From: Chondrosia reniformis
Taxonomy: Eukaryota > Porifera > Demospongiae > Chondrillida > Chondrillidae
Length of the DNA stretch: 64,000 bases
Assembly (NCBI GenBank): GCA_947172415.1
Contig: OX359195.1
Location: forward strand, 6,875,001 to 6,939,000
Direction of reading: 5' to 3'
Both the position numbers and the translations under genes were made by a program. The notes under the pieces were generated by a model. It searched no databases. It worked only from the letters and a program-made list of their open reading frames with translations, and was not told the origin of the DNA. Each line of letters starts with the position of its first letter. The stretch's first letter is position 1. Of the stretch, positions 1 to 64,000 are shown piece by piece.

Positions 1-1918
1 TAAATCTGACATCTTCCAAAATGCTTGTGCCCTAAGCCCTGGCTCGTTTATGACAGACCGTTGCCATAGTGATGGGAAGAGGTCCAACCCCACAGCCTCG
101 TTATAGAGAGCATCTGCCTGTGTCACAGAATGGAAATGTGTTAGATTGAGCCATGTATGTACGCATGTACATTAACTGGGTTCCAGGCTTATGTCGTATC
201 AAGGATAGCATGGTATACCCAGAAAAAAATATCTAGGCATGGAATATATTGCTTGATCTCGGCTAGAGGACTTATATGGTGCAGTGCTTGTAACAAAAGT
301 TGGCTCCTTATTATGATGTCAAAAAGTATATTTTTCATCATATAGCCTTTATACAAATCCCAAATAAGGAAACCTTCCATATAATGTCCTTTATAACCCC
401 TTAACCCTAGGCCACATAAGAGCTTAGGTGGTGATGAAATAACTATTGTGACTTCATACTTTATAATAAGGAGCTGCATTCCTCATGGACTAAAGGAGAG
501 AAGACATTATCAGTGATAGGGCAGTTAATTAGGTACCTACCTCACTCTTCCTCCCCAGCCTGGTAAGGGCATCACCAGCAAAGCTATAAAATTTAGGATC
601 TTTCCTAATGTCTTCTGAATTTCTTATTCCCTGCATGATGAGTGGTAGTGCTTCATTCATATTCCCCTCCACCATCAGCAAGTAGCCCTTGTATGCCTTG
701 ATATTACTGTTACCTTTCCACAGGGTCAGAGCCTTTTCAACCTGCCTTCTTGCTTCTTTGAACTGTTTAGCCTTGATAAGCTCAACCACAAGTAGTGTCA
801 TGAATGCAGGATTGTCAGGCTGTATCTCAGTTAGCTTTTTTGCGGCTCTGACAGCCAACTCAATTTGACTATTTCTTAGTGCTGGTTCCATGATTCTTGA
901 TAATGCCATCACTTTAAAGTCCTTAGATGAAAGGATTGAATCAAATCCTACCTTTTCATAAGCTAGCAAACATTCCTTGTACAGTGAGGCACTCAACTTC
1001 TCCTCGGAAAGATGACACAAAGCCTCGGCAGCACCAAACTGCGCCCTCACACTTTGAGGGAATTCCTGTAATATCTCATTAAATTTATCCAGGGCCTCCT
1101 GGTACCAGCCCAGCTGGAGGAACCTGTCTCCTGAGAGAATATCTATAACGAAGGGCCTATCCTGATCTCCTGTTGGTATGGGACGCTGAAGAGGGCGGAC
1201 TTTCGAGAGATCTACTTCCTGGACCAGAGGCTTCTGTTTTGGCAGTGGAGGATCAGTGTCTAAAGGAAATGAAGGAAAAACTAATTAAGTATTGCATAAC
1301 ACAATTCTCAAGTACTATCAAACTAATGAAATATGTTATGCAAGAAACAGCTGTCTAGCCCAGAGGAAAGAAGATACGCAAGTAGGAAGAAGATAAGGAG
1401 AGAATTCTTGTATCCTCATTTCAAAGCTCTCACTAGGTTTAGTTCCCTAAATATGTAAGTAGATGTAGTATGTAGGAATATGGTGTGGCAGATTATACAT
1501 TTTAAGCAGGGTTTCCCTATTGCCAAATAAGGATTAACAGTTGGAGGGATTCCCCAAAGTAATGAAAATGTTGTACTTGAAGGTTTCATAAGAGTGGACA
1601 CATAATAGTGGTAAATCACTCTATCTTACTGTATTATAGCTTATATACTCAGGTAAGGGGATAAAGTTAATAATTCCTGGACTCCATTTTTGTGTATTAT
1701 GCAACTGACCTCTAACTTTTGGATAAGATTTTGGTTTTGGCATTTCAGTGGATCGAACTTTGTCCGTTTTGACTGCTCTCATGGCAGACTTTGGAGGTGG
1801 TAGAGTTGTGCAATAGTATATGACAAGCATGGCCAACACTGTGAGAATGCCAAACGATATCCACTTAAACTTTTCAAATGTGGTCCATTGATGAATCTCA
1901 TAATATCTCTCTTGTGAC
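1..1918 (-). CDS. ASPH: Aspartyl/asparaginyl beta-hydroxylase (partial; TM and TPR exons, 3' end off window)
   Basis: Exons on the minus strand: 1710-1918, 541-1258 and 1-117 (continuing beyond the window); all junctions are GT-AG and in phase. The first visible exon has a single membrane anchor (FEKFKWISFGILTVLAMLV) followed by a short lysine/proline-rich linker, as in type II ER-membrane ASPH. The second exon is a run of TPR-like helices (for example WYQEALDKFNEILQEFPQS, then FYSFAGDALTRLGRKSE). The last visible exon reads LFPSLWQRS, which matches the stretch leading into the catalytic domain of animal ASPH. The family hydroxylates Asp/Asn in EGF-like domains in the ER lumen using Fe(II) and 2-oxoglutarate. 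The JmjC-like catalytic exons would lie left of position 1, so activity cannot be judged. The acceptor at 1919 shows at least one more upstream exon with the start codon, which I could not place. Confidence 0.85.
1343..1500. repeat. Interspersed repeat family a, copy 1
   Basis: Lies in the ASPH intron. It shares blocks such as GAAACAGCTGTCT and AAAGCTCTC(A/T)C(T/C)AGGTTTAGT with 8790-8965 and 10590-10765, all in the same orientation. No coding capacity. Probably a short non-autonomous element (SINE or MITE); edges are approximate. Confidence 0.6.
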
Positions 1919-2909
1919 CTATCTACTTATACAATTGAAAAAAAAACAGACAAACATTATATGTACATCAACAATGCTACCCTATCCACACACACTAGAC
2001 AATAGAATGCAGAGGTCTAGGATACTATACTGGGATATTCTAGGATACTATATCAGGATAACTCAGGATACACTAGAATACTAAACAGCAAATGGACTGT
2101 GGCTGGTACACTTTGTGGGGAGGATCCCTACTTTCCGATGCTTGCAAATAAATTGAACAATTATATTTCGTATATTCCACAGATTATCCGAGCACTAGAG
2201 ACCTAGTATATCATGTAATGGGGTCAAAGTACAGTGGCACTTATCAGTAGAACATTCAATGGAGTAGAAAATATTGACAACCACAATTTTCAATTTTAAA
2301 CATATCTTTTAGGTCAATTGAAATGCAATGTGGTTTTATGCCAGTCGTATGTACGTACATCATTTCAGTAAGTACTTTCCTTTCCATACATGCCCATGCG
2401 ACATAGCCCATAATTACTAGACAACTTATATCAATTTATTCATGCAATCACAGTAATAGAGATGGTCTGATTGCCTATTTCGGTAGATTTCAATGATCCT
2501 AATCCGATTATACAGATTGCTGAGTTCGTGTATTATCGAATGACATGCTACACAAACCTTTTGAGTTGCTGCTAGCGGTCCTCTTATCTTTATCCTCTTT
2601 CAGGTCGGGTTCAGCTCTATGTAATTTTCCGCCTCTCCTGTTCATCGCAACCATATCTGGGCTACTTCAGCTCCCAAGAACCCAGAGAGAGATAGAGGTT
2701 CGCGTGCACGGATGTGTAGTGAGGAAGTCCCTTGGTGTGCTATGTTATGAATATCATTATATGGGCGGAAGGCATCCAGCCCTTGTATGGGACTAATGAA
2801 TTGCTAAAAATAGTATATGACGTAAGGGTCGCCACGTTGGCAATGTACTCGTATGCTGGGTTGACTAGAGGATTGCTAAGCAGGCTAAAATGAGACAACA
2901 CAATACCAG
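1919..2909. other. Gene-free stretch between ASPH and ARF
   Basis: No convincing exon. It contains low-complexity near-repeats of AGGATACTAT around 1978-2085 and a bZIP/CRE-like TGACGTAA at 2818-2825, about 90 bp upstream of the ARF TATA box. The missing first exon of ASPH should lie here or beyond. Confidence 0.5.
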
Positions 2910-2943
2910 TATAAATAGGATGAACTGTAGTTTTTCTTCAGTT
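2910..2943 (+). promoter_or_regulatory. TATA-Inr core promoter of the ARF gene
   Basis: TATAAATA at 2910-2917 is followed about 28-30 bp downstream by an initiator-like TCAGTT at 2938-2943, the usual spacing for a Pol II TATA/Inr promoter. The ARF start codon lies about 50 bp further on, implying a short 5' UTR without an intron. Confidence 0.5.
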
Positions 2944-2980
2944 AGAAACTGAGGAAGAACTTTGAATCAAAAAAAGTTGA

Positions 2981-3571
<591 letters not shown>

Positions 3572-3876
3572 ACCTAGCTATTTAAGACACATCATTTTAA
3601 CATAATTGATCACTAAATGTCAATTTTTGTCCCTGTACCATGTACATTCACACAATATATATACATGCTTTAAATTTGTCTTTGTACAGTAACTCATTTC
3701 CAAGTTATTTTCTCTATATGAGATCAAGATCTTTATTAATTGAAATAGGTGTATAATTATGATTCAATGAATGCAAATTGCAATACACACAAAGACTGTA
3801 TATGTAAAAGAAAAAGTACTCTTGAACCAAAGTTTGCTGTTTTGCAAAATTGTCTTAATTGATGTTAATATCACAG

Positions 3877-6800
3877 TTAAATGATCATCACTAGTTCAAT
3901 CCTTTCCTTTAGCGTCCCTTTGGAGTTTTGGGTGTCTGAAAAACCACCACCAACTATGAAGCTAGTGGCATTGAATTCTCCAACCCAGGCACATATCCTT
4001 GGCTCCGTAATCTGCCCTACCCACTTCCAATGCTTCAAGGTGGAGTTATACTTGTATATAAGCCCATATGGAAATTTTTCTATGTCTCTTCCACTGACAA
4101 TAATTGGATCAACTGAACTCTTCAGCATTACAGATCTGAAAAGGGGTGTATCGGCAATTCTTTCCCATGAGTGGATGGGTGAGTTGTGGCAGACATTTCA
4201 GCTTCTTCAAGGAGCACTTGCCTCAAGATGCTCCAGCTGAATCTCCAAGTCATATTGCTAGCTTTTGTGGGTTTGTAGGCTGTTGATCCACCGGATATAT
4301 AAATGTAGTTACTGCAGATAGCCATACTGTGCATCATTAGTGTGACTGGGAGGCAGAGATGGCGGCACAGGGTCCATTGGAGGGTCTTCAAGTTCATCAC
4401 CTCCATAGACTGGAGAACGCTACTCTCATCTCCATATACCCCTCCACAGGCAATCAGAAAGCCATCATAACTTAGAACGGCATGACGAAATCGCTCCATG
4501 GTCATTGGAGGGAATACATAATCCCACAAGTTGCCATCATCAATCCATGAGCATAATTTGTTGGTTATCTTCTCTGTGGTTGAATCTGCACCTCCTATGA
4601 GCGTCACAAAGCCATCTACAATGGCTACTTCTGAGTCATAAATTGGAGACGGGGGTAGGTAACTCCATTTCTGATGGGTCAAGGAGTACACTTGAACCAG
4701 CTTGTCGCTCTCAGCAGACTTGGAGTATCCTCCACATAGATACAGACAGTCTCCAAGCCGGACCACATTTGCAGAGGAGACAGGAATGGGACACCTCTGT
4801 ATGGCTGTGCTGTTGCTACACAACTTGTATGATGTGGACTCTGACAAAAGTTGGGACTGGAACACCTGGAGGAATGAAACATGACATACATGTGTAGATT
4901 TATCGACTATCTTCTAGATGATTTAGAAAAAATCCCTATCATCTAATTTCCCTATCACTATATATACATAAAGAATGTTTACTGTATGGCTAAATGAGAA
5001 ACACTACTCTAAATCTTAAAATAATTCATCAGCTAGTATCAACAACTTGAAGACATTTGTAATATTTACTGAAGTCTTTACTTATCAGACGTGTCAGATA
5101 CAATTGTAGATGAAAAGGAGGACACTATTGTTAAGCATTATATATAGTACGTATATTTGTATATAGACAAATGATGTACATTCACTTACATCAGGATATT
5201 CCCATGGTGAGGATTCAACATTGTCATAGAGATTAGACGCATTACTTTGAGATGGAGAAATATTTGCAGATGTGATAGATTTAGTTTCTTCAAGCCTAAC
5301 TTCATCTGCAGTGACATAATCATCCAGCGAAGTAAGCTCCTGACACTCTGGAGTTTTTGGCCTTGTACCCACAAAATCCTAAGATGTTAGGAAGAAAATT
5401 ATGTTGTAAATTCACAAACATAAACATAAATAAATCCAATATATGGTTCCCCTTCATGCAAGCTTTGGTCTCATTAAACTACTAAATTACAACAATTTCA
5501 ACTAACATTCTTAAATTGCTGATATATCTTACTTTTTCTTCTAATGCACAAAGAAGCTTTCTGTAAAGTTGTGCAGCATTTGGGCGTTGAGTGTAATCAT
5601 CTTTCAAACAGTTCAAGACAAGAGGCTTTAGAGGGTGTAGCTCAGAAATGAGATTAATCTCCTTTTCTCTTCGCTGCACTTCAGGAACGTATCCTATTCC
5701 AAACTGGTTAGATGATGGCGGACGTTGGGTGGCTATTTCTCCCATGACAACACCCATTGAAAAAATGTCAACTTTTTCATTATAATGGGGAGGGTCTCTA
5801 AGGGCTTCCGGAGGCATGAACATTACGGCACCAGGCTGCATGCTAGTGAAGTACATTGCGTAATCAGCCTTTATTTTTGACTGACCTACACATATACATT
5901 AGAGATGGAAGAGATGTGAAACAGGATAGAGGATGAATTAAATATACATACTTATGTACAAAATGACTAGCTGTTGGACATATTAAAACAATAAAAACAA
6001 CATACACAAAAAGTGAAGCTGTTGTAAATTAAATGAAAACTGTTAGTACATTTCATTTGCATGTAGAATGTACATACAGTAGATACTCTTTCAGAACACA
6101 GATGTTTCAATTTGCAACTGCAGTTAGTATGAGTATTATAGGTAACCTTAGTAAGTGGTGAAAAGTAATAAAGTAGGTGCTTTAATTGACTTTACTCCAG
6201 TATATATAAGCTTCTATTACATTAATCCTTTGCTGAAAATTGAGTTAGTTACATCTCAAGTATCTCTTATTATTGATTAGTATAATGTGTGCGCATATAC
6301 ACTAGAGATAAGTAGCTTAGATAACTCATTCTATGCTATTACCGGATTGACCTAATGTAACATACCACAGATACGGTTTTACAGAAAGGAATATCAAGAA
6401 ACATTTTGATATGCAGGGACTCCTACACGTGTTGCAACACAATGAACTATTAATATAAATCAAAACCAGATATATTGTTTACCCAGATCTCCAATTTTCA
6501 CCAAACCGTCTTGAGTAATCATAATATTTTTGTCTGTTAGATCGCGATGGACTATAGGTGGTTTAAGCCCGTGTAGAAAGCGTAGCCCGCGTGCCACGCT
6601 AATTGCAATCTCTAACTGACGCTGAACGGAGAGCCGGCCTTTCATTCTTTGAAGAAAGTCGTAAAGGTTTTCTGCCATTCTCTCCATTGCCATAAGTGGC
6701 TCCCTCGATCTAGGGTCTGTGAATTCTCCCAGAAATTTAACGATATGCGGATGATCGATGTCCTTCAGCATTTGGCACTCCTTCTGGAACTGGTGGAGCA

Positions 6801-6984
6801 AGTACGAGTCTTGTCTCGTCAGCTCTCCATCGGGCGGAGCAATAAGGACGTTGTGTAAACGTTTTACGGCAACCGAGCGGCCCCCTAGTGTTCCTTCATA
6901 TACCGCACCGTAGCCTCCGCGTGCTATCTCTTGGCTGGAAACGCTCAATTCCCAGTCACCAGTACTTTCTTCTACAGTGGACAT
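3877..6984 (-). CDS. TKL-type protein kinase fused to Kelch propeller (apparent frameshift)
   Basis: Exons 6483-6984, 5533-5885, 5190-5378 and 3877-4865; about 677 aa. Start at 6984 (MSTVEES). Kinase features: glycine loop ARGGYGAVYEG (21-31), VAVK Lys41, alpha-C Glu69, catalytic HRDLTDKN (146-153) and DLG in place of DFG (Asp166), then MPPEA as the APE-like motif. All catalytic residues are present, so it is probably active. A linker of about 60 residues follows, rich in acidic and Ser/Thr residues and containing Tyr in NLYDN and EYPD. Then come Kelch repeats recognised by GG doublets and spaced Trp/Tyr (LYLCGG, FVTLIGG, FLIACGG, YIYISGG, FIVGGG). Within the last exon the Kelch reading frame jumps near 4190-4200, at a run of A residues in GCTGAAATG; adding one base joins both halves and restores the exon phase. 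This may be a real frameshift or a sequence error. Confidence 0.85.
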
Positions 6985-7245
6985 ATTGACTCGCGGCCGC
7001 ACTGACCACACCCTTCGTCTCTCTACGGAGAGGAACACTACTATATTTAATCCCACGCTAATTGCTTCGATAATTAGATACGATAAATTTGCTAGGCTTA
7101 GATAAGGCTCCTGGTAGGCGTATGACAACGTATCCTATAAATATTATGTATGAATGATTAATACACTAAAGTCCATATAGCTATATTGTGTTCATGTTAA
7201 GTACATAGTCTATGTAATAATAGTATAAGTGCTTCAGATCCGGCA

Positions 7246-7731
7246 TTATTCTTCATCAGAATCATCATCGATGACTACTTTTCTAACTTTCTTGTGTCCC
7301 TTGGTTGGAGTGCAAGATGATGATCCAGATTCACTGAAGGACCCATTAGGTGAGATGTCAGTATTTGAAGGCTGTAGGCTTGAAGAAGACTCCGCTTCTT
7401 CACAGTCCGTTGGATTACTAGTCGGAGAACAGATTTTTATAAAGGACTTGAGATCCTTTTGCCATGCGGGAACTGGCCATATCTTTGCCTGAAAGCCAGG
7501 TTGCTTGCCTTTTTTAGAAATGCCTCTGGAACTAGCTGAAATTGAACTACTTCCGGAAGACGATGACCCGAGAATCTTCCGGGGCGCTCTGGCTACCACA
7601 GCTGAATAGCAGAGAAGATGGATAAAGTCAACGCGAGATTATTTGTTAGAAAAATTAGCCCACTAACCTTTCCGTCCAGCTGAAGATGAAGAAGAAGATC
7701 CAGTAGAAGATTCCGCTCTGGTACGTACCAT
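7246..7731 (-). CDS. PCLAF: PCNA-associated factor (PCLAF/p15PAF)
   Basis: Two exons, 7668-7731 and 7246-7601, sum to 420 nt (139 aa; human about 111). The N-terminus MVRTRAES and the block VVARAPRKILGSS closely match the PCLAF family signature. The PIP-box-like motif is QKDLKSFI (69-76), with Ile replacing the second aromatic of a canonical QxxhxxFF box. The C-terminus ends in an acidic tail (DDDSDEE). PCLAF is an intrinsically disordered protein that threads through PCNA in replication and translesion synthesis. No KEN box is apparent. The gene is compact, with a 66-bp intron, and starts only about 160 bp from the end of the coiled-coil gene on the same strand. Confidence 0.85.
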
Positions 7732-7887
7732 GATTAAACTAGAAGAATATAATCCTCTCAAAGAGCAAATCACTTTATTCAATTTAGCGCCAAAGATACA
7801 ACTCTAATCACGTGACAACGTGACCATTCTATCACGTGACCAAAGTTGAGCCCAAAAATCATTAATTTTCATTAAAAAATTGTTCAT

Positions 7888-10075
7888 TTAAGATAAAACG
7901 GGTGGCGCATCCAGTTTTCCTTGGACTTTCTTTATTTGGGCTTGTACCTCTTCAAGCTCCTTCTGAAGAGTTGTCATATCTTCCTTGTGCTTGTCAGAGA
8001 GTTGTTGTCTGCCTGTATCAATCTTCTCCGTATATCCCTTCAAGTCTCTGGTTAATGTTTCCAAATCCTCTTCAGCCAGTTTCTGAGAAAATAAAATAAC
8101 TGTTAACTTAGAAGTATATTGTTGCACATACTCTATAGTGACATCTACATCAAAAGTCACATAAGAGGTGACTACATAAAATTTATAGATAGACTATTCT
8201 AAATTTATGGAGTCTCTGTGACTTTTGATGTAGATGCCACTATAGAGTATATAGAGTATTAGGTCACTAATGTAATTGGATTGTGGACATGCAGGTTTTA
8301 CAAAACATCTAAAAGATGAGGAAAATAGAGGAAACTTTACAAATGTCAATATACCAAGTTAAAAATAAGAGTGACATGTTTTCATGTCATAAATACCATA
8401 TTAAGCAGTGTCTGTCCCTCCTTGATCAGATTCTCACATTTTGAAGTAAGTTCATTAGCTATATGCGAGAAGAAGGAACGGAACACTAACAACTGTCTCT
8501 GCATCTAGATAAGTTTGCAGTTAGAAGAATCCCAATCATCTAACTCAGTTGCCATCTAAAGAAATGCTTACTCTTCAATAAGACAGTATCCAACAGAGGG
8601 CTTTCCTGAAATACACCTGGCAGGTGGTCAATCTGTATCACTTCATTCATCCTCTCACAGTCATCTAGAGACTGTCTGTCTGAATCTCCTCTTCTGCCCT
8701 GTAGTAATAAAGCATATCTAAAGAATTAGACATACAGGATACATAGGATTCACCAAAGAAAAAGACAAAGACTCCCAGGATCACTGATGAAGGGTGGAAT
8801 TCCCAGAAACAGCTGTCTGACCCAGTGGAGAAGAAGATGAAAGAAAGGATAAGAAGAAGGAAGGACCTGTATCTTCATCCAAAGCTCTCTCCAGGTTTAG
8901 TTCCCCTATAGGCTTTTTTTATAGAATAGGCACAGCATGTAGGAAAATGTTGTATTAAATTTTTCATGAAGAATTAGGGGACTTGAAAGATCTGAAGCTT
9001 ATCATAAAGCTTTGATGTCTCATCATTCAACTCTGGATTTTACCCCACCCACTCATGTCTCCTAAGGAGCATAATAAGCAAAGGGCGGAACCGAAATCTG
9101 TTTGTTGGGAACCAAAGTCTCCCCACACGTAGCCACTTATAGAGATGGTCGAGCCATAGACAGCTGTTTTGTCCTTATTAGGACTCATCAGTATGGTATA
9201 TGATGGAAGGATTGGAAGTTTGAGTGGCTAGACTTACATGATTGAATTTTATTTTTAACAAAATTTATAGCATTATAACATAAATTGGCTTAGTACAGTA
9301 GTAACTGGTTAACAAATAATCAACTGGTACAAGGCAATTCTTTCTCATTATCAGTACTTCTTCTTGTTAACTGTATGAATATTTCAACATTATTCAAGAT
9401 ATAAAGTTCATAAAAAGGTATACAAAACACAGAAACACTTAAAAGAAATCCTCTAACCTCTGTTAGTAGTGTATTGTGGTTACAGAAGTATTTTCTAAAT
9501 CTAAAAGTGTTTTCATGCAGGTATATGTACGGTTTGATTCAAAATATACATTTAAAATGGTAAGGGTTTTTGCAAGGAAAATCGAGTAACATCGATGGCA
9601 AGCCTATATTCAAGTAGTACATGGATGGAATCCAGACACTATAAATATAAAAGTATTTTCTATTGGCTAATAACTCGAGTTGGATTTATAAACAAATTCT
9701 AGATAAACAAGTCACTATTATACACAATGTCATGCGAAAAGGGTACACAATAGCTAAATACATAATATAAATGTGCTTGAATATTAATGTGATATGACAA
9801 TATGAGATACAACATCTCCTCATAGGATGTTGCATCTCACTATATATGACCATAGGCAACGAATGAAGTAGTGTATCCTTAATAAGCATTGTACCTCAAA
9901 TTCTTTTACAAAATATTGGTAAGTGCTCTGAAGGTATCCTCTGTGGTTGAATAGTCGATTGTATATCGCACCAACATCTGTGTGGTAATATTATATAGAC
10001 TGTAAATACGTACCACGCAAAGCTCGGCTATGTGTGACAGTATTATCTTACCTTGTAGCATGTTATCGGTCGCCA
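7888..10075 (-). CDS. Unidentified coiled-coil protein (multi-exon)
   Basis: Start MATDNMLQ at 10075. Supported exons: 10052-10075, 9895-9977, 8572-8698, about 8405-8511, and 7888-8082 ending in DAPPVLS. The C-terminal part is a strong amphipathic coiled coil (AEEDLETLTRDLKGYTEKID, then a Lys/Glu/Gln-rich heptad region). The fourth exon reads RQLLVFRSFFSHIANEL. Phases agree for exons 1-3 and for the last two, but the junction between 8572 and the fourth exon does not keep frame with the obvious splice sites, so an additional small exon or different donor is likely. I do not recognise the family; a small cytoskeletal or kinetochore coiled-coil subunit is possible but unproven. The intron at 8699-9894 is filled by interspersed repeats. 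Confidence 0.5.
8128..8250. repeat. Foldback repeat: 33-bp arms, 57-bp loop
   Basis: 8128-8160 and 8218-8250 are inverted copies (arm core GTGACTTTTGATGTAGATG) with a single mismatch, forming a long hairpin in the intron of the coiled-coil gene. Likely a small MITE-like element; a hairpin RNA is a less likely alternative. Confidence 0.75.
8790..8965. repeat. Interspersed repeat family a, copy 2
   Basis: Same block order as at 1343 and 10590 (TTCCCAGAAACAGCTGTCTG, then a GA-rich stretch, then CTC-AGGTTTAGT). Intronic. Edges approximate. Confidence 0.6.
8975..9195. repeat. Interspersed repeat family b (foldback/MITE-like), copy 1
   Basis: Contains GGATTTTACCCCACCCACTC near the left and ATAGACAGCTGTTTTGTCC near the right. 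The same elements occur rearranged at 24545-24750, where the GGATTTTACC motif is present at both ends in inverted orientation. Non-coding. Confidence 0.6.
9200..9890. other. Gene-free AT-rich intron sequence
   Basis: Remainder of the large intron of the coiled-coil gene. No exon, RNA gene or further repeat seen here. Confidence 0.4.
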
Positions 10076-10258
10076 TTTTTAAACGTTACGAAACCTCTTA
10101 TATACAAAAATTGTTGAAAATTTTAGTTTTGCAATAAAGAAAAATTACTTAAATAGTCACATTTAGAACAGTGTTATAGACATTATATACCTGCTTTGGA
10201 TCTGGTGAAATAACTATATATGTATATGCCAATTGAACTGTATTTGTAGCAGAGTGCA

Positions 10259-13200
10259 CTAATCTATCTTCTCTTCTTTTAACGTCACATCCTTGGTTTT
10301 CTTCTTACTAGGTTTTAGTGGCAGGAAAAATATGAGAGCAGGAATAATCAATGGGTAATAGTAAAATCCTTTATAGACGGCCAACGAATCCCAAAAATGT
10401 GGTAGCAAGATGCTCACAGCCATTGGATGGGCCAGCAATATATTTAGAGCCCAAGTTAGAACATCATAAAACAGCTTCACTGTAGCTCCTTTGTCTATAA
10501 AGTAAGGTCTGAAGAGCCTTCTTCCCTACAGTAGGTATATAAGGTAATATTAGCTAGTAGTAGATGGACTCACAAAAGATCAAGAAGAAGTCAAGGGTCA
10601 AGGATAAAGAGTGGAATTCCCAGAAACAGCTGTCTGGCTCAGTGGAGAAGAATATGAAGACAGAAATATCCTCATCCAAAGCTCTCACTAGGTTTAGTCT
10701 CTATAGGCCCTTTACTGTAAAGTAGATGAAGCATGTTAAAGAAATGGTGTATTAGATTATTCGTGGTATTGTTACCACTAGCATGAATACAGTCTAAGTA
10801 TTCTTGTGTGCAACATTTCAGGAGATATACTTTCTGCTTCTACATCATTTAATGAACATCCTCTGACAGACTAAATAGACTAACCTTTCTCGATGCTTCT
10901 ATAAGAAATCCCAAAGGTATGAAGCAGAGGTAGTAACCTGGATAAAAGCCGTGCCAGAAAGCAGAGGCTGCAAATGTCAGCAATGTTGGTTGCCATGACA
11001 CCCGTTCATATACTACCCTATACGCAGATACAGTAACCACACACTTGCATGTTACATATAGTTCAGTCATTAATGTAACATTGGTTAAGGGAGATATACA
11101 AAAGAGAGTCTTAACTTACAAAATGTAAAATAATGCATTTAGAATTTCTTTAAATCATTATATGTTGTATTTGAACTCTAATGGATGGAACTGAAGTTCA
11201 CTAATGGAAATTCATTATCTAATGATTTGACAAAAACTGTATCCTTATAAGTGTAGAATGAGAATGTTTGCAAAGTATCTATAAACTAATAATAGCTACA
11301 GGAACGTGTGGGCTCACAGAGAAGGACAACTGTGAAGCCATTTTTTTATCATTAATCCAAATCTCTACAAATGATGGCTGCCCACTTGAGAGCTTCCAAA
11401 ACTGTTTACCTTCTCAACCATAAGGCTGATGTTATGTTCCAAGCTCCAAGCATCATCTTTGGACTAGTTGAAGTCTGCAGAAAAGAAGTACAAATGATGC
11501 CACCTTGCATAATAATACAGTAATTGCATTCAATAGTAACACACCATAAAACTGTGTATACTACAGTATATGTAGCTATCCTAAACAGCTAAATATACCT
11601 TTTCCTTGCTAATACAACAAACCTCCTAGGGAAATACACCAGAAATATACGTAGTTGAAAGAACTGTTCTAACCTCAAAAGCCAATGGATCACAGCCTTC
11701 CACCAAGTTCCAAAGGGGATAACCCTTACTATCGTAGCCATTAAATCCTAGGCCTGCTGCATTATTAATGCTTTCCTCTATAGAGAATGATATTACAAAT
11801 CAAACTGCATGAGGATTTTCAGATATACATATACGTACATACATGTAGGTGGTAGGAATGTTTCTACTAAAAGTAATCTGATCATGACACTGTATACATG
11901 TATTGTTGCTGGAACTCACCTAGTTTCCATACAAAGAAGTACTTGAAACAGGAAAGTTGACCGAAGACATACACATAACATGCATGCTGCAATAGTGAGT
12001 GAGTGGGATCTATATACATGTACAAAAAGTGAATATAGTCAATTGACAGTGTTTTGTAGATCATTTAATGTCAGTTGATGAGTTATGCATTATATTATTG
12101 ACTCAATACATTTTGGGAAATCTTTTAAGCTTTTTGAGTGTCTAAAGACACGGTTTAATGGCTAATCAATGTCATACATTTGATCTTAAAGGTCCTCTTC
12201 ACTCTCTTACCAATTACTTTCTCGGCTGTATATGTTGACACCAGTGTGGCATAGAGACTGACAAAGAATAAACTCTGAAGAAATGGCTTAAGAAATCCCA
12301 ACTGGAATTGAATAGAAGCATTTCATATTTGTGGACAATACAGTCATACATAGCTACAACCATTTCATATTTGTGGACAATACAGTCATAGCTACAACCA
12401 TTTCATATTTGTGGACAATACAGTCATAGCTACAACCATTTCATATTTGTGGACAATACAGTCATAGCTACAACCATTTCATATTTGTGGACAATACAGT
12501 CATAGCTACAACCATTTCATATTTGTGGACAATACAGTCATAGCTACAACCATATCCTTATTAATATTAACCTTCTAGAATTATATGTATATACAGTATC
12601 ATATATCTACTATAGATCTTTGGATAAGGAGCAGTGTCATCTCCTTCTCCACTGGCAAGATACACACATTAACTTTCATAATATGTGAACATATTTAAAT
12701 ATAAATAATGTACATCCTATTGTTAGAACAACAAGTTAAACTCACTACAGTTGATGGATCTTTAGAATGCACCTTACCCTGTTGAGAATTAGAAAAAAGA
12801 ATAGTTACTTAACAGATTAATTAACTTGATGAAATACATATTTCCCAAAATGTATTGAGTAGATAATATAATGTATAACCCATCAATTGACATAAAATGT
12901 TCTGCCAAGCTCAAGTTTGTGGGTGCACAGAAACCTACCATTGCAAACTTGTTGGGATTATCAACAAAGAAATTGCTTCCATCAATGAAATTTGTGTATT
13001 CCTTTAATGTACAAAAAGGTCTGGAGAGATATTGAAGAAACGTAAAGTTGTAAGAAAAATACTCAAAAACTGATGGACATTCCCTGTATGGTATACAAGA
13101 AATACAAATGACACAATATACAACACCACACTATCAGTCAGTGGTGATGCTATATCAGCCATACAGGGGGTCATACTGACTGAACAATTATTAAAGCTTA

Positions 13201-14410
13201 TCCCCATGACATACGTATTATCTCACAGCAGTCCAGTATAAAGGTGCTTCAGTGCTATTTACTTAAAAGAGACAAACTATATGTTTAAAGATCAGTTTAG
13301 ACTCACTTTAGTTTGTTCTTCCTCTGATCTTCATTCAGTTCCTCCTCCTTCCGGGCCAGCCCATCGTGAAGCTCATACGCAGACGTGGACCACTTTTGAA
13401 CAAGGATCATCAGAGGGCTGTCGTCATGGAGATTAAATAAGAGATAAAATGTATTATTTAATAGTAAATGGGAAACATGACTGTCCAAACAAGTACCTTA
13501 CCCGCTAAAGTCCAGCTTGTACACACCATAGTCGTCTACCATTCTGTAAATATGGGTTACTGCTACAATGACTGTGATGTAGACCAGCATGTAATATGGA
13601 ACCACACGAGGAGAGAGGAACAGCAGAAAGACATAACTGATAGCCACAGTTGCAACATGGAACAGAACAAACCTGGAATATTAAACATGGGAAAGAGCTA
13701 TACAAAGAAATTTGTGGATTAAACTTGTAAAAATGGAGTACATGACAAGGGTCTGTATCACCAGACCTTTTCTACAGCTACCCTGTCCAAAGACTCACCA
13801 TCCAAAGCAGAGACATCCAAAGAGAAGGCCCAGGCCCAAGCAGTACAGGTGTCTGACTGTGGTCCCCACATCCCGGGGACGTAGCACGTACCTCATTAGA
13901 AAGGCCAGTGGAATGGACACTGACCAGAGCACTAGATAACGAACCTGGATGAGATAAAGAACCTGGCATCATAAGAAGAGATATGATAATATATTTATTA
14001 AAGTGACACTCTATCAGCTTCATTTCGTCATGTGGAAAAATGTAATATGAAGAATATGATACTATTAATGATAGTACGGGACAAGAGATTGGACTGCTGA
14101 CAGACTATGTAGTTAGTTACACAAAATTACTGATTCTAATCAAACAATGTCAAAATAAGAACCTTTTTTATGCAAAATTGACATATTTTATATTCGTGCA
14201 ATGATTTATGTGAGCATAGATCTTCTATACTTAAGCTTTATAGATAGCAGATAGCAAAACCATATGATACGCAGAAATATACGTCAAGTATCATGCGTAT
14301 TACGTTAATTAACATACTACATCTATCGTGAAGCCAGACTTGTCGGAAATGAGAGAACAAAAGCTCTGAAAAGGAGTAGCAACTAAAGAGTGATAAATAA
14401 CCTCGGCCAT
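10259..14410 (-). CDS. MBOAT lysophospholipid acyltransferase, tandem copy A
   Basis: Twelve exons: 14318-14410 (start MAEVIYHSL), 13799-13944, 13502-13672, 13307-13417, 12939-13083, 12746-12778, 12211-12301, 11920-12009, 11674-11777, 11410-11474, 10885-11017 and 10259-10525. They sum to 1449 nt (482 aa), close to the usual 480-520. Multiple hydrophobic helices. MBOAT1/2-type hallmarks in order: DFSGPLMI, a conserved HDG, INNAAGLGF, the active-site Asn in AWNITSALW, the catalytic His in FWHGFYPGYY, and VKLFYDVLTW near the C-terminus. The family transfers acyl chains to lysophospholipids in the ER membrane (Lands cycle). Closest by eye to the MBOAT1/2 subgroup; substrate not assignable. Tandem paralogue of 14672-17872. 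Confidence 0.9.
10590..10765. repeat. Interspersed repeat family a, copy 3
   Basis: Intronic in MBOAT copy A. Shares GAATTCCCAGAAACAGCTGT and CTCTCACTAGGTTTAGT with the copies at 1343 and 8790. Confidence 0.6.
12319..12551. repeat. Minisatellite, 38-bp unit x 6
   Basis: Six direct copies of a 38-bp unit (core TTTCATATTTGTGGACAATA) in an MBOAT copy A intron. Five are identical in length and the first carries a 4-bp insertion. Absent from the matching intron of copy B. Confidence 0.9.
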
Positions 14411-14671
14411 TTTCGAAAACCAAAAATATTCGGTGTTGTAAGGCTTGAAAACTAAACAGTTGTTACAAATATAGTGCAGTATCCTAGGGAGTGAGAGCAG
14501 CACTTGATAGAAAGATATTGTTTATTTTTCGGAGCAAGTTTCCTAACAAGATGTCTACATGTTTATAGGTATACAACAAGAGCATGCTGTAATTATAATA
14601 CTACAAATGATTAAATATACAGAATAGATTACTCCTAAACATGAAATATGTGATGGTTTGAAAGTAGAAAG

Positions 14672-17600
14672 TCAATTGGTTTTCTTCTCTTTCTCTTTTT
14701 GTGTGTCTGTAGCAGATTCTCTGGGTCTTGGTTTGGTTGGTAGCAAATATAAGAAAATACTAGCCAGCAAGGGAAAGTAGTAAAAGTTGTGCAACACAGC
14801 CACGGCATCTAGGAATGAATCCTGGTACACAAACATCAGATATATTGGATGGGTCACAATGACAGTCAAAAACCAAGTCAAAACATCATAAAACAGCTTC
14901 ACTGTAGCTCCTTTGTCTATAAAGTAAGGTCTAAAGAGCCTTCTTCCCTACAGAAAGACAAGCATTGTCAGGATGGAAACCAAATGTACATCAACTAATA
15001 CCTTTCTACAAGAAATACCAACTACAGAGAAATACGTGTGTGTAAGGCAGATATTGCAAACCTTCCTAGCTCCCTCCACCACCAAAGCAGCTGGTACCAG
15101 ACACAAGTAATATGAAGGGTAAAACCCATGCCAAGTGGCTGAAGCCACAAAAGTGAGCAAAGTGGGCTGCCATTTTGATCGTTCATAGATAACTCTGTAA
15201 TGGAGGAATCTTATATAAACCACAATGTACACTTGTGTGTATATGTGCATACAGTTGAACTTGCTAATACGAAATCAAAGTGATGCATGTGTGCATTGTA
15301 AGGTATTAGAGGTGAGAATGAGAATTTGAGCATATGGTATACTAGGGGGAGGTGCAAGTGCAAAGGTGAGAGTTCAAAGGAGAGGTTGCTAAGGTGAGGA
15401 TGTGTGTGGTGAGTGGTACCTTCTTAACCAGGTATTGGTTGTGATATTCCATGCACTAATTCCTATTCTTGGACTTGTGGCAAACTTTAAAAGAAATTTG
15501 AATAATAATTAAATAAAAGATAATACAATGCACACATGTAGTACTGCATTTGTATAAAATACTAAACTAAAATGGCACCCTAATCTGGTCACCTCAGGGA
15601 ACCCAATTTAATTGGCTATACTAGATGGCGATCATCAAGGTTTAAAGGTATACAAATATGGAGTCTTGGAACTTGAGCCATCTTGGACAGTTCATACTAA
15701 TCCCCTGGACCCAATAGAATTACATTTCACCAAGTTGCTATACGTCATTAAGTGTATGAGTGCATTGTACCTCAAATGCCATGGGGTCACACCCCTTGGA
15801 AAGGTTCCACTGGGGATTCCCCCTGTTGTCATAGCCACTGAACCCCAGACCAGCTGCATTGTTAATACTCTCCTCTGAATAACCAGTGAGATGGATCAAT
15901 CAGATGAATATCAGATGAATAGTACCCTACACTTATTTACACTGATGCATTCACAGTGGAGAGGTAGGCATACCTAGTTTGAACACAAAGTAGTACTTTA
16001 TCCGAACAACCATAGTGCCCATGTAGAAGTATACAACATACTGCAGCAGTGTGTTCTTTGGATCTGTGGAACAATTGAAGTGATAATCAAACCACAACCA
16101 TTTTCACAGGATAGTAGTAACAAAGTGTACATTTGGCCTACCTATTACTTTTGATGGGGTAAACGTGCCAGATAGAGCAATGCTCAGTACAATAAACACT
16201 AGACCTTGAAGGAAAGGCCATAAAAATGGCAGCTACACAAAGAGAATAGAATGTAAGTTCCACCACAGGCAAACGGACTAATCAAATGGAAGTGTGAGAA
16301 GCATACTAACCACTGTACATGTATGACATCCTTTCTCTTCACTCTTCTAATGAAATGGACACAAGAAGTATATTACGCAAAACTATTGATATACCTCATT
16401 ATTACACACTAAATACTGTCATTAAAATTCATAATTATACAAAATTTCTTGATACAGCAGTCAAAGAATTTTTATGGGGCCTTTTCTACTTACCTTATTT
16501 TCAGTATTTGCACTATTGTGGTAGAAGTTGGATCCATCAATGAACCTGTTGTACTCCTTCAAGCTGCAGTTTGGCCCGGCGAGGTAGTGGAGAAAGTTGA
16601 AACAGTAGGCAAAGTACTGCAGTGTCGAGGGAACCTCCCTACAGGGACACATACGTACCAAAACGGAACATGTAGATCAGCTCAGGGTTGATGCACTATT
16701 AATTGAACTGTCTTATTTGAATGCCCCACATTTCAGACATTGGGAAATTCTCGAGTAAAAGATGAATCAGTGACAGCATGTCTGCACTATAGCTATCTCC
16801 AAGGTTATAAACTAATTGAGCACTGTTCCTTTGCGACAAAAGCGAATTAGCACCACATAGCCGGACTTATGAAAGCGGTTATGTTACATTGCAAATGGTC
16901 GTATGGACAGCAGGGCCCTCCATTATGCAATACCCAATGTGGGAGGCACTAAGGCTTGCCCTAACAATTCCAAGTGTTACAGGAAAATTGTTTTAGATCA
17001 GTTTAGACTCACTTTAGTTGGTTCCTCCTCTGGTCTTCATTCAGTTCCTCCTCCTTCCGGGCCAGCCCATCGTGAAGCTCAAAAGCAGATGTGGACCACT
17101 TTTGAACAAAAATCATAATGGGACTACAGGTTTGCAAGTGTTCCATAAAATGTTACATATTTCATGTCAACTGACATTGCATAAACAAGTACCTTACCCG
17201 CTAAAGTCCAGCTTGTACACACCATAGTCGTCTACCATTCTGTAAATATGGGTTACTGCTACAATGACTGTGATGTAGACCAACATGTAATATGGAACCA
17301 CACGAGGAGAGAGGAACAGCAGAAAGACATAACTGATAGCCACAGTTGCAACATGGAACAGAACAAACCTGGAATATTAAACATGGGAAAGAGCTATACA
17401 AAGAAATTTGTGGATTAAACTTGTAAAAATGGAGTACATGATAAGGGTCTGTATCACCAGACCTTTTCCACAGCTACCCTGTCCAAAGACTCACCATCCA
17501 AAGCAGAGGCAGCCAAAGAGAAGGCCCAGGCCCAAGCAGTACAGGTGTCTGACTGTGGTCCCCACATCCCGGGGACGTAGCGCGTACCTCATTAGAAAGG

Positions 17601-17872
17601 CCAGTGGAATGGACACTGACCAGAGCACTAGATAACGAATCTGGATGAGATATGGGATCATAAGAGAAAGTCAAAGAAAGATTAACACATACCATTCGTG
17701 CCGCTAAGCTAAGACATATTAAAGTAATGCTTCTTACGAGGCCATGATATTACATAACTTCAGATTCGTAAAAGGGAATTGGTGTAGGAGAACACATGGT
17801 CGCTTTACAAACCTCATCTACTCCAAATCCACATTGCTCTGCGATCCATGCACAGAATGTATGAAAAGACAT
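14672..17872 (-). CDS. MBOAT lysophospholipid acyltransferase, tandem copy B
   Basis: Same exon plan as copy A. Start MSFHTFCAW at 17872 (exon 17813-17872); two exons covering about 17198-17640; then about 17003-17113 and further exons down to 14672. Hallmarks: INNAAGLGFSGYD, active-site Asn in SAWNITTNTW, catalytic His in TWHGFYPSYY, VKLFYDVLTW, and a basic C-terminus (KEKEKKTN). Exons 2-4 are nearly identical to copy A, including the intron between exons 2 and 3, whereas exon 5 and most C-terminal exons differ strongly (for example CFNFLHYLAGPNC against NFTFLQYLSRPFC). All hallmark residues are retained, so both copies are probably functional. Exon edges in the middle of this copy were not each checked for phase. 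Confidence 0.88.
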
Positions 17873-18856
17873 CTTCAGCTCTCAGGATCTTGCTGATTTC
17901 ATGCAGCCGCACAGACATGTGGTTATCAGAAAGGAAACGCTTGTGGTTAAAATGTCTGCGCTTACGTTTATCATATTAGCAACACCGTCTCGCACGTTCT
18001 AACCAATCCCCTAATAGCTACCTAACAAACATAAATCTTTAAATCTATCAATATGAATGTAAACTTCATTGGGACCCATCAATCAATGGTGCCATGCGCT
18101 CAGCTGCCATTTTAGTGCATAACGTTTTTGCGGGAAATGTCTTTCTTGAATTTGATTGGCTGAATATCAGTTAGGTTGTTCTTAGATTTTCTGTCACGTG
18201 AGGAAGAGGACATGCTTAACTTGAGCTAATTTCTCTCATTTCAGCAAAATTGAGATTTTCACTCAAGAATATTGTAAATCTTTGTCCTTTAGGCTAGTCT
18301 TGCAATATTCCTTTGGAAACGGTGAGACACAGAAATGTTGAGTAAAACCAATTAGTGTCAAGTGTGATGGTTACTTGAATGGAATTATCTTTTTTTCTAT
18401 CCATGCTCATTTTTGGTAATCACATTTCTCAAATTGTTAAACATTGTACATTATGACACTGGTCAGCCATTTTATCTTTACAATGATGTAACAATTACTG
18501 ACAGCTTGGGTGCTAGCACCCTATGTAGTATACATTGGAGGAACATGAGTGGTTGAGTAACCATTATGCAACAGATTAGGAAGTTGAGGCTCTATTGTGG
18601 GGGCCACCTGAACGAGTCATTGAGACACCAGTTTCACATCAATATATATGTATTTCTATCTTGTACACTCTTCCCACTGCTTCTATATAACCTTCTAACC
18701 TACAGCTACTATAATACTGCAATAGAACAGATGATTTTAAATAGGTTGTTTGATAACCAATATTTTCTGGAGTTAGTAGACATTCACACTTGACTCTACT
18801 AATATGATAGTGATAGCTTCTTCACTGAGAGATGTTGTTTTGTCTAGGTCTGCACA
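17873..18856. other. Divergent intergenic region between MBOAT B and KDM1B
   Basis: The genes are transcribed away from each other. No coding exon seen. A CTAG immediately before the KDM1B start context (TTTTGTCTAG at about 18838-18847) resembles a splice acceptor, so KDM1B may have an upstream noncoding exon in this stretch. Confidence 0.45.
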
Positions 18857-21800
18857 ATGTCACGACCGAGCCAAGTCCGTACATCAAGAAGAAGCAGTTC
18901 ACAGCACTCTGATAAGTCCTCAGTCACTCGACCCAGGCCTTGTGAGAGGAGGGGGTGTATTGAACTACAATCTAATCCCTCTTGCATCATTAGAATCAGT
19001 CCCAAGTATGAACATGTTAATGTGATTATGTCTACTTGATGTACGTACACCTGATTATTGCACAATCATTACAGAGATTTGTTGTTTACCATTGTATTTT
19101 GTTTTCAGCATACAATCTTGTACATCAATCCATCCTACCTCACCCCTGCCTCCCACCTCGCCCCTCCCTCCCACCTCGCCCCTCCCTCCCACCTCAACCA
19201 TCTCTTCCTCACAGGTGTAGAGGTAGTGGAGTGACTGCCAGATGGCACCACTTGAGTGCTGGTGAACACTACTGCAATGAATGTTTTGACTGGGTGTACC
19301 GATCGTAGGTAGACCACTATATACGTACTTGACTTGATAGCTACTGTAGCACCTTTCTGTTTGCTCTTATTAGGCAAAATCCTGCAAATAAGGACTTCCT
19401 GTTGTGGTATGATGTGTGGAAGGCCAATGCCAAAGTGGTTCCAAGCTATAAGAGCTACATAACAGACCAGTGTCTGCCGTACTGGGTTCAGTGCAAGTTG
19501 TCAAGGTGTGGCAAGTGGAGAATGCTCTATCCCGGCCACGATCTTGCACTAGTGAAACAGTCTGAAATAAGATGCCATGATTGTCAATCGCCTGAAAATG
19601 AGGTCAGTTGAGAAGTTAAATTTGCATATAATTAAATTGTCAATGGCATGCATTATACACCCTGAACTAGTTATGCATCATTCTCAAATTACAAGTCTTT
19701 ACAAAACATTTAATTCCTAACTTACCTCCACAATCCACAATGCCACATATGGTTCATTAGGTACAGTAATAGTTTATGACTCGATAGGTCAGCCATTTTC
19801 TCTGACTTTAAAGTGAGGTTCTAGTACAGTTCTTTTTGATTTGTAGTGTGTTAAGTTTGTGTACAATCCTTACTGGGTGAACACACTAGGGTACACGCCC
19901 CTACTCCGCCACACCCTCTTGACCCCTCTCGTAAAGGAGTACTATCCGGAGGGTGTTGGAGTCAGTCCGACCACAGTGAGCCAACCAGAGGGGGATCAGA
20001 AAAAGAGTGAAGGCACAGTGGAAGAAGAAGTAAAAGAAAAAGGAGAAGAAGAAAAAGGTGATGATGATAATGATGATGATGAAAATGAAGAAGATGAAAA
20101 TGAAGATGAAGAAGATGAAGATGAAGAAGATAAAGAAGATGAAGAAGATGAAGATGAAGAAGATGAAGATGAAGAAGAGTGGCAGGCTGAAGAAGAGGAT
20201 GAAGAAGGTGATGAAGACGATGACGATGACGATGATGATGATGATGATGAGGAGGAGGAGGAGGAGTGGGTGGGAGACAAGGATCAGCCAGACACGCCCC
20301 CAACACACCCTGTACCATCTGGTGAGGTGGAGCCTACCAATTGGCTAAGCCAGTGGTCCAAGGATTGTGAAGCTAGCCTTTTGAAGATTGAAGAATTTCT
20401 TGCCAGCAGAGTTAAATCTACTGATAACTCTGAACTGGTGAGACTATCTGAACTTCAACATCAGGTGAACAGTGTAAGAACTAAATTAGCATTAATAAGA
20501 CGACTTAGTTTTCCAACTACTAAAGTGGAGACCAATGAAAGTAGAGTTACCGTTTCCATGGAGACGGTAGATGATGATGTAATCTCTGTCAGATCTACCC
20601 TAGACTCCACGGAACTGTTACTGAAACAGTTAGTCCTTACCACTCAAAATTCAAAGATTCCTTTAAACCTATTTATGAACCAGTTGGACAAGGCTATCCA
20701 GCTGAACATTATCATTCAAAACAAGCTGCTCCAACTGATAGCAAGAGGTGCCTTGTATTTGCTGATAACTGCTGGGCCACAGGTAGCACACACTGTGGAC
20801 ACACTGCAATCTATAGCCCATCCACCTACTCACATTAGTACCCAAGCACAGAATAGCTCTGAATCCTCTGGGGGGCCAACCACAGCCAGCCCCAATAGGG
20901 AAAATCCCCTAGCCACAACTGAGGCTTCTAGATTTTGCAACAACAACAGTGAGAGCAATGAGAGAGAAAGTAATGCAAAAGCTGCAATAGTGCCCCGTTT
21001 AGATAACCTTAAAAAGAGGCACAGCTCTAAACATGGAGGGGATGTTCAGCCATATTTCACAGTGGGGAAATCCCTTGGACCTCCTGCCAAAAAGACAAAG
21101 GCAGCTGATCCTGGGGTGAAGGAGGATAACCATGTGGAGGAACTGAGTTGGTTTCCGCTTTATCGATTTTTGAGGAAGAATGATCTTGAAACAAGAAAGA
21201 AATTAGATACAGCCTTTTTTCAAAAATGTTCATCTAAACCAAGTTAGTCGGAGCTTTAGTACTTTGGTTATGATTCAGTGGAATCCACTTTGTATTGCTC
21301 AACTCCCTTGCACATATCAATGGTCTCTGAGATATATTCCTAATGGCCTCGGAGTCAAGTTATATATGTACATACATATATCACATCCAGCCTCTGCCAT
21401 TTTACTGAGTTTTAATTTAAAAAATGGTTGTAGTTTTATTATCACAGACTACTATTTCATATGAATGTCTCTCTGTAGCTCTTTTAACGCCTCCCCTGGA
21501 CGAGACTAAGCAAGTTGTTGGATCCAAAGATTGGCTCCATCCTTTCAACCACCCAGAGGATGGCGAGAGAGCTAGGGCATTCACGCCTGACACCATGACC
21601 ACTGAAGAAGAAGAAGCTTTTCCGGAATACAGCAAGTATGTCACTGCCTCCATTGCTATGGGGCAGGTGATGTGGGTTGCCATGGTGACACTGATCCACA
21701 TATCAGGTCCACTGGTGTATCAGTGACAGAGTCTCTCCTTGTATATAGGACCCCAGTATTAGAGGTGTACCTGATGTTACGTAATCTTGTTTTGGCTCTC

Positions 21801-24800
21801 TGGCACAAGAATTGTAAGGTTTGTTCAACTGATACTTCAAGTCCAACCAAATACACAAGCAACACACTTCAACATACTAGCTTAGCCTAATTGTATTCAT
21901 AGGTAATAGGAAAAGATGGCCTCTTCATGAATCCTATTGATTTTGTAAAGTCCAATAAATCAGTCATTTATAGTAGTTAGTATGTATATACAGATTTGTA
22001 ATCATGTAATGGTATTCTATGTGAAAGTTAGGTTTGGACTATGTAAGGAACATGATGGTGTTATGGTATATGGTTGATTATCTTGTCTATTTGTAGGAGT
22101 ACCTTTGCTTAGAGACGTGTTTCTCTGCTCTCCATCTCCCTGGTCTGATAAGGATCTGGTCCAAAGGAGCCCTCTACAGGATCCTACATTTCCTCAGTGT
22201 CAAGGGATATATCAACTTTGGTTATCTCAAAGAATCCAAATTTCCATTCCCAATATTGCAAGGGAAATCTGAAGTGAGAGGCTAACCCAACATTTTAGAG
22301 GCTTACCAATGTATTCTGCTACTATTGCCACTAAAGGATTTCTAGTTATTGTACTCAATAACCTTGTTTCATCAATTGAGTTTGTGAAAATTCCACTTTG
22401 TTAACCACAATTGGAAAATGACTCCTGCACCCTTCCCTATATCAGTAAAGTGAATTCAATGAAGAGTATTTAATGTTCTGTAGGAATCTATCCTGGTGGT
22501 TGGCGCTGGTCCTGCAGGATTAGGAGCAGCTCAGCATCTGAAGAGCTTTGGCTACGATGTGACAGTACTGGAGGCCAGCAGCCAGCCGGGAGGGAGGTGC
22601 AGGGACGACACATCTCTTGGGACCACTCTGGGACTCGGTGCCATGATTGTAACTGGAGTTGAGAATAACCCAATTCTTACCCTTTGCCACCAGGTTTGCG
22701 AGGCATATTGTAGCTGACAAAACCACTCACTCCCACCTGCTGAATATTAATTTACTTTTTGTTGAAATGCTGACAAAACCACTCACTCCCACCTGCTGAA
22801 TATTAATTATTGTTTGTTGAAATACTGACAAAACCACTCACTCCCACCTGCTGAATATTAATTATTGTTTGTTGAAATGCTGTGGTTCATTTTTGCAGAT
22901 GGATCTACCGATTGACTTGATTGAAGAAGACAAGTGTGCCCTATTGTTTGAGGACGGTACTGTAGTTCAGTCATGTTTGGACAGTATGGTGGACGACCAT
23001 TTTAATTCCACCCTGGATGAGCTGGCAGAGTGGAGACTCACCAATCAGGCAGATGTCTCCTTAGAAGGTACCACATGTCACCTCTAACTAGCAAGCAACG
23101 TGTTCTATTCCATCAAGCTAATCTTGGCCTTTGACTGTACTTTAAAAGACGTAAACACATTAAATACAGACTTCACAGAGTCAATACTGATATAGCGCTT
23201 TGTTTATGTATAATAATTAGATAAACTGACGGAATTTCATCTCAAATTGCAAGAAAAGAACAATCATGTCTTCTCCAAGGTCAGTCTGAGTTAATATACA
23301 CTTTTATTAGGCATGTATATGTATATATGTCACACTACACTGTCATACATCCACACTACATATACATATATGTATTCTTATTTAGGAAGAACAACAATTA
23401 TTAGACTTTCATTTTAGCAATTTGGAATTTGCCTTTGGTGCAGACCTGAGTCAGGTAAGGACCACTGTCATCTCAGTGGTGTACATGAGGTGATGTGTCT
23501 CATCCACAATATACTTTAAGGAGAGAGGAATGTTTATTTATGTAGTCTCGTACATAGGTCTCGGCCCAGCACTGGGATCACAACGACAAGTATCCTCAGT
23601 TCAATGGACCTCATGCAAGTTTACCGAAAGGCTATCAGATCATCTTCAAGAAGCTTGCTGAGAATCACCGTGTTCACTACAACGTGGTTGTCAATTCAAT
23701 TCAACTAAATGAAGGAACAAATGGACAGAAGCGTGTGGCTGTGAAGGACATAACTGGCCAGGTTTGGATAGCAGACAAGGTCAGTTGAGTACAATATACT
23801 GATATGTAGTCAATCCTCTTGTAACTTATGCTGTTGAAGCTGGAAATATGTATCCACTAGAACTACATATTGGTTCTGTGTGTGTAGTAGTTCAATGATT
23901 ATATACATGTAATGTAGTAATTGTATGACCTCCTTGGTGTTAAGCAATTAATTTATGGTGTGTCTAAACTGTGTTTTCTTCCTCTAAGTCGCTGCTCTTA
24001 GCTCTTCAATCTCATGTTTTAGGTTATTGTGTGCATACCTGTGTCGCTTCTAAAGTCAAATGAAATCACATTCAATCCTCCTCTTTCTGAAAAGAAGCAA
24101 ATGGCATTAAATAGAATAGGAATTGGAATCATTGAAAAGGTGTTTATGAAGGAGTATACTACGATACTTAATTTGTAAAGTCTCCCACTCTATTACATAT
24201 TTATATACTTCCTTTTAATAATTTATAGATTGCAGTGAAATTTCCATACCCATTTTGGAAATCCAAAGTGACTTCTCCCCATTTCTTTGGTCATGTGAAC
24301 TCCTCCAGAGAGAAGAGAGGCCTCTTTACTGTGATATATGACATGTCTACTAAAGGGAGCTCGGGAGAAAATGAATGTTACATCTTAATGTCAACCGTTT
24401 GTGGCAAAGCTCTGGATGATTTGAAAGATGCTACAAATGAAATTCTGGTAGACATTTTCCTTCAAACACTGAAGTCCATGTTTTCAGACACGGTTAGTTA
24501 AATGATTGTTAGACATTTCCAGCTACTATTTATTGAAAAATTAGGGGGCTTTAAGATCTGAAGCTGTCTTCACATTTGACTCTGGATTTTACCTCACCCA
24601 CGCGGACAAAACAGCTGTCTATGGCTTGACCATTTCTTTGAGTGGCTAAGGGGAGACTCTGGTTCCCATCAAGTGAACACCCTTTGCTCATTGTGCTCCT
24701 CAGGAGACATGAGTGGGTGGGGTAAAATCCAATATTGAATGACAGACTATTTATTGCTCTAACGCTTAGTCTGCCCTTCATTGATTGAGGGTTTGACTCT

Positions 24801-25247
24801 TAGTCTGCCCTTCATTGATTGAGGGTTTGACTCTCTTACCATTGACCTTTAACCTTTAGGCAATCCCTCCACCGCTTGGTGTATTGGTGAGTAGCTGGCG
24901 GAAGGATCCATACACTAAGATGTCATATTCATACACTGCAGTTGGGTGCTCGGGCAGTGACTATGTGACACTAGCAGAGGACAGTGATGAGAGAATCTAC
25001 TTTGCAGGAGAGGTAGGTAGGTTTGTAGCTCAGCAGTTGAGCTACAGAAATGTTGATCAAGTTCCAAACTCTCTTATCTTGATGGAAATCAGATTTTGCC
25101 TATATTTTCCAACTGAGTATTTTTATTGATACATAGAACGTTGTTTTGTATCCTCAGGCAACCCATGAGCTGTATCCCCAGACTGTGACTGGGGCATATC
25201 TCAGTGGTATCAGGGAAGCTGCCAAAATTATTTCAAAAAACTTTTAA
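18857..25247 (+). CDS. KDM1B: Lysine-specific histone demethylase 1B (LSD2) with long acidic insertion
   Basis: Sixteen exons: 18857-19005, 19215-19304, 19374-19602, 19847-21242, 21479-21635, 21749-21818, 22097-22273, 22484-22693, 22899-23067, 23221-23279, 23386-23454, 23558-23779, 24023-24139, 24229-24492, 24860-25012 and 25158-25247. Sum 3621 nt, 1206 aa; the human protein is about 820. Domains in order: N-terminal Cys/His zinc finger (GEHYCNECFD), zf-CW (LPYWVQC, CGKWR), SWIRM (LPGLIRIWSKGALYRILHFL), FAD Rossmann motif VVGAGPAGLGAA, then a split amine-oxidase domain with IGIGIIEK supplying the FAD-proximal Lys and PQTVTGAYLSG at the end. It should remove methyl groups from H3K4me1/2 in the nucleus. 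Exon 4 adds several hundred residues, including about residues 214-297 made almost wholly of Asp and Glu. Confidence 0.93.
19130..19200. repeat. Pyrimidine-rich minisatellite in KDM1B intron 1
   Basis: Near-perfect tandem copies of an 18-19 bp C/T unit (CTCCCACCTCGCCCCTCC) directly upstream of the exon 2 acceptor at 19214, so it doubles as an extended polypyrimidine tract. Confidence 0.7.
20020..20268 (+). repeat. Coding GAA/GAT trinucleotide repeat
   Basis: A degenerate trinucleotide tract encoding the acidic run inside KDM1B exon 4. Mixed GAA, GAT, GAG and GAC codons keep it in frame. The tract is likely length-polymorphic. Confidence 0.85.
22717..22880. repeat. Intronic tandem repeat, about 55-bp unit x 3
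   Basis: Three direct copies beginning CTGACAAAACCACTCACTCC between KDM1B exons 8 and 9. Confidence 0.85.
24545..24750. repeat. Interspersed repeat family b, copy 2, with inverted ends
   Basis: In the KDM1B intron between exons 14 and 15. Left end TCTGGATTTTACCTCACCCA and right end, in inverted orientation, TGGATTTTACCCCACCCA form terminal inverted repeats. Related to 8975-9195. Confidence 0.65.
24766..24836. repeat. Direct duplication, about 34-bp unit x 2
   Basis: CTTAGTCTGCCCTTCATTGA and the following bases occur twice back to back just upstream of KDM1B exon 15. Confidence 0.8.
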
Positions 25248-25550
25248 AATTGCAGAACTCTAACAGAACCTTCAAGGGGTCACTTCAAGAATTGGAAACA
25301 AATTTTTAATCACATATTGTATATTCTGGTTGTGTTTTATACGCAATCTCAGGCATTTACAGGTTTATTAATGTTGTTATTAATGTATTATATTATACTT
25401 ATGTCACCATCGATGATCAATAATTGTCATCTGAATGGTATTTTTGTTCACCCGTCCGCGTGGTAATAGTATTGCAGCATGATGTGTACAATGTATACAT
25501 TTCTGAGAGATGTCTTCAGTCATGTGATAGTCAGCTGATGTGTGGTGAAA

Positions 25551-26455
25551 ATGGCGGAAGGGGAGAGCCATCCAGTTCCAGTTATCCCAATTGCAAGGAT
25601 CCCGATAACGCATAATCCACCAGTTGGCAAGTTTGTCCACTCAGATACCAAATCGACTCCGCCCAAATCTGATACAGAAGAAAAGCAAAAACTTCTTCAA
25701 CTTCCCGTAACCAGGGTGCGTAGCGTGATGAAGTGTGCACCAGAAGTTACCAATATTAACCAAGAGAGCGTCGTTGTCATGACCAAAGCTGCTGTAAGGA
25801 CGCGGATAAATACAAATCTCATCTATTCTACACCGACATACCTTTATAACTCTGTCACGGTATCTAAGTCTGGAGATATAGGCATAAATGTTTATCAATG
25901 AATGTTCAATAGTAGACAAATGATATAATTATAAATACTACACGTTTCTTGCGGTAGTCAATCATAACATTTCAGTTTCTTCTGGTCACTTTTAGGAATT
26001 ATTTATCCAATACTTTTCAAAGCAAGCCAGCTACCACACAACAAAACAGAAAAGAGTTGTCATTGATTACGATGACTTAGGTTCGCAACTTGACGACAGC
26101 ATAGTCTCTGTATGCGTAAGGTGTTTTTACTTTATGTTTCTTAGCTGATTGTGTGCAAACGGACAGTTTTAAGCTTAGATTTCTCAATGGTGGGTGCCAA
26201 GTGGTGTTAAATGGAAGTGCATATAGTGATTTTGTACTGTCAAATGTTCATTTGCAAGATAAACTTGCTATGTCCATTGATAATTTTTACATTTTTCTTC
26301 TTTTAACAACATTAGATGTGGTACCTCAAAAGATATCTGCAAAAGAGGCATTGGAGTATTATTACAACACTGTCAAGCTTGCAAAGACACCTGAAGAACT
26401 GCAACCAGCATCACGTACAGAAGGACATTCCACCAGCGGTGGTGGCTCTCCGTGA
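25551..26455 (+). CDS. CHRAC1: CHRAC1-like histone-fold protein (CHRAC-15)
   Basis: Exons 25551-25793, 25996-26115, proposed microexon 26174-26189, and 26316-26455; 519 nt, 172 aa. The histone fold begins LPVTRVRSVMKCAPEV and continues with NQESVVVMTKAAELFIQYF and YDDLGSQL, closely matching CHRAC1 (LPLSRIRVIMKSSPEV in human, from memory). DVVPQKI corresponds to the family's DILPKKI. CHRAC1 pairs with POLE3 in the CHRAC chromatin-remodelling complex. Without the 16-nt microexon the last exon would be read out of frame; with it the peptide reads SVCLRFLNDVVPQKI, which resembles the family. The gene begins about 300 bp after KDM1B on the same strand. Confidence 0.85.
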
Positions 26456-26799
26456 TTTATTAATATTCTTACTCCTTTTAATTTTAATTTATGATTTCAG
26501 TTCAAATTGTTTTTTTTTTTTCAAAATGATACAATTAATGACATCTTTAAGCCTATCCCGTGCTGATTGATGGTATTATACTGTCTGTATTGTAATTTAC
26601 ATATAAATGCAGTTTGAATTGTTCACACTTTTCAGTGGATTTTGGTACATTTACTAGCATGCACAGTTGAATCAGAAACAATATTTAATTAAGTACAAGC
26701 AAGTAATTACAATTGATCTATAGCTATCAATAGCAAAATCAATATTGAAAGCTAGTATACACAGTGCATGTTAAACAAGCCGTTTAATTTGAGACAGAC
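26456..26799. other. Convergent 3' region between CHRAC1 and the 481-aa gene
   Basis: A T-run at about 26509-26520 and AT-rich sequence. No gene seen. Confidence 0.5.
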
Positions 26800-28245
26800 T
26801 TAGTCTATGGTAGCAAATATGATAAAGTGCTCTCCAGTGAAGTCATAATCTTCTGGTATATCGCATTGATCTGCACTTCTAGTAGTTACAACTTTTGAAT
26901 TCAGTGGCATGACAAAACGACAATTGATGATTGCATTTCCTTCCAATACTTTGTATTTTGACACAGTGTGTCGGAAAATGTAAACGGGAGGCCTACCGCA
27001 GTGACCATTTACCTTTAAGCTCCATATCCTCCAATCCTCACCAAGAACGGTATTTGGAGGAAGCTCTTGAACTGAAAATTCAAATGGCTCTACTGGGAAT
27101 CGTAGGGTCTTGTCATCCACCAAATATGGTGCTGAACATTTAGATTCATTTGAGAGTGGATCTTCTGCAGGTTTCTTTTCAAGCTTTGCCTCCCAAGCAG
27201 GATCGCCATATAGTACTACGTTATCCATGTCAAATATTAGACCCTTACTTGTCTCTCCTTTGGAGATGTATTTAGTGTAAAGTGTTGCAAGCAAGGCTTG
27301 CTGATTTGCAAAAAAAGATTCAGAAAATGAATAGATTCCAGGACTACCAAAGAAATATCGGTGCATTCCCCACCCTCCATAGCCAAACCAGGTTGAAACG
27401 ATATATCCCATCAGTTGGACCACTCTGGCAGTGTGCTGTAAAGCAAGGGCCATACTGCTGCTATCAGAGATCAATCCTACCAGGCAATTCCCAGTAGCAC
27501 AGAAAATTTTTGGGTTGCTACCCCTGGGGGAGGGTATGGTAAAACTCTCTCCGAACTTTGTGACAGCTTGCAGTCTCCCTTCACTTAAAGAAACAAATTT
27601 TCCGTTCGCCAGACCTATGCTGAAGTCACGATTAGAGGCATGCCCACTATTTACAATCATGTCTACTCCCTGATCACCGCCACTTAATCTAGGGGGAAAT
27701 ATTTCTTCCACTAAGGTTTTCGTAACATCTTCACTTTTTTTCTTTATTATCTCATTTGAGCCGATCTTTTTGTGATAGGATACTCCAGTATTAAAGTCGC
27801 AGTACCAACTTCCTGATTCAAAAAGATTCAGATTTAACATCGTGCCACCAAGTATACGGCGAACAGTCAGCGGCTCTTGTTCAATAGTGAAACGAACGTC
27901 GTCTTCTTCGAAACCGGTTAAAATGGCCCATATTGTATCTCCATACGGGTTGGACGGATCAATTTCACGAGTTAAGCAGTTGACTGTTCTCACATAATCA
28001 GCTGTACACTCGTCGTAGAGGGCAATAAAGCACGTATAAGAAGGTCTGGCTTGACGCAGCGAACTTAGGGCTTCCAGTACATTCTTGCTATACTCAATTA
28101 CCGACACTCCCTTCGGCCACTTCGTTTGATATTTTCCCACCAACAAATCTATAGTGTTACTCCATTTTTGTTTCGTATTCGACGAACTTACAATGGAATA
28201 CATCACCTTCGAATTACGGGTGCTCTCTAGATCTCCTGTAGCCAT
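26800..28245 (-). CDS. Intronless bacterial-like protein, candidate clan CD-like cysteine peptidase fold
   Basis: 481 aa in a single exon among intron-rich neighbours. Motifs in order: YTCFIALYDECTADYVRTVN, the YGDTIWAILTG block, a possible catalytic His in VNSGHASNRDFSIG (His202), a possible nucleophile Cys in CATGNCLVGLI (Cys249/Cys254), TWFGYGGWG, SFFANQQALLATLY and VLYGDPAWEAKL. By recollection this block order characterises an uncharacterised bacterial family (planctomycete-like genomes) in which the His and Cys motifs resemble gingipain/caspase-type peptidases. No signal peptide or membrane helix is evident. The start at 28245 has a short upstream region shared with CCDC43. The peptidase role is inference; horizontal transfer is supported by gene structure and motif resemblance only. 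Confidence 0.75.
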   Translation of the reverse strand: MATGDLESTRNSKVMYSIVSSSNTKQKWSNTIDLLVGKYQTKWPKGVSVIEYSKNVLEALSSLRQARPSYTCFIALYDECTADYVRTVNCLTREIDPSNPYGDTIWAILTGFEEDDVRFTIEQEPLTVRRILGGTMLNLNLFESGSWYCDFNTGVSYHKKIGSNEIIKKKSEDVTKTLVEEIFPPRLSGGDQGVDMIVNSGHASNRDFSIGLANGKFVSLSEGRLQAVTKFGESFTIPSPRGSNPKIFCATGNCLVGLISDSSSMALALQHTARVVQLMGYIVSTWFGYGGWGMHRYFFGSPGIYSFSESFFANQQALLATLYTKYISKGETSKGLIFDMDNVVLYGDPAWEAKLEKKPAEDPLSNESKCSAPYLVDDKTLRFPVEPFEFSVQELPPNTVLGEDWRIWSLKVNGHCGRPPVYIFRHTVSKYKVLEGNAIINCRFVMPLNSKVVTTRSADQCDIPEDYDFTGEHFIIFATID

Positions 28246-28578
28246 GATTGTAGATCTTGATATATATCGTACTACAGGAAACGAATGTTCGAATGAAAAG
28301 CTATGGTTTTTATAAGGACGAGTCTACTAATAGAAACTCGTGAGGCGCCCCCATGCATGAAATTCGAACTACTTGCTGGTTGGTTCTCAGATATCCGGTT
28401 CCGGTCCGTAGTCCTTTATGAGGATCAGCTGATACTCAGCTGACTCAAGTTAAATGGAAGCATATCTATGATGGAAGATAAGATATAGATGTGTATGAAT
28501 CGTGTGTTTTTCGAAGTAGATATCCTCACAAAGTTTGAGACGTAATCCTATAGCGCACCTTTCAGAGAATTCTTACAA
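28246..28578. promoter_or_regulatory. Bidirectional promoter region
   Basis: 333 bp between the starts of the divergent 481-aa gene and CCDC43. No clear TATA box. It contains an E-box-like CAGCTGA pair (near 28427 and 28438). Confidence 0.4.
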
Positions 28579-30162
28579 ATGGCGAAACAGTCGGGCGACG
28601 TATCTTTCGAAGAGTGGTTGTCTGACCTGTTTCTTGTGAATGACATAGATGCTGAAGTGTATTTGAGTTATGTCCTGGGAATCCTATCCGAGGATGAGGA
28701 GATGGAGGACGATCTCGCAGCTTCACTGGAAGAGACGCTAGCTGGAGCGATGGTAAGGAGAAAATCGTTATAATTTATGAGATAAGGCCTTGAACTTAAC
28801 TGATGAGTACTTTGGTGAAGTAAAAATACCTCTTCGGTGTCAATTTATATCTATGAAGTTAAAAAATAAAATAATTGGTTCAGATATTCCAGGGGAGTGT
28901 TTCCAGAGTCTCTCTTGAATTGAAGTTAAATAAATATATTTTATGATTGACACCAAGGAATATTTAAGTGATTTAGTTTGTAGTCCTCAATGACTAGTGG
29001 AGTGTCTGTATGTTGTTGACTCTCCAACTCATACTAGTCTATCTGTTATCACACTGCAGGATGATTCGAACAGTATTGACACTTCCTCTCTCTGCCAGCA
29101 AATTGTACAGAAATGGTCCAGTACCCATAGAGTGTGTAAAAGTGAAGACACAAAGAATGTTCAAAAAGGTGTACAGTATTTATAAACATTGGGCCATATA
29201 CATACAGTCAATTGTTTATTTTTTATAATTGTTAGTCACCATAGCAACCTACACATCTACAGATTAGTATTTACCACTTAATGTGGCTTGCTGTAGACTC
29301 GGAGGCCATATTGACCAGGCTCTATGAAGAGTCACTGGACAGCCAGAAGTGCCAACTGAAAGAGAACCCTAGCTCCAAACCAGCAACCATACAGAACAAG
29401 CTGACTGAAGAAGAAAAGAGGAGAATGGTTGTCCTCTATGGAAATCAGTCCGAGGAAGAATGTGACATGTATCCTTCCACCTATCACAACCAGCCTTATT
29501 CTCATGTCTAAACCTTCATAAGCAACCTTATTCTCATGTCTTAACCTTCACAATCAGCCTTATTCTCATCTCTTAACCTTCACAAGCAGCCTTATTTTAA
29601 TGTCTTAACCTTCACAAGCAGCCTTATTCTCATGTCTTAACCTTCACAATCAGCCTTATTCTCATGTCTTAACCTTCACAAGCAGCCTTATTCTCATCTC
29701 TTAACCTTCACAATCAGCCTTATTCTCATCTCTTAACCTTCACAATCAGCCTTATTCTCATGTCTTAACCTTCACAAGCAGCCTTATTTTAATGTCTTAA
29801 ACTTCCTTATTGTAATGTGTTAAGTTGTGTTTCTGTGTTTCCTTGACGACACCCAAGTGACTTGGATGATGGAGATGATCAAGATCGGTTAACAAAGTGT
29901 CTCAAAAGTGAGTAACCTCAGCTACTGTCAAAGGTTTTTCTAAGCATACGTAATAATGCAGTACTGTTTGTTAGGTCTGGAGGCTAAACCTAATGCCCAG
30001 CTGGTTGAGGAGCAGCAAAAGGCCCACAGAGAGAAGCTAAAGCAGGACCACACAGCCAGGGTGGAGAGAGACAAACAGAGTAGACAAAAACAGCTCCAAA
30101 AGGAACAAGAGAGAAAAGATCGTGAAAAGAAAAGAACTCAGAAACAGGAACGTCGGAGATGA
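28579..30162 (+). CDS. CCDC43: CCDC43 family coiled-coil protein
   Basis: Exons 28579-28752, 29060-29168, 29297-29468, 29858-29907 and 29975-30162; 693 nt, 230 aa (human about 224). The N-terminal PWI-like helix block reads FEEWLSDLF and VYLSYVLGILSEDEE; the middle has LTEEEKRRMVVLYGNQSEEE; the C-terminus is a highly charged single helix ending EKKRTQKQERRR, which is the family's signature tail. Function is poorly defined. The 29468/29858 junction is the least certain, because two donor positions are possible. Intron 3 is occupied by a minisatellite. Confidence 0.85.
29485..29812. repeat. Minisatellite, about 32-bp unit x 10
   Basis: Direct copies of a unit with core CAGCCTTATTCTCATGTCTT filling CCDC43 intron 3. 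Copies vary by single bases (AAGCAGC/AATCAGC, CTCATG/CTCATC). Confidence 0.9.
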
Positions 30163-30334
30163 TGCATGGCTTTGAATTACGAGAAATATTTGTTTAAAAT
30201 ATTTGCAACTACAATTCATTCTGTTTGTGTGTTTGTTATTTGGTCCCTTTAAATCACTTCAGAGACTCAGCTCATCTTACACATCCCTTAGCCAATTACG
30301 TATTTGTGTGAAGCAATTGAACTTTCTGGGATCT

Positions 30335-32230
30335 AACACTGTAAAATGGAAAGATATGAAGCTAAAACTTGGTGTCAGCATTCACAGACATGTATAAAAC
30401 ATTTCCAATGAGAATTTGAAATTTTCATAAATCTTTACATTTGCCCTATCTCTCACCATACATTAATTTGGTATTCCAGTATATTAATGTACATTTGGTA
30501 CTCTAACTCTGTCAAATGGATAGATATGAAGCTCAAACTTGGTGTCAGCATTCACAGACATGTATGAAACATTTCCAATGAGAATTTGAAATTTTCATAA
30601 ATCTTTACATTTGCCCTACGTATCTCTCACCATACATTAATTTGGTATACCAGTATATTAATGTACATTTGGTGCTCTAACTCTGTCAAATGGAAAGATA
30701 TGAATTCGAAGTTCAAACTTGGTGTAGCCATTCACAGATATGTATAAAATATTTCCAATGAGAATTTGAAATTTTCATAAATCTTTACATTTGCCCTATC
30801 TCTCACCATACATTAATTTGGTATACCAGTATATTAATGTACATTTGGTACTCTAACTCTGTCAAATGGAAAGATATGAAGTTCAAACTTGGTGTAGGCA
30901 TTCACAGATATGTATAAAATATTTCCAATGAGAATTTGAAATTTTCATAAATCTTTACATTTGCCCTATCTCTCACCATACATTAATTTGGTATTCCAGT
31001 ATATTATTGTATATTTGGTGCTCTAACTCTGTCAAATGGATAGATATGAATTCGAAGCTCACACTTGGTGTCAGCATTCACAGACATGTATGAAACATTT
31101 CCAATGAGAATTTGAAATTTTCATAAATCTTTACATTTGCCCTATCTCTCACCATACATTAATTTGGTATTCCAGTATATTAATGTATATTTGGTGCTCT
31201 AACTCTGTCAAATGGATAGATATGAAGCTCAAACTTGGTGTCAGCATTCACAGACATGTATGAAACATTTCCAATGAGAATTTGAAATTTTCATAAATCT
31301 TTACATTTGCCCTATCTCTCACCATACATTAATTTGGTATACCAGTATATTAATGTACATTTGGTGCTCTAACTCTGTCAAATGGAAAGATATGAAGTTC
31401 AAACTTGGTGTAGGCATTCACAGATATGTATAAAATATTTCCAATGAGAATTTGAAATTTTCATAAATCTTTACATTTAATTTGCCCTACGCATCTCTCA
31501 CCATACATAAATTTGGTATTCCAGTATATTAATGTATATTTGGTGCTCTAACTCTGTCAAATGGATAGATATGAATTCGAAGCTCACACTTGGTGTCAGC
31601 ATTCACAGACATGTATGAAAAATTTCCAATGAGAATTTGAAATTTTCATAAATCTTTACATTTGCCCTATCTCTCACCATACATTAATTTGGTATTCCAG
31701 TATATTAATGTACATTTGGTACTCTAACTCTGTCAAATGGAAAGATATGAAGCTCAAACTTGGTGTCAGCATTCACAGACATGTATGAAACATTTCCAAT
31801 GAGAATTTGAATTTTTCATAAATCTTTACTTTTGCCCTATCTCTCACCATACATACATTATTTGGTATACCAGTATATATATTAATGTACATTTGGTACT
31901 CTAACTCTGTCAAATGGAAAGATGTGAAGCTACAACTTGGTGTCAGCATTCACAGACATGTATGAAACATTTCCAATGAGAATTTGAAATTTCCATAAAT
32001 CTTTACATTTGCCCTATCTCTCACCATACATTAACTTTGTATATATAGTAATAATTTAAAGTACATTATATTAAGGGCTGTAACTCTTCCAAATGGAGAG
32101 ATATGTATCTAAAACTCTATCTCAGTATTCACAGAGATGTATGTAAGGTTTCCAATGAGTTTTGCAAATTTTGAAATCAGGTCAAATTTGCCCTATCTCC
32201 CACCATACATTAACTAACCCTAATTGCGTA
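30335..32230 (+). repeat. Satellite array, F orientation, about 172-bp monomers
   Basis: About ten or eleven head-to-tail monomers, each with GTCAAATGGAAAGATATGAA, CATTCACAGACATGTATGAA and GCCCTATCTCTCACCATAC. The last full monomer before the core element (about 32040-32210) is a distinct subtype (CTCTATCTCAGTATTCACAG). Low divergence between units indicates recent amplification. Confidence 0.9.
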
Positions 32231-33240
32231 ATACTATAATGGCCGACCATGAGTAGGTGTAAGAGTGAAAATGCGGTACTGTATATATTTTTGAAAATTA
32301 GAACTCTTTGAAAGATTTCTTATACACATGGATATGCACTGTGAAGTACTTGATTGTTGTTGATGCAGTATCTATCCACATATATTATATGGATGTCGTT
32401 AAAATGAAATTTTGCCAATCGACGGCCAACGAAACTCCAAAGAAGAAAAGTTGGACCATACCGAACGCTACCATCCACGACGCTCAGAGGCCGGGATCGG
32501 TGGTAACGCTCTGCCGAGTTGAGCTTTGGGTGTCACTTGCGTGAGAAGAACCAGTTCTTCTCGATATGGCCGACTCATATGAATCCTAAGATATCAGATG
32601 CCAATCCCACATTACGTGGAACCCCCCCGAAATCCGGATTATTGGTGAGCACGTCTCTATGGCACCAACCGATTAGGAGACAGCTTCAGAGTCTAAGCGC
32701 TACCAACCCCTATGGGAACCGCTACCACCATAGAGATGTGTCCAGGTAGGCCTACTTTATAAGGTTTTTTGCCTCTATTTAAACCACAAAATTTCGAAAG
32801 AAAACGGTTGTGGTTGGCGCTATTCCATACTTAAGAATAGGGTATTTTCGAGAAAAATATGGTCCACTTATTTAAAGTTAATTACAGATCAGGGCATCGT
32901 TTCAAGCAATTTTGCACATATGTTCCGTATTTGTGGTCCATCTCGAAACAGGAGAAAATGGATAAAATCCTGTATGTGTCTTCATAAGCCGAGGAGAACG
33001 GCATTTCTGGTGCCGTGTAGAAACGATTTTAGCGAGAGGTGTTCCGATATCAACGTTTAATACTATAACCAGTCACATTCAACCTCAATTGCTGTAAAAC
33101 GATATCGCCTACTTACTTCTATATAGATTCATTCTGATAGGAGGGTTTGAACTGTCTCTGTGTATTTCTAGTTGGTCCCATGCATGTAAAACCTTTTGCC
33201 TTCAAGTGTTCCGATATTTTATATGAACGTATCGCACGAT
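32231..33240 (+). repeat. Core element A1 (about 1 kb) embedded in the satellite
   Basis: Begins ATACTATAATGGCCGACCAT and ends near GTATCGCACGAT. Its near-invariant segment spans about 32418-32770. Within it are a perfect 9-bp hairpin (GAGAAGAAC at 32543-32551, GTTCTTCTC at 32554-32562), distant arms TCTCTATGG (32654-32662) and CCATAGAGA (32728-32736), palindromes AATCCGGATT (32631) and GTAGGCCTAC (32746), and a T6 run at its right edge. TTATATGG lies about 35 bp upstream. Short ORFs cross it but show no recognisable domain. Confidence 0.8.
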
Positions 33241-34608
33241 ATACATTTACTGTACTATATATATAGTAATTTTAATTTTAGTACTGTAACTCTGTCAAAT
33301 AAAAGATATGAAGTTCAAACTTGGTGTAGGCATTCACAGATATGTATATATTCCAATGAGAATTTGAAATTTTCTTAAATCTTTTCCTTTGCCCTATCTC
33401 TCACCATACATTAATTTGGTATTCCAGTATATTAATGTACATTTGGTGCTCTAACTCTGTCAAATGGAAAGATATGAAGCTAAAACTTGGTGTCAGCATT
33501 CACAGACATGTATGAAACATTTCCAATGAGAATTTGAAATTTTCATAAATCTTTACATTTGCCCTATCTCTCACAATACATTAATTTGGTATTCCAGTAT
33601 ATTAATGTACATTTGGTACTCTAACTCTGTCAAATGGAAAGATATGAAGCTACAACTTGGTGTCAGCATTCACAGACATGTATAAAACATTTCCAATGAG
33701 AATTTGAAATTTTCATAAATCTTTACATTTGCCCTATCTCTCACCATACATTAATTTGGTATTCCAGTATATTAATGTACATTTGGTACTCTAACTCTGT
33801 CAAATGGAAAGATATGAAGCTACAACTTGGTGTCAGCATTCACAGACATGTATAAAACATTTCCAATGAGAATTTGAAATTTTCATAAATCTTTACATTT
33901 GCCCTATCTCTCACCATACATTAATTTGGTATTCCAGTATATTAATGTACATTTGGTACTCTAACTCTGTCAAATGGAAAGATATGAAGCTCAAACTTGG
34001 TGTCAGCATTCACAGACATGTATGAAACATTTCCAATGAGAATTTGAAATTTTCATAAATCTTTACATTTGCCCTACGTATCTCTCACCATACATTAATT
34101 TGGTATACCAGTATATTAATGTACATTTGGTGCTCTAACTCTGTCAAATGGAAAGATATGAAGTTCACACTTGGTGTAGGCATTCACAGATATGTATAAA
34201 ATATTTCCAATGAGAATTTGAAATTTTCATAAATCTTTACATTTGCCCTACGTATCTCTCACCATACATTAATTTGGTATACCAGTATATTAATGTACAT
34301 TTGGTGCTCTAACTCTGTCAAATGGAAAGATATGAAGTTCACACTTGGTGTAGGCATTCACAGATATGTATAAAATATTTCCAATGAGAATTTGAAATTT
34401 TCATAAATCTTTACATTTGCCCTATCTCTCACCATACATTAATTTGGTATTCCAGTATATTAATGTACATTTGGTGCTCTAACTCTGTCAAATGGAAAGA
34501 TATGAAGCTCAAACTTGGTGTCAGCATTCACAGACATGTATAAAACATTTCCAATGAGAATTTGAAATTTTCATAAATCTTTACATTTGCCCTATCTCTC
34601 ACCATACG
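33241..34608 (+). repeat. Satellite array, F orientation
   Basis: About eight monomers continuing the same family after a 16-bp palindrome (TACTATATATATAGTA, 33253-33268). Ends in a palindromic join where F meets R (34605-34620, GCCCTATC...TAGGGCAAA). Confidence 0.9.
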
Positions 34609-35786
34609 TAGGGCAAATATGAACAAAATTTGAAACTTCTGAAACTCTTTGGAAATGTTTCATACATGTCTGTGAATGCTGACATCAAGTATTAGCTTTA
34701 CATCTTACTGTTTGATGGAGTTACGTCCCTTAATGTACATTAAAATCTATCATATAAGTTTAATGTATGGTGAGAGATTGGGCAAATATGAACAAAAATT
34801 AAAACTTCTAAAACTCTTTGGAAATGTTTCATACATGTCTGTGAATGCTGAAATCAAGTAGTAGCCTCACATCTTGCTGTTTGTTGGAATTACGGCCCTT
34901 AATGTACTTTAAAATCTACCATATAAGTTTAATGTATGGTGAGAGATAGGGCAAATATGAACAAAAATTAAAACTTCTAAAACTCTTTGGAAATGTTTCA
35001 TACATGTCTGTGAATGCTGAAATCAAGTAGTAGCCTCACATCTTGCTGTTTGTTGGAATTACGGCCCTTAATGTACTTTAAAATCTACCATATAAGTTTA
35101 ATGTATGGTGAGAGATAGGGCAAATATGAACAAAAATTAAAACTTCTAAAACTCTTTGGAAATGTTTCATACATGTCTGTGAATGCTGAAATCAAGTAGT
35201 AGCCTCACATCTTGCTGTTTGTTGGAATTACGGCCCTTAATGTACTTTAAAATCTACCATATAAGTTTAATGTATGGTGAGAGATAGGGCAAATATGAAC
35301 AAAAATTAAAACTTCTGAAACTCTTTGGAAATGTTTCATACATGTCTGTGAATGCTGAAATCAAGTATTAGCTTCACATCTTGCTGTTTGTTGGAGTTAC
35401 GACCCTTAATGTACATTAAAATCTACCACACAAAGTTAATGTACGTATGGTGAGAGATAGGGCAAATATGAACAAAATTTGAAACTTCTGAAATTCTTTG
35501 GAAATGTTTCATACATGTCTGTGAATGCTGACATCAAGTATTAGCTTCACATCTTACTATTTGAAGGAGTTACGATCCTTAATGTACACTAATATCTGCC
35601 CTACAAAGTTAATGTATGGTGAGAGATAAGGCAAATATGAACAAATATTGAAACTTATAAAACTGTTTGGAAATGTTTCATACATGTCTGTGAATGCTGA
35701 CATCAAGTATTAGCTTCATATGTTGGTGTTTGAAAGAGTTACAGCAATAAATGTGTATTATATTTATATATACGATAATTGTACAA
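34609..35786 (-). repeat. Satellite array, R orientation
   Basis: About seven monomers of the same family inverted relative to the F block (GGTGAGAGATAGGGCAAATA, TTTCATACATGTCTGTGAAT). Several consecutive units are nearly identical. Confidence 0.9.
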
Positions 35787-36790
35787 TACTATAAATGGCC
35801 GACCGTGAGTAGGTACCAAATGCGATACTATAATATATGTATATCCGAATAACTAGAGCGCTTCCAAAGATTTCTTATACACATGGATATGCACTGTATA
35901 GTACTTGATTGTTGTTGAAGCAGTATTTATCCACATACATTATATGGATGTCGTTAAAGTGAAAATTTGTCGATCGACGGCCAACGAAACTCCAAAGAAG
36001 AAAAGTTGGACCATACCGAACGCTACCATCCACGACGCTCAGAGGCCGGGATCGGTGGTAACGCTCTGCCGAGTTGAGCTTTGGGTGTCACTTGCGTGAG
36101 AAGAACCAGTTCTTCTCGATATGGCCGACTCATATGAATCCTAAGATATCAGATGCCAATCCCACATTACGTGGAACCCCCCCGAAATCCGGATTATTGG
36201 TGAGCACGTCTCTATGGCACCAACCGATTAGGAGACAGCTTCAGAGTCTAAGCGCTACCAACCTCTATGGGAACCGCAACCACCATAGAGATGTGTCCAG
36301 GTAGGCCTACTTTATAAGGTTTTGCGCTTCTATTTAAACAACAAAATTTCAAAAGGAAACGATTGTGGTTGGCGCTATTCCATACTTAAGAATAGGGTAT
36401 TTGCGAGAAAAATGTAGTCAAATTATATCAAGTTAATTCGGGATCAGTGCATCGTTCCAAGCCATTTTAAAGGTATATCCAGTATTTGTGGTTCATCTAG
36501 AAACTGGGAAAAATGGATAGAATCCTGTAAGTGTCTTGATTGGCGGAGGAGAACTACTTTTCTGGTCCCATGTAGAAACGATTTTAGCGAGAGGTGTTCC
36601 GATATGAAGGTAAACTAGTATAACCAGCCACACTCAATCTCAATTGCTGTAATAGTATAATGGCTACCTGCCTCTATATAAAGGCCTTCAGATAGCTGCG
36701 TTCTGGACTGTCCCTGCGTGTTTCTGGTTGTCCCATTCATGTCAAATCATTTTAACTTGGTATGCCGATAATTTCCATAATAGTATCGCA
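35787..36790 (+). repeat. Core element B1
   Basis: Same organisation as A1, with the invariant segment at about 35973-36323 and only a T4 run at its end. Short inverted ends: TGCGATACTAT near 35822 and ATAGTATCGCA at 36780. Flanks outside the segment differ from A1 by many substitutions. Confidence 0.8.
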
Positions 36791-38620
36791 CGATATAAAT
36801 GCTACACCATTAAAGGTCGTATAGTAGAAATTTAATGTACATTAAGTGCTGTAACTCTTCCAAATGAAAAGATATGAATCTGAAACTCTATCTCAGTATT
36901 CACAAAGATGTATGTAAGGTTTTCATTGAGTTTTGCAAATTTTGATATCTATTCTAATTTGCCCTATCTCTCACCATACGTAATGTATGATGAGAGATAG
37001 GGCATGCAAACTTCTAAAATTCTTTGGAAATGTTTCATACATGTCTGTGAATGCTAACATCAAGTATTAGCTTCACATCTTGCTGTTTGTTGGAGTTACG
37101 ACCCTTAATGTACATTAAAATCTGCCCTACAATATTAATGTACGTATGGTGAAGAGATGGGCAAATATGAACAAAAATTAAAACTTTTAAAACTCATTGG
37201 AAATGTTTCATACATGTCTGTGAATGCTGAAATCAAGTATTAGCTTCACATCTTGCTGTTTCTTGGAATTACGGCCCTTAATGTACTTTAAAATCTACCA
37301 TACAAGTTTAATGTACGTATGGTGAGAGAGATAGGGCAAATATGAACAAAAATTAAAACTTCTGAAACTCTTTGGAAATGTTTCATATATGTCTGTGAAT
37401 ACGGACATCAAGTATTGGCTTCACATCTTGCTGTTTGTTGGAGTTATGGCCCTTAATATAATGTACTTTAAAATCAACCTTACAAGTTTAATGTATTGTG
37501 AGAGATAGGGCAAATATGAACAAAATTTGAAACTTCTGAAACTCTTTGGAAATGTTTCATACATGTCTGTGAATGCTGACATCAAGTATTAGCTTCACAT
37601 CTTACTGTTTGATGGAGTTACCACCCTTAATGTACATTAAAATCTCCAACACAAAGTTAATGTATTGTGAGAGATAGGGCAAATATGAACAAAATTTGAA
37701 ACTTCTAAAATTCTTTGGAAATGATTCATACATGTCTGTGAATGCTGACATCAAGTATATTGGCTTCACATCTTGCTGTTTGATGGAGTTACGACCCTTA
37801 ATGTACATTAAAATCTCCAACACAAAGTTAATGTATTGTGAGAGATAGGGCAAATATGAACAAAAATTGAAATTTCTAAAACTCTTTGGAAATGATTCAT
37901 ACATGTCTGTGAATGCTGACATCAAGTATTAGCTTCACATATTATATACTGTTTGATGGAGTGACGACCCTTAATGTACATCAAAATCTCCAACACAAAG
38001 TTAATGTATGGTGAGAGATAGGGCAAATATGAACAAAAATTGAAATTTCTAAAACTCTTTGGAAATGATTCATACATGTCTGTGAATGCTGACATCAAGT
38101 ATTGGCTTCACATCTTGCTGTTTGATGGAGTTACGACCCTTAATGTACTTTAAAATCTAACATACAAGTTTATTGTATTGTGAAGAGATAGGGCAAATAT
38201 GAAAAAAAATTGAAACTTTTAAAACTCTTTGGAAATGTTACATAAATGTCTGTTAATACTGACATCAAGTATTAGCTTCACATCTTACTGTTTGATGGAG
38301 TTACAACCCTTAATGTACATTGAAATCTCCAACAAAAAGTTAATGTATGGTGAGAGATAGGGCAAATATGAACAAAAATTAAAACTTCTAAAACTCTTTG
38401 GAAATGTTTCATACATGTCTGTGAATGCTGAAATCAAGTAGTAGCCTCACATCTTGCTGTTTGTTGGAATTACGGCCCTTAATGTACTTTAAAATCTACC
38501 ATATAAGTTTAATGTATGGTGAGAGATAGGGCAAATATGAACAAAAATTAAAACTTCTGAAACTCTTTGGAAATGTTTCATACATGTCTGTGAATGCTGA
38601 AATCAAGTATTAGCTTCACA
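36791..38620. repeat. Satellite array: one F monomer, then R monomers
   Basis: One diverged F monomer up to about 36980, a palindromic junction, then about ten R monomers. The final ACA (38618-38620) is the target-site duplication of the CACTA element. Confidence 0.88.
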
Positions 38621-38645
38621 CACTGCAAGAAAAAGGGCAATTTGC
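38621..38645 (+). repeat. CACTA left terminal inverted repeat
   Basis: CACTGCAAGAAAAAGGGCAA at the left terminus, followed by repeated TTTGCAAG/GTTTGC subterminal motifs. Confidence 0.9.
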
Positions 38646-39800
38646 TATAGTTTGCAAGTTTTTCAAACTACTGATTTACAGAACGTTTGCTAACATTTAC
38701 ACACAAGCTGGTTTGCATAAGGTTTGCAGAGCGTTTGTGTACTGTGGTTTTGTCACCAATTAATTCAGAAAGTCCTATATAAACTATACACAGAGGTGAA
38801 GCTTAGTGGAAGTGATAATGATATTCATTAACCAATTAAACGATTAAAATGGATTCTCAGGCTAGAGCAACGTTGCTAATGATTCCAGCACCAGCGCCTT
38901 TCGGTGGAACAGATATAGGCTAAATATATCCAAAAGGTAAGATAAATAACTATACATCACTGTTAAAAGGCAAAAGTTGCCGTATTTTTATCATTTAGCA
39001 GCCTTAATTCCGTTTCACTTATGCTTAGTTAGTAATTTCAATATTTACCCCCTTTGAGTTGAAAGGCATAGAAAGGTTCAAACTCACCATAAATAGTTAT
39101 CTTAGTTGTTGCTTGCCATTACAGTGAATGTTAAACGCAAAAGTTTTACCAAACTATTGTATGTTCGTATGTATGTTTATAGATGTGATTGATCTTATAT
39201 CTTTCATGGGTATTCTAGATAGTTTAAAATCGCACATGATAATATCTTAGAAGGAATCGCCTGACTCCTCAGTGGTCTTTGCTAAGGTAAGAAGCAGATT
39301 AAGTACCTTAAGTATACGTAGTACTTACATGGAACGGAATGTCCTAGGCCTGTATACAATTAAGATTTTAGCTACTCTGATAGAGAGAACAGCAGAAGTA
39401 TAGTCATTAGAAAATATAAACAGTCGATTATCCAGTGTTTATAATTAACTTATGTACAAACTGTACAATCATCAACATATAAAAAAGTGCGTATATTCAA
39501 TTAATGTTAGTCCTATATCCTGATAGCTATACGTAATTAATTATTAGTGTACAGGATTATGGGTGTATTGACTTGTTTATTTTTATGTTCTTACCTATAC
39601 AACATACATGTTTATAACTTAGAGAATTAACTATTTTAATTATACGTACCAACATGGGGAATTCGAAAGGATGTCGTTATGCTTACTTCTTATTGTGTAT
39701 AAATGTAGCATAAAAGTCACTGGATTGAAAGGTTTATGTATAATAAGGATGATAATTAACAACTGTACACAGTTATATAGTGTTAAGAGAAATTTACAAA

Positions 39801-40565
39801 CTATTCAGTTCTATTGTCTTTACTTTGAGCACCTAAGAGGACCATCCTCCCTGCCCTGCATCCTCCCTCCAAAATCCTATTCCTGTAAAACTCCCTAATT
39901 GCTAACTTAGATGTATTATATTGTTTTCTTTTTGTGTCTAATTCTATTCCTAATTCCTCTACCTTATCCCTATATTGCCTAATTTCATGTACTGCCCTAT
40001 CTTCTAGATTTTTCAATTCACTTACATGCCTATTAACTATGTACTGCTCTGGTAAGCTAAGCCTATCCTTAATTACATTTTCTGCAGCTAATGCATGCTT
40101 ATGAAACTCGGTATCTATTTTACGAGACTTTGGCTGTATGTCAGTGTGTCCTATCTCTTCTCTACCTTTCCCTACTGTATCGTATACTTTACATTTCTTA
40201 ATCCAATCTGAAGTACGCTGAAGATTTGTTTCTCTAAAGTAGGCATCCCATTTCTCATGGTCATAGGGTAGGTCATCTGGGTCCTCTTCAGGTCTCACTA
40301 ATGTCAATTTCGGTCTTTCTCCGTTGTCTTCCAATTCATGGTTCTCGGTAAAACCTTGTTGCTGAGCATCCTGTGGTTTCTTCTTTTCAGAATTTGGGGG
40401 TGTAAGCAGATCAGCCGGCACAAGCATGCTAGGGTTAGGATCATATTCAAAAACTCTTCTGGTTCTTTCAAGATTCAGCTTCCTTCTAACACGTTGTTTT
40501 CTCCTTTGTCTTATTTTCTTCTTCCAGAGGTCTTCTGATGTTTTTGGATAATGGTAATTTGCCAT
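39801..40565 (-). CDS. Accessory ORF of the CACTA element, unknown function
   Basis: About 254 aa from MANYHYPKTSEDL. The ATG lies just inside a good acceptor (TTTTACAG at about 40569-40576). Very basic N-terminus (KKKIRQRRKQRVRRK, nuclear localisation-like), a Pro/Ser-rich middle (LLTPPNSEKKKPQ), an acidic DPDDLPYDHEKWD segment, and a C-terminal coiled coil (SELKNLEDRAVHEIRQYRDK). No recognisable family. Could be a transposon-encoded DNA-binding accessory protein or a captured host exon. Confidence 0.6.
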   Translation of the reverse strand: MANYHYPKTSEDLWKKKIRQRRKQRVRRKLNLERTRRVFEYDPNPSMLVPADLLTPPNSEKKKPQDAQQQGFTENHELEDNGERPKLTLVRPEEDPDDLPYDHEKWDAYFRETNLQRTSDWIKKCKVYDTVGKGREEIGHTDIQPKSRKIDTEFHKHALAAENVIKDRLSLPEQYIVNRHVSELKNLEDRAVHEIRQYRDKVEELGIELDTKRKQYNTSKLAIREFYRNRILEGGCRAGRMVLLGAQSKDNRTE

Positions 40566-40766
40566 GCTGTAAAATTTTGTATGCATGGAGTAATTAGTAA
40601 TACCAGTACCAGTACACATGCATTCATGACACATGGACACCAATGTATGCAGATAGGGTTGTTGTAGGACTAGTACTATAGGCTATACAACTCCAAACAT
40701 GTAAGCTTGCCAGTCCAATGGTTTATTTTCAATTAAGCTATATATTATAAGTTTGTTTTTAGGTGA

Positions 40767-42085
40767 TTAGATTGGTATAGCCCGAAGCAGGCTCCCCATG
40801 TTCTAAGCTTGATTATTAGATTGGTACAGCCCGAAGCAGGCTCCCCATGTTCTAAGTTTGATTATTAGATTGGTACAGCCCGAAGCAGGCTCCCCATGTT
40901 CTAAGCTTGATTATTAGATTGGTACAGCCCGAAGCAGGCTCCCCATGTTCTAAGTTTGATTATTAGATTGGTACAGCCCGAAACAGGCTCCCCATGTTCT
41001 AAGCTTGATTATTAGATTGGTACAGCCCGAAGCAGGCTCCCCATGTTCTAAGTTTGATTATTAGATTGGTACAGCCCGAAGCAGGCTCCCCATGTTCTAA
41101 GTTTGATTATTAGATTGGTACAGCCCGAAGCAGGCTCCCCATGTTCTAAGCTTGATTATTAGATTGGTACAGCCCGAAGCAGGCTCCCCATGTTCTAAGA
41201 TTGATTATTAGATTGGTACAGCCCGAAGCAGGCTCCCCATGTTCTAAGCTTGATTATTAGATTGGTACAGCCCGAAGCAGGCTCCCCATGTTCTAAGTTT
41301 GATTATTAGATTGGTACAGCCCGAAACAGGCTCCCCATGTTCTAAGCTTGATTATTAGATTGGTACAGCCCGAAGCAGGCTCCCCATGTTCTAAGTTTGA
41401 TTATTAGATTGGTACAGCCCGAAGCAGGCTCCCCATGTTCTAAGTTTGATTATTAGATTGGTACAGCCCGAAGCAGGCTCCCCATGTTCTAAGTTTGATT
41501 ATTAGATTGGTACAGCCCGAAGCAGGCTCCCCATGTTCTAAGTTTGATTATTAGATTGGTACAGCCCGAAGCAGGCTCCCCATGTTCTAAGTTTGATTAT
41601 TAGATTGGTACAGCCCGAAGCAGGCTCCCCATGTTCTAAGATTGATTATTAGATTGGTACAGCCCGAAGCAGGCTCCCCATGTTCTAAGATTGATTATTA
41701 GATTGGTACAGCCCGAAGCAGGCTCCCCATGTTCTAAGATTGATTATTAGATTGGTACAGCCTGAAGCAGGCTCCCCATGTTCTAAGTTTGATTATTAGA
41801 TTGGTACAGCCCGAAGCAGGCTCCCCATGTTCTAAGATTGATTATTAGATTGGTACAGCCCGAAGCAGGCTCCCCATGTTCTAAGATTGATTATTAGATT
41901 GGTACAGCCCGAAGCAGGCTCCCCATGTTCTAAGATTGATTATTAGATTGGTACAGCCCGAAGCAGGCTCCCCATGTTCTAAGCTTGATCATTAGATTGG
42001 TACAGCCTGAAGCCAGGCTCCCCATGGCCATGTTCTAAGATTGATTATTAGATTGGTACAGCCCGAAGCAGGCTCTCCACATTCT
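40767..42085. repeat. 49-bp minisatellite inside the CACTA element, about 27 copies
   Basis: Unit ATTAGATTGGTACAGCCCGA plus AGCAGGCTCCCCATGTTCTA and a short tail; nearly perfect copies. Each unit contains AGCC-N7-GGCT, able to form a small hairpin. Not coding. Confidence 0.95.
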
Positions 42086-42988
42086 TATAGTCATTGTTTT
42101 ATTATTTAATGGCAAACAGGTACAATGTACATAATTGACAGGTCCAACCTGAAACATTATTATAATTGCCAACTAATGTTTCATGTGTGCATTTATATAT
42201 CTTTAAGAGTCAAACTGTTAACTTACTTCTTGATATACAGGTAAACATCAAGTTAATACAGGAACAGAACAACAGAACTATAACTTTAACCTTTCCTCTA
42301 TATATAACTCATTAAAAATGATATCCCTCCAAAATGTCATGCCCTTGTCATGTGATTTACTATTTATAACATTTATCCTTGACAAAAATGTGTATTTTTA
42401 GAGCTTGAGATTACATATATACTATATACTTTTATGGAACATCTAAAATAGGAAACCAGTTCTGAGCATGCTCAAAGGCACATGGTATAGAGCTTCTTGC
42501 ATAACTGTGTGCGCTTTCAAATAACATTATAATATTAATAAAATTATTATGGCTATTACGTATCATGTACACCATATAATATATAGAGGCATTTAATTAG
42601 TATATACATCTAGATTTAAATTATATTATTACGTATAATAAAGCTGTGAAATCTGCAATAAAATAATAAAATCCCATGGAAGGTCATACTAAACATATGT
42701 ACACCTATATAAATTATTTTATGTATGCAAATTGCTGTACATTTTAAAAATCAATTGCAACAAAACAGAAATATAATAGAACCACAGACAGCTATACATA
42801 GCTGTTTCGAGCTTCTTGGCTCTCATCAGTGTGGTGCACTATATATAAAATGTGAGCTCAGCACAAGTCAGCCATTTTCCTATACAAGCAATTTCATTAC
42901 ATGCATAAGGAAATTAATAAATGGCAAATCATTATAAGAGATTTGCATCACAGCTCAAAAAGTTTATGATCATATATATTGAATAAAA
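42086..42988. other. Gene-free stretch of the CACTA element
   Basis: AT-rich sequence between the minisatellite and the transposase stop. Probably the 3' UTR of the transposase plus spacer. Nothing else seen. Confidence 0.5.
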
Positions 42989-45900
42989 TCACAGAGGGAT
43001 TTGACTAACAATAAGTACTCTGTCAGAACCACGTCTAGTTCCAAAATGAACATCTGCTTCTAGCCAAATGACACGTGAGCAAATGTTCTGAATAGGAATA
43101 AAAACGGAATGGATTTCCAAAGAAGTGGTCCAAATCTCACAAGGTGTACCTAGCCAATATCTGAATTCATCTGGAATAAAAAAATTTACATTGGCAAACC
43201 AAACAGAGTGTACATTTGTCAATCCACTTGCAACTGTAACCTGAGTGGAAACCTTAATGAAATAATTTATCCTACAAAGGCTGGTAGCCTGTGTTGCAGT
43301 ATCTTTATGTGCTAGCACACGACTGCAGGCATGAAACCTGCCTTCAAAGGAACCAATAGTAGAGCCATTTATCCTAACACAGTTACATTTTGAACATAGT
43401 ATACCGATGTCAATTTGGCCTTCAAAAAGTCCACAGGAAATGACAATTAAAGCTTCTTTGGTAACTCTATCTAAAGATGACTCAAAAATAGGTGGTAAAG
43501 GAATCACTGATCTACTTCCTATCTTATCACTGGAAATAGGTTTAAAGCAGACAGAAAGAGAGCCTTTCAAATTGGTGTAACCCAACAGAGGACCAAAGTC
43601 ATCTTGGTATTCTTGGGGCAAACTTGAGGTAACAGTAAAATCAAGCATGCAAAATTTTCTCATAAGTTGGATCTCCACACTTCTGTTATTGGTTGGATAT
43701 CCACCTAATAAACCATTCATCCTCTCAAAAGCAAATAACCAAAAACTATACACTGGGCCAAAGTCCCTTATACACTCCTGTAGATGAAGGTGTAAATGCA
43801 TATTGGGAGTCAAATACTTAGGGGAGTACAAAGCCTCAGTTTGTATACAAAAATCAGTTAACAATTTATGGGCCTCAGCAATTTCATGTGGTTTAATTAT
43901 TCTAGAGCAAAGTATACTGCATGCCTTTACAAACGTTTGCCAACATTTGTAATCATTAATTGGTAGAATAGGCCTTAAGCAAGGCAGGGAAAACAATAAG
44001 ACCCAATTTTTCCACTGATCGGCACTGAAGGAAGAAAACCCAGAGGACAGCTTAAATGGTATTCTTCCAACATCAGATGGACCAATAAAATTATCTACCT
44101 TTTCCTGGATGGATTGGAAATCATTAGGCTTAAGTTTTCCAGTCTCTTTCCAAATTGTCATCATATGCTTTGCAGTTCCTAATAGTAAATTGTGCATGGG
44201 GTCGATGATAACCATTCTGGTAGGGTCAAAGTAAGGCAATTCTAAAAGCACTGAATACTTGATCCCATACTCTTGCTGTATCTTCCTTTGCGCCTGTTGA
44301 GAAGTAGCTAAATGCCATTTGTCTGCAAAAGAATGAACAAGTGACAGCTCCCTTTTTGGCCAGTTTTCAGTGTCAAACCCACCATAATTGGGCTTGTTAA
44401 TGTCCGCTGCATATGTAAAAGCTTTTAAACATTTGAGGCATCCTCTATGGGCATTAAAATTCACAAAACCTGACACTTTCCTAGCCGCAGGGGTATCACA
44501 TGCAACACACAACAGAACTGCTCTAGCAAGTATTTTCCCACAGTCAGTACTTATTTCTACTCCATTGTTCCAAAATGCCTTCAATTCAGCAACTAATGGT
44601 TCTAATATGAAGTTTAGGTTAGCAGGTTCTTTTGGACCGGGTATAAGACCAAGCAACAAAATGTTTTCTGGCTTAAATCTCTCGACCCTTGGTAAATTTT
44701 GTATAGCCAAATAAATTGCACCCAAAGAATATGGGGTATGATCAAAGGGCTGAAAAAAATCTAAATTTAACATAAATGCAAAAGTGTGCACACTACTTAA
44801 TAAAGGCAAAGACTTATATTCCTGAAATTCCTTCCATATACTTCCATGGTAAACATCAGTGAGGTCAGGAGTTGGACCAACATTACGCCAATGTTGACAC
44901 TTTTCCAGCATGCCTTTACGCATCAATATAGCTTCCAAACCTGTTTTAATACTTTTATAACAATAAATCATCTTTGGAAAATAAAGAGTTTTACCTGCAG
45001 AAGTTCTATAGGATTTAAATAGAGGTTGATTGCAAGGCCTACGTTTGGATGGGTGTGGATGGTGTGGAAACTTGGCATAGCTACAGTATGCCTGCCTCTT
45101 TGAAGAATTTAGTCTTTCACCTAGAAGGTCTTCAGACTTATAAATAGAATTACACTTTTGGCAATAAATGTACTTTTGAAAGGTGTCTTTTATATTAGTG
45201 GCTTTCTTAACCTGATAAACAGTTCTTGGCAATTTGCCTACAAATTCAGACATAGGTCCATTAGGAAACCGTTTCAGCATAGCCTCGAAAAATTTCACAA
45301 TAAACAATAGAAAGATGGATAGAGTAGCATTTGATAATTTAGCTACAGACTGGATAGCTAACAGGAAGTGGGAATATAGAATAACCAACTTGTTGTGCCC
45401 ATTGTCAGGACACGGAGATGTTTGCTCTTCATAACAATCATTGATAATGTCTTCCATCTCTTCCGGGTCAACTAGAAGATCAAGGGATTCACCTTCTTCT
45501 TCATTACCACTCATGTCACTATCAGAGTCAACAGCCTATGTTAAATATCAGAAAATGCCATTTCTCTAACTCATATAATTGACCTGCAGTCATGCACTTC
45601 AGTGCACTCACTTCTAAATGCTCATTTCCTCCAACTAAATTCTCCAAAGAAGTATCGATTGGTATTCCTTGTTCTTGGACTTCCCTTGGTATGGAGTCCT
45701 GCCAACACATATAAAGGCACTATTGGACAACTAAATCCATGATGCATTCAATGCATACAGTACAGCAGTGCCTTCTACATACTGAAAGTATATGCATGTA
45801 TACCATTGCTTGATCTTCATTGTGGGCTTCTTCAGATGCATGCTCTCCAACTGAATCTGATTGACATTCCTCAACTTAATTAAGAGAAGGCATAAAGGGG

Positions 45901-46423
45901 TACTTTTAAGGTTTATTTAATCTTAATTGTTTAACAAAGTCTATATAAAATCAACATGCATGCAGCCATACCAGTTAATATAGCTCTACAGGATTTATAT
46001 ACATTTTAAAGGGAATATAGGCTATATCAATAATGCATGACTGAATTAATAATTGCATGCATATTATATAACACAAATACTTTGAGTTTCTTTCTTGACC
46101 ATGGTATACAGCTTCTCATACATACAATATAGTAAAATTAGTTTCAACTATGCTCTCATAATCTTTGGAATGGTACATCCTTTGACTTTTGAGCGTTTAA
46201 ATGTACCATCCCAAAGATAAGTTTGACGCAGCTATAAGGAATCCTTATTCTATTATGTACTCATAATATCTACATCCATTAATTATTGTTATGCATATAT
46301 ACCAATACTATTCTGCCAGCAATTCAGTTGCTTGTTGTAAAAAAGCTTCTTATGTCTCCAATATGCAGTTTTGGATAAGTTGGTATTACAATGAGGGCAT
46401 ACGTATTTGCTTTCACTTTCCAT
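42989..46423 (-). CDS. CACTA/EnSpm transposase (tnp2-like)
   Basis: Exons 46303-46423, 45804-45874, 45612-45698 and 42989-45535 sum to 2826 nt (941 aa). The N-terminus MESESKYVCPHCNTN is a C2H2-like zinc finger (CPHC...WRHKKLFY) typical of these proteins, followed by an acidic region. The large exon carries the transposase core: LNLDFFQPF (likely first catalytic Asp), GLIPGPKEP, the CDTPAARKVSGF and HRGCLKC block, and DPMHNLLLGTAKHM. The reading frame is intact, consistent with an active or recently active element. It cuts and pastes DNA at the CACTG termini. Confidence 0.9.
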
Positions 46424-46728
46424 GACAAAATGAAGAGAAATGAGAGCTGATTGAGCTTGCAGGGCTTATATTCTTTTCTGCTGGTAAAACACGTGCATGC
46501 TGCTAAATATCATGAGATTAAAGTCACCTGATTTACAAAGCTAGATTTGATTGGTCCTTTATATATGGACAAGGAAGAAAGTAAGCTGATTGGCTATTTA
46601 AATATGGTCATAAAACCTGCTTCCTGTATAGGAGGTCCAAAAATTCCAATGAATTTCATTAATTTTGGAGGGATTTATTCTGGCTCGGGAAGTTTGCAAT
46701 TGTGCATTAGATTTGAATCTTAAAAGAA

Positions 46729-48290
46729 ATGACTAACTTTAACAGAGATCCAAGATTTGTCTTCACAGATCCTGCTAGAGGTTTGCTCTACTATAGGTGT
46801 AATCATGTGTTTCATGTATTGCAGATTTAGCTAATACATGCAAACATATACATACCTAATTGCAGTTTTAGAGGAACTCACAGATTCAGAAGACGATGCA
46901 GGAAGCCTTAGCCAAGGACAGAGTAGCAACTATAACTTGGAAGAACCTGCTCCATACTTTGGAGGAATGACAACAACAGGTATATAAACTTCATTAAAAC
47001 TATATACATTGTCCAGTCCACAATTAAAAATTGTTTGTTTAAACAGTTTTAAGACAACTGAATTCAACTGTCACAGCCATTAAGTCAAAACTTTGTAGCT
47101 TAGAGATGGCAAATGAGACTCTAACCAATCGGTTTGAAAGATTAGAGCAGGAACAACAATTGCCAACACCCCCTTCTTCTTCTTCAAGTTCTCCTGTGAC
47201 AAATCAGTCAAGTTCTATTTTACTGACATCTCCAAAGATCACTAGAAGAATCACAGGAAGAATTTCTGTTAGTGTCATGCATGAATTTAGTTTTTAAGGA
47301 TATACATTCATTGTACATCAATTTTGGATCATATACAAATTAAAATTATTTTCTAAATGCACATGTACATTGTAAATTCATCAACAGCAAGCTATACAGA
47401 GAGTGCATTCAAACTTGCCAGATGAGAAAAAATTTGATTTAAACAAAAGGTAAAATCTTACATATCTGTACTATAGCTGCACTGCATATAGTTCAAATTT
47501 TTATTTTATACCTCCTTTTAAGCCTACTGAGTCCAGAAAACCAACAAACAAGAAAAAACATTTTAGATGAGGTTCATTTACATATGCCTGAAGAAAGAAA
47601 TGAACTTTTAATATGTAAGTAAATGCAACTTATCCCATGCAAACTGCACAGTATAGCTATTTAGTGGGAACTAAGCGCTTATTTGAAAATCTTAAAAGAA
47701 AGAGAAGATTTGCTATTCTAACTGATGAACAGAACACCTCAAGAAAGTTAACATCAAGAAAAAGACAGAGAAGAATTAGGGTGAACTATTTATAGACAGC
47801 TTAACTCAGTCAGTCTGACCTTATGTTATCAAATGTTTCATAGAAATATGAGAACAGAGCATCACAAGCCAAATCCCATCAAGGAGAAATGTTTAGGGAC
47901 ATCGGAGTTGACCATATGACAGAAGAGTCAGAAACTGAAGACCCTGTAACAAGAAAAACAAAGATAGTATTACACAAACTTCCATGGCGATCAAATGGTA
48001 AAATATGACCATGCATGCATGTGTAAACTATATACACATAAATGTCATATACAATTCCACAGAAGCAACTGAACTATTGCATACTCTAGACAGAAAATAT
48101 GAAGAGACCCTAACCAATAAACCTTACAGAACTTCTAAGCTTGATAGGATTGATGGAGCACCATCAGCTAGAATGCCACCGAGGGGAACTGCTTCTTGGA
48201 TCATTAGTAGCACCTGGCAAGGTATAAATTGATTTTATTTGATTAGTAAAACTGTATGGAACCTTAAATTACTGTTCTGCAGAAACATGA
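46729..48290 (+). CDS. Second CACTA-encoded gene, nine exons, unknown fold
   Basis: Exons 46729-46780, 46866-46979, 47047-47267, 47388-47449, 47523-47614, 47665-47780, 47844-47997, 48063-48221 and 48283-48290; 978 nt, 325 aa; every junction keeps frame. Start MTNFNRDPRFVF; acidic LEELTDSEDDAG; coiled-coil VTAIKSKLCSLEMANETL; Ser/Pro linker; a basic patch (TKRLFENLKRKRRFA and RKLTSRKRQRRIR); C-terminal SWIISSTWQET. Divergently transcribed from the transposase, with about 305 bp between start codons. By analogy with plant En/Spm TNPA it may bind the subterminal GTTTGC repeats; that is inference. Confidence 0.75.
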
Positions 48291-48821
48291 ATGGCACTAA
48301 GCTGTGATCCTACTGCACAAATGACTGCAAGCACAGGAGAGTGATCTAACTTTAAACTTTAACAACATAAGTTTCACCTTTATATACATTACAAATACAT
48401 CCCAAATATATACACACTTACTTGAATTTGTATTCACATTTTTGTTAATTCTCCAACTACTTTATCGATGTAGCCATTTTAATTTGACTTTGCGCAATAC
48501 ATATAAATGATTAAAGGATAAGGTCATGATCATGCAAAAAAGGTCATTCATTTATTGAATTAGTACTAATGATATTCATAACTTTCACACCTCACCTGCC
48601 GAAACAGGCCTACTTAAAATGATATTCATAGAATCAATATTATTCATAATCTAAAATAACAAACTATAAAAACTTTGCTTCTGACAATGTATACATTGCC
48701 AACTTCAGCAAACTCTAAGCAAATTCGTTCGTTTGCTCAAGTTTGCATTGTATGTAAACTTAAGGTTTGCTGAAGTGTAAACTAATGGCTTTGCTAGCAA
48801 AACAACTAAGTTTGCACAACT

Positions 48822-48846
48822 GTAAACTGCCCTTATTCTTGCAGTG
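48822..48846 (-). repeat. CACTA right terminal inverted repeat
   Basis: Inverted copy of the left end (reads CACTGCAAGAATAAGGGCAG on the minus strand), 22 of 25 bases matching, followed by the ACA duplication. Confidence 0.9.
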
Positions 48847-51800
48847 ACATCTTGCTGTTTGTTGGAGTTACGACCCTTAATGTACATTAAAATCTACCAC
48901 ACAAAGTTAATGTACGTATGGTGAGAGATAGGGCAAATATGAACAAAAATTGAAACTTCTAAAATTCTTTGGAAATGTTTCATACATGTCTGTGAATGCT
49001 AACATCAAGTATTAGCTTCACATCTTGCTGTTTGTTGGAGTTACCACCCTTAATGTACTTTAAAATCTACCATACAAGTTTAATGTATGGTTAGAGATAG
49101 GGCAAATATGAACAAAAATTGAAACTTCTGAAACTCTTTGGAAATGTTTCATACATGTCTGTGAATGCTGAAATCAAGTATTAGCTTCACATCTTGCTGT
49201 TTGTTGGAGTTACGACCCTTAATGTACATTAAAATCTACCACACAAAGTTAATGTACGTATGGTGAGAGATAGGGCAAATATGAACAAAAATTGAAACTT
49301 CTAAAATTCTTTGGAAATGTTTCATACATGTCTGTGAATGCTAACATCAAGTATTAGCTTCACATCTTGCTGTTTGTTGGAGTTACCACCCTTAATGTAC
49401 TTTAAAATCTACCATACAAGTTTAATGTATGGTTAGAGATAGGGCAAATATGAACAAAAATTGAAACTTTTGAAACTCTTTGGAAATGTTTCATATATGT
49501 CTGTGAATGCTGAAATCAAGTATTAGCTTCACATCTTGCTGTTTGTTGGAGTTACGACCCTTAATGTACATTAAAATCTACCACACAAAGTTAATGTACC
49601 TATGGTGAGAGATAGGGCAAATATGAACAAAAATTGAAACTTCTAAAATTCTTTGGAAATGTTTCATACATGTCTGTAAATGCTAACATCAAGTATTAGC
49701 TTCACATCTTGCTGTTTGTTGGAGTTACCACCCTTAATGTACTTTAAAATCTACCATACAAGTTTAATGTATGGTTAGAGATAGGGCAAATATGAACAAA
49801 AATTGAAACTTCTGAAACTCTTTGGAAATGTTTCATATATGTCTGTGAATGCTGAAATCAAGTATTAGCTTCACATCTTGCTGTTTGTTGGAGTTACGAC
49901 CCTTAATGTACATTAAAATCTACCACACAAAGTTAATGTACCTATGGTGAGAGATAGGGCAAATATGAACAAAAATTGAAACTTCTAAAATTCTTTGGAA
50001 ATGTTTCATACATGTCTGTGAATGCTAACATCAAGTATTAGCTTCACATCTTGCTGTTTGTTGGAGTTACCACCCTTAATGTACTTTAAAATCTACCATA
50101 CAAGTTTAATGTATGGTTAGAGATAGGGCAAATATGAACAAAAATTGAAACTTCTAAAACTCTTTGGAAATGTTTCATATATGTCTGTGAATGCTGACAT
50201 CAAGTATTAGCTTTACATCTTACTGTTTGATGGAGTTACGTCCCTTAATGTACATTAAAATCTAACATACAAAGTTAATGTATTGTGAGAGATAGGGCAA
50301 ATATGAACAAAATTTGAAACTTCTAAAATTCTTTGGAAATGATTCATACATGTCTGTGAATGCTGACATCAAGTTTTAGCTTCACATATTACTGTTTGAT
50401 GGAGTTACGACCCTTAATGTACATTAAAATCTCCAACACAAAGTTAATGTATTGTGAGAGATAGGGCAAATATGAACAAAAATTGAAACTTCTAAAACTC
50501 TTTGCAAATGTTTCATACATGTCTGTGAATGCTGACATCAAGTATATTGGCTTCACATCTTGCTGTTTGATGGAGTTACGACCCTTAATGTACATTAAAA
50601 TCTCCAACACAAAGTTAATGTATTGTGAGAGATAGGGCAAATATGAACAAAAATTGAAACTTCTAAAACTCTTTGCAAATGTTTCATACATGTCTGTGAA
50701 TGCTGACATCAAGTATATTGGCTTCACATCTTGCTGTTTGATGGAGTTACGACCCTTAATGTACATTAAAATCTCCAACACAAAGTTAATGTATTGTGAG
50801 AGATAGGGCAAATATGAACAAAAATTGAAATTTCTAAAACTCTTTGGAAATGATTCATACATGTCTGTGAATGCTGACATCAAGTATTAGCTTCACATAT
50901 TACTGTTTGATGGAGTGACGACCCTTAATGTACATTAAAATCTCCAACACAAAGTTAATGTATGGTGAGAGATAGGGCAAATATGAACAAAAATTGAAAT
51001 TTCTAAAACTCTTTGGAAATGATTCATACATGTCTGTGAATGCTGACATCAAGTATTGGCTTCACATCTTGCTGTTTGATGGAGTTACGACCCTTAATGT
51101 ACTTTAAAATCTAACATACAAGTTTAATGTATTGTGAAGAGATAGGGCAAATATGAAAAAAAATTGAAACTTTTAAAACTCTCTAGAAATGTTACATAAA
51201 TGTCTGTCAATACTGACATCAAGTATTAGCTTCACATCTTGCTGTTTGATGGAGTTACGACCCTTAATGTACATTAAAATCTCCAACACAAAGTTAATGT
51301 ATTGTGAGAGATAGGGCAAATATGAACAAAATTGAAATTTCTAAAACTCTTTGGAAATGATTCATACATGTCTGTGAATGCTGACATCAAGTATTAGCTT
51401 CACATATTACTGTTTGATGGAGTGACGACCCTTAATGTACATCAAAATCTCCAACACAAAGTTAATGTATGGTGAGAGATAGGGCAAATATAAACAAAAA
51501 TTGAAATTTCTAAAACTCTTTGGAAATGATTCATACATGTCTGTGAATGCTGACATCAAGTATTGGCTTCACATCTTGCTGTTTGATGGAGTTACGACCC
51601 TTAATGTACTTTAAAATCTAACATACAAGTTTAATGTATTGTGAAGAGATAGGGCAAATATGAAAAAAAATTGAAACTTTTAAAACTCTCTAGAAATGTT
51701 ACATAAATGTCTGTCAATACTGACATCAAGTATTAGCTTCACATCTTACTGTTTGATGGAGTTACAACCCTTAATGTACATTGAAATCTCCAACAAAAAG

Positions 51801-52828
51801 TTAATGTATGGTGAGAGATAGGGCAAATATGAACAAAAATTAAAACTTCTAAAACTCTTTGGAAATGTTTCATACATGTCTGTGAATGCTGAAATCAAGT
51901 AGTAGCCTCACATCTTGCTGTTTGTTGGAATTACGGCCCTTAATGTACTTTAAAATCTACCATATAAGTTTAATGTATGGTGAGAGATAGGGCAAATATG
52001 AACAAAAATTAAAACTTCTGAAACTCTTTGGAAATGTTTCATACATGTCTGTGAATGCTGAAATCAAGTATTAGCTTCACATCTTGCTGTTTGTTGGAGT
52101 TACGACCCTTAATGTACATTAAAATCTACCACACAAAGTTAATGTACCTATGGTGAGAGATAGGGCAAATATGAACAAAAATTGAAACTTCTAAAATTCT
52201 TTGGAAATGTTTCATACATGTCTGTGAATGCTAACATCAAGTATTAGCTTCACATCTTGCTGTTTGTTGGAGTTACGACCCTTAATGTACATTAAAATCT
52301 GCAATACAAAGTTAATGTATGGTGAAGAGATGGGCAAATATGAACAAAATTTGAAACTTCTGAAACTCTTTGGAAATGTTTCATACATGTCTGTGAATGC
52401 TGAAATCAAGTATTAGCTTCACATCTTGCTGTTTGTTGGAGTTACCACCCTTAATGTACTTTAAAATCTACCATACAAGTTTAATGTATGGTTAGAGATA
52501 GGGCAAATATGAACAAAAATTGAAACTTCTGAAACTCTTTGGAAATGTTTCATATATGTCTGTGAATACTGACATCAAGTATTGGCTTCACATCTTGCTG
52601 TTTGATGGAGTGACGACCCTTAATGTACATTAAAATCTCCAACACAAAGTTAATGTATGGTGAGAGATAGGGCAAATATGAACAAAAATTGAAACTTCTA
52701 AAACCCTTTGCAAATGTTTCATACATGTCTGTGAATGCTGACATCAAGTATTAGCTTCATATGTTGGTGTTTGAAAGAGTTACAGCAATAAATGTGTATT
52801 ATATTTATATATACGATAATTGTACAAG
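48847..52828 (-). repeat. Satellite array, R orientation, with dimeric and trimeric higher-order units
   Basis: About 23 monomers. From 48850 to 50150 two monomer types alternate (TTACCACCC against TTACGACCC), giving a repeat of about 342 bp. From about 50870 to 51780 a unit with ACATAAATGTCTGTCAATAC recurs at about 500 bp spacing. The last units match those left of the CACTA element. Confidence 0.9.
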
Positions 52829-54630
52829 AGAGAGTGAACACATCATTATTTTGAAATTTACAGAAAATCAAGTGATGTGTTATAGAAAAAAGTATCAGCA
52901 AGATCACAGTGTCTCAAATATAATGAAATATCAATACAAATGAGTCCTGGCATGCTACCATAGAAATATACACTATATATAATTAAGTTAGAAGGGGTTA
53001 ATCCATGGGGTGGATTTTCTAGCAAAAAATATGGTTTGCGAGGTGGAAATAGATATCTTGCTAGCATCTTGAAGAATTCTTCTAGTAACTGATCTTTGAG
53101 GATTGCAGGTGTCTTTAATAAATCGATCCAGTGCATTTTGAGTGTTAATACTCCAGTGTCCTAATGAGCCGATTTCTAGTGTATCGAACATTACAGTATA
53201 TCCTTTCATCTTTAGATCTGCCACAAGTTGGATGTAATTTGGTTTTGAATGTTTGAATGATCGGGCTGAGGCAAAGTTCTTATCAGTGTTTGTACAGATA
53301 GTCAATTCTAGAATTTGGAATTTCTTTTCTTTATTAGACATAGCTACCAAGTCTGGTCTTGCAGAGGTGGAGAGGATGGAGGGAGGAATAGTGGCATGGG
53401 GTGTGTCTGATGCTCTTACCCCCTCAATATCAGCAAAGAGATTATATTCTTTTTGGATTAGTGGCTGGAGTGACTTCCAAAGGTGTTTCAAGACCTGATC
53501 ATGTCTCCATGAATAACGTCCGTCGTTTAGGGCAACAGAACAATGGTTAAGTATATGTTTTGCGTTAGCATTAACTGAACCACATAGGTGGCAAGAGGGG
53601 TCAATTCTTAGCTTCCATCGTTTCAATGTGATGGGTGTTGGTAAACATTCTAGGGAGGCTCGAAGTACAAAAGATAACTGCCCCCTTGGAAGGCAGGTTA
53701 TCAGACGTTTCCAGAGGCCTGTTTCACTCTCTAGTGTGGTTATTTCTTTTAGTTGGCCTTGGACTGATAGACTTTCCAGTTTAGAGTCCCAGTGTTCTTT
53801 TCGTCTTTGATAGAATCTCAGCTTTATTTCTCTTTGTCTTTTGGTTCTACTTCTGGCTGGGTTGAAAGAATTGGTGGCTAGGTGGGAGCAGGTTCTGGCT
53901 GTTTCAGCTGCTAAGGGTGGAATTTGCTCCCGATTCAAGAATTCTGGTGACTGTAAAAGAGATATAGTTTCTTGAACCAATGGATCTGTTGATGAGAGGA
54001 CAATAGAGAGATGGGAGGTCTTAGCCTTCTCAGCCATATGAGGAAGATAGGGAACATCTAAGATCTCCGGATGATATAACACAGCAAGTGTAGAACACCT
54101 TGGAAGGCCTAACCATGACTTCAGAGATCTATTGACAATGGATTGAAGCCTGGTGATGGTAGTCTTTCTGATTGCATTAACAGCTAGATGGAAGTGCAAT
54201 GAAGGGGCTAGATAGTGCGAGTAGATCCACGTCTTATATTCACCCCTAACATTACTTGAGTCAATATTATTAAGAGCAGATTGAACTTTGGTCGTTAAGC
54301 TAGTACCTGCAGCTGAATAGGCAGCTGATGGACAGTGTGCTAGGAATTTCCCAAGGAACTTTGAGGGATTCCTGCTAATATTAGTTGTTTCGCCTGTACC
54401 TAGTCTGAATGTAACAGATTTATCAACTGAGGAACCATTAAAGGCGAAGGAGATACACTTTTCAGGTTTTAGATGGAGATCAAGCTCCTTACATTTCGTG
54501 TCCAGTGTGGACAGGATGGATTGATGCTCTGCCTTATCTGTGGATAAGACAGAGAGGTCATCGGCAAATGCTTTAATTCGATGTGGTGAGGAGTAGAGAG
54601 GCAGCATAGGTACTATAGGTGGTTCCTAAA
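52829..54630 (-). mobile_element. 5'-truncated non-LTR retrotransposon with restriction-like endonuclease
   Basis: Interrupts the junction seen intact at 35780 and 56850 (GTACAATACTATAAATGGCC), leaving GTACAA at the left and ATACTATAAATGG at the right. The 3' end (left, minus strand) has no poly(A), as usual for RLE-type elements. Target duplication absent or at most 2-3 bp. Confidence 0.8.
52988..54607 (-). pseudogene. RT C-terminal half, zinc knuckle and RLE domain fragment
   Basis: 539 codons, open at the 5' side. It opens inside the reverse transcriptase palm with AFADDLSVLS (the Y/F-ADD catalytic box), continues through the thumb, a zinc knuckle CHLCGSVNANAKHILNHC, and a restriction-like endonuclease with ARPDLVA and ILELTI (PD-(D/E)xK type), then LEIGSLGHWS. 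This order is that of R2/NeSL/HERO-like non-LTR elements. The N-terminal DNA-binding and finger regions are missing, so it cannot mobilise itself. Confidence 0.85.
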
Positions 54631-54631
54631 A

Positions 54632-55633
54632 ATACTATAAATGGCCGACCGTGAGTAGGTACCAAATGCGATACTATAATATATATCCGAATAACTAGAG
54701 CGCTTCCAAAGATTTCTTATACACATGGATATGCACTGTATAGTACTTGATTGTTGTTGAAGCAGTATTTATCCACATACATTATATGGATGTCGTTAAA
54801 GTGAAATTTTGCCGATCGACGGCCAACGAAACTCCAAAGAAGAAAAGTTGGACCATACCGAACGCTACCATCCACGACGCTCAGAGGCCGGGATCGGTGG
54901 TAACGCTCTGCCGAGTTGAGCTTTGGGTGTCACTTGCGTGAGAAGAACCAGTTCTTCTCGATATGGCCGACTCATATGAATCCTAAGATATCAGATGCCA
55001 ATCCCACATTACGTGGAACCCCCCCCGAAATCCGGATTATTGGTGAGCACGTCTCTATGGCACCAACCGATTAGGAGACAGCTTCAGAGTCTAAGCGCTA
55101 CCAACCTCTATGGGAACCGCAACCACCATAGAGATGTGTCCAGGTAGGCCTACTTTATAAGGTTTTGCGCTTCTATTTAAACAACAAAATTTCAAAAGGA
55201 AACGATTGTGGTTGGCGCTATTCCATACTTAAGAATAGGGTATTTGCAAGAAAAATGTAGTCAAATTATATCAAGTTAATTCGGGATCAGTGCATCGTTC
55301 CAAGCCATTTTAAAGGTATATCCAGTATTTGTGGTTCATCTAGAAACTGGGAAAAATGGATAGAATCCTGTAAGTGTCTTGATTGGCGGAGGAGAACTAC
55401 TTTTCTGGTCCCATGTAGAAACGATTTTAGCGAGAGGTGTTCCGATATGAAGGTAAACTAGTATAACCAGCCACACTCAATCTCAATTGCTGTAATAGTA
55501 TAATGGCTACCTGCCTCTATATAAAGACCGTCTGATAGCTGCGTTCTGGACTGTCCCTGCGTGTTTCTAGTAGTCCCATTCATGTCAAATCATTTTAGCT
55601 TGGTATGCCGATAATTTCCATAATAGTATCGCA
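54632..55633 (+). repeat. Core element B2
   Basis: Third copy, invariant segment at about 54815-55166, differing from B1 by one extra C in the poly-C run and a few substitutions. Its left satellite context has been displaced by the retrotransposon. Confidence 0.8.
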
Positions 55634-56856
55634 CGATATAAATGCTACACCATTAAAGGTGTATATTAGAAATTTAATGTACATTAAGTGCTGTAACTCT
55701 TCCAAATGAAAAGATATGAATCTGAAACTCTATCTCAGTATTCACAAAGATGTATGTAAGGTTTTCATTGAGTTTTGCAAATTTTGATATCTATTCTAAT
55801 TTGCCCTATCTCTCACCATACGTAATGTATGGTGAGAGATAGGGCAAATATGAACAAAACTTGAAACTTCTAAAACTGAATGGTAATGTTTCATACATGT
55901 CTGTGAATGCTGACATCAAGTATTAGCTTCACATCTTACTGTTTGTTGGAGTTACGACCCTTAATGTACTTTAAAATCTAACATACAAGTTTAATGTATG
56001 GTGAGAGATATATAGGGCAAATATGAACAAACATTAAAATTTCTTAAACTCTTTGGAAATGTTTTATACATGTCTATGAATGCTGACATCAAGTATTAGC
56101 TTCACATCTTGCTGTTTGTTGGAGTTACGGCCCTTAAGGTACTCTAAAATGTAACATACAAGTTTAATGTATTGTGAGAGATAGGGCAAATATGAACAAA
56201 AATTAAAACTTTTAAAACTCTTTGGAAATGTTTCATACATGCCTGTGAATGCTGACATCAAGTATTAGCTTCACATCTTGCGGTTTGATGGAGTTACGAC
56301 CCTTAATGTACTTTAAAATCTACCATACAAAAGTTAATGTGTGGTGAGAGATATACGTATAGGGCAAATATGAACAAACATTAAAACTTCTTAAACTCTT
56401 TGGAAATGTTTCATACATGTCTATGAATGCTGACATCAAGTATTAGCTTCACATCTTGCTGTTTGTTGGAGTTACGACCCTTAATGTACTTTAAAATCTA
56501 ACATACAAGTTTAATGTATGGTGAGAGATAGGGCAAATATGAACAAAAATTAAACTTCTAAAACACTTTGAAAATGTTTCATACATGTCTGTGAATGCTG
56601 ACATCAAGTATTAGCTTCACATCTTACTATTTGAAGGAGTTACGATCCTTAATGTACACTAATATCTGCCCTACAAAGTTAATGTATGGTGAGAGATAAG
56701 GCAAATATGAACAAATATTGAAACTTATAAAACTGTTTGGAAATGTTTCATATATGTCTGTGAATGCTGACATCAAGTATTAGTTTCATATGTTGGTGTT
56801 TGAAAGAGTTACAGCAATAAATGTGTATTATATTTATATATACGATAATTGTACAA
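55634..56856. repeat. Satellite array: one F monomer, then R monomers
   Basis: The same diverged F monomer as after B1, a palindromic junction near 55820-55835 (CACCATACGTAATGTATGGT), then about six R monomers. Confidence 0.88.
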
Positions 56857-57860
56857 TACTATAAATGGCCGACCGTGAGTAGGTACCAAATGCGATACTA
56901 TAATATATGTATATCCGAATAACTAGAGCGCTTCCAAAGATTTCTTATACACATGGATATGCACTGTATAGTACTTGATTGTTGTTGAAGCAGTATTTAT
57001 CCACATACATTATATGGATGTCGTTAAAGTGAAAATTTGCCGATCGACGGCCAACGAAACTCCAAAGAAGAAAAGTTGGACCATACCGAACGCTACCATC
57101 CACGACGCTCAGAGGCCGGGATCGGTGGTAACGCTCTGCCGAGTTGAGCTTTGGGTGTCACTTGCGTGAGAAGAACCAGTTCTTCTCGATATGGCCGACT
57201 CATATGAATCCTAAGATATCAGATGCCAATCCCACATTACGTGGAACCCCCCCGAAATCCGGATTATTGGTGAGCACGTCTCTATGGCACCAACCGATTA
57301 GGAGACAGCTTCAGAGTCTAAGCGCTACCAACCTCTATGGGAACCGCAACCACCATAGAGATGTGTCCAGGTAGGCCTACTTTATAAGGTTTTGCGCTTC
57401 TATTTAAACAACAAAATTTCAAAAGGAAACGATTGTGGTTGGCGCTATTCCATACTTAAGAATAGGGTATTTGCGAGAAAAATGTAGTCAAATTATATCA
57501 AGTTAATTCGGGATCAGTGCATCGTTCCAAGCCATTTTAAAGGTATATCCAGTATTTGTGGTTCATCTAGAAACTGGGAAAAATGGATAGAATCCTGTAA
57601 GTGTCTTGATTGGCGGAGGAGAACTACTTTTCTGGTCCCATGTAGAAACGATTTTAGCGAGAGGTGTTCCGATATGAAGGTAAACTAGTATAACCAGCCA
57701 CACTCAATCTCAATTGCTGTAATAGTATAATGGCTACCTGCCTCTATATAAAGGCCTTCAGATAGCTGCGTTCTGGACTGTCCCTGCGTGTTTCTGGTTG
57801 TCCCATTCATGTCAAATCATTTTAACTTGGTATGCCGATAATTTCCATAATAGTATCGCA
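56857..57860 (+). repeat. Core element B3
   Basis: Matches B1 without gaps at a constant offset of 21,070 bp; invariant segment at about 57043-57393. Part of a duplicated block of about 2 kb (see findings). Confidence 0.8.
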
Positions 57861-58750
57861 CGATATAAATGCTACACCATTAAAGGTCGTATAGTAGAAA
57901 TTTAATGTACATTAAGTGCTGTAACTCTTCCAAATGAAAAGATATGAATCTGAAACTCTATCTCAGTATTCACAAAGATGTATGTAAGGTTTTCATTGAG
58001 TTTTGCAAATTTTGATATCTATTCTAATTTGCCCTATCTCTCACCATACGTAATGTATGATGAGAGATAGGGCATGCAAACTTCTAAAATTCTTTGGAAA
58101 TGTTTCATACATGTCTGTGAATGCTAACATCAAGTATTAGCTTCACATCTTACTGTTTGTTGGAGTTACGACCCTTAATGTACATTAAAATCTGCCCTAC
58201 AATATTAATGTACGTATGGTGAAGAGATGGGCAAATATGAACAAAAATTAAAACTTTTAAAACTCATTGGAAATGTTTCATACATGTCTGTGAATGCTGA
58301 AATCAAGTATTAGCTTCACATCTTGCTGTTTCTTGGAATTACGGCCCTTAATGTACTTTAAAATCTACCATACAAGTTTAATGTACGTATGGTGAGAGAG
58401 ATAGGGCAAATATGAACAAAATTTGAAACTTCTGAAACTCTTTGGAAATGTTTCATATATGTCTGTGAATACTGACATCAAGTATTGGCTTCACATCTTG
58501 CTGTTTGTTGGAGTTATGGCCCTTAATATAATGTACTTTAAAATCTACCATACAAGTTTAATGTATTGTGAGAAATAGGGCAAATATGAACAAAATTTGA
58601 AACTTCTGAAACTCTTTGGAAATGTTTCATACATGTCTGTGAATGCTGAAATCAAGTATTAGCTTCACATCTTGCTGTTTGTTGGAGTTACGACCCTTAA
58701 TGTACATTAAAATCTGCAATACAAAGTTAATGTATGGTGAAGAGATGGGC
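57861..58750. repeat. Satellite array: one F monomer, then R monomers
   Basis: Mirrors the right side of B1 up to about 58590, then diverges, and ends at a tail-to-tail R/F switch near 58750. Confidence 0.88.
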
Positions 58751-59628
58751 AAATATTTGGTATACCAGTATATTAATGTACATTTGGTACTCTAACTCTG
58801 TCAAATGGAAAGATGTGAAGCTACAACTTGGTGTCATTATTCACAGACATGTATGAAACATTTCCAATGAGAATTTGAAATTTTCATAAATCTTTACATT
58901 TGCCCTATCTCTCACCATACATTAATTTGGTATTCCAGTATATTAATGTACATTTGGTACTCTAACTCGGTCAAATGGAAAGATATGAAGCTACAACTTG
59001 GTGTCAGCATTCACAGACATGTATAAAACATTTCTAATGAGAATTTGAAATTTTCATAAATCTTTACATTTGCCCTATCTACGTACCATGCATTAATTTG
59101 GTATTCCAGTATATTAATGTACATTTGGTACTCTAACTCTGTCAAATGGATAGATATGAAGCTCAAACTTGGTGTCAGCATTCACAGACATGTATGAAAC
59201 ATTTCCAATGAGAATTTGAAATTTTCATAAATCTTTACATTTGCCCTATCTCTCACCATACATTAATTTGGTATACCAGTATATTAATGTACATTTGGTG
59301 CTCTAACTCTGTCAAATGGAAAGATGTGAAGCTACAACTTGGTGTCATTATTCACAGACATGTATGAAACATTTCCAATGAGAATTTGAAATTTTCAAAA
59401 ATCTTTACATTTGCCCTATCTCTCACCATACATTAACTTTGTATAGTAGTAATTTAAAGTACATTATATTAAGGGCTGTAACTCTTCCAAATGGAGAGAT
59501 ATGTATCTAAAACTCTATCTCAGTATTCACAGAGATGTATGTAAGGTTTCCAATGAGTTTTGCAAATTTTGAAATCAGGTCAAATTTGCCCTATCTCCCA
59601 CCATACATTAACTAACCCTAATTGCGTA
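58751..59628 (+). repeat. Satellite array, F orientation
   Basis: About five F monomers leading into core A2, ending with the same diverged monomer subtype that precedes A1. Confidence 0.88.
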
Positions 59629-60640
59629 ATACTATAATGGCCGACCATGAGTAGGTGTAAGAGTGAAAATGCGGTACTGTATATATTTTTGAAAATTAGA
59701 ACTCTTTGAAAGATTTCTTATACACATGGATATGCACTGTGAAGTACTTGATTGTTGTTGATGCAGTATCTATCCACATATATTATATGGATGTCGTTAA
59801 AATGAAATTTTGCCAATCGACGGCCAACGAAACTCCAAAGAAGAAAAGTTGGACCATACCGAACGCTACCATCCACGACGCTCAGAGGCCGGGATCGGTG
59901 GTAACGCTCTGCCGAGTTGAGCTTTGGGTGTCACTTGCGTGAGAAGAACCAGTTCTTCTCGATATGGCCGACTCATATGAATCCTAAGATATCAGATGCC
60001 AATCCCACATTACGTGGAACCCCCCCGAAATCCGGATTATTGGTGAGCACGTCTCTATGGCACCAACCGATTAGGAGACAGCTTCAGAGTCTAAGCGCTA
60101 CCAACCCCTATGGGAACCGCTACCACCATAGAGATGTGTCCAGGTAGGCCTACTTTATAAGGTTTTTTGCCTCTATTTAAACCACAAAATTTCGAAAGAA
60201 AACGGTTGTGGTTGGCGCTATTCCATACTTAAGAATAGGGTATTTTCGAGAAAAATATGGTCCACTTATTTAAAGTTAATTACAGATCAGGGCATCGTTT
60301 CAAGCAATTTTGCACATATATTCCGTATTTGTGGTCCATCTCGAAACAGGAGAAAATGGATAAAATCCTGTATGTGTCTTCATAAGCCGAGGAGAACGGC
60401 ATTTCTGGTGCCGTGTAGAAACGATTTTAGCGAGAGGTGTTCCGATATCAACGTTTAATACTATAACCAGTCACATTCAATCTCAATTGCTGTAAAACGA
60501 TATCGCCTACTTACTTCTATATAGATTCATTCTGATAGGAGGGTTTGAACTGTCTCTGTGTATTTCTAGTTGGTCCCATGCATGTAAAACCTTTTGCCTT
60601 CAAGTGTTCCGATATTTTATATGAACGTATCGCACGATAT
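59629..60640 (+). repeat. Core element A2
   Basis: Matches A1 without gaps at offset 27,398; invariant segment at about 59816-60168 with the same T6 run. Its right flank is interrupted by a retrotransposon fragment. Confidence 0.8.
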
Positions 60641-60656
60641 ACATTTACTGTACTAT

Positions 60657-61855
60657 ATAATAATAATAATGATTTTTATTAATGTGACATGCTATTCTGA
60701 AAAAAAAAAAGATCAGTCAGAAATAGCCCAACCCATGGTGGGTTTACAAGTCACTGGGTATACATTTCCAGGGCCATGCAGGGAGGGTGTGTGTATTACA
60801 AAACCTTTATGGAACAAAAATTAGTGAGAATGAGTGAGAGATTTACGATGAATGTACATACTGTAAATATAATTTGAGATCTTTTGATTTGGGTATGTTG
60901 GGATGAAGTGTTTTTTTTGGATACTTGGGTAAGAGTAGAAGTTAGGGGATAAAAGTGAGCATTCAGCAAAAAGATTACATCTTATATGATTGAAAGCTGG
61001 ACAGGTTGTAATAAAATGAGTGGAGTCCTCTATTGCACCACAGTTACACAGCTGGCAAATCCTGCTCTCCAGATCAACCTTAGGGTGTCTCAATCTGCCC
61101 TTCTCAATTTCGAGAGGGAGGCACCCACACCTCAGGGCTGCCAGGACTCTCCTTTTATCAAAATTACCAGTCCTTATATAGTCATCAGTTGAGGGCGTTC
61201 TCTTAATGAGCCTGTAGTCAGCTAACCTGCCCCCAGATCTACTATTTTTGTCTATAGTGTCTAGTCTTAAGGTCCAATCTTGTAAGGCTAATTTATTTAT
61301 AAGTTGCATTGTATGACTGAGGAAGTGTGATCTATCATACATGATGGTGTTCATGAAATTACTGGGGTTAGAAATAGCAGGATAAGGAGCATCATTGGGG
61401 GTAATTAATTTAGAGATTACATCCATAACATTGCTATTCCATGTATCTTTGAGGTTAAGTTTGGCTAAAAACAATAATACCTTCTTGGGCATGCATTTAA
61501 TAGGGAGACCACAAAGGTGATGCCAGAATTTAATGGTGGTAAATTTAGTATGCCAGTGTAATGGCTTCCAGTTTAGTTCACCCATGAGTCCGACAAGAGG
61601 AGCAGTCTTACCAAGGCCTATAAATGATCTCATGACATTGTTTTGTACCAATTCAAGGGCCTGATATTCTTTTGCACCCCAGACATGTGAGCTATAACTA
61701 ATTATACTTAGGACTAGTGTTCGGTATAGATGACTAAAGACATTATAATGGAAGTTACCATACGCTCTAGATTTAGCTGTTAAGAGGTTGGCAGCTTTGG
61801 AGGCTTTCTTGGATATTAATGCAATGGAATTGCTCCAGGTTAAATGTTCATATAT
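60657..61855 (-). mobile_element. 5'-truncated non-LTR (LINE) retrotransposon fragment
   Basis: Interrupts the palindromic TACTATATATATAGTA region seen intact at 33253. The 3' end (left) carries a short ATT/TTA-type tail. Coding on the minus strand. Boundaries approximate to a few bases because the flanks are TA-rich. Confidence 0.75.
60821..61855 (-). pseudogene. Reverse transcriptase C-terminal fragment with zinc-binding motif
   Basis: Open frame from the truncated 5' edge to a stop at 60821. It shows the RT thumb-like YSSHVWGAKEYQALELVQNN and a C-terminal CQLCNCGAIEDSTHFITTC zinc-binding element typical of LINE ORF2 C-termini. The RT catalytic box and the endonuclease are absent. Clade not assigned. 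Confidence 0.7.
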
Positions 61856-62075
61856 TGTATATATAGTAATTTTAATTTTAGTACTGTAACTCTGTCAAAT
61901 AAAAGATATGAAGTTCAAACTTGGTGTAGGCATTCACAGATATGTATATATTCCAATGAGAATTTGAAATTTTCATAAATCTTTTCCTTTGCCCTACGTA
62001 TCTCTCACCATACATTAATTTGGTATTCCAGTATATTAATGTACATTTGGTGCTCTAACTCTGTCAAATGTATTG
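61856..62075 (+). repeat. Right edge of the satellite domain, F monomers
   Basis: Just over one F monomer, matching the sequence right of A1 (33255-33470). It stops at GTCAAATG (about 62070), beyond which satellite similarity is lost. Confidence 0.85.
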
Positions 62076-62183
62076 TTTTAATCATCATCAGCAATACATT
62101 GTTACATTTCAAATTGTGTATTTCAGTCTCCAAACAGAAATATCATATGGTAGTATGTATGGAACAAAATCATTGTGGTTTGC

Positions 62184-62507
62184 TCAGAGATTTCGGTCTG
62201 GATTGTAGCTGTCAATAATAAACACTATTGCACTCTTCACTAAGATGTGTTGCGACCAAGTAGACCTGCTCAACTGCTGTCTGCCGTTCTGCTTCTTCAC
62301 TGTAACTCTGGCTACTCTAAATCCAATGGTAGTCTTGGCGTCTCCTAGGAGACCATCCGAGGAACCAGTACCCAAGTTACTCTCACCAGTAAAGTAGTTC
62401 AGTATGGTGGTCTTGCCCGCTCCATCCAACCCCAACATCACCACCTGAGTTGCCAAGTGACTTGTACTGCTTCTTCCTGGCATGTGACACAAGACTCTCA
62501 ATCCCAT
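62184..62507 (-). pseudogene. Truncated ARF-like GTPase
   Basis: 107 codons. The P-loop GLDGAGKTT (26-34) and switch I TTIGFRV are clear, and IVFIIDSYNPDRN corresponds to the strand after G3. The WDVGGQ motif is degenerate (QNGRQ), and the G4 NKxD and G5 segments are missing because the frame stops at 62184. It lies about 110 bp from the edge of the satellite domain. Either a pseudogene or a short, non-canonical GTPase; no downstream exon was found. Confidence 0.7.
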
Positions 62508-62990
62508 TAGTGAATTTGAAGTTCTTTAACCTCAACTTTAGCTGCAAATCTATTCCTTGAATATGATTCTACTTAGCTAAATACTTTTAATCTGTAGCTC
62601 TCATTGTTTGAGGGATTGCTTTTATAGCTGCCCACACATTGTGGCAGCTTGTGCATGCCTTGCTAGCTAGCCAATAGGATCAGAGGTGAGACATAATGTA
62701 ATTTCCTATTCATCACAGTAACTAATAAACATCACTTACTGTCTTTTTCAGGCTTCTTACTGTATTATATATGCATGATTCAAAAGTCATAAGGCTAGGT
62801 ATAGGCTATTGTTGTTTGGGAGAGGTGTGTAGACAATCTTTAGATAGTCAAATGTTGCCTGGCAACGTTCTGCTTGCTACTGTGTTGTGGACACCTTAGC
62901 ATTACTCTGCTAATGTGATCACAAGCAGGGCAGACTGTTAAAATGAAACACTTGTGTTTATCTGTCATTGTACTCCCCCAGTAAATCAAG
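62508..62990. promoter_or_regulatory. Divergent intergenic region
   Basis: Separates the ARF-like remnant (-) from the pseudokinase (+). No clear core promoter motif seen. Confidence 0.35.
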
Positions 62991-63833
62991 ATGGCTGAAG
63001 GAGGAGGTGATCGACCTCTTGTGAAGCCGAGGCCAGCGGGATTGAAGGTTAATGAAGAAATTTATCGTGGACGATTCGGAACGATATACACAGGCGATTT
63101 GGACGGATCCCCGGCGACAGTAGGACGCTTTAGTTTGCCTGACAAAAAGGTTGTTTCTGAAGACTGGAAAGCCTTACAAGATCTGGATCACCCTCACTTA
63201 GTAAAGTTCCTGGGAGCTTTTACTGGGAAAAAAGGCATCGGTGAGCTCTTTATCGTAGAAGGGAAAGTGGGGATCAATCTACGGCAGTTTTTAGATAGGA
63301 ACGGAGCAATATTGAGTAGGCAGAGACGCATCGAAGTTTGTGTCAACATTGTTCGTGGTGTCCACTGGTTGCACAACAGCACGCAAAAACCGGCAATTGT
63401 TCACGGTAATTTGAACGACAAGACGATCTTCGTAGCACCAGATGGAATTGTGAAAGTTGGAGGATTAGCACAGGGGAAATTGAGATTCGAACATTCAGAC
63501 TACACCGCTGACGACCCATTCGTTCCTCCCGAAATATTTAACAATGAAATGGAACAAGAAGAAGAATTTGACGTGTTCAGTGACACTCTGGACGTGTATG
63601 CTTTGGGGATCCTACAGTGGGAGGTGCTAGGCAACAAGCGCCCAAGCCCAATTGAGCACGGCCAAGGAAGAGTGGAGGAATTATTGAAACGAGACCCGAT
63701 TCTCTTTCAAGATCCTCACAAGGATATTATTGTTGCTACCATAGGATACTGCTTGGAGAAGAATCCATTAGATAGAACAACTGCTGAATGCCTTCATTAT
63801 GAAATGTTATGTCTAGTAGAAGGCGATATTGGT
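62991..63833 (+). CDS. TKL-family pseudokinase (first exon, continues off window)
   Basis: 281 codons up to a GTGAGT donor at 63834. The layout matches the kinase at 6483-6984: glycine loop YRGRFGTIYTG (25-35), DLDHPHLVKFLGAF, VHGNLNDKT, VKVGGLA, FVPPEIF as the APE-like motif, and YALGILQWEV. Every catalytic position has changed: VAIK Lys to Gly45, HRD to HGN (138-140), catalytic-loop Asn to Thr145, and DFG to GLA (158-160). The fold looks preserved, so a scaffold or allosteric role is likely. Partner domains (such as Kelch) would lie downstream of the window. Confidence 0.88.
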
Positions 63834-64000
63834 GTGAGTATTAATGTACAGTGTAGTAGCTACTATATGTTTTGATTTATAGACTGTTCATGCAAACAAC
63901 ATTCTGTGTCTCAATGACTGGTCTGGATATTGAATCTTATCCTTTTAAATTATATACATATCGTACTCCTCACCCTTGAATAGTCCCCTCCCTTGAATAG
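63834..64000. other. Start of the following intron
   Basis: Non-coding sequence after the donor at 63834. The near-tandem CCCTTGAATAG occurs twice at the very end. Confidence 0.5.

Follow-up and report, generated by a model that had tools for sequence, protein, structure and literature searches.

What is the segment of about 350 bp that recurs, nearly unchanged, within satellite-embedded core sequences of the sponge Chondrosia reniformis? In the stretch of 64,000 nucleotides analyzed here (the window), a BLASTN search with positions 32418-32770 returns exactly five strong matches, 99.1-100% identical to the first: the copies starting at 32418 and 59816 are 100% identical, those starting at 35973 and 57043 reach 99.4% (2 mismatches over 351), and the one starting at 54815 reaches 99.1% (2 mismatches and 1 gap). 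Entire cores of the A and B subfamilies, by comparison, are ~84% identical. A first-pass annotation had described five near-identical copies in which the two subfamilies differ at a couple of positions, and both statements hold. As we set out below, the segment is likely to represent a new, highly amplified family of RNA genes driven by a proximal sequence element (PSE), read from the minus strand and separated by satellite spacers. The putative gene is apparently undescribed and exists in hundreds of near-identical copies.

Across the genome (117,379,552 bases in 15 contigs were searched), an internal 34-mer of the segment has 873 matches (439 + 434) with up to 3 mismatches, and its reversed control has 0. 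The assembly, odChoReni1.1, comprises 14 chromosomes and a mitochondrial genome, with a chromosome 1 of 10.41 Mb (PMC12181767, in excerpt). Copies are spread over many chromosomes and, among the 100 matches listed, all from C1 and C2, form clusters, often in the same orientation and often at spacings of 1.4-6 kb; a 169/170-bp satellite adjoins them in the nine loci examined. The window and the loci together contain 80 matches, 6 of them partial and 74 complete; the latter occupy 72 places, two being counted twice through the overlapping loci L006 and L007. Since the loci were picked through the 34-mer or the segment itself, mostly on C1 and C2, this sample favors intact copies. It includes a long form (L053-L068, L020, L022), extended by an insertion of ~29 nt near the 3' third, and, near the end of C1, an old, diverged copy (L022:9499-9842, plus strand), which corresponds to 74% of the segment and has a PSE score of 23.1 and a broken T-run. 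In viral contigs, a 27-mer of the segment has 0 exact matches, and we did not find the repeat described among the best-ranked titles of a literature search or in the available excerpts of PMC12181767, PMC9841428 and PMC4287351.

The case for an RNA gene begins with its promoter. The U1, U2, U5 and RNase P genes of this genome have a PSE in common, AACCACAAnnnTTT, and a matrix was derived from these genes only (18 sites, 13 distinct), in which the PSE starts at -57 in 15 sites, at -56 in 2 and at -66 in 1 (RNase P). Four held-out snRNA matches on the other strand (L031, L036, L042, L050) have PSEs scoring 21.1-22.8 at -57 or -56. With the same matrix, all five window copies have a minus-strand PSE scoring 24.0-25.3, within the training range of 17.2-28.6. 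It lies 44-61 bp past the right edge of the predicted RNA and is followed on the minus strand by the TATA-like TTTAAATA, whose AAATAGA part is invariant in 49 aligned copies. The distance from the PSE to the motif at the RNA start is identical in all 49. The PSE and the predicted start are ~55-57 apart, just as in the U1, U2 and U5 genes.

A scan of 541,258 strand-bases from the window and the loci, in which a few places are double-counted via overlapping loci, gives 65 sites scoring 17 or higher; 58 lead into the segment, and 2 of the other 7 belong to diverged or cut copies of it. A PSE of at least 17.9 is found in 73 of the 74 complete rows, the remaining one having lost it, and among the 72 rows with standard spacing the PSE core is variable in 1 of 11 columns, as opposed to 17 of 36 among the other promoter columns. 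Genome-wide, the segment's form of the PSE has 780 matches, of which 699 precede the exact RNA start in the proper order, and the reversed controls gave 0 in both searches. As for a distal element, we found no motif clearly in common with the upstream regions of snRNA genes, and this includes the block of intermediate conservation in front of the PSE (Table 1).

At the opposite end lies a T-run. The first run of four or more Ts on the minus strand coincides with the 3' end in all 74 rows; it is T7 in 63, T6 in 5 and T4 in 6, and the rows with T4 are those of the five copies in the window plus the decayed L022. Taken alone, the absence of an internal T4 has a probability of 0.68 by chance. Within the first 320 nt, neither an A box, a B box nor the Sm site AT(4-6)G occurs in any of the 74 rows. 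Judged by sequence, this layout of signals is that of a type 3 Pol III gene. In copy A1, spacing from the PSE and TATA-like box puts the predicted start anywhere in 32749-32758; the coordinates for all five copies are collected in Table 1.

Table 1. Predicted genes, their signals and their satellite surroundings in the window
Feature	Position	Strand	Basis or remark
Predicted RNA, copy A1, ~311 nt	32446..32756	-	Body identity 0.994, start motif and T-run
Predicted RNA, copy B1	36001..36311	-	BLASTN and located signals
Predicted RNA, copy B3	54843..55154	-	BLASTN and located signals
Predicted RNA, copy B2	57071..57381	-	BLASTN and located signals
Predicted RNA, copy A2	59844..60154	-	BLASTN and located signals
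Putative Pol III-type T-run terminator, copy A1 (T4 here)	32443..32449	-	
TATA-like box TTTAAATA, copy A1 (ATATAAATA in other subfamilies)	32776..32783	-	
PSE, copy A1, CCAACCACAACCGTTTTC	32800..32817	-	PWM 25.3
PSE, copy B1	36355..36372	-	PWM 24.0; TATA-like box 36331-36338
PSE, copy B3	55198..55215	-	PWM; TATA-like box 55174-55181
PSE, copy B2	57425..57442	-	PWM; TATA-like box 57401-57408
PSE, copy A2	60198..60215	-	PWM; TATA-like box 60174-60181
3' flank, still 0.92 identical, contains TTATATGG	32320..32442		49-copy alignment
Moderately conserved block upstream of PSE, identity 0.847	32867..33008		49-copy alignment
~170-bp satellite array holding core A1 (spacer of the unit)	30332..34607		
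169-bp satellite array adjoining core B1	34609..35732		
169-bp satellite array adjoining core B1	37008..38620		
169-bp satellite array	48847..52783		
169-bp satellite array between B3 and B2	55823..56812		
Satellite arrays between B2 and A2	58078..59611		

Which polymerase would read such a gene? The spacing between PSE and start would equally suit a Pol II-transcribed U-type snRNA with the same PSE, and because several Pol II snRNA promoters of this genome (U1, U2, U5) also have TTTATAA near -30, the TATA-like box gives no verdict on the polymerase. The missing Sm site, however, argues against such an snRNA, as does the long terminal T-run with no earlier T4: this is the pattern of U6 and RNase P, which end in T8 and T5 in this genome, while the U1, U2 and U5 genes examined contain T4 or longer runs well before their ends. 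We consider a Pol II snRNA quite improbable. The best U6 match (L029, upstream of 1501) has a TATA box and a PSE score of only -6.1, and no PSE was found at a weak second U6 match; as U6 thus lacks the element, RNase P is the one gene here that links the PSE to Pol III.

The strand deserves separate consideration. The first-pass annotation had proposed a Pol III-type transcript whose TATA box was an upstream TTATATGG and whose terminator was the T6/T4 run on the right. The proposed kind of transcript is supported by PSE, TATA-like box and T-run, but strand and signals have to be revised, the minus strand being the most likely one. TTATATGG does exist, yet it falls into the 3' flank of the predicted gene, on the wrong side relative to the PSE to be its TATA box; likewise, the right-hand T-run is real, but has the TATA-like box on one side and the predicted start on the other. 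A plus-strand transcript delimited by these two elements could claim, beyond their presence, that the plus strand folds with z-scores of -2.0 and -2.05, a better result than the -0.77 obtained for copy A1 on the minus strand. It is nevertheless extremely unlikely: the best plus-strand PSE score in 49 copies is 7.7, the right-hand T-run varies (position 32769 is T in 34 copies and G in 15), and in the alignment folds the minus strand keeps more of the variable pair cells, which are not independent of each other (30 against 22 that are broken), than does the plus strand (15 against 27). The PSE-like AACCACAA just right of the segment (32782-32789, plus strand) was rejected as well; it varies between copies, scores at most 7.7 and pairs with TTGTGGTT of the real PSE.

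Structure itself says less. Both the perfect hairpin GAGAAGAAC/GTTCTTCTC and the pair of arms CACGTCTCTATGG/CCATAGAGATGTG, which are 65 nt apart, are present as first annotated. On the minus strand, the long-form copy L059 folds with a z-score of -2.15 and the old copy L022 with +1.10. Alignment folds of 21 rows, among which there is little variation, give 107 pairs on the minus and 92 on the plus strand, with a single pair showing a compensatory change in each. Folding and covariation are too weak to prove a structure, so we assign the strand from the promoter and the terminator.

To follow conservation along the locus, we aligned 49 complete copies with 350 bp of left and 550 bp of right flank inside their locus. 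This set excludes partial copies, copies truncated where a locus ends, and loci that duplicate the window or one another, and the long form is absent from it. Mean pairwise identity is 0.742 in the far left flank, 0.92 in the 3' flank (32320-32442), 0.957 in the T-run zone and 0.994 in the RNA body (32450-32756). Further right it is 0.91 between start and TATA-like box, 0.931 in the TATA zone, 0.691 in the gap between TATA-like box and PSE, 0.947 in the PSE, 0.434 in the 49 bp beyond (32818-32866) and 0.649 in the far right flank (33009-33240). The contrast between segment and flanks is far above chance. Divergence across the 1-kb core is thus not uniform among the aligned copies (0.994 in the body versus 0.434-0.92 in the flanks). 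Unlike first described, conservation does not end abruptly on the left, but tapers off to ~32320.

Divergence of the gene is uncoupled from that of its flanks, because the identity of the RNA body stays at 0.991-0.995 whatever the flanks do. The 598 pairs whose right flanks are below 0.6 in identity have bodies at 0.991, the 53 pairs with right flanks between 0.8 and 0.9 have bodies at 0.995, and in the 525 pairs with right flanks above 0.9 the value is 0.992. Bodies that are ~99% identical despite flanks below 60% indicate a homogenization centered on the gene. In 20 of the 49 copies, moreover, the left flank is nearest to the A reference and the right flank to the B reference, so exchange across the gene must be common. 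The gene conversion that had been offered as an alternative to an RNA gene therefore applies too, as local homogenization alongside it. That unpaired positions are near-invariant points to homogenization as much as to structural constraint, and ~700 redundant copies could not easily be held by selection. The conserved 3' flank past the T-run and the short T4 of the window copies also speak against the RNA-gene reading.

Such observations also suit a repeat that yields no working product and owes its uniformity to gene conversion or to a recent amplification, with PSE, TATA-like box and T-run as relics of an ancestral gene. Copies do recombine across the segment, as the mixed flanks show, and the uniformity extends to positions that need no pairing; some copies are also decayed or cut, among them the 6 partial rows and L022 with its broken T-run. 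Relics, on the other hand, should not stay fixed while the bases between and beyond them drift, as PSE and TATA-like box do, and PSEs with the spacer variants GCG and CTG still score 27.2 and 25.8. We regard a relic repeat as unlikely. Repeated insertion of the 350-bp body into the core, as a SINE-like or homing mobile element, is very improbable: it would account for the high copy number on many chromosomes and for a uniform body in diverged flanks, but internal Pol III boxes are absent and both flanks can still be aligned between copies, which most likely reflects one ancestral insertion context.

If the minus strand encodes an RNA, it belongs to no family we could recognize. Searches of both strands with the Rfam covariance models, at gathering and relaxed thresholds, gave no match (best sub-threshold E at least 1.8), in agreement with the initial comparison to known RNAs. 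Telomerase RNA was rejected, as none of the 74 rows contains TTAGGG, CCCTAA, CTAACCC or TAACCC, the telomere repeat being assumed, and spliced-leader RNA was dropped on length. Protein coding was likewise rejected by eye: the longest stop-free stretch spans ~80 codons on the plus strand, and 6 of the 49 copies have 2 bp inserted at 32587, which shifts it. With a length near 330 nt, 7SK has the same type of promoter as the predicted gene, and a 7SK-like regulator is a possible role for the predicted RNA. No row of the 74 has two GATC, as in the GATC repeats of 7SK, in its first 320 nt. A genome search with the 7SK model (RF00100) found no match, nor did it find its own controls, and hence does not indicate absence.

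The predicted gene resembles two kinds of known systems. Like the type 3 Pol III genes (U6, RNase P, MRP, 7SK), it has an external PSE and a TATA-like box, ends in a T-run and lacks internal boxes, and in this genome RNase P, which ends in T5, has the same PSE. The segment differs in matching no Rfam family and in its hundreds of copies in satellite arrays, compared with a single match each for RNase P and MRP and two for U6 in our searches. The other parallel is with 5S rDNA, tandem U2 and spliced-leader arrays, which combine a uniform gene with a diverging spacer in clustered repeat units, as does the segment. Unlike in these arrays, the spacer consists of core sequence plus the 169/170-bp satellite, and the units form many small clusters on many chromosomes; unlike 5S or U2, the predicted RNA of ~311 nt has no Rfam match to either. 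For RNase P, a gene bearing typical Pol III signals has been reported from a sponge (PMC4287351, in excerpt).

In the reading that we favor, the PSE would be recognized by SNAPc-type factors and the TATA-like box by TBP. Transcription by RNA polymerase III would then begin near 32756, extend over ~311 nt (~340 nt in the long subfamily) and terminate at the T-run. The product would end in a U-tract and work in an RNP, in which we infer a structural or regulatory role. The repeat unit would consist of the gene and a spacer of core sequence and satellite, as in 5S rDNA-like arrays; duplication of such units in clusters would raise the copy number, and gene-centered conversion or exchange, together with selection, would keep gene and promoter signals uniform. 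We think it rather unlikely that the RNA gene is instead a selfish one, in which an snRNA-type promoter drives an RNA whose copies overwrite resident gene bodies, possibly via cDNA or RNA-guided repair, such that the transcribed part and the promoter signals are homogenized among ~700-870 loci while satellite spacers drift.

If transcribed, the PSE-driven genes proposed here would form a very large family, accounting for 699 of the 780 genomic matches to their PSE form, and would supply an early-branching animal with an RNA of no Rfam family. They would also allow us to test how hundreds of dispersed gene copies stay identical while their spacers diverge, and whether satellites can carry RNA genes.

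The window has several other features. Two further strong PSE matches (16088-16105, plus strand, 23.1; 17933-17950, minus strand, 24.3) lie outside the family with no obvious TATA box, and may be due to chance or belong to other small-RNA genes. Minus-strand open frames at 52988-54607 and 60821-61651 abut copies B3 and A2; by eye, they look like the C-terminal part of a non-LTR reverse transcriptase and are likely 5'-truncated insertions into the satellite. Finally, an 841-codon open frame at 42989-45514 (minus strand) appears transposase-like by eye, and a 49-bp tandem repeat of ~27 copies with 96% matches occupies 40766-42079.
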